Source: Chitinophagaceae bacterium (GTDB lineage: Bacteria > Bacteroidota > Bacteroidia > Chitinophagales > Chitinophagaceae). Taken from it: a stretch of DNA of 32,109 nt. Below the pieces are notes generated by a model. The model did not search any database. It was not told where the DNA came from and saw only the letters and a program-made list of their open reading frames with translations. This document shows positions 1 through 32,109 of this stretch, piece after piece. The translations under genes were made by a program, and so were the position numbers. How positions within the stretch are numbered: the first letter of the stretch is position 1; every line of letters begins with the position of its first letter. The stretch is taken from positions 1 to 32,109 of the forward strand of contig CANGSR010000008.1 of the NCBI GenBank assembly GCA_947456055.1. Reading direction: 5' to 3'.

Positions 1-1
1 T

Positions 2-1069
2 ATGCTCCCCGGCCCATCATCAACCCAAACGGTAATGCTCATTGCCCTGAAGAGGGGTGGGGTGCCGCTGGCAATACTCACCCTATTGTTATGGGTTTTT
101 CCGGCGGCACTGATTATGGGTGCTTTCTCATTTTTGATTTTGAATCTAGAGTCAATGGGCCTGAAAGGGAATAAGATATTCCCTAATTTGTTTTCCTATG
201 TTCAACCGATGTCGGTGGGTTTTGTATGCTATGCGGCAGCCAAAATGATGCAGACAAGCGTAAAATACCTGGCCACAGCTAGTATAATGCTGGGTAGTCT
301 GGTGGCGACCTTGTTTATCCCCTCGCCATGGGTATTCCCTATACTATTGGTGCTATCGGGTACTATCAGTAATTTTAGTAATAACCGTATCCCTACCCCG
401 CTTGAAAAGCCTAAGAAAATCAACTGGATGCACTTGTGGCTATTTGCACTCCTGTTTATTGTAGCTGGTATTTTAAGTTATATGGCCAAATTAGGGGACT
501 GGCATTATGGGCGTATTTACCACTTGTTCGAGAATTTTTACCGTTTCGGTTCCATCGTATTTGGTGGTGGACAAGTGCTGCTGCCCATGATGGTTTACCA
601 GTTTGTGAAGTCAAGAAACCCGGTGCTTACCTATGGACAATTGCTTACCGGTTATGGAATGGTGCAGGCCGTACCCGGCCCTGTATTTTCAATATGCTCT
701 TTTGCCGGTGGCCTGGCTATGAGTTCTTACGGTATGGGCTGGCAGGTAGCTGGCTGCCTTGTGGCTACAGTAGCTGTTTTTCTTCCCAGTACCCTCCTTC
801 TGTTTTTCTTCTTCCCTATCTACGAAAACCTGAAGCACCACGTTATCATCTTCCGTGCGTTGGAGGGATTTAATGCTGCTGTGGTAGGAATCATCTGGGC
901 TTCGGGTATCTTCTTGTTCCAGTCAATAGCCTTCGACCCCAAAACCCTTGATTTTGAGTGGAGCAATCTGGTTATTGTAATTATTACCTTCTGCTTGCTC
1001 TATTTCACTAAAATACCGTCGCCGCTTATCGTGTTGGCGTGGTTGCTGTTGGGGTGGTCATTGCATTAG
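2..1069 (+). CDS. chrA: Chromate transporter (CHR family), 5' end outside window
   Basis: This is a polytopic inner-membrane protein of the CHR family, whose studied members export chromate by ion-coupled transport. The visible part has many hydrophobic segments and two family signatures. LPGPSSTQ at the very start belongs to the middle of the first CHR domain. FGGGQVLLPMM and AVPGPVFSICSFAGG belong to the second domain, around residues 187-235. The ATG at position 2 is therefore an internal Met, and roughly 45-50 N-terminal residues lie left of the window. It converges on the alkyltransferase-like gene with a gap of about 15 bases. The real substrate cannot be read from sequence, since many CHR proteins have not been tested. 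Confidence 0.88.
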   Translation: MLPGPSSTQTVMLIALKRGGVPLAILTLLLWVFPAALIMGAFSFLILNLESMGLKGNKIFPNLFSYVQPMSVGFVCYAAAKMMQTSVKYLATASIMLGSLVATLFIPSPWVFPILLVLSGTISNFSNNRIPTPLEKPKKINWMHLWLFALLFIVAGILSYMAKLGDWHYGRIYHLFENFYRFGSIVFGGGQVLLPMMVYQFVKSRNPVLTYGQLLTGYGMVQAVPGPVFSICSFAGGLAMSSYGMGWQVAGCLVATVAVFLPSTLLLFFFFPIYENLKHHVIIFRALEGFNAAVVGIIWASGIFLFQSIAFDPKTLDFEWSNLVIVIITFCLLYFTKIPSPLIVLAWLLLGWSLH

Positions 1070-1084
1070 GGCCATTGCTTATCA

Positions 1085-1432
1085 TTACAACTCCACCATT
1101 GGGTCCCAAAACAATTTCGCAAAATCAACAACTTTGTCGTTTTCTACTTTTACGCCTTCGCTTTCCAGTAATTGCTGCATTTGCTCGGGAGGGGAGAAAT
1201 GGAATTTCCCAGTGAGGAGTCCATTGCGGTTCACTACACGGTGGGCAGGCACTTTGGGGCTTACCCCATGGCACATATTCATGGCATAACCCACCACCCT
1301 TGCCCCTGATGCGGCTCCAATAGCTGCCGCTACAGCCCCATAACTGGTAACCCTGCCCTCAGGCACACAGCGCACCACATCGTATATGGCATCATAAATG
1401 CTTTCCTTATCCTTTTTGGGTGGTGGTATCAT
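1085..1432 (-). CDS. Alkyltransferase-like protein (Atl/MGMT-fold DNA-binding domain, no active Cys)
   Basis: The 115-aa protein is the DNA-binding domain of the O6-alkylguanine-DNA alkyltransferase family. VPEGRVTSYGAVAAAIG and VVGYAMNMC fit the helix-turn-helix and arginine-finger region. The catalytic PCHRV motif reads PAHRV, so the alkyl-accepting Cys is Ala. It therefore cannot work as a suicide methyltransferase. By family knowledge such Atl proteins bind O6-alkylguanine and pass the lesion to nucleotide excision repair. It is the last gene of a trmB - DUF5522-like - atl operon, and its start overlaps the upstream gene by about 26 bases, which suggests translational coupling. Its length is normal for stand-alone Atl proteins. 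Confidence 0.88.
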   Translation of the reverse strand: MIPPPKKDKESIYDAIYDVVRCVPEGRVTSYGAVAAAIGAASGARVVGYAMNMCHGVSPKVPAHRVVNRNGLLTGKFHFSPPEQMQQLLESEGVKVENDKVVDFAKLFWDPMVEL

Positions 1433-1601
1433 TATTTTGCTTTTGAAGTAGTTCAGTTCTTTTTGGTTCGGCTACATTTACGTAATCGAAGGGGCAATTG
1501 AGGCAGCCATTACCGCAGCAATAGCCTCGTTCCTTGAGGTAAGTAGCAGTAAATACCAGCAGGCCATTGGGCAATATCAGGTAATCCTTACCCTCCTTCA
1601 T
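1407..1601 (-). CDS. Small cysteine-rich DUF5522-like protein
   Basis: This is a 64-aa protein with a compact cluster YCCGNGCLNCPFDY at about residues 27-40. Four Cys in the pattern CC-x3-C-x2-C suggest a bound metal such as zinc or an iron-sulfur cluster. The start MKEGKDYLILPNGLLVFTA and this cluster match the small DUF5522 proteins I know from Bacteroidota; the function is unknown. It overlaps the 3' end of trmB by 14 bases and the start of the alkyltransferase-like gene by 26 bases, so the three are almost certainly co-translated. The family assignment is from memory and was not checked by search. Confidence 0.8.
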   Translation of the reverse strand: MKEGKDYLILPNGLLVFTATYLKERGYCCGNGCLNCPFDYVNVAEPKRTELLQKQNNDTTTQKG

Positions 1602-2316
1602 CTGTTTCTATGCTATCATCTTCATCGTTATCCTCACCACCTTTGGCAAACCTGCCCTTCAACTCTATAGGTGTTGCAGGTAGGGTAAAGGAAACATAAT
1701 AAATAGTTCTGCCATCTTCAAGGTGCATGCCTTCGTAGTAGGTTTTGATGGCCAATGGGCCCGTTGCCATGCCCTTGCCATAGATATCGGCAATATTATC
1801 TACAATGGTGCAACCTTCTTCAGCTATAGTTTCCAGAGTGAAATCATAGAGTTCCTTAGAGTCGGTTTTGAGGTTCACCTTGCCACCTGCCTTCATTATT
1901 TGCTGGTAGCTATGCAGGAAACGGGCATGGGTGAGGCGGTTCTTCGCCTTGCCCTTACGTAAAAATGGGTCAGGGAAAATTATCCAAATCTCATCCACTT
2001 CGTCCTGGGCAAAATATTGGGTTATCTGCCCTATGTGTATACGTAGGAAACCTACGTTACTTAGCTTTTCGGTAAGGGCTATTTTGGCACCGGCATAGAT
2101 ACGGTTGCCCTTTATATCTACTCCCAGATAATTCTTGTCCCGGTTTTCACGGCCCAGACCCACACTATATTCCCCCCTGCCGCAGGCAAGTTCCAGTGTC
2201 AAAGGGTTATTATTGGTGAAAAAATTATTCCAATTACCTTTCATGTTTTCGGGGTACTGCAATACATTGCTATATGTATCAATAGCCTGAAAACGAATGA
2301 GTTTTTTATGTCCCAT
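1588..2316 (-). CDS. trmB: tRNA (guanine-N7-)-methyltransferase
   Basis: The 242-aa SAM-dependent enzyme makes m7G46 in the variable loop of tRNAs. ELACGRGEYS at about residues 42-51 is the SAM-binding motif I, and LGVDIKGNR is the acidic second strand. IIFPDPFLRKGKAKNRLTH, about residues 112-130, is the family's FPDPWPKxRHxKRRL signature in its Bacteroidota form. KTDSKELYDF further along is also typical. The C-terminus is acidic (GGEDNDEDDSIETDEGG). It is the first gene of an overlapping three-gene unit. A perfect TATCTTTG -7 box lies only about 9 bases before the ATG, so the mRNA is probably leaderless or nearly so. Confidence 0.95.
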   Translation of the reverse strand: MGHKKLIRFQAIDTYSNVLQYPENMKGNWNNFFTNNNPLTLELACGRGEYSVGLGRENRDKNYLGVDIKGNRIYAGAKIALTEKLSNVGFLRIHIGQITQYFAQDEVDEIWIIFPDPFLRKGKAKNRLTHARFLHSYQQIMKAGGKVNLKTDSKELYDFTLETIAEEGCTIVDNIADIYGKGMATGPLAIKTYYEGMHLEDGRTIYYVSFTLPATPIELKGRFAKGGEDNDEDDSIETDEGG

Positions 2317-2324
2317 AGAACCGG

Positions 2325-2332
2325 CAAAGATA
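2325..2332 (-). promoter_or_regulatory. Bacteroidota -7 promoter box of the trmB operon
   Basis: On the minus strand this reads TATCTTTG, a perfect TAnnTTTG. The ATG of trmB at 2316 follows after 8 bases, so the expected start point is at or within a few bases of the ATG. No clear -33 TTG was seen at the usual distance. Confidence 0.5.
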
Positions 2333-2406
2333 GGCCAAATTGAAAATAGGTGATCGGTTTGTTCTTTAAAACCTTATGAACCAAAAAAGTAAGCTAGATT
2401 CATTTT

Positions 2407-3318
2407 TTAGTTTTCTAACGCTTCTAATGTGGTATCAAAGTTCTTTTTATGCTTATTAATGTCTTTTCTAATTTTTTTACATAAATTTTCGTCAAATGTT
2501 AGTCCATCTTGTCCGTATTGAAAATACTGCCTTCCTGTTTCATCCTTTACTAAAACAGAATGGGCAAATTTGTTTCTGATTGAATTTATTTCTTCTTTAT
2601 ATTCATTGCTATAATCATTTAATTTCAAGTATTCTAAAATTACACCCAGTGTCTTGATTTTATACTCAGCACTAAATACAAAATTATCCTTTGTTAATTT
2701 GGTGAATTTTGAATCTCGCTTCCATTCATCTACCAATTTAATTTTACGATTATAGAGTTCAATTATTTCATCATAAATGCCTAACGCCATAGTATTAAAG
2801 TCAATTTTGTCATTCTTCAAAGCCAAATTAATTATTTCCAACATTTGCATATCTAATGAACTAGTTTCTTGCATAATTAAACCTCTCATAGCCACAATAT
2901 GCTGAAACTTTTTTATTGTCAATCCAATTAGCTTTTTTAGATGTATAATCAGAACTTCTTGATGGTTTCCTTGGGTTTTTAACCCTCTAGTTTCAAGAAA
3001 GGTTATCCTATCTTTTTTAATGGAGTTCAAATCCTCAGCCTGAGCAGTATAAAACATTATCTCAGTAAGTATTGATTTATCTCTAACCGTATCTACTATT
3101 TCATTACCATTAATTCTGTTTAAATGGTAATCTGTTAAAATTAAATCAAATGAGTCATCCAACTCTTTGAAAAACTCTTCTTCTTTAGAAACAGTAATAA
3201 TAATTGGATTAAATCCTTCGTCTTTCAAAAAAGCATCAATTTCTTCAATATATTGATCTTCAACAAAAAGTTCTTCAATCTTATCATCCAGCCAAAGTAT
3301 TTTGTAATCTAATTTCAT
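2407..3318 (-). CDS. Receiver-domain protein with C-terminal HEPN-like helical domain
   Basis: The 303-aa protein starts with a CheY-like receiver: acidic pair D11/D12 in LWLDDK, phospho-acceptor D63 in LILTDYHL, T91 in MFYTAQ, and K114 about where the conserved Lys should be. From about residue 135 it is all-helical and charged, with no recognisable DNA-binding output domain. At residues 248-253 it has RNKFAH, the R-N-x3-H form of the HEPN RNase motif R-x4-6-H. I infer a response regulator whose output is a HEPN domain, perhaps a ribonuclease. It starts 2 bases after the kinase-like gene, as the last gene of the cassette. Alternative: the helical domain only dimerises and the motif is structural. 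The base composition is much more AT-rich than trmB. Confidence 0.72.
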   Translation of the reverse strand: MKLDYKILWLDDKIEELFVEDQYIEEIDAFLKDEGFNPIIITVSKEEEFFKELDDSFDLILTDYHLNRINGNEIVDTVRDKSILTEIMFYTAQAEDLNSIKKDRITFLETRGLKTQGNHQEVLIIHLKKLIGLTIKKFQHIVAMRGLIMQETSSLDMQMLEIINLALKNDKIDFNTMALGIYDEIIELYNRKIKLVDEWKRDSKFTKLTKDNFVFSAEYKIKTLGVILEYLKLNDYSNEYKEEINSIRNKFAHSVLVKDETGRQYFQYGQDGLTFDENLCKKIRKDINKHKKNFDTTLEALEN

Positions 3319-3320
3319 AA

Positions 3321-5639
3321 TTATATGGTGATTTTAAAAGTGGTTCCCGTATCTTTAGTAGATTCAACATCAATAGTTCCTTTTAATTTGCTTACTATAT
3401 CCTTTACTTGAAATAAGCCTATACCTGATCCATCAGTTGTAGTAAATCCAAGATCGAAAATCTTTGATATATTTTCCTTAGGAATACCAGTTTTTGCATT
3501 ATCACTAATTTCAAGCACTAAATTATTTTTTAATTTAGAAAATGTAAATGAAATTTTTTCTGCTCCAGCTTTTTCTGCATTAGATATGAAATTATCTATG
3601 AGTGTTGTAATTTCCAATGGTCTAATTGCCCTAACAAATCGGTTATTGCCTCGATTTATAATATTTATTCCTAGAGTGGTATCAATAATTTTATCGTTAG
3701 ATATGTAAATTTCATTGATGTATTCCGTAATGAATTCTACGATATCGATTTCAATTTCACTCGCTACCAAATTAAAATTTGCTTTGGTTATGAAATTTGC
3801 AATTGAATGAATCTTTGTTGTCTCCATTGAAATCACTGTAATGTACTTGCGAATTTGCTCATTCAATTGCATAGGATCTAACTCTCTTAACAATAACTTT
3901 AAGTTTCTTGTAATTCTACTGGATGAATGAAATATTTGGTGTTGTAAACCAATAATTCTTTCCTTATCTGTACCTAGTAAAGCACCCTTCCAAGACCCTT
4001 TTTTTATTTCTTTTTCTAGTTCAATTGCTAATGATTCGTTTTTAATTAGTTCTCTAAATGCGTCATCCTCTGCTTCATTTTTAATTTTCTCAAGATTAGA
4101 TATTTTATTTTGAGCTTTATCAATTACACTTAAAATCTCATGCTTTTCAAAATTATCTTGTTGAATTTTCTGCCTAATTTCTGATAGAATTCCTCTAGCT
4201 GAATTTTCTCCTTTTGATTCTAAAATTTGAAATAAATCAGGTGCATAATCAATCGATATAATATTTTTGGTTTTAGAAAGATTCATTACGATATTTTGCA
4301 ATGCTAGAACTTTGCTATTTTCATCAAGATTTATGTAATCATCTTCGGATAAATCTTTCCCCCAATCTGAAACTTCAATAATATACTTCTCTAATCGTTT
4401 AAGTGTAGTGTAAAACCATTCATATAAAGCATTGTATGTTTCTGTCTTTATTAAACCATCTCCTCTGCTTGAAGTTTCTCTTAATTCATCATTTGAGCCA
4501 TTAATATTAATATATCCAATAACTTCACGAGTACCTAGAAATCTAGTACGTCCTTGGGCTTTTCTATTATCCATTTTCAGTGGATCTTCTCCCCTTTCTC
4601 CATACGGATATATCCTCAATCCATTTTTGTAAATGAATATATGACCATAATCTACAGGAGGCACACCCATTCTTCTCGTAAATGTTGATTTTGAGGAGTG
4701 ATTCAAATAATAAATTGTAAAATCGACGCTTCCTAAAATTGGTAATGGATTTTCCTCAACTATACAATATACCAATTTACCTCCTTCCTGAAGCTCAGTT
4801 TTAACTATTGCCTTTTGAGTGTCTGATACTTGCGAAATAATCTTAGTTGTTTTAATATCTAAAGCTTCAAAAATTAAATTCTCAACTTCCCCATTAACAA
4901 CATCCTTATATATTGATTCTCGAGTAAGAGACTTCTTTAATCCTTCCTCTTTTACTTTATTATCCTCAGGTAATTCAGAATCGACTATTAAGCTAATTTT
5001 GAATACATCGTCACTATCCTTAGTATTAGGGTTTACTAGCTTTGCCAAGGCACTTTTCAATTTCAGCAACTTCTCTCTATCCCATGTACTTCTCAAGTTA
5101 GTTATCTCTAATACTGTTCCGTGATTTAAACGGTAATTGCTGTATTCAATTGTATCATGAATTACGCTTATATCTATAAATTCCTCTGTAATATCAGATT
5201 CGAATTTTTCCCAATCAGTGTATAATACTTCCGTTTTTGCATTTAATTCATTTTTCTTAGTCTCTAAATAAAGGTAGGAACCAAGTCTGTCACATGAAAA
5301 TCGTCCAATTCCTTTAGCACCGGCATATGCTCTTTTGGTGTTTATTTTATCTCTATAAGTATAATTATCCTCCTCTGTACCCTCTTTTTTAGCTGAATAT
5401 GCAAGAAACAGCCATTTATTTACTAAATCTTCATAATTCATGCCTTTGCCATTGTCACGAATAATTATTTTTTGTTTTTCAGTTTTGAGATTTTCAAATA
5501 TAATTTCAACTTTAGTTGAATGGGCATCATATGAATTTTTCACGAGTTCAAATACAGCAATGAAGTCATCATTTATTAGATCTCTTCCAATAATGTTCTT
5601 CAATGCAGAACTAATTTTAAATTGCAGTTTTGACTCCAT
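3321..5639 (-). CDS. Double-GHKL ATPase: MORC/Hsp90-type N-terminal domain plus histidine-kinase-type C-terminal domain
   Basis: The 772-aa cytosolic protein has no signal peptide or membrane segment. The N-terminal GHKL domain shows the N box FELVKNSYDA (N35), DNGKGM (62-67) and GAKGIGRFS (107-115), the arrangement of MutL/Hsp90/MORC ATPases. A long middle region follows, with a charged, probably coiled-coil stretch at about 480-560 and HQIFHSSSRITRNL, a possible H-box. The C-terminal 100 residues are a second, histidine-kinase-type GHKL domain: ISNAEKAG (685-692), SDNAKTGIP (712-720), GSGIGLF (737-743). The start codon overlaps the methyltransferase stop as TAATG. The next gene encodes a receiver, which supports phosphotransfer. 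The input signal is unknown. The gene is AT-rich. Confidence 0.85.
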   Translation of the reverse strand: MESKLQFKISSALKNIIGRDLINDDFIAVFELVKNSYDAHSTKVEIIFENLKTEKQKIIIRDNGKGMNYEDLVNKWLFLAYSAKKEGTEEDNYTYRDKINTKRAYAGAKGIGRFSCDRLGSYLYLETKKNELNAKTEVLYTDWEKFESDITEEFIDISVIHDTIEYSNYRLNHGTVLEITNLRSTWDREKLLKLKSALAKLVNPNTKDSDDVFKISLIVDSELPEDNKVKEEGLKKSLTRESIYKDVVNGEVENLIFEALDIKTTKIISQVSDTQKAIVKTELQEGGKLVYCIVEENPLPILGSVDFTIYYLNHSSKSTFTRRMGVPPVDYGHIFIYKNGLRIYPYGERGEDPLKMDNRKAQGRTRFLGTREVIGYININGSNDELRETSSRGDGLIKTETYNALYEWFYTTLKRLEKYIIEVSDWGKDLSEDDYINLDENSKVLALQNIVMNLSKTKNIISIDYAPDLFQILESKGENSARGILSEIRQKIQQDNFEKHEILSVIDKAQNKISNLEKIKNEAEDDAFRELIKNESLAIELEKEIKKGSWKGALLGTDKERIIGLQHQIFHSSSRITRNLKLLLRELDPMQLNEQIRKYITVISMETTKIHSIANFITKANFNLVASEIEIDIVEFITEYINEIYISNDKIIDTTLGINIINRGNNRFVRAIRPLEITTLIDNFISNAEKAGAEKISFTFSKLKNNLVLEISDNAKTGIPKENISKIFDLGFTTTDGSGIGLFQVKDIVSKLKGTIDVESTKDTGTTFKITI

Positions 5640-6856
5640 TATACTAAATATTTTTTTAGAACCAGTCCGCTTTGTTCGCCAAAAAGAGGAGGAATGGCGT
5701 TTCCTATTTGTGTATATCTAGGTACTTCCTTAGTACGCATTTTACCACCTGATGTATACTTGCCTTTAAAATGGTAAGAATCGGGGAAAGATTGAATACG
5801 TGCATATTCCCTTACAGTCATTATTCTAGGTTCTATATAATGTATATAATCATCGGGCAAGCTTGTAATTGTTGGGCTTTTTTCATTTTCGTCTAACGGT
5901 ATAATTGTATGCTTTTTTATACCAAACTTCGTTCTTACTTCTTTATCTATTTCTTTATTTTTCTTACAGTTGCCTAGTATGTATTGAAATTTGCCAATTA
6001 TATCGGGTCTATGTTGTGGAAATCTATGGCTATCAACTATCGGGCTGTCAATACCTTTCCTCATTAATTTTTGGTAGGCACTTGTGGGGGTTGAGTATAT
6101 ACCTGCATTAAAACGCTTCGTATCTGGTGATTGAATTTCCCCATTGCTTTTCAATAAATCGGATATTGCATCACCTAGGTTAGTATTTTGGTCAATATTC
6201 CTTTCTGCAAGAAATTGTGTTTTATTAATTTTTAATTGTTTAAAAAACCATTCAGCAGTTTCTATTGATGAATTAGGAACACTTTTTCTTATTCCAACAA
6301 GAATAAATCTGACCCTTTTCTGAGGAATGCCATAGTCTCCAAAATTAACCAACTGACCATGTACATGATATCCCAACCGATCGAGCATTTCAGTTACATA
6401 TTGTGAATATGCAACACCTTTCGTCTTGTTTTTATCAAATTTCAATGTAAAGCCCCTAACATTTTCAAAGAAAATAATTTTAGGCTGTACGTACATAATG
6501 AACTTCAAATATGATTTAATGAGGCTATTTCTTAAATCGCTTTCACGCCTCTTTCCTGCTGTAGAGAAACCTTGACAAGGAGGGCCACCAGTTACTAATT
6601 CTACCTTACCTATTAGTTTTAGAAGGTCAGTTTTATGTTCTAACAATAATTGATTGATATCCCAAGCACGTTTTTGCAACCAAGATTCAGGCCATAAAAA
6701 ATGCTTTTTTTCAGTTATTAAATTATGTTCTAGAGTTTTAAACGCATCAGCATTTTTTTCTACTGCAAATAAACCCTGCCAACCAGCTTGATGAAGGCCT
6801 AATGATAATCCTCCACAACCAGCAAAAAGGTCAATATAAGTAGGTTTACTTTCCAT
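5639..6856 (-). CDS. DNA (cytosine-5-)-methyltransferase
   Basis: The 405-aa C5 methyltransferase has all main motifs in order: motif I DLFAGCGGLSLG (9-20), catalytic PPCQGFS with Cys94, ENVRGF (131-136), QKRVRFILVG, a target-recognition region, and RYTQIGNAIPP near the end. The ORF track opens it at a TTG at 6889, but that lies at or before the start point expected from the TATATTTG box at 6893-6900. The ATG at 6856 (MESKPTYIDLFAG) is the better start. No restriction endonuclease lies next to it; the downstream partners are the double-GHKL protein, joined by a TAATG overlap, and the receiver-HEPN protein. The target sequence cannot be predicted. It is either an orphan methylase or the modification arm of an unusual defence cassette. 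Confidence 0.95.
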   Translation of the reverse strand: MESKPTYIDLFAGCGGLSLGLHQAGWQGLFAVEKNADAFKTLEHNLITEKKHFLWPESWLQKRAWDINQLLLEHKTDLLKLIGKVELVTGGPPCQGFSTAGKRRESDLRNSLIKSYLKFIMYVQPKIIFFENVRGFTLKFDKNKTKGVAYSQYVTEMLDRLGYHVHGQLVNFGDYGIPQKRVRFILVGIRKSVPNSSIETAEWFFKQLKINKTQFLAERNIDQNTNLGDAISDLLKSNGEIQSPDTKRFNAGIYSTPTSAYQKLMRKGIDSPIVDSHRFPQHRPDIIGKFQYILGNCKKNKEIDKEVRTKFGIKKHTIIPLDENEKSPTITSLPDDYIHYIEPRIMTVREYARIQSFPDSYHFKGKYTSGGKMRTKEVPRYTQIGNAIPPLFGEQSGLVLKKYLV

Positions 6857-6892
6857 GATGATTCGCAATTTAGGAGAATTAGCAAACAATTA

Positions 6893-6900
6893 CAAATATA
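6893..6900 (-). promoter_or_regulatory. Bacteroidota -7 box of the methyltransferase cassette
   Basis: The minus strand reads TATATTTG, matching TAnnTTTG. Transcription would start around 6886, giving a leader of about 30 bases to the ATG at 6856. This argues against the TTG start at 6889. The AT-rich sequence makes chance matches more likely. Confidence 0.45.
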
Positions 6901-7074
6901 TATAATATTCTATGTGTATATCGCTGACTGTTAATTTTATAAACTTATTTATCATTACATTTTGTTAATGACAACTTTAATAGCTGGCTTAACTAATGAA
7001 TTCAAACACAAAATTAAGCACCCTATAAATATTACCAGCTACCCCCAAAAAATATTTCTCAAAATATTTGATAA

Positions 7075-7090
7075 AACTATAAAAATAGTT
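7075..7090. promoter_or_regulatory. Operator 1, predicted BlaI binding site
   Basis: AACTA-TAAAAA-TAGTT is a dyad with 5-bp arms; the full inverted repeat AAAACTAT/ATAGTTTT has 8-bp arms. It sits immediately upstream of the blaI -7 box and shares its exact spacing with operator 2. Confidence 0.6.
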
Positions 7091-7091
7091 T

Positions 7092-7099
7092 TACCTTTG
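7092..7099 (+). promoter_or_regulatory. Bacteroidota -7 box of the blaI operon
   Basis: TACCTTTG is a perfect TAnnTTTG lying between the two operator dyads. A TTG at about 7068-7070 could be the -33 element. The start point would be near 7106, leaving a leader of about 14 bases, so a repressor on either dyad would block RNA polymerase. Confidence 0.6.
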
Positions 7100-7115
7100 A
7101 ACTACAAAGATAGTT
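7100..7115. promoter_or_regulatory. Operator 2, predicted BlaI binding site
   Basis: AACTA-CAAAGA-TAGTT repeats the operator 1 dyad with the same 6-base spacer and ends 4 bases before the blaI ATG. Its centre lies 25 bp from that of operator 1. Confidence 0.6.
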
Positions 7116-7119
7116 TTAG

Positions 7120-7476
7120 ATGAAATCATTGACAAGAGCAGAAGAACAGGTAATGAAGGTGCTGTGGAAATTGGGTAGTGGCTTGCTTATGGAACTGGTA
7201 GAGGCAATGCCCGAACCACAGCCCCATAAAAATACTGTAGCCACCATTCTGAAAACACTGGTGGATAAGGAATTTGTAACCATCGAAATCCTAGGGCGCA
7301 TACATAGGTATCACCCGGCAATATCAAAGGATGATTATTCCACATCATCATTGACTAACCTGGCCAAAGGATATTTTGAAGGGTCATTTAGTAATGTAGT
7401 ATCCTTCCTGGTTGATGAGCAAAAACTATCGGTTGATGACCTGGAACTACTATTGAAACAATTGAAGAATAAATAA
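7120..7476 (+). CDS. BlaI/MecI/CopY-family transcriptional repressor
   Basis: The 118-aa protein starts LTRAEEQVMKVLWKLG and has PHKNTVATILKTLVDKEFV as the recognition part of its winged helix, followed by a helical dimerisation tail. These are the hallmarks of BlaI-type repressors, which bind operator dyads and are released when cleaved by a partner M56 protease. The partner is the next gene, 41 bases downstream in the same orientation. Two identical dyads flank the promoter, so the pair is probably autoregulated. In Bacteroidota such pairs need not concern beta-lactams, and no beta-lactamase is nearby. The signal is probably related to the cell wall, judging by the fused amidase domain in the partner. 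Confidence 0.92.
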   Translation: MKSLTRAEEQVMKVLWKLGSGLLMELVEAMPEPQPHKNTVATILKTLVDKEFVTIEILGRIHRYHPAISKDDYSTSSLTNLAKGYFEGSFSNVVSFLVDEQKLSVDDLELLLKQLKNK

Positions 7477-7517
7477 GTACCTGAAGACCGATTTTTAAAA
7501 ACTTTAAAACCACTTTT

Positions 7518-8981
7518 ATGAATGCGTATATCCTCTTTCTCTCAAAGGCCATCCTAAGTTCAGGATTGTTTTACCTATGGTATTTATTGGTTTTGAAAAA
7601 CCAGAAGATGCACGTATTCAACCGTCATTTCCTAAGGGCGGCAGTGGTGGCAAGTCTTTTATTACCAACTACCAATATTAGCTACAACCTGGTAACCAAA
7701 TCGCAAAACCTCGTTGCAATAAAAATGCTACAGGTTATTAGCGGTGGGGAAGAAGCCGATGTGGTAGTCTCATCTGGTACACAATCATGGTTCACTATGG
7801 AACATGTACTTTTTAGCCTTTATGCCTTTGTAATCGGCATACTATTGGTTTGGAGCATAATACCCATAGTAAGGCTGTTCAAAATAAAATCAGGCAGCAG
7901 GGTAAGTAAATATCCTGGTTACAACCTTATCCATGTCAATATTCCATCTGCCCCATTTTCATTCCTCAATAATTTGTATTGGAATGAAAGTACCGACCCT
8001 GAAACCGACCCTGGTAAGCAAATGATGGTTCATGAACTGTGTCACATCAAACAAAAACACTCTTATGACAACCTGCTGATGCAACTGGTATTGGTGGTTT
8101 TCTGGATTAATCCTTTTTATTGGCTTATGAGAAAGGAGCTCACAATGGTTCACGAATTTATAGCCGATGAAGCTGCAATAGCACCTAATGATACTGATAC
8201 TTTCGCACGAATGTTGCTGCATGCCCGCTACGCTAATCTTTTCCCAACAATTGCCCATTCATTTTTTCACTCACCCATTAAAAGACGATTAACTATGCTT
8301 ACAAAATCGCCCAACACTTCATTTGCTGGTCTTCGCCGTATTCTGGCACTCCCATTATATCTGGGTATTGCAACCTTATGCTCGTTCAAAATCACCAACA
8401 CCCCCCAAACCCGAGCCACTGAACGCACCCTTATAGTGCTGGATGCAGGCCATGGAGGGAAGGATAATGGTGCATACAATAATGATGGCTTATTGGAAAA
8501 AAATGTAGCCATGCAAATAACAAATAATCTTAACCGTCTGGCTAAAGAATACAATATTGACGTGGTACTCACAAGGGATGGAGATAACTATCCAACTCTG
8601 GCAGAAAGGGTGAAAATGGCCAATGAAGCTCATGCCGCACTCTTTGTTTCTATACATACTAATAGTAAGCTTCCCGGCCGTGACTCAGTGAGTGATTATG
8701 AAATATATGTTTCTAAAGGAAATAAGCAATTACCACAAAGCTTATTACTTGGTTCTGCAATAGCTGGTAGACTTGCAACCCAAGGCCTCACGTTGCCAAT
8801 TAAAGAAAAGAGAATACATGTACTCAATGAAAATGATAATCCTGCTGTATTAATTGAATGTGGAGATATACGCAATCCATCACAAATGGCGATGCTCAAA
8901 GACCCTGCGAAGTCGGAGCAATACTGCCGCAATATATTGAGTGGAATTGTAGATTTTGTGAATAGCAAGGACAAGAAGTAA
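7518..8981 (+). CDS. M56 (BlaR1-type) membrane metallopeptidase fused to N-acetylmuramoyl-L-alanine amidase
   Basis: The 487-aa protein has two parts. Residues 1 to about 295 form an M56 integral-membrane protease with several hydrophobic segments (about 8-25, 35-50, 98-118, 187-205, 285-300), zinc motif HELCH (172-176) and a likely third ligand in MVHEFIADE. After the last hydrophobic stretch comes an Amidase_3 domain (about 303-487): LDAGHGGKDNGA (H313), EKN (E328), SIHTN (H381) and PAVLIECGD (E448), covering the expected zinc ligands and catalytic Glu. By topology the amidase should face the periplasm. In classical BlaR1 this place is taken by a penicillin-binding sensor. I infer that the amidase binds or cuts peptidoglycan as the sensing step for BlaI release. 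Confidence 0.9.
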   Translation: MNAYILFLSKAILSSGLFYLWYLLVLKNQKMHVFNRHFLRAAVVASLLLPTTNISYNLVTKSQNLVAIKMLQVISGGEEADVVVSSGTQSWFTMEHVLFSLYAFVIGILLVWSIIPIVRLFKIKSGSRVSKYPGYNLIHVNIPSAPFSFLNNLYWNESTDPETDPGKQMMVHELCHIKQKHSYDNLLMQLVLVVFWINPFYWLMRKELTMVHEFIADEAAIAPNDTDTFARMLLHARYANLFPTIAHSFFHSPIKRRLTMLTKSPNTSFAGLRRILALPLYLGIATLCSFKITNTPQTRATERTLIVLDAGHGGKDNGAYNNDGLLEKNVAMQITNNLNRLAKEYNIDVVLTRDGDNYPTLAERVKMANEAHAALFVSIHTNSKLPGRDSVSDYEIYVSKGNKQLPQSLLLGSAIAGRLATQGLTLPIKEKRIHVLNENDNPAVLIECGDIRNPSQMAMLKDPAKSEQYCRNILSGIVDFVNSKDKK

Positions 8982-9010
8982 TTGGAATAAATCTGATACT
9001 GGTAAATTCC

Positions 9011-9058
9011 GGCTGTGATGATTAGGCGATGTCTTTTTCATCACAGCCGATTTTTTTT
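9011..9058 (+). terminator. Intrinsic terminator after the blaI operon
   Basis: GGCTGTGATGA and TCATCACAGCC form a perfect 11-bp stem around a 16-base loop, followed by GA and a run of eight T. It lies 30 bases after the M56-amidase stop codon. Confidence 0.85.
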
Positions 9059-9200
9059 ACAAATAAATTATTTTGTTGGGTTACTAACATTTGGCTAATA
9101 AATTACGTCTATATATTAAGACACCAATAAAATTTCATCGGTATTGGGAATGTTGGCCTCGTCAGCCTTCTTTACTTAACCTAACAAAATAAATTGTTTT

Positions 9201-11102
9201 ATGAAAAAACTGTTACTCCTTTTTATTGCTGCAATTTGCATGTCTGTTGCCACTTTTGCTATTGCACCAATTGTGGGTCCAACCACAGTATGCCAACGTT
9301 CCTACGCTTATCTATCCGATTCTACGCCGGGTGGTACATGGAGTAGTAGTGATCCTGCTATTGCCACTATAAACCCAACTGATGGAACATTATTTGGGGT
9401 AGCAAGTGGAAGTTGTGTTATTACATATACAGTAGGTGGTTCTTTTATTACCGAAATATTTACGGTTGGTCCTTTTGTTCCTTGGATAACGGGTCCTTCG
9501 GGAATTTGCGTAGGAGTAACCTCAGCGGTTTCAGATGCCGATCCGGGTGGCACATGGAGCGTTGATTTTCCGTCAATTCTTACTATAAATGCTACGACGG
9601 GAGTTATTGTGGGTGTTTCCCCTGGTGTTGCTACAGTCTATTATACACTGGGAACAGGTTGTTCGGTTGATGGGAGTATCACGGTTAATTCAACGGGAGT
9701 GGGACCGATAGTTGGCCCATCCTTGCTATGCATTGGGGCTTCTGATTCTATGTTAGATTCATATCCCGGAGGAACATGGGAGAGTTCTAATACTGCGGTG
9801 GCTACTGTTTCAAGTACAGGTTTGGTAACTGGAGTCTCCTCAGGCACTACATTAATTAGTTATACTGGTGTTGGGATTTGCGGAGCAGAAACCGTGACTA
9901 AAGTATTAAGTGTGGGCACACCCATTTCATTGGCACCTATTTCGTATACTACATTAAATGTTGCCATCGGTGCTATGGTTATATATACTGACGCTACTTT
10001 AGGGGGTACATGGGCAAGCAGTACCCCGGCGGTTGCAACTGTTAATCCATCAACCGGTGTTGTTACCGGTATTGCATCAGGTACTACCACATTAACCTAT
10101 ACTGTGCCAAGTTGTATCGGCACTGTTTTTTGCACTCAGGTTATCAGTGTTTCGGTACTTAATGGTATTTCAGGTAATATAGTTTTTTCTAGTGGTGCTT
10201 ATTCAGGTCCACTCACTGTATGGTTGATCCATTACAACTCTGGTACACATAATTTAGTAGCCGTTGACTCTATTTATACTACGGTTTCGGGCATAAGCAG
10301 CTATTATTATCACTTTACTGGCATGGCTTCAGATTCTTTTAGGGTTAAGGCAGCAGGCTACGATTCCACAGCTTCCTATACCGGATATGTGCCTACCTAC
10401 CACACAAGCAGTTATTTCTGGAATACTGCTGATGTTATCAACCATATTAGCGGAACAGCCGATGTAAATAAAGACATCGATATGGCATGGGGTACCGTAC
10501 CTGCCGGAACAGGGTTTATTGCTGGGGACGTTACTACTGGTGCCAATCGTGGTTCTTCTACAGGTTTACCTGCGGTTCATCTAAGGATATACCTGATAAA
10601 TTCAACTACCGGTAGCCTCATCCAACAGGTCTTCACTGATGCTGCCGGTCATTATACTTTCCCGTCTATCCCGGTTGGTCAGACTTATACCGTTCACCCT
10701 GAGGCTATTAATTATACTACAACACCATATACGGGTATTATGCTCACTTCAGCAAACCCCTCTATGTCGGCTGCAAATTTCATTCAGCATACAGTTTCAA
10801 AAACGATTACACCAGGTGCAGAATCTGTACCCGGTCTAAATAATATAGTTGCTTCCATTACGGCCTATCCTAACCCTACAAATGGCAAACTAAACCTTAG
10901 TTGGCAGGAATTAACAACCGAAAAGGCAACCATTACTATTACAGATATTACTGGGAAGGAGCTAATTCAATCATCAATAACCCTGACCAAAGGTTCTGGT
11001 AATCAACAATTTGATTTATCGGGTCTTACAAATGGCCTTTATTTAATGAATTTTAAGTCTGAAAATATTAATTACAACAACAAAATACAGGTGCAACATT
11101 AA
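9201..11102 (+). CDS. Secreted protein with four Big_2-like Ig repeats and a T9SS sorting domain
   Basis: The 633-aa protein begins with a signal peptide (MKKLLLLFIAAICMSVATFA). Four bacterial Ig-like (Big_2 type) repeats of about 70-85 residues follow, each with GGTW at the start, an ATINP/ATV strand and a G.(V/I)SG or SPG turn. From about residue 330 there are two beta-rich stretches resembling carboxypeptidase-regulatory or Cna-B folds (FIAGDVTTG...GHYTFPSIPVGQTYTV). The end, ITAYPNPTNGKLNLSW...LTNGLYLMNF, is a type A T9SS C-terminal domain. The protein is therefore exported through the outer membrane and probably attached to the surface, perhaps for adhesion. It is flanked by two terminators and so is transcribed alone. 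Confidence 0.88.
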   Translation: MKKLLLLFIAAICMSVATFAIAPIVGPTTVCQRSYAYLSDSTPGGTWSSSDPAIATINPTDGTLFGVASGSCVITYTVGGSFITEIFTVGPFVPWITGPSGICVGVTSAVSDADPGGTWSVDFPSILTINATTGVIVGVSPGVATVYYTLGTGCSVDGSITVNSTGVGPIVGPSLLCIGASDSMLDSYPGGTWESSNTAVATVSSTGLVTGVSSGTTLISYTGVGICGAETVTKVLSVGTPISLAPISYTTLNVAIGAMVIYTDATLGGTWASSTPAVATVNPSTGVVTGIASGTTTLTYTVPSCIGTVFCTQVISVSVLNGISGNIVFSSGAYSGPLTVWLIHYNSGTHNLVAVDSIYTTVSGISSYYYHFTGMASDSFRVKAAGYDSTASYTGYVPTYHTSSYFWNTADVINHISGTADVNKDIDMAWGTVPAGTGFIAGDVTTGANRGSSTGLPAVHLRIYLINSTTGSLIQQVFTDAAGHYTFPSIPVGQTYTVHPEAINYTTTPYTGIMLTSANPSMSAANFIQHTVSKTITPGAESVPGLNNIVASITAYPNPTNGKLNLSWQELTTEKATITITDITGKELIQSSITLTKGSGNQQFDLSGLTNGLYLMNFKSENINYNNKIQVQH

Positions 11103-11126
11103 TCCTGTTTATTCTTTTAGTATTGG

Positions 11127-11154
11127 GCAGGAGTAGAAATGCTCCTGCTTTTTT
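11127..11154 (+). terminator. Intrinsic terminator after the Ig-repeat gene
   Basis: GCAGGAG and CTCCTGC form a 7-bp stem with an 8-base loop, followed by six T. It begins about 25 bases after the stop codon. Confidence 0.8.
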
Positions 11155-11255
11155 ATGTTGTATTTAGAGCCAAAAAGTCGCATGAGTCCCTTATGAATAT
11201 AACCCCTCTTCGGTTAAATAAGGTTAATCTTCTATACCGGGTGCATTTCTGTCCC

Positions 11256-11263
11256 TACCTTTG
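11256..11263 (+). promoter_or_regulatory. Bacteroidota -7 box of the outer-membrane receptor gene
   Basis: TACCTTTG matches TAnnTTTG 21 bases before the ATG at 11285, giving an expected leader of about 15 bases. No strong -33 element was seen. Confidence 0.5.
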
Positions 11264-11284
11264 GGGAAATAGCTATCCATAAGT

Positions 11285-13699
11285 ATGAGTTGGATTACCA
11301 AAGTATTATCCCTATTAGTTTGTTTGTTATGTCCCTTGGCGGCTGTAGCCCAGTTATTGACTATTAGTGGTATAATAAGCGATGAAAAGGCAACCCTTAG
11401 TGGGGCTACGATTTCCCTATTGAAAGGCGCAGATTCGTCATGGGTTAAAACGGAAATCTCTGATGATAAAGGGGTATTTACTTTCAGTCAGGTATCAGGT
11501 GGTAGCTATTTACTTTCAGCTACATCTGTAGGTTATGAATCCCTTTTGATGCCTATAAATGTCAATGAAAATACCTCAGTGCCATTCAACATACAATTAC
11601 ATAAATCCAATAATTCGCTTGGAGAGGTTGCCATTACTGCGAAAAAGCCTTTTATCGAAATGTCGCTGGGTAAGTTAGTGGTAAATATTGAGGGGACTTC
11701 TACTACAGCTATTTCTACAGTTCTTGATTTGTTGCGCAGGTTACCGGGGGTGTCGGTTGACCAAAATGGAAATATTACCATGATGGGTAAGGCTGGTGTA
11801 ATGGTGTTGATTGACGACCACCCCACCTATCTTAGTGGCGATGACCTGGCCAATTATCTACGCACCATTACTGCCGAAGAGGTAAGTCAGATAGAACTTA
11901 TTACCCAACCAGGTGCCAAATATGATGCAGCCGGAAATACCGGGGTTATCAATGTAAAGATTAAGAAAAATAGAAAACAGGGACTCAATGGCAATTTAAC
12001 CCTAAGTTATGGGCAGGGTGTGCGCTACAACAGGCATGAGAGCTTACAGGTAAATTATAAGAAAAAGAAGCTGAACCTATCCTTTGGACTCACTGATATG
12101 GAGGCTATAGGTTTTGCAGATTATCTGGAAACCCTTAGTTATTTCAATGTTGCCAATTCTAGCCTTTTGGCGAAAAGTAAAGTCCATTCAGCTACAATAG
12201 AGGATTTCAGTAATACGGCAATAAGATTGGCTGCTGATTATGACCTTGATAAGGATAATACTATAGGGGTAAATGTGCGTAGTACTTACCACCCTAACAA
12301 TACCCATGGTGATATTAGTACTGCAACCACAAACGACGTGAATAATAGTATAGGGTTTGGAGAGGTGAGAAATAAGGATTACCACCTGCGCAAGGACATT
12401 ATGGCTAATGCCTACCTTACCCACAAGTTCAATAAAGACAATACCCTTGATGTGAATCTTGATTATCTCGCATTCACTAAAACAGCATGGCAGGACATCA
12501 ATAATACCCAATATGATGTTATCAAGCTCCTAACTAATCAACAACTATTGCATAGCCAGCAGCCATCAGAAATCAACGTATTTAGTGCAAGGGCAGATTA
12601 TTCAGGCACATTGAAGCATGATATAAAAATGGAAGCAGGACTGAAAAGCAGCATTGTAGGTACTGATAATGATGCAAAATTTACCCAGTATGTTGGGGGG
12701 GCCTGGGTATATGACTCTACCCGCTCCAACCGTTTCAATTACAAGGAGAATATTAATGCTGCCTACCTTAATTTCTCTAAAACACTCAACCCTAAATGGG
12801 ATGCCAGAGTGGGGCTAAGAGCAGAGCAAACTAATGCTGATGGACAACAATACGTTCATGATGTTCATTTTACTAAACATTATCTTTCCCTTTTTCCAAC
12901 AGGATTCCTTTCTTATAAGAAAGACAGCAGCAATCAGTTCGAACTCAACTATGGCCGCCGAATTGACCGTCCATCCTACAATCAGTTGAATCCTTTTATT
13001 TATTATGCCTTTGATTACAACTACAATGTAGGCAATCCAAATCTTCAGCCGCAGTTTACCAATAGTATTGAATTGAAGCATAGCTATAAGAATATGATTA
13101 TAACTACATTAAACTATTCGGCTACAAATGATGTAATGAATGATATACTAGAGGTAAATGACTCAACCAGGGTAGTGTACAAAACCCAGAAGAATTTTGC
13201 ATCTAATAATTTTGGGTATATAGGTATTCAATTCAATAAAAACATTTTTAAATGGTGGAGTCTCAATTCATCAGTAAGTGTGTTTTATGCCAGCTACAAT
13301 GGCATGGTGAATAATGTAAATAAGCATGTGGAATACTCAGGATATTCGGTTTCTGTGAATACCCAATTCGATTTTGGTAAAGGATGGAAAGCTGATGGCT
13401 ACGGGTATTATAACAGCAATGGCAGATCATCACTTACCGAGTCTTTTATGGCTAACGGCTATATGGAATTGGGTGTGTCAAAAAAAATAAACGAGCGTTT
13501 CTTAATCAAGTTCTCAGCCGAAGACCCACTGTATATCAACAAATTTTACTATTATAATGAGTCAACAAATTTCAAGTCGGACGCTAGGGTAAGGTATGCC
13601 ACCCAATTTTTTAGTCTTGCCCTTACCTGGAAATTTGGTGGCAAACAATCTGAAACCCATCAGGTAAGTGCCATTGATGAAGCTGGGAGGGTGAAGTAA
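11285..13699 (+). CDS. TonB-dependent-receptor-like outer-membrane beta-barrel protein
   Basis: The 804-aa protein has a signal peptide (cleavage probably near AAVAQ), then a carboxypeptidase-regulatory-like domain (ISGIISDEKATLSGATISL, about 26-110) typical of SusC-type proteins. A plug-like domain follows at about 115-230 (VLDLLRRLPGVSVDQNGNI, VLIDDHPTYLSGDDL, QPGAKYDAAGNTGVINVKIKK). The rest is a barrel of the outer-membrane beta-barrel family, ending in alternating aromatic strands. It imports or binds an unknown ligand. There is no SusD partner and no TonB gene nearby, so the substrate cannot be inferred. It appears monocistronic, with its own -7 box and a shared convergent terminator downstream. 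Confidence 0.9.
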   Translation: MSWITKVLSLLVCLLCPLAAVAQLLTISGIISDEKATLSGATISLLKGADSSWVKTEISDDKGVFTFSQVSGGSYLLSATSVGYESLLMPINVNENTSVPFNIQLHKSNNSLGEVAITAKKPFIEMSLGKLVVNIEGTSTTAISTVLDLLRRLPGVSVDQNGNITMMGKAGVMVLIDDHPTYLSGDDLANYLRTITAEEVSQIELITQPGAKYDAAGNTGVINVKIKKNRKQGLNGNLTLSYGQGVRYNRHESLQVNYKKKKLNLSFGLTDMEAIGFADYLETLSYFNVANSSLLAKSKVHSATIEDFSNTAIRLAADYDLDKDNTIGVNVRSTYHPNNTHGDISTATTNDVNNSIGFGEVRNKDYHLRKDIMANAYLTHKFNKDNTLDVNLDYLAFTKTAWQDINNTQYDVIKLLTNQQLLHSQQPSEINVFSARADYSGTLKHDIKMEAGLKSSIVGTDNDAKFTQYVGGAWVYDSTRSNRFNYKENINAAYLNFSKTLNPKWDARVGLRAEQTNADGQQYVHDVHFTKHYLSLFPTGFLSYKKDSSNQFELNYGRRIDRPSYNQLNPFIYYAFDYNYNVGNPNLQPQFTNSIELKHSYKNMIITTLNYSATNDVMNDILEVNDSTRVVYKTQKNFASNNFGYIGIQFNKNIFKWWSLNSSVSVFYASYNGMVNNVNKHVEYSGYSVSVNTQFDFGKGWKADGYGYYNSNGRSSLTESFMANGYMELGVSKKINERFLIKFSAEDPLYINKFYYYNESTNFKSDARVRYATQFFSLALTWKFGGKQSETHQVSAIDEAGRVK

Positions 13700-13726
13700 C
13701 ATTCGGGGCCTAATCAAAAAAATAAT

Positions 13727-13753
13727 GGGCTACCATAATTGTATGATAGCCCC
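13727..13753. terminator. Convergent bidirectional terminator
   Basis: GGGCTA-c-CAT and ATG-a-TAGCCC form a hairpin with one mismatch, preceded by an A-rich and followed by a T/A-rich stretch. It lies between the receptor gene and the oppositely oriented hemL. Confidence 0.6.
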
Positions 13754-13776
13754 TTATTATAATAATCTGGTTGTTC

Positions 13777-15075
13777 TTAAAAATTCGAAATAAAGTTTTG
13801 CGCAGCAAAAACAGTCTCATCGATATCCTCAAATGATAATGCCTTACTGATAAACCAGGTTTCAAAAGCTGATGGTGGCAAATAAAAACCATCGGTAAGC
13901 ATGCCATGGAAGAACTTATTGAAAAGTGCATTATTGGCAGCGGCAGCAGATGCGAAATTATTCACCGGCTTTTCGCTAAAATGTACGCTAATCATAGAGC
14001 CAAAACGGTTGATAACAAATGGGGAACTACCCGTGCTTAATGCTTTCTCCAATCCTGCTTGCAGGTAAGCGGTTTTATCTTCAATCTCTTTATAGATAGA
14101 TGGATTGTCCTTTAAAGTTCTCAGCATGGTATACCCGGCTATCATGGCTATTGGGTTACCACTCAGTGTGCCTGCCTGGTAAACATTACCCAATGGGGCT
14201 ATATGCTCCATAATGGCCCTTTTACCACCAAAAGCACCAACAGGCAATCCACCACCTATCACCTTACCATAGGTTACCAGGTCGGCATCAATACCTAGTC
14301 TTTCCTGTGCACCACCAGCAGCAAGCCTGAAGCCTGTCATCACCTCGTCGAAAATAAATACAATATCTTCCTTATCGCAAATATCCCTTAGCCCTTGCAG
14401 GAAGCCGGGTTCTGGTATAATACAACCCATATTACCAGCAACAGGTTCTATGATGATAGCTGCTATTTCTCCCGGATATTGTTTTACCAGTTGCTCTACA
14501 GCCTCAAGGTCATTATATGGGGCAGTAAGGGTATCAATTGATACACCCGCTGTAACACCAGGCACTGTTTGTATATTAAAAGTAGCCAGCCCGCTACCTG
14601 CCTTTACTAGAAAAGCATCAGCATGCCCATGGTAACAACCTTCAAATTTGATGAATTTGTTCCTGCCGGTATAGCCACGGGCTAGCCTTAGTGCACTCAT
14701 ACATGCCTCAGTACCACTGCTCACCATACGCACCATGTCCACATTTGGAGCCATGCTACATATAAGTTCAGCCATTTCTATTTCCAGCTCTGTAGGTGCA
14801 CCAAAAGAAGTAGAGTGGGCTGCTTTTTCGCAAATAGCATCCACTACAGGTTCATAAGCATGGCCTAAAATCATAGGGCCCCATGAGTTGATATAATCTA
14901 CATACCTGTTGCCATCAGCGTCAAACATGTATGCGCCTTTAGCCCGCTCCATAAATAATGGTGTGCCACCCACGCTCCTGAAAGCCCTTACCGGTGAGTT
15001 TACCCCGCCTGGTATTGTTTTCTGGGCCCTTTCGAATAATTCCTGGCTTCTTGTCGTTATTTTCATCTGTTTCAA
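13777..15075 (-). CDS. hemL: Glutamate-1-semialdehyde 2,1-aminomutase
   Basis: The 432-aa PLP enzyme converts glutamate-1-semialdehyde to 5-aminolevulinate, the second step of the C5 pathway after hem[29 protein letters not shown] and [17 protein letters not shown] are diagnostic; K271 in the last should form the Schiff base. The length is normal. The start [14 protein letters not shown] has a second Met four residues in that would serve equally well. It lies on the same strand as the other hem genes but is separated from hemB by a Uma2 gene and a plus-strand small gene, so it has its own promoter. Confidence 0.97.
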
Positions 15076-15171
15076 TTTTATAATTGAGCTACAAAATATT
15101 TTTTCTTAGTGGTTCTGATGATAAATCCTGAACTTTGTTATAACTTTATTTGAATATTATCTGTACTATTT

Positions 15172-15408
15172 ATGATTCTTATTGCCATTTTGTTTCCCGG
15201 TTTGTCATTTTTGCTCAGGGGCAAATTGATTTCTGCGGTGTTTGCTATCATCCTACAGGTGATTGCGCTTTTTACTTTAGTCTTAGTTGGCCTGGGTTTC
15301 TACATTTGGTTATTTACAGCTATCTGGGCTGTGAGCTCTTATACACAATCCCGTGCCGACAGAAGAAACCGTGAACTTATCCGTGCCATAAGGCAGGGTA
15401 GAAGGTAA
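15172..15408 (+). CDS. Small two-helix membrane protein, Pmp3/YqaE-like
   Basis: The 78-aa protein has two or three hydrophobic stretches (ILIAILFPGLSFLL, LISAVFAIILQVIALFTLV, GFYIWLFTAIWAV) and a strongly basic tail (ADRRNRELIRAIRQGRR). The start and the LFPGLSFLL turn resemble the Pmp3/YqaE family of small stress-related membrane proteins, but the match is loose. An overlapping ORF at 15150 in another frame is a shadow. It is the only plus-strand gene between hemL and hemB. Confidence 0.6.
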   Translation: MILIAILFPGLSFLLRGKLISAVFAIILQVIALFTLVLVGLGFYIWLFTAIWAVSSYTQSRADRRNRELIRAIRQGRR

Positions 15409-15444
15409 TAACCTAAAGAACTTTGTCATAAATAAATGCCCGAA

Positions 15445-16041
15445 TTACGCTAAAGACGTTTTCCTATAAACCTCATTCAATGGCAAGTCGAATCCGATTG
15501 AATCAATAACCAAAGAAGAGTTACCATCTTCCGCATAAATTGGCTCGTCCCAGGTAGTTTCATTCTTTCTCCTGTTTATTTGAATAAATTTCCTGGTAGA
15601 ATCCACCAAAATATATTCCTTCAAAGAGGGTATTTGTTTATAGTAGTGAAATTTGAACGCCATATCATAACCCTTGGTTGAAGAACTCATTACTTCAATG
15701 ATTGCTGTTGGGTTGGTTAATGTATCAAATCCATTTTCTTTACGCTGTAGCTCTTCACATAAAATTGTCAGGTCTGGATACATGAAAGAATCAAAATCAG
15801 GTGTTGTGACCCTTAGGTCAGCCACCAAAATCTCACACTCTTTACCTTCCAAATAATTGCCAATCTTTCTCATCAGGTTGGCAACTATAAAGTTATGGTC
15901 GAAAGAAGCACCCGCCATATCATAAATTCTTCCTTCGAAGTATTCATGTTTTTCTAGACTTCTTACCTCTATTTCGAGATAATCATCAGGTGTTATATAA
16001 CTAACTGCTGGAAATGCCATAAATGCAGATTTATGATACAA
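15445..16041 (-). CDS. Uma2-family (DUF820) restriction-endonuclease-fold protein
   Basis: The 198-aa protein has the Uma2 pattern: YLEIEVRSLEKHEYFEGRIYDMAGAS, DHNFIVANL, YPDLTILCEE, PTAIIEVMSSSTKGYDMAFKFHYYKQIPSLKEYILVDS. The acidic residues PD and IIEV with the following K/Q fit a PD-(D/E)XK nuclease fold. The function of the family is unproven; members are often found in many copies in mobile-rich genomes. A start at Met8 (MAFPAVSYIT) is equally possible. It lies 8 bases downstream of hemB on the same strand and may be co-transcribed. Confidence 0.85.
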   Translation of the reverse strand: MYHKSAFMAFPAVSYITPDDYLEIEVRSLEKHEYFEGRIYDMAGASFDHNFIVANLMRKIGNYLEGKECEILVADLRVTTPDFDSFMYPDLTILCEELQRKENGFDTLTNPTAIIEVMSSSTKGYDMAFKFHYYKQIPSLKEYILVDSTRKFIQINRRKNETTWDEPIYAEDGNSSLVIDSIGFDLPLNEVYRKTSLA

Positions 16042-16049
16042 ATATAAGA

Positions 16050-17027
16050 CTATCCGTTTATCAATTTGGCGGCATCCTTGGCATAATAGGTAGCAATAAG
16101 GTCGGCACCGGCACGCTTTATGCTGCTTAGTGACTCAATAATGGCCTTATTTTCATCCAGCCAACCCATTTTTACGGCAGCTTTTATCATGGCATATTCA
16201 CCGCTAACATGGTAGGCACTTACCGGCACATCCACACTATCCCTCACCTCACGGATAATATCCAGATAAGCCATAGCAGGTTTTACCATTACTATATCAG
16301 CACCTTCTTCCACATCCATCAGGGTTTCCTTTATTGCTTCACGACGGTTGGCGTAGTCCATCTGGTAGGTTTTCTTATCGCCAAATCCTGGTGCACTATC
16401 CAGCGCATCCCTGAAGGGACCATAAAAGCAACTTGCATACTTGGCACTATAGGCCATTATGCCTGTGCGGGTCATGTTGTTTTGTTCCAATGCTTCCCTT
16501 ATGGCTAGTATGCGGCCATCCATCATGTCGCTGGGAGCCACAATATCTGCACCTGCCTGGGCATGGCTCACACTCATTTGCGCCAATACTTCCACAGTAG
16601 GGTCGTTCACTATTTCATTATCTTCTACTATTCCGTCATGGCCATAGATGCTAAATGGGTCTAAAGCCACGTCAGTCATCACAATCATACCAGGGCAGGC
16701 ACTTTTAATAGCCCTTATGCTCCTTTGCATCAATCCGTTAGGATTTAATGCTTCTGTACCCTTATTGTCTTTCAGTTCATCTTTGCACTTAATGAAAAGC
16801 AATACACTTTTAATTCCCAAACCCCACAATTCTTTCACTTCATTCAGGGTATTATCAATACTCATGCGGTAATAGCCCTGCATTGATGATATTTCTTCCC
16901 TTACCCCGCTTCCTTCGGTAATAAAAAGTGGTGCTATAAAATCTGCCGGCCTTAAGATAGTTTCGGCTACCATAGCCCTTATTGCCGGTGACTGGCGTAG
17001 TATGCGGTTTCTTCTGATTAAATGCAT
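16050..17027 (-). CDS. hemB: Porphobilinogen synthase (delta-aminolevulinate dehydratase)
   Basis: The 325-aa enzyme condenses two 5-aminolevulinate molecules to porphobilinogen. Two active-site lysines are visible: K196 in AYSAKYASCFYGPF and K249 in IVMVKPAMAY. The metal site reads DVALDPFSIYGHDG, the aspartate type without cysteines, so a magnesium-dependent rather than zinc-dependent enzyme is expected from family knowledge. It has its own -7 box about 50 bases upstream of the ATG. Confidence 0.97.
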   Translation of the reverse strand: MHLIRRNRILRQSPAIRAMVAETILRPADFIAPLFITEGSGVREEISSMQGYYRMSIDNTLNEVKELWGLGIKSVLLFIKCKDELKDNKGTEALNPNGLMQRSIRAIKSACPGMIVMTDVALDPFSIYGHDGIVEDNEIVNDPTVEVLAQMSVSHAQAGADIVAPSDMMDGRILAIREALEQNNMTRTGIMAYSAKYASCFYGPFRDALDSAPGFGDKKTYQMDYANRREAIKETLMDVEEGADIVMVKPAMAYLDIIREVRDSVDVPVSAYHVSGEYAMIKAAVKMGWLDENKAIIESLSSIKRAGADLIATYYAKDAAKLING

Positions 17028-17076
17028 AGTCTGTAATTTGTGATGAAGGAGACAATTATTGACCCATTTCGTGACG

Positions 17077-17084
17077 CAAAACTA
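17077..17084 (-). promoter_or_regulatory. Bacteroidota -7 box of hemB
   Basis: The minus strand reads TAGTTTTG, matching TAnnTTTG. The leader to the hemB ATG at 17027 would be about 40 bases. Confidence 0.45.
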
Positions 17085-17208
17085 AGGTTATTATAAAACC
17101 CAAAACCTAATTGTCGTCATTTTTTCCATATTAAAATTATATAACACGAAAGAGTGGTGGGATCCTGCCAAATCGGGACGCAATAGAGCAATACACTAAA
17201 CCTATTTA

Positions 17209-18183
17209 TTACCTATTCTTGAACCTGTCATCGGTTAGTGTATTCAAAAAAGCTTCAAGGTCTATTTTATCCTGGGTTGAGAGATTTAATGGGGCAGTTA
17301 AAACTGAATCTGTATTTATGGGGTGAGGAACTACCTTACGAGGGTCATTGTAATATTCTATTACCTCTTTCAAGGTTTTGAACATCCCATTGTGCATATA
17401 AGGGGCAGTAACGGCCACATTCCTCAGTCCGGGCACTTTGAACTTGCCAATATCTGCTTTGTTTTTGGAAATCAAGTATCTACCGGAGTCATTCAGTTTT
17501 CCCCCATCAAACAAGCCTACATTCCTGAATTCATCACCGGTAAAATCTGGGGTAAAATGGCACTCAAAGCACCGTGCTTTCTCCAGAAATAATGTCCTAC
17601 CCCTGAGTGCTGATTCACCCATCAATATTGAATCATCGTTTGCCATATACCTGTCGTACGTAGTTTTTGATGTTTCCAGGGTTCGTTCGTAGGAGGCAAT
17701 AGCAGATTTGAGGTTGTTTTCATTAGGTTCTTCCTTAAAGACAGATTTAAACCAGGCTATATATTCTTTGTTTTGCTGCAACCTTTTTACTGCCTTGGGT
17801 AATGGTAGGTTCATCTCCACCTCGTTCTCAATTGGGAATTTTACTTGTTCCTCAAGGGTAGCAGCCCTGCCATCGTAAAACAAATAAGGGCGGTCGGCAA
17901 TATTGGCACAGGATGGTGCATTTCGGCCACCAGTTCTGTTCATAACACCTTTACTAAAAGCAACAGTATCTGCAAACCCATATTCAGGAATATGACATGA
18001 TGCGCAACTTTTGGTACTATCAGAAGACAATATTTTATCAAAAAACAATACCTCGCCCAGCTGCGCCTTGGTCTTTGGTTCTCCCGAAAAAGAATATTGT
18101 ATACTAGTTTTCTTCTGTTTGCTAAATGCAAAACAAACTACCAACATCAACAATAAAAACAGGGTAACGAGGGATTTCTTCAT
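17209..18183 (-). CDS. Di-heme cytochrome c peroxidase (CcpA/MauG family)
   Basis: The 324-aa protein has an N-terminal signal sequence (KKSLVTLFLLLMLVVCFAFS) and two heme-c binding motifs, CASCH and CFECH, about 155 residues apart as in the bacterial di-heme peroxidase family. LGEVLFFDKILSSDSTKSCASCH, NAPSCANIADRPYLFYDGRAATLEEQ and LRNVAVTAPYMHNGMFKTLKEV are family hallmarks. It would reduce hydrogen peroxide in the periplasm or oxidise a protein partner. It consumes heme and lies among heme-biosynthesis genes, which may mean shared regulation, but it has its own promoter. Confidence 0.93.
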   Translation of the reverse strand: MKKSLVTLFLLLMLVVCFAFSKQKKTSIQYSFSGEPKTKAQLGEVLFFDKILSSDSTKSCASCHIPEYGFADTVAFSKGVMNRTGGRNAPSCANIADRPYLFYDGRAATLEEQVKFPIENEVEMNLPLPKAVKRLQQNKEYIAWFKSVFKEEPNENNLKSAIASYERTLETSKTTYDRYMANDDSILMGESALRGRTLFLEKARCFECHFTPDFTGDEFRNVGLFDGGKLNDSGRYLISKNKADIGKFKVPGLRNVAVTAPYMHNGMFKTLKEVIEYYNDPRKVVPHPINTDSVLTAPLNLSTQDKIDLEAFLNTLTDDRFKNR

Positions 18184-18202
18184 GAAAACAAAAACGAGAT
18201 AG

Positions 18203-18210
18203 CAAAATTA
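18203..18210 (-). promoter_or_regulatory. Bacteroidota -7 box of the cytochrome c peroxidase gene
   Basis: The minus strand reads TAATTTTG, matching TAnnTTTG, 19 bases before the ATG at 18183. Confidence 0.4.
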
Positions 18211-18335
18211 GCACTTTCGGGACTTTTAGGCTAATTCTTGCTCCTAACAAAAGTCAGTTTGGCAAAACTAATTAACGAATATTCTCCACTTTCAAAATGA
18301 AATAATTCACTACCTTTATTCTTCAAATACTTTTT

Positions 18336-18770
18336 ATGGGAGTAAACAAAGTTATTGAAAGCAATACTCTGAAAAATAAATTTGTCTTATTTACGGGTAA
18401 TAATAATTTTAACCTTGTGGCAAATGCCCGTAAAGGTATAGGATCCGATGTGTTCTACGACTTTGCTGCCTTGATCAAAATGTCTGAAAAGAATCTTGCG
18501 CAAATTATTCATCTATCTACACGCACAATTAGTAATTATAAAGCGAACAAAAAATCGCTTGAACCTTTACAAAGTGAGCATTTGCTTAAGCTGATTTCCT
18601 TATATCAATTAGGAGAAGAACTTTTTGGCAACCTAGACGAATTTAATTATTGGCTACAAAAGCCGTTTTGGAATAGACCTGAAAAACCAATAGAGTGGCT
18701 AATAACACCGGGGGGCGTAGATTTGGTAAGGGACGAATTGATGAGATTGGCATATGGCGATGCTTTATAA
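18336..18770 (+). CDS. Xre/MbcA/ParS-family antitoxin (DUF2384)
   Basis: The 144-aa protein has an Xre-like helix-turn-helix region (FAALIKMSEKNLAQIIHLSTRTISNYKANKKSLEPLQSE) and the DUF2384 toxin-binding tail (LFGNLDEFNYWLQKPFWNRPEKPIEWLITPGGVDLVRDELMRLAYG). The length and order match antitoxins of RES/Xre systems. It precedes the RES toxin gene on the same strand. It should bind its own promoter and block the toxin's active site with the C-terminal segment, as known for the family. Confidence 0.92.
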   Translation: MGVNKVIESNTLKNKFVLFTGNNNFNLVANARKGIGSDVFYDFAALIKMSEKNLAQIIHLSTRTISNYKANKKSLEPLQSEHLLKLISLYQLGEELFGNLDEFNYWLQKPFWNRPEKPIEWLITPGGVDLVRDELMRLAYGDAL

Positions 18771-18881
18771 ATTTTACCCATGCTTCTTGGGAAAATCAAA
18801 TTTCTTTTCAAATAAGGTAACGCTACTTTTTCATCCAATCATTTTCATCGTACTAATTTCGATTCCAATTAAGAAGTAAAC

Positions 18882-19352
18882 ATGTTCGTATACAAAATTG
18901 CAAATAAAAATTACGCAAGTAAATTTGTTGCATCCGGAATTGACGGTCGATGGTCATCAGGAGGAAGATTGGTTATTTATACGGCCGAATCAATAGCTTT
19001 ATCTTTTTTGGAGAGTATGATAAGGCGGCATGGAATAGGTTTTAATAATGATTTTAAGACAATTCTTATTCATATCCCAGACGATTTACAAATTGAAAAA
19101 GTTGAGCTGCATGAATTGCCCAAAGGCTGGAATAACTATGGTGATTATGCTATTAGCCAATCCTTTGGTAATAAATGGTGCGATGATTTAAGGTCACCAC
19201 TTTTAAAAGTACCGTCAGTATTATTGCCAGATTCATTCAATTATGTAATCAATACTGTACATACTGATTTTTCAAAAATAGAAGTAGCCGGAATCACTGA
19301 CTTAACGCCAGACCCTAGAATCGAAGACATTTTGAAAAACTATAAAAAATAG
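18882..19352 (+). CDS. RES-domain toxin (NAD+-depleting family)
   Basis: The 156-aa RES-domain protein has GRWSSGGRLVIYTAESIALSFLE near the start, covering the conserved Arg, Tyr and Glu, and LLKVPSVLLPDSFNYVIN, with the conserved Ser, later. Studied RES toxins degrade NAD+. It follows the antitoxin but is separated by 111 bases, unlike the usual few-base spacing; an in-frame stop at 18870 rules out a much longer reading frame. A separate promoter or a coupling defect is possible. It converges on hemF, whose stop is 4 bases away. Confidence 0.92.
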   Translation: MFVYKIANKNYASKFVASGIDGRWSSGGRLVIYTAESIALSFLESMIRRHGIGFNNDFKTILIHIPDDLQIEKVELHELPKGWNNYGDYAISQSFGNKWCDDLRSPLLKVPSVLLPDSFNYVINTVHTDFSKIEVAGITDLTPDPRIEDILKNYKK

Positions 19353-19356
19353 CCTC

Positions 19357-20265
19357 CTACACCCACTCCCTCGGCTGGTAATATTTCATCATAGCCTCTT
19401 CGGGACTGCCGGGTTCGGGTTGGTAATTATACTCCCAGCGGGCTCTTGGTGGCAGGCTCATTAATATACTTTCTGTCCTGCCATTAGTCTTTAGCCCGAA
19501 AAGTGTACCCCTGTCATGAATCAGGTTGAACTCCACATAGCGTCCCCTTCTTATTTCCTGCCATTCTACCTGGCGTTCACTATAGGGTATATCCTTCCTT
19601 TTTTCAACTATGGGCAGGTATGCGGGTAAAAACGCATCCCCATTAGCCCGCTGGAAATTCATTAATAATGCAGCATCCCCAGCATCTTTTGGACGCAGGT
19701 AATCATAAAACACACCACCTATACCCCGCATCTCATTGCCACGGTGTTTGTTTACAAAATACTCGTCACAATACTGTTTATATTTCGGGTGCTTATCTAC
19801 TCCAAAGGGCTCCATAGCTGCTTTCAGTACACCATGAAAATGTATCGCATCCTCCTCAAACAGGTAATATGGGGTAAGGTCAGACCCACCACCAAACCAG
19901 CTATCCAGTATCTTGCCCTCCTTATCATACAGCTCAAAATAGCGCCAATTGGCATGGACCGTTGGCACATACGGATTTAGCGGGTGTATCACCAGCGACA
20001 AGCCACAAGCGAAAAAATTGCTTTCAGGTACATTGAAAGCCTTCTGCATAGCATCGGGCAATACCCCATGCACGGCACTGGTATTCACGCCGCCTTTTTC
20101 AAAAACTTTCCCACCACTTATCACACGGGTCTTACCACCCCCGCCTTCAGGCCTCACCCATTTATCCTCCACAAATTTCGCCTTGCCATCAATCCCTTCC
20201 AACCCAGCACAAATCCTGTCTTGCAGTGCATATATATATCCCGTGAATTGCTCCCTTATAGTCAT
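19357..20265 (-). CDS. hemF: Oxygen-dependent coproporphyrinogen-III oxidase
   Basis: The 302-aa enzyme decarboxylates coproporphyrinogen III to protoporphyrinogen IX using O2. NPYVPTVHANWRYFE, WFGGGSDLTPYYLFEEDAIHFH, NKHRGNEMRGIGGVFYDYL and RGRYVEFNLIHDRGTLFGL are family signatures. The ORF track begins at a GTG at 20307, which falls in the loop of a terminator hairpin; the ATG at 20265 (MTIREQFTGYIYALQD) gives the usual N-terminus and length. It is cut off from hemE by that terminator and a repeat region, so it is transcribed separately. The use of HemF shows that heme can be made aerobically. Confidence 0.96.
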   Translation of the reverse strand: MTIREQFTGYIYALQDRICAGLEGIDGKAKFVEDKWVRPEGGGGKTRVISGGKVFEKGGVNTSAVHGVLPDAMQKAFNVPESNFFACGLSLVIHPLNPYVPTVHANWRYFELYDKEGKILDSWFGGGSDLTPYYLFEEDAIHFHGVLKAAMEPFGVDKHPKYKQYCDEYFVNKHRGNEMRGIGGVFYDYLRPKDAGDAALLMNFQRANGDAFLPAYLPIVEKRKDIPYSERQVEWQEIRRGRYVEFNLIHDRGTLFGLKTNGRTESILMSLPPRARWEYNYQPEPGSPEEAMMKYYQPREWV

Positions 20266-20285
20266 AATGAGTTTGCCATATTTGC

Positions 20286-20323
20286 CTAAAAAATAGAGGC
20301 GAACCACCGATTCGCCTCTATTT
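20286..20323 (-). terminator. Intrinsic terminator between hemE and hemF
   Basis: AAATAGAGGCGAA and TTCGCCTCTATTT form a perfect 13-bp stem with a 7-base loop. On the minus strand the stem is followed by a T run. It would end the hemA-hemC-hemD-hemE transcript before hemF. Confidence 0.8.
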
Positions 20324-20437
20324 GTAAAAATAAGTAATGATTGTTATTCAATGAATATCGAACTATTATTTTAATCTTCTTTTAGTAATCTTGATACAGA
20401 TTCATTATACTCTCCAAAATCCGACTATCTAAGATAT

Positions 20438-20512
20438 ACTAAGTACCCTCCAAAATCTGTCTTTCTACTCTACAATATCTACTAAGTACCCACCAAAATC
20501 CGTCTTTCTACT
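20438..20512. repeat. Pair of 32-bp direct repeats, period 43
   Basis: ACTAAGTACCC-t/a-CCAAAATC-t/c-GTCTTTCTACT occurs at 20438-20469 and 20481-20512 with two mismatches. A third, partial copy (CTCCAAAATCCG) lies near 20411. The second copy runs into the heptad array. Confidence 0.75.
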
Positions 20513-20560
20513 TTCTACTTTCTACTCTCTACTTTCTACTTTCTACTCTCTATTTTCTAC
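20505..20560. repeat. Eight-unit heptanucleotide array TTTCTAC at the hemE stop codon
   Basis: The units are three TTTCTAC, one TCTCTAC, two TTTCTAC, one TCTCTAT and one TTTCTAC, without gaps. On the minus strand the unit is GTAGAAA, and the TAG of the unit at the hemE end is the hemE stop codon (20557-20559). Confidence 0.9.
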
Positions 20561-21588
20561 TTAGAATAATCTTTAACCGCCTCCACAAAAGCCTTTGCAT
20601 GATCTACAGGCACATTAGGCATAATGCCGTGGCCCAGATTGGCGATATAGTTTTTCACACCAAAAGCATCAATCATTTCCTTAACCTCTTTTTTAATTTG
20701 CGGTATAGGAGCTAAAAGGTGAGATGGGTCAAAATTGCCCTGTATGGTTATTTTATTACTTGTCATTTCACGGGCCATCTTGGGGGTAATCGTCCAGTCG
20801 ATGCCTATACCTGCGGCACTACTGTTGGCAATATCAGGCAAGGCATACCAGCTACCCTTAGGGAATAATATCACAGGCGCATCCTTGCTTACAGCATCAG
20901 AAATCTGCAAAAGGTAAGGCAGCGCAATACTATTAAAGTCAGCAGGACTCAACATTCCACTCCAGCTATCAAACACCTGCACCAGGTCGGCACCGGCTTT
21001 TATCTGGGCTTTTAGGTATAGAATGGTAATATCAGTGATTTTCTGCAAAAGGCTATGAGCCATTTCGGGCTGGGTAAAACAAAATTGTTTCGCTTTATCG
21101 AATGATTTACTGCCCTTGCCTTCTACCATATAACAAAGCAAAGTCCATGGTGCACCTGCAAAACCTATCAATGGCACACGGCCATTCAGTTCGTTCTTGG
21201 TCATTGCCAGGGCCTTCATTACATAGTCCAGGCGGTTGTCTACATCACCGGTATTCAGTGCATCAATATCAGCCTGGGTTTTAATGACATTAGGCAAAAT
21301 TGGTCCCTTACCTTCCTCAAGCAATACAGTAAGGCCCATTGCCTGTGGTATCACCAGGATATCTGAAAATATAATGGCAGCATCCACACCTACTTGGTCC
21401 ACAGGTTGCAGGGTGATTTCGGTAGCCAGTTCAGGAGTTTCTACCCTGGTAAAGAAATCATACTTTTCCCTCAGCTTAATATAATCAGGCAAATACCTGC
21501 CCGCCTGGCGCATCATCCATACCGGTGGCCTGGATAATTCTTCGCCCCTCAATGCCCTTAAAATCAAATCATTTTGCAATGCCGCCAT
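20557..21588 (-). CDS. hemE: Uroporphyrinogen decarboxylase
   Basis: The 343-aa enzyme removes four carboxyl groups from uroporphyrinogen III to give coproporphyrinogen [20 protein letters not shown] (about 20-36) holds the conserved Arg residues and [12 protein letters not shown] the catalytic Asp76. [16 protein letters not shown] and [13 protein letters not shown] are also typical. It is the last gene of the hemA-hemC-hemD-hemE unit, 77 bases after hemD. Its TAG stop lies in the heptad array, so changes in repeat number would lie outside the coding part. Confidence 0.97.
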
Positions 21589-21626
21589 TAATCTATGTTT
21601 ATTGATTACTTAAAAATAGGATACTA

Positions 21627-21659
21627 CCTCCGGTTTGGCCTTTAGGTTTTTGCCGGAGG
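21627..21659. repeat. Inverted repeat between hemD and hemE
   Basis: CCTCCGG and CCGGAGG form a 7-bp stem around a 19-base loop. On the minus strand no T run follows directly, so it is more likely a mRNA processing or attenuating structure than a full terminator. Confidence 0.45.
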
Positions 21660-21665
21660 GCATTA

Positions 21666-22364
21666 TTATTTATGAAAATGCGCTATAAGCTGGTCTACCA
21701 TTACCTCCTTGGATGGAGAGTCACAAACCACTAGTTTGTTGGTAGATTTTTCCTTTATGGCCTTTGCTGTGGTATTGCCAATGGCAAATAATACCGAACC
21801 TGGCAAAGGGGTATTTATCCTGAAAAAGCTATTCACACCATTAGGACTATAGAACATAATACCCTGGTAATGCTTCTTCACCTGGTCGGGGGTTTCCTTG
21901 GTTTTATACACCACTATTTCCCTCACCATAATATCATGCTTGTATAAGAAATCAGGCAGGGCATCTAGGCGCTTATCACCGCAAAAGAAGACCACATCCT
22001 TTACTCCATTGGCTTTTATTTCAGCTGCCAGCCCTGCACCATCATTAGCAGTTGCCTTTATTTGCGAAGCGTCGAAGTAGGCCATCACCGCCTTCTTGGT
22101 GGCTTTGCCAATACAATATATACTCCAGTTTGGCTTGATTCCTTCGAATAATGAACCTATCGAGTTGATAGCATTCGCACTCGTGAATACGGCATTGATG
22201 CTTGTGTTTGCCAGCTTTAGCAAATCCTCGCTTAGGTTGTTTTCCCTTATAGGTTCCACCTGTATAAAGGACACCGCATCAATTTCTATACCATGGTCCA
22301 GCGCTTTCTGAACCAGAGTTGGATCCAGATCTGCTGTACTTAGTATGTATGTATTCAGTTTCAT
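21666..22364 (-). CDS. hemD: Uroporphyrinogen-III synthase
   Basis: The 232-aa protein has the two-lobed HemD pattern, which is poorly conserved in sequence: FTSANAINSIGSLFEG and IYCIGKATKKAVMAYF in one lobe, VVYKTKETPD at the hinge and IMFYSPNGVNSFF, LFAIGNTTAKAIKE in the other. It cyclises hydroxymethylbilane with inversion of ring D. The position 8 bases after hemC and before hemE supports the call strongly. Confidence 0.93.
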   Translation of the reverse strand: MKLNTYILSTADLDPTLVQKALDHGIEIDAVSFIQVEPIRENNLSEDLLKLANTSINAVFTSANAINSIGSLFEGIKPNWSIYCIGKATKKAVMAYFDASQIKATANDGAGLAAEIKANGVKDVVFFCGDKRLDALPDFLYKHDIMVREIVVYKTKETPDQVKKHYQGIMFYSPNGVNSFFRINTPLPGSVLFAIGNTTAKAIKEKSTNKLVVCDSPSKEVMVDQLIAHFHK

Positions 22365-22372
22365 TTTTAAAA

Positions 22373-23284
22373 TTATTTGGACAAAGATTCTAATATTTCC
22401 CTACCACCATCTTCCAATATCTCCTGCCCTGCCATTGCACCCAGATTAGCTGATTCTCCTATTATCACCCTTCTGCTTACTTCAATCTTTTTAGTACCAT
22501 CCGGACTTAGAACATTACCCGTAAAGTGCACATAGCCATCTTCCACCATTGCCAGTGCGCTTATAGGTGTGGAGCAACCACCCATCAATGCACGCAAGAA
22601 ATCACGCTCAATGCTGGTGCATAATGCTGTATTACTGTCGTGGAAATGTGCACATGCTTCAAGGCAGTATTCATTATTCTCCCTGCATACCACCAGAATA
22701 GCGCCTTGTGCTGGTGCAGGTAACATCCAGTCTAGTTCTATTGCATTTTCAGGACGAAGTCCAATTCTTTCCAGTCCGGCAGCGGCAAATATCGCCCCGT
22801 TCCAGTCATTCTCGGCCACCTTGCGCAGGCGGGTATTTACATTGCCCCTCAGGTTCACAAGGGAATCATCGGGAAAGCGGTTCAGCCATTGTGCCTTGCG
22901 CCTTATACTGCTTGTAGCTATGATAAAAGGTCCGGGAGTTCCTTCAATGTTGGTACCAGGTTTTGGTACCAGTAAATCTTTATACGATGCCCTTGGCAAT
23001 ACCGCAGCCTGCACTATTCCCTTAGCCATCATGGTAGGCACATCCTTCATAGAATGCACCGCAATATCAATATCATCATTCAGCATGGCAATATCGAGCT
23101 GGCGGGTAAAAATACCCTGAACACCAATTTCGTAAAGCGGGGTTTTAAGGTCGGTATCGCCTTCACTTTTTATAAACACCAGCTCTGCTTTGTAACCATT
23201 GCTTTCCAGCAGGCCCTTTACAGTTTCAGCCTGCCACACGGCAAGCTGGCTTTCCCTGGTTCCTATGCGGATTATCTTATCCAT
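22373..23284 (-). CDS. hemC: Hydroxymethylbilane synthase (porphobilinogen deaminase)
   Basis: The 303-aa enzyme joins four porphobilinogen units. RIGTRESQLAVWQAE starts the protein; VHSMKDVPT holds catalytic Asp81; ATSSIRRKAQW and NLRGNVNTRLRK bind the growing chain; and C237 in LMGGCSTPIS should carry the dipyrromethane cofactor. It begins 2 bases after hemA, so the two are co-transcribed and probably coupled. Confidence 0.97.
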   Translation of the reverse strand: MDKIIRIGTRESQLAVWQAETVKGLLESNGYKAELVFIKSEGDTDLKTPLYEIGVQGIFTRQLDIAMLNDDIDIAVHSMKDVPTMMAKGIVQAAVLPRASYKDLLVPKPGTNIEGTPGPFIIATSSIRRKAQWLNRFPDDSLVNLRGNVNTRLRKVAENDWNGAIFAAAGLERIGLRPENAIELDWMLPAPAQGAILVVCRENNEYCLEACAHFHDSNTALCTSIERDFLRALMGGCSTPISALAMVEDGYVHFTGNVLSPDGTKKIEVSRRVIIGESANLGAMAGQEILEDGGREILESLSK

Positions 23285-23286
23285 AC

Positions 23287-24606
23287 TTAAGAAATGTACT
23301 CGTTTATAGCCTGTATATAATGACAGCCCAGTGTATTGTTTTGGCGTATCCTTATGGCTAATGAATTAATCACCTTCTGTATCTTCTCATCGTTACCTGC
23401 ATTGGCATGGGCGGTAGGTTGAGTAAGATTAAGCAAAGATGGTGAAATATAAATTTCATTCAACTTATTTTTTACCTCCTTCAATACTGGTACATGCTTG
23501 CGCAATTCATACCAGGTCATGAATTCGCCAATAAGTTCATTAATAATGGCAATAGCCTTTGGCACCTCTGCCTTGCGCTGTTGTAAAGTATCGTCCTTGA
23601 TTTTTGACAGCAGGTCAACATCCACAAATTTCACATTAGGCAATTGTTGTGCAGCTACTTCGGTATTGCAGGGAATAGAGAAATCTATGATTAACTTTTC
23701 GCCATTACCAGCCAGGTCCTTAGCCAGCACCATTGGCTCAGCCGAACTTGTAGATACTAATACTATATCAGCATCCATCAGTTCCTTACCCAGATTTTCG
23801 ATAGGTGCCGATTTCAGTTTCAATTCCTTAGCCAGTTCAGCAGCAGTAGCTTCAGTCCTGTTAATGAGGGTAATATTATGTGTACCCAGGTAATCAACCA
23901 GGTTGCGGCAGGTCGACTTACCAATCTTGCCTGTACCTAATAGTACTATTTTCTTATCTTCAATATTTGTCTTTTCATTGCTTATGTAGTGGTTGATGGT
24001 TGGGGTGGTCATCATATGGGCAGTAGAAGGGCATTTCATTTTAGGCGTAGTAGTTGGCCCTTCAAAAGCTTCCCTGATATATTGTACTGCAGCAAATGAT
24101 ACAGAAACAGTCCCCCCGCTTAAAGCAGTATGGGTCTTAATAGCCTTAGAAGCCTGAAGCACGGTGGTGAGCAACCTTTCCATGAATGGGCCAATGAAAC
24201 CATGAGTCTTAGCAGTCTTTACAGCAATTTTAATCTGACCAAGTATTTCGTAATCACCCAGGATCTGTGAATCAAGCCCTGCGCCTACCTGAAACAGGTG
24301 TTCCATAGCCTTCTTACCATTCTTTATATAAGCAGTTTGCTGGAAGGTAGCCATATCGCCGGCACAAACACTGCAAAGCAGGCTTGATAATTGGCAATGG
24401 TGCTCGGCAAAACCATAAATTTCCGTCCTGTTGCAGGTTGACAAAATGAAGAATTCATTTACGCCATATTCCTGGGCAACAGATAAGAGATGTTCATATT
24501 GATCATTATTAACGGCAAACATTCCCCTTAGTGCAGCGTCGGTTTTCTTATAATTGATACCTGCTACCCAAAAATCCTGAATGTTTTGTTTGTCTTTAGT
24601 ATTCAT
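23287..24606 (-). CDS. hemA: Glutamyl-tRNA reductase
   Basis: The 439-aa enzyme reduces Glu-tRNA to glutamate-1-semialdehyde, the committed step of the C5 pathway. The catalytic Cys58 sits in LSTCNRTEIYGF. GLDSQILGDYEILGQIK and the NADPH-binding KIVLLGTGKIGKS are diagnostic. Between the catalytic and NADPH domains there is a low-complexity linker (EGPTTTPKMKCPSTAHMMTTPT) that I do not recall from typical HemA. It is the first gene of hemA-hemC-hemD-hemE, with a TATCTTTG promoter box 24 bases before the ATG. Confidence 0.96.
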   Translation of the reverse strand: MNTKDKQNIQDFWVAGINYKKTDAALRGMFAVNNDQYEHLLSVAQEYGVNEFFILSTCNRTEIYGFAEHHCQLSSLLCSVCAGDMATFQQTAYIKNGKKAMEHLFQVGAGLDSQILGDYEILGQIKIAVKTAKTHGFIGPFMERLLTTVLQASKAIKTHTALSGGTVSVSFAAVQYIREAFEGPTTTPKMKCPSTAHMMTTPTINHYISNEKTNIEDKKIVLLGTGKIGKSTCRNLVDYLGTHNITLINRTEATAAELAKELKLKSAPIENLGKELMDADIVLVSTSSAEPMVLAKDLAGNGEKLIIDFSIPCNTEVAAQQLPNVKFVDVDLLSKIKDDTLQQRKAEVPKAIAIINELIGEFMTWYELRKHVPVLKEVKNKLNEIYISPSLLNLTQPTAHANAGNDEKIQKVINSLAIRIRQNNTLGCHYIQAINEYIS

Positions 24607-24629
24607 ATACTTTGGTTAAATGCTCGGTA

Positions 24630-24637
24630 CAAAGATA
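24630..24637 (-). promoter_or_regulatory. Bacteroidota -7 box of the hemA operon
   Basis: The minus strand reads TATCTTTG, matching TAnnTTTG, giving an expected leader of about 17 bases before the hemA ATG. No -33 TTG was found at the normal distance. Confidence 0.5.
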
Positions 24638-25237
24638 CCACCACCACCATCCACAGCATAATATCTGTGTCATGAAGTCGTCATTTAAGCGTATGATATT
24701 AGTCATAAAAATTTCTAACGGCGGTCATAATTCTCAAATCCACCCAATCCAAATGACACTAAAATGAAAATCTAATTAATTGATAATGAATAAATAACAA
24801 GGAGTAAACAATCAATATCTGATTTTGGATTTCAGACAATAATTAATAAAATTATACATGCATAATATGCAGATATTTGCATGATTATTATCATGATTTT
24901 GGAGGTATGAATTTTTCCTGGATTACTTAGCGAAGGAAGGTTAATAAGATCTTGTGCATTGAAGTTGTCCTTATCGCGAGTGTTCCGAAGGATTACTCCT
25001 TACTACCAATATCAGCCGGTCTGCGACCGGAATTTAAGGCCCTATAGCTAAAACCAAAACTCCAAGCCAAATAGCACCAATATAACTACAAATAAAAAAT
25101 CAGCTTAATCAGAATAATCAGGTTCAATCAGTGTTTCAGACAAAATAGTTGCTGGGCAGGATTTAAAATCCTGTCCTAAATGGCCAGGGATTTTTAATCC
25201 CCGAGAAAAATGCGCTATAGGCTAACATGAAATCGTA
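24638..25237. other. Intergenic stretch of about 600 bases with small palindromes
   Basis: No credible gene was seen. Notable sequences are CATGCA/TGCATG arms at 24857-24883, CCGGTC-tgc-GACCGG at 25016-25030, CAGGATTT-a-AAATCCTG at 25157-25173, and GGGATT-ttt-AATCCC at 25187-25201. The right half holds repeat A (25107-25145), which recurs at 28013. Confidence 0.6.
25107..25145. repeat. 39-bp repeat A at the left end of the RHS region
   Basis: AATCAGAATAATCAG...TTTCAGACAAAA matches the copy at 28013-28051 in 35 of 39 positions, in the same orientation. A further 15-bp identity, CAATCTTTCCACATT, follows each copy (25250 and 28087). Confidence 0.7.
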
Positions 25238-25269
25238 TTGTTGATGGTCCAATCTTTCCACATTTCCCG

Positions 25270-25378
25270 TACTGGTCGAAGGGTCTCCCTTCGTCCTTTT
25301 ACATGCAAGCGTCCTGCTTCTGTGTCGCAAGCGGGACGCTTGCATGTAAAAGGACCGAGCGAGACGCTCGGACCAGTA
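25270..25378. repeat. Cloverleaf-like structured repeat, copy 1 (complete)
   Basis: An outer 8-bp stem (TACTGGTC/GACCAGTA) encloses three hairpins. Hairpin 1 is CGAAGGG-tct-CCCTTCG. Hairpin 2 is a 21-bp perfect stem at 25294-25314/25334-25354, extended by one T-G wobble and GCTT/AAGC to a 9-base loop. Hairpin 3 is CCGAGCG-aga-CGCTCGG. It is 109 bp long and has no coding sense of its own. It supplies the false N-terminus of the 221-aa ORF at 25238. Confidence 0.85.
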
Positions 25379-26136
25379 GTTGGAGCATTAGGTGTTTTTA
25401 ATGAAAGAATTGGGAAACCCCTTGGGAAACTCGGAACTTATTTGGCAGAGAAAAATCCCACAAATAAGTTGGGGTTAAAGAGTATACCGAAACATGTTTC
25501 ATGTGAAACTTTCCTATGCGACCCAACTTATAAGGAAAAGATTAAACAGCAAAATTCACAAGTTATGCTGGAGGCTATTTCTCTGGTTTTTCCAATAGGG
25601 GAGGCAGCCGAGCCAGTTGAGGCTATCGCCCCTAAATTAGGTTCTAAATTAACGTTTTCAGAAGTTGATAATTTGGCTGCCAAAAGTATTTCAAAAGCTA
25701 ATAATACTGGAATATTAAAAAAAATAACGCCAAATATAACTGTAGTAGAAGAAGATGGCTTTGCTATTATCCGGGATGCAAATCAAAGGCCAGCTGGAAA
25801 AGGTTATTTATATAATGGGGAATTGCATCTTACAATCACCACCAAGGGAACTACTCTTGAGGGTAGTGGAAGAGAAGTTTTAAATGCCATTTTAATTTTG
25901 TAAATACTAATTTTGATGAGGTTACTGCAATTAGAGGTACATGACGAGAAGTATTGCCGGATAATCTGGAAACTTTTAATAAACTAGTTAATCAATTTGG
26001 CGAAAATGGAGCGGCAATTAATACTTTTACCGGAAAGGTGGCAAATGAATTAGGCTTTTCGAAAGTGCAAATGGGAGAGACAATAAAAGATGCTAAAGGC
26101 TACTATATTTCTGTTGATGTTCTTTTTAAAAAATAA
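25379..26136 (+). pseudogene. Decayed RHS C-terminal toxin tip (frameshift plus stop)
   Basis: After the structured repeat the frame encodes GALGVFNERIGKPLGKLGTYL... and ...GRGS-like text ending GSGREVLNA; it then needs one lost base near 25886 to continue as HFNFVNTNFDEVTAIRGT, followed by TGA (25942-25944) where TGG would give GTWREVLPDN. The rest, LETFNKLVNQFGENGAAINTF...VDVLFKK, reads open to 26136. Joined, it is a roughly 250-residue domain just before a small ORF, the layout of an RHS toxin tip with its immunity gene. The toxic activity is not recognised. The first 47 residues of the 25238-25903 ORF come from the repeat and upstream DNA and are not part of the gene. Confidence 0.65.
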
Positions 26137-26142
26137 TGTTGT

Positions 26143-26448
26143 ATGATTACTACTGATAAACTTAAAAAGTTAGGATTTAATGGTTTTGATTTTCTACGTA
26201 AAGAACAGCGGGATAGCTTTGAGAGAATGGCCTTAATAACTTTGATAGAAAATCGACAATTTACAGTTAGAGTAATTTTAAAAAATAATAGTTGGTGCAT
26301 TGATTTCATTCAATTGGACGGTGATATTAATGGGGAGGTACTATCGAAATATTTACATCCCGATTACTCATTAGAAGATGTAGTTAACGTAATTAAACGC
26401 ATGGAATATAATGCCATATTATTGAATAAGCAGTTTAGGAGTTACTAA
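26143..26448 (+). CDS. Small protein, likely immunity protein of the decayed tip
   Basis: The 101-aa soluble protein (MITTDKLKKLGFNGFDFLRKEQRD...) has an alternating beta-strand pattern (QFTVRVILKNNSWCIDFIQL) and a helical end, and resembles no family I can name. It starts 6 bases after the toxin-tip pseudogene and its stop is followed at once by RHS core copy 1. This position is the standard one for an immunity gene in displaced RHS tip arrays. The frame is intact although the toxin is broken, as expected for a protective gene. Confidence 0.6.
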   Translation: MITTDKLKKLGFNGFDFLRKEQRDSFERMALITLIENRQFTVRVILKNNSWCIDFIQLDGDINGEVLSKYLHPDYSLEDVVNVIKRMEYNAILLNKQFRSY

Positions 26449-26451
26449 ATA

Positions 26452-26682
26452 AACCAGCTAGCCACCGCCAACCTTGGCGGTGGCGGCAATGCATACTACC
26501 AGTATAGCGGTGGCCAGCGCGAGCGCAAGACCATAGTAAATGGCACCATCACCGAAACCCGGATATACCTGGGTAGCTATGAGATATACCGTAAATACAT
26601 AGGCACTACACTAAGTATAGAGCGCACCACCGTGCATATAAGCGACGATACAGGCCGCATACCATGTATGAAGTACGCACCG
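26452..26682 (+). pseudogene. RHS core fragment, copy 1 (TcC/SpvB-associated type)
   Basis: Translation from 26455 reads QLATANLGGGGNAYYQYSGG, then QRERKTIVNGTITE, RIYLGSYEIYRKYIG, and SIERTTVHISDDTGRI, the core segment found before the variable tip in TcC-type RHS proteins. There is no start codon. One base is missing relative to copy 2 after GRI, and the structured repeat copy 2 begins right after GAAGTACGCACC. It is a fragment left by tip exchange and then interrupted. Confidence 0.8.
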
Positions 26683-26767
26683 TACTGGTCGAAGGATCTC
26701 CCTTCGTCCTATTACGGTGAAGCGTCCCGCTTCTGTTTCGCAAGCGGGACGCTTCACCGTAATAGGA
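26683..26767. repeat. Cloverleaf-like structured repeat, copy 2 (3' part missing)
   Basis: It shares TACTGGTCGAAGG and hairpin 1 with copy 1. Hairpin 2 is a perfect 26-bp stem (26707-26732/26742-26767) with the loop CTGTTTCGC. The stem segment ATTACGGTG replaces TTTACATGC of copy 1 and the other arm changes to match. Hairpin 3 and the closing GACCAGTA are absent. It interrupts RHS core copy 1. Confidence 0.85.
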
Positions 26768-26838
26768 GATGCCAAACTAAATATTCACCTTTGCAGTTTG
26801 AACAAGGCACTATGTTTGAAGGAAAATAACAGATTGAT

Positions 26839-27492
26839 ATGGATAATAAAATAAAATGGAATCAGATAAAAACCGTGAGCGGGTATGGAACTGGCTTGCC
26901 TGAGACAATCCAAAGGTTGATTTCGCCAATTGAAGCTGAGCGAAAAAGAGCATCTAATGGCTTGGACAATGTTGTTGTAGTGCAAAGTACTCTTTATGAA
27001 GCGGCCTATTACGTTATTGAACCTATTTTAGAGCTTTTAGAGAAAGATTATACCGTAGATAGGTTTGAGCCATTAACCGTACTTGCAGAGATAGCTCTTG
27101 GCTGGGGAGGAAAAAAAGAAATAATTTTGCAGGAATGTGGTGAGCAAATTCTTCTAGAAAAGGCATGTAGAAATAAACTGAAGGAGTTAAAGCCTAGAAT
27201 TGAAAAGATAGTAACATGTACTCAGAAAGAGCGAGAAGAAAAAGATTGCATTCTTGAAACCATTGATGAATTTTGGCAACGAGAATTACATAGATTTGCC
27301 CCAGGCGGATATAAAATATATGACGTAATAGAGGTTCTAAAAATTCTGAAAGCGCAAGGAGTTTCTCGACACGATGTTTATCAATCCCTTGAAAGTGAGC
27401 TAAGAGTATCTAAAGTTGCTAAGCAGAGCGTGGATTGGATTTTAGATATAATGGATATTTTAAATAAATATAGTGATGGGATATGGCAATAA
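26839..27492 (+). CDS. HEAT-like immunity-type protein
   Basis: The 217-aa, mostly helical protein has GYGTGLPETIQRLISPIEAERKRASNGL and STLYEAAYYVIEPILELLEKD. These fit the pattern YG...P.ll..L.....R..A...L......QgTvYeAa.yavPfLleLl, known from HEAT-like proteins often found as immunity genes in polymorphic toxin loci. It lies between RHS core copies 1 and 2, where a tip/immunity pair is expected; a matching toxin tip is missing, so it may be an orphan immunity gene. The reading frame is intact. Confidence 0.65.
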   Translation: MDNKIKWNQIKTVSGYGTGLPETIQRLISPIEAERKRASNGLDNVVVVQSTLYEAAYYVIEPILELLEKDYTVDRFEPLTVLAEIALGWGGKKEIILQECGEQILLEKACRNKLKELKPRIEKIVTCTQKEREEKDCILETIDEFWQRELHRFAPGGYKIYDVIEVLKILKAQGVSRHDVYQSLESELRVSKVAKQSVDWILDIMDILNKYSDGIWQ

Positions 27493-27621
27493 TGTAATTC
27501 AAATTGATGCCCTCGACTTTAATTAGTCTTTCAGAGGCATTTGATGTGAAGCCCAAATATGAATATTTCTGTTTGTAAATTATTGAATAAGTTCTTTGAA
27601 ATATTGCAAAAATAAACCCAA

Positions 27622-28023
27622 AACCAGCTAGCCACCGCCAACCTTGGCGGCGGCTGCAATGCCTACTACCAGTATAGCAGTGGCCAGAGGGGCAGGAAAA
27701 CCATAGTAAATGGCTCCATAACCGAGGAAAATATCTACTTTGGCAGTTATGAGGTTTATAGAAAGAATATAGGCGGCATAATATCTGTAGAGCGCACCAC
27801 AGTGCATATAAGCGACGATACCGGCCGCATAGCCATGTATGAAGTACGCACCATAGGCACCGACCCCTCAGCAGCTACACTGGTGCGATACATTTACAGC
27901 AACCACCTCAGTACCGCTACCCTGGAACTTAACCAGGATGCCGCCATCATCAGCTACGAAGAATACCACCCCTATGGCACCAAAAAAACATCTTATACAG
28001 GCAATTCAGTGGAATCAGAATAA
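27622..28023 (+). pseudogene. RHS core fragment, copy 2
   Basis: Translation from 27625 gives QLATANLGGGCNAYYQYSSG and continues past the end of copy 1: HISDDTGRIAMYEVRTIGTD, LVRYIYSNHLSTATLELNQD, AIISYEEYHPYGTKKTSYTG, then stops as NSVESE. The conserved region that should follow (a RYRYTG...GLYYYGARYY-like segment) is missing. The break lies where repeat B (28013) begins. There is no start codon. Confidence 0.8.
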
Positions 28024-28051
28024 TCAGCTTCAATCTGTGGTTCAGATAAAA
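28013..28051. repeat. 39-bp repeat B at the right end of the RHS region
   Basis: AATCAGAATAATCAG...GTTCAGATAAAA matches repeat A (25107-25145) in 35 of 39 positions. It supplies the stop codon that ends RHS core copy 2. Confidence 0.7.
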
Positions 28052-28877
28052 ACGCCCAATAAACAAACCATCGATAACAGCCTCCTCAATCTTTCCACAT
28101 TCCTCCCAAAAATTTACCTTCCTCCAAACAAAGCCCAAAATTTGCACCCTAAAAGGTTGGAATATTATTACCTTCTTAGCCGTTCTGTTTTCAGCAATCC
28201 ATAACCAATTTCGCAATTGCCCCAGCGGGGCTACCGGTGCCCACCATAAATATGAATTAGGCAATTACATACAAAAAACTACTACTTTATTGACTAAATA
28301 AAATCCTATTTTCAACCACGCCTTACCAGTAGCCCCGACCTTTAGGTCGGGGTATAAAAAATAAAACACATAGGCTTTAGCCGAAATTTGACGCACATAA
28401 AATCCCCATAAAACTAATTTTGGCTAAAGCCACATTAAACTTAGTCATATTCTACGACCTAAAACACGTGGCTACTAAAAAAGCCAATGTTGGGGCATTC
28501 TGGGTACATGCAACTTAAGGTAAACTTGTTCACCGAATTTAACCATATATATAATGAAGGTAAGCAGGCATACATTAAAGGCCAGTTTAGAACGAAATAA
28601 GCCTACTGTTCATTAATGCTACTAAGCAATGCGCAATCCATTAAACACCTTCATTTTTGCCATCTAATGGGCATAACATAAAACCCTACAGGTTCCAGTT
28701 AATGGGATTATCCACTTATGAAATTGATTCTCTTACAACACCATCGCCGCTCTTAGAACCAATTAAGCATAATTTAGACCTCAACTCAATTTCAAATAAC
28801 TAACAAAAAGTTACAAAAAAAATCGGGTAGCATTTTTGATGCTACCCGATTTATATTTCCGGAATACCGGTTAAATC
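28052..28877. other. Intergenic stretch of about 800 bases with several inverted repeats
   Basis: No gene is supported. Palindromes present: GCCCC-agc-GGGGC near 28219; CCCCGACC-ttta-GGTCGGGG at 28333-28352; and a 16-bp inverted repeat with one mismatch, GGCTTTAGCCGAAATT/AATTTTGGCTAAAGCC, at 28373-28388 and 28416-28431. The 28440-28800 part shows nothing recognisable. Confidence 0.55.
28815..28850 (-). terminator. Intrinsic terminator of the repetitive surface-protein gene
   Basis: ATCGGGTAGCAT and ATGCTACCCGAT form a perfect 12-bp stem with a 5-base loop. On the minus strand the hairpin is followed by a run of eight T. It lies 28 bases past the stop codon. Confidence 0.88.
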
Positions 28878-31800
28878 TTATTTCTGAATTTCAAAATGGA
28901 ACACAGCGTTACCAGTTGAAGTATGGAGGTTCAACAAGTACATACCGTTAGCCAATGAATTGCTTAATTGTAATTGTTCGTTGATAGAACCACCCTGAGC
29001 CATTACTTTACTTGAGTAAACAACCTGGCCTAACATGTTAGTTACATCAATAGTTACTTCTTCAGTAGCTGATGTAGCTAATGTACCCTTAACGGTGAAA
29101 GCACCATTGTTAGGGTTAGGAAGGATATTGAAATCATTAACAGAAGCAACAGTATTTACACCAAGTGCACTTACGCTCATAACCATATAACGTGTATAGC
29201 TCTTAGTTCCACATGGGCTATTGCTTGTAACCGTACAGCTAACTGTATCATTATTCCTCAGGTTAGCAGTTGAGAAAGTAGCAGTGGTGCTAGCTGTAGT
29301 ACCATTATTAACTTTCCAAGCGAATGAAGGAGCAAAACCAGCTACATGAATATCCAAAGAGAAATTAACATTGCTGTATTTGAAGATGTTAGTACCTGGA
29401 TCAGCAACCATTGTGAATTCAGGAGTAACTGGCACATCAACATTTTCAGCGATGTTATTACTTGTAACGTTATCCATTGTGCGGCAAGCTAAATTACTTG
29501 TCATTACACAGAATACAACATCACCAGCAGCAGCATTGTGGTTCAAAGTGCTAGATGAAGCACCAGCAACAGGAGCACCATTAACTTTCCATGCATAGAA
29601 AGGAGCAGCACCACCATTTACAGGTGCAGCAGTGAAAGTCATTGGAGCACCAGGACAAACAGGAGCAGAAGAAGTACTAATGCTTACAGATGGAGTCAAC
29701 TTAGTAGTAACTGTGATTGGTAAGTTACCATTAGCTACTGTAGTAGTTGCACAAGGAGCATTGCTGTTCATTGTAAGGGTAAGAATATCACCAGTAGTAG
29801 GAGCATAGCTATAAGTAGAAGAAGTACTTACAACTGAACCACCATTAACTTTCCATGCATAAGTAGGTGTACCACCATTTACCGGAACTGCAGTATAAGT
29901 AGTTACATCACCAGAACATGTAGAAGCATTACCACCAATTGTTACAGCAGGAGTAACTGTAGGATTAACATTTACAACCTTAGAACCCGACATGTTGCTA
30001 GCACATGTAGTAGTAGCATTCAAAGCAGATACAGTATATGTACCTCCGTTTGTCATCAAACCAAAGTCAAGTGCACCATTTACAGATGGGGTAAGTGCTG
30101 TGCTGAAAGTACCATTAGTAGCAGTATAAGTAATACCTGCATTAGCATTTGACAGACCAACATGAACACCAGTACCACCAGCGCAGAATGAACCACCACC
30201 AGTTACTGCATATACAGAAGGTAATGGATTAGAAACGATAACTGCACTTGAAGCCATTGTATTAATACAACCATAAGCTATATCAGTAGCTTTAACAGTA
30301 TATGTACCAGTAGTAGTAATCAAACCGAAAGATAATGGACCATTAACACCTGTAAGAGGACCAGCAACTAATGCACCACTTGCATTGTATAATGAGTAAG
30401 TATCAAAACTATCAGAAGTAGAAACACCAACTGGAAGACCAGCACCACCTGCACAATACTGACCAGAACCAGTTACAGTATAAGCTGTAGGTAAAGAAAC
30501 GATATTGATAACAGCAGGAGTTGACATACTGCTAGAGCAAGAAGTCAAAGGATTAACAGCAGTAATAGTGTAAGCACCTGGAGCTAACTGAGTACCAAAA
30601 TCAAGGCTGAAACCAGTACCTGCCATTGTCATTGGAGCACCTGAAGGACGTGTAAGTGTATAATTGATACCTACACTTGATAAAGCAAGACCTACATGAC
30701 GACCAGCACCACCTACGCAATAGTTACCACCACCTGTAGTAGAATAAATTGCCGGAGTAGGATTAACATTGATAGCAGAGCTACCATTCATAGTAGAAGT
30801 ACAGTTAGTAACCGGATCAGTACCTATAACAGTATAAACACCAGGTACAGACTGAACACCCATATCAAGGGTTGGAGCACCAGTACCAGGAACACCACCA
30901 CTATAAGGGAAACCACCAAGGATTAGTTGATAAACTACTGTATTCTGAGAACCATCAAGAGTGATATCAACACCTGCACCACCAGAGCAATAATTAGCAC
31001 CACGAGATACATTATAAACTGTTGGGTTTGGATTGATAGTTACTGACTGGCTACCAATCATTGTGCTTACACAAGTTGTAGCAGCATTAACAGCACCAAT
31101 TGTGTAAGTACCTGCAGCATGCTGGAAACCAAAACTTAATGAAGAACCTGTACCAGTACCGGCAACTGAAGCACCAACTGGAGTAGCACCCATATATAAT
31201 TGGTAAGTAATGCCTGCATCAGAATTATCCAAAAGGATTTCAGAACCAGCACCACCAGCGCAATATGCACCACCACCAATCACATTATAAGTGCTTGGTA
31301 AAGGACTAACACCTACAACAGCAGTACCAGCCATATTAGTAGTACAACCAGTAGCATCAATTACGGCAGTAATGTTGTATGAACCAGCAGTTGTCATTAA
31401 ACCGAAGTCGATACCTGAGTTAGAACCTGCAATTGAACCACCACCAGTTACAGTATAAGTAGTACCTGTAGAAGAATTATTCAAACCAACATGAACACCA
31501 GCAGTACCAAAGCAATAGTTACCACCACCAGTTACAGTGTAAACTGTAGGTAATGGGTTGATATGGATTGTTGCATTACCATTCATATTGTTATGACAGA
31601 AAGTAGTAGCGTCAGAACCAACAACGGTATAAACACCATCAGCAGTTTGGCTACCAAAATGCAATGCACCACCGGCAATATCACCTGGTAATGTTGCAAC
31701 AGGAGTAACACCATTGTATAAAGTATAGTTAACAGATGCATCAGATGCTGAAATATAAACATCAGAACCTGTACCACCCATACAATAGTTACCACCGCCC

Positions 31801-32109
31801 ATTACACTTGATGCAACAGGAAGAGGATTAGTAGCTACAGTAGCAGAACCAGTCATATTGTTTGCACAAAGTGATGTTAGATTACTAGCAGCAACAGTAT
31901 AAGTACCAGGAACTGTTTGAAGACCGAAATTGAGAACGCCTGCACCAGTACCAGTGATTGGTGTACCAACTGGAAGTGTACCATTCATTAATTGATAAGC
32001 AACACCTGTTTCAGAATTGTCTAACTGAACAAGAACACCACCTGTACCTACACAATAGTTACCACCGCCGATTACGTTAAAAGCAGTAGGTGGAGTATTA
32101 ATAGATACA
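28878..32109 (-). CDS. Giant repetitive T9SS-secreted surface protein, N-terminal part outside window
   Basis: The frame stays open to the right edge; the Met at 31988 is inside a repeat, so this is the C-terminal 1,076 or so residues of a larger protein. It holds eight repeats of about 85-92 residues, each starting (Y)xVxGGGxYCxGGxGxxVxL, with a second Cys about 65 residues later followed by MxGxAxVxVxPLP, so each unit could hold a disulfide. Three PKD-like units with YAWKVNG follow, then a T9SS type A sorting domain (LPNPNNGAFTVKG...LANGMYLLNLH). Codons are strongly biased to a few A/T-ending ones (GTA, ACA, CCA, GGT), as in highly expressed genes. It is likely an abundant adhesin or matrix protein. 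Confidence 0.88.
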   Translation of the reverse strand, partial: VSINTPPTAFNVIGGGNYCVGTGGVLVQLDNSETGVAYQLMNGTLPVGTPITGTGAGVLNFGLQTVPGTYTVAASNLTSLCANNMTGSATVATNPLPVASSVMGGGNYCMGGTGSDVYISASDASVNYTLYNGVTPVATLPGDIAGGALHFGSQTADGVYTVVGSDATTFCHNNMNGNATIHINPLPTVYTVTGGGNYCFGTAGVHVGLNNSSTGTTYTVTGGGSIAGSNSGIDFGLMTTAGSYNITAVIDATGCTTNMAGTAVVGVSPLPSTYNVIGGGAYCAGGAGSEILLDNSDAGITYQLYMGATPVGASVAGTGTGSSLSFGFQHAAGTYTIGAVNAATTCVSTMIGSQSVTINPNPTVYNVSRGANYCSGGAGVDITLDGSQNTVVYQLILGGFPYSGGVPGTGAPTLDMGVQSVPGVYTVIGTDPVTNCTSTMNGSSAINVNPTPAIYSTTGGGNYCVGGAGRHVGLALSSVGINYTLTRPSGAPMTMAGTGFSLDFGTQLAPGAYTITAVNPLTSCSSSMSTPAVINIVSLPTAYTVTGSGQYCAGGAGLPVGVSTSDSFDTYSLYNASGALVAGPLTGVNGPLSFGLITTTGTYTVKATDIAYGCINTMASSAVIVSNPLPSVYAVTGGGSFCAGGTGVHVGLSNANAGITYTATNGTFSTALTPSVNGALDFGLMTNGGTYTVSALNATTTCASNMSGSKVVNVNPTVTPAVTIGGNASTCSGDVTTYTAVPVNGGTPTYAWKVNGGSVVSTSSTYSYAPTTGDILTLTMNSNAPCATTTVANGNLPITVTTKLTPSVSISTSSAPVCPGAPMTFTAAPVNGGAAPFYAWKVNGAPVAGASSSTLNHNAAAGDVVFCVMTSNLACRTMDNVTSNNIAENVDVPVTPEFTMVADPGTNIFKYSNVNFSLDIHVAGFAPSFAWKVNNGTTASTTATFSTANLRNNDTVSCTVTSNSPCGTKSYTRYMVMSVSALGVNTVASVNDFNILPNPNNGAFTVKGTLATSATEEVTIDVTNMLGQVVYSSKVMAQGGSINEQLQLSNSLANGMYLLNLHTSTGNAVFHFEIQK

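Follow-up and report, generated by a model that had tools for sequence, protein, structure and literature searches.

The gene at 7518..8981 on the forward strand of the analysed DNA (hereafter the window, the whole stretch of 32,109 nucleotides from a Chitinophagaceae bacterium) encodes a BlaR1-like M56 membrane protease in which, as read from its domain order, an Amidase_3 domain stands at the sensor position and an adjacent blaI gene provides the partner. Conservation among its homologues argues that ligand engagement by this zinc amidase is the core property of the domain and that its general base is dispensable. The M56–BlaI receptor itself is already known; an amidase as its sensor appears to be new, as no description of an M56–amidase fusion and no survey of M56 sensor domains was found in the open-access literature, subscription papers aside.

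Architecture and topology of the fusion protein

The features of the operon are the following, in window positions:

7068..7099, + strand, putative Bacteroidota-type promoter read from the sequence: TTG (7068-7070) and TACCTTTG (7092-7099), with a 21-nt spacer
7075..7090, + strand, predicted BlaI operator 1, AACTATAAAAATAGTT, overlapping the promoter (motif conservation)
7100..7115, + strand, predicted BlaI operator 2, AACTACAAAGATAGTT, spaced 25 bp from operator 1, with 4 bp between it and the blaI start codon
7120..7476, + strand, blaI-type repressor gene, 118 aa (Penicillinase_R, 1.3e-27; MecI/BlaI structures 1sd6, 1okr and 1sd4)
7518..8981, + strand, M56 protease–Amidase_3 fusion, 487 aa (ORF, Pfam, AlphaFold model)
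8031..8168, + strand, HELCH (aa 172-176) and HEFIAD (aa 212-217), the catalytic motifs of M56, on the cytoplasmic side by predicted topology (alignments, including that to BlaR1 8exp)
8262..8291, + strand, segment FFxSPIKRRL (aa 249-258) at the position of the BlaR1 autocleavage loop (alignment to BlaR1; cleavage putative)
8325..8384, + strand, last transmembrane region (aa 270-289), followed by a short linker and the amidase (model helices 270-275 and 277-289, hydropathy, positive-inside reading)
8433..8948, + strand, Amidase_3 domain (aa 306-477), predicted periplasmic (Pfam, alignments, Foldseek)
8451-8453, 8496-8498 and 8655-8657, + strand, amidase zinc ligands H312, E327 and H380 (alignment)
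8856-8858, + strand, catalytic Glu E447 in PAVLIECG (aligned to known Amidase_3 structures)
9010..9058, + strand, intrinsic-terminator-like hairpin with a T run, closing the two-gene operon (-25.3 kcal/mol, z -5.7, 0 of 200 shuffles)

The fusion is a single unbroken ORF with an ATG start, separated by 41 nt from the end of blaI. Pfam recognizes Peptidase_M56 at aa 170-261 (E 9e-13) and Amidase_3 at aa 306-477 (E 1.3e-38, covering profile positions 1-172 of 174), each hit exceeding its gathering cut-off. The preliminary description had proposed an M56 protease fused to a complete Amidase_3 domain, which would occupy the place of the BlaR1 sensor beside blaI, and this proposal is borne out by the single ORF, the domain order, the blaI partner and the conserved operators at the blaI promoter. 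An assembly or frame error was excluded, full-length homologues being present in dozens of independently assembled genomes, named cultured species included. The AlphaFold model has a mean pLDDT of 86 and a pTM of 0.66, the arrangement of the two domains relative to each other being unreliable.

The protein carries the HExxH and downstream HExxAD motifs and the four-helix membrane part of the M56 peptidase family, and the residues of both motifs do not vary among the 101 aligned M56 proteins. The M56 profile matches BlaR1 by sequence (8exp, E 2.7e-4), and in Foldseek the model resembles the staphylococcal BlaR1 cryo-EM structures 8exp and 8exq (E 5e-4 to 1e-3), more weakly than it does the Amidase_3 structures. 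In the segment at the autocleavage position, F250 aligns with Phe284 of BlaR1, and F249 and F250 are each Phe in 98% of the alignment. Hydropathy and charge suggest that both termini lie outside, as in the published N-out, C-out topology of BlaR1 (PMC9834060), and the amidase would be periplasmic, a few residues past the last transmembrane helix.

The amidase domain matches Amidase_3 structures with target TM-scores of up to 0.89 (5EMI, E 5e-14 and 0.87 on target; the membrane-anchored LytH, 0.83 on target), and it is a short form without the inhibitory insertion, its nearest folds being 5EMI, 1JWQ, 4RN7 and LytH. The His-Glu-His zinc ligands and the catalytic Glu of Amidase_3 (PF01520) are all present, as had been claimed earlier, although the Glu is E447, which aligns with that of CwlV (1JWQ), Nostoc AmiC2 (5EMI) and CD2761 (4RN7), and not E448 as first given. 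The domain therefore shares its fold, zinc ligands and catalytic Glu with the enzymes of the CwlD/CwlV/LytH/AmiC type, but differs from them in being fused to an intramembrane protease, in having a repressor as partner and in that the catalytic Glu is dispensable in several lineages.

With the BlaR1–BlaI and MecR1–MecI systems of Staphylococcus (PMC9834060), the locus shares at the sequence level an adjacent BlaI-type repressor, an M56 HExxH membrane protease, a C-terminal extracytoplasmic sensor, the KRRL segment past the autocleavage position and operators at its own shared promoter. In contrast, a zinc amidase takes the place of the penicillin-binding sensor domain that resembles class D beta-lactamases, the operator is different (AACTA-N6-TAGTT), and no beta-lactamase or PBP target is visible.

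Operators, neighbouring genes and the reach of the proposed circuit

The consensus of Bacteroidota promoters is TTG/TAnnTTTG, and the two predicted operators flank a TAnnTTTG promoter element upstream of blaI; a similar element next to operators recurs in many homologues. Of 77 homologous blaI promoters, 76 have at least one AACTA-N6-TAGTT site and 73 at least two, against 0 for a reversed-pattern control, the tandem sites being spaced by 20 bp in 53 cases and by 25 bp in 18. The one exception (L069, Limnovirga) has its operator pair before an ADOP permease gene, itself upstream of blaI. The position and conservation of these sites suggest that BlaI binds them. The blaI gene adjoins the M56 gene in 77 of 82 named M56 loci, and BlaI F96 (91% conserved) lies at, or one residue off, the bond cleaved in staphylococci, the alignment being uncertain by one residue. 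A sigma-70 promoter scan gave matches below chance, its model being ill-suited to Bacteroidota, and a short-loop terminator scan missed the hairpin that closes the operon.

In the genome of the window, exact tandem operators were found only at two blaI–M56–amidase operons (control 0), in a pattern search restricted to exact sites and to an assembly from which 17% of the genome is missing. Single exact sites were at background level genome-wide (13 vs 25 in the control), and the pattern with two mismatches was at or below the control across the genome and thus uninformative on a regulon. By exact operator search, no regulon outside the two operons is visible in this genome, and the idea that proteolysis releases a blaI regulon finds no support in it; the main target of the receptor seems to be its own gene. 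Since other operators were not seen, the output could be either the amidase-protease itself as effector, or genes behind diverged BlaI sites, or other M56 substrates.

Across the family, the tandem pattern occurs in 59 of 120 genomes (controls 0), and 31 of the 32 loci read were blaI–M56 loci, with the amidase present or absent; blaI is the second gene at L191 and L209. Two tandem pairs do not stand beside blaI and mark candidate outside targets, one near a thiolase-like gene (L207:4039-4074, G029) and one between two genes for secreted proteins (L210:3968-4003, G104). At a Limnovirga-type locus (L206:1054-7150), an ADOP-type ABC permease lies between the tandem operator and blaI, with a divergent FtsE-like ATPase, an arrangement that may add a further output to the circuit.

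In 33 of 75 loci, the divergent neighbour is an ABC ATPase whose best match is FtsE (230-239 bits, cut-off 265), followed by glycosyltransferase-like genes. We regard this as weak evidence, mostly one inherited synteny block, and the FtsE-like neighbour is absent from the window. In the window, a possible restriction or defence cassette lies on the complementary strand at 2407-6889; it comprises a cytosine methyltransferase (Dcm/type II), a weak response-regulator protein and a two-ATPase GHKL protein, whose N-terminus is BbrUII/HgiDII-like and whose C-terminus resembles a histidine kinase. Elsewhere in the window, two large proteins end in sorting tails for type IX secretion (9201-11102, which also has Big_2 Ig-like repeats, and 28878-31988), and genes of haem biosynthesis lie at 13777-24606 (GlutR, porphobilinogen deaminase, HemD, URO-D, ALAD and a class-III aminotransferase), accompanied by a di-haem peroxidase.

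Distribution and origin of the fusion

Homologue searches gathered about 99 fusions, showing that the window protein is not unique. Nearly all belong to the Chitinophagaceae/Chitinophagales, with one distant fusion in another family. Many of the matches in 200 genomes from the same family cover the whole protein; the 80 named loci carry, with few exceptions, the labels Chitinophagaceae, Chitinophagales or unclassified Bacteroidota; and among the matches listed for 297 genomes across the phylum, a full-length fusion occurs outside the family once (G418). The carriers belong to a soil and freshwater branch of the Bacteroidota and include the cultured Limnovirga soli, Flavisolibacter ginsengisoli, Lacibacter luteus and Ferruginibacter paludis. 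No relatives of the fusion were found in viral contigs.

M56 proteins with other C-termini are present elsewhere in the phylum and also in some members of the family. Those of Bacteroidota with TonB_C, Plug or coiled C-termini resemble the window protein in their M56 core and in their blaI partner, and inside the family also in the tandem operator, but lack the amidase domain. Many close M56 relatives likewise have no amidase and keep BlaI and the same operators, and the amidase is therefore not the sole possible input.

The fused amidase domains cluster together, separately from the housekeeping amidases (SH-aLRT 80). In the M56 tree, members with and without amidase are interleaved, with at least 10 changes, 7 of them forced by the starred branches, so the amidase domain has been repeatedly lost or gained. 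The G418 fusion (L216, family f5) branches among non-amidase M56 proteins in the other half of the tree (support of 98) and therefore probably arose independently, although its long branch calls for caution. Conversely, at the G014 locus (L285:2187-6160) the order is a divergent ftsE, an amidase gene, the tandem operator, blaI and an M56 gene that lacks the amidase domain. This amidase, of 271 aa, has one N-terminal membrane segment and all residues intact, and it groups inside the fused set; gene order and phylogeny together identify an in-place fission, in which the amidase split off as a membrane-anchored neighbour. The possibility that the two domains are in fact separate proteins is countered by the number of fusions, by the apparently independent one and by this fission.

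Roles proposed for the amidase domain

In an alignment of 101 proteins, 99 of them fusions with about 36% identity to the window protein, the zinc ligands are invariant in 99/99. In contrast, the general base E447 is replaced in 11 of the 96 fusions that reach this position (Q in 4, A in 2, I in 2, and S, H and D), corresponding to at least nine changes on the tree. Binding, rather than cutting, thus looks indispensable, while the retention of the Glu in 85/96 indicates that hydrolysis is usually selected. The preliminary description had taken the hydrolase as the input, through cutting or muropeptide binding; hydrolysis as the input finds no support here, and the best reading of this conservation is that hydrolysis is not obligatory for the receptor. 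The catalytic Glu is lost in 2 of 67 stand-alone amidases of the same family, so that the higher loss in the fusions is suggestive, but not significant (Fisher p 0.075). The genome of the window has a second blaI–M56–amidase operon (G000:C141:5964-8076; L002, L213), whose protein has Ile for E447, yet its zinc ligands, blaI and operators are all kept. Similarly, the MAG CAIVEH has one intact copy (L061) and one Ile copy (L115). In CwlD, mutations of the zinc ligands disturb the partner complex and mutation of the catalytic Glu does not lower protein levels, a precedent for a structural role of zinc binding beyond catalysis (PMC8496864).

We propose, with belief and doubt evenly balanced, a BlaR1-like transmembrane receptor whose sensor has been exchanged for a zinc amidase and in which engagement of a peptidoglycan ligand gates BlaI cleavage. 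The fusion would lie in the inner membrane with its M56 protease towards the cytoplasm, and the short linker after the last transmembrane helix would hold the amidase near the outer face, where lipid II, nascent glycan or muropeptides set free from the wall could come within its reach. The zinc site would engage such a ligand, with slow or conditional hydrolysis probable in the window protein and none in others. This engagement may shift the amidase and the extracellular loop (in BlaR1, extracellular loop 1 enters the site of the sensor) and thereby free the M56 active site, which would cleave BlaI; the repressor would then leave the tandem operators and the operon would be induced, yielding more sensor and more amidase. 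The lack of outside targets in the operator search speaks against this model, being odd for a sensor.

The main rival, which we hold to be a good deal less probable, takes the amidase as the output: a signal perceived by the membrane part of M56, or by some other partner, would lead to BlaI cleavage and to more membrane-bound amidase trimming nascent peptidoglycan. LytH of S. aureus is a membrane-bound amidase that trims nascent peptidoglycan, and the similarity of the fold to LytH agrees with such a role, as do the restriction of tandem operators to the two operons encoding M56–amidase itself, the strong terminator closing the operon and the prevailing retention of E447. The separate amidase of G014, membrane-anchored and intact, can be read in the same way, and so can the divergent ftsE beside 33/75 loci, FtsEX being known to control amidases in other bacteria. 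However, the general base has been repeatedly lost with the zinc site intact, also in the second copy of this genome, and the G014 amidase gene lies upstream of the operators and is hence not obviously under BlaI.

It is improbable that the amidase is a passenger, one of several exchangeable C-terminal modules serving as anchor or scaffold without signalling or cutting. The interleaving on the M56 tree would suit such a module, as would the extra domains among 28 fusions (TonB_C in 12/28 and Plug in 10/28), but zinc ligands invariant at this level of identity, the grouping of fused amidases apart from stand-alone ones and the apparent convergent fusion of G418 oppose it. Finally, it is very improbable, despite the BlaI and M56 homology, that the protein regulates beta-lactam resistance as BlaR1 itself does, with a beta-lactamase or PBP gene as its target. 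This reading was rejected on sensor and operator grounds, as domain searches of the protein show an Amidase_3 domain and no penicillin-binding sensor, NCBIfam blaR1_generic scores 27 bits against a cut-off of 400, and the exact tandem operators in this genome stand only at operons of its own kind.

The receptor and the self-regulated hydrolase are compatible as a closed feedback loop. More tentatively, and with rather more doubt than belief, we envisage a receptor class in which the amidase, as a zinc-dependent peptidoglycan reader, gates a repressor-cleaving protease, and a closed, self-amplifying circuit would set the level of wall amidase. BlaR1 is the textbook antibiotic receptor that signals by proteolysis. 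The natural pairs, one copy with E447 and one with Ile in the same genome, make it testable whether a sensor enzyme must cut. If the receptor reading is true, an enzyme fold would let the BlaR1 machine sense the cell wall directly, and this across a large lineage, some of whose members are in culture.
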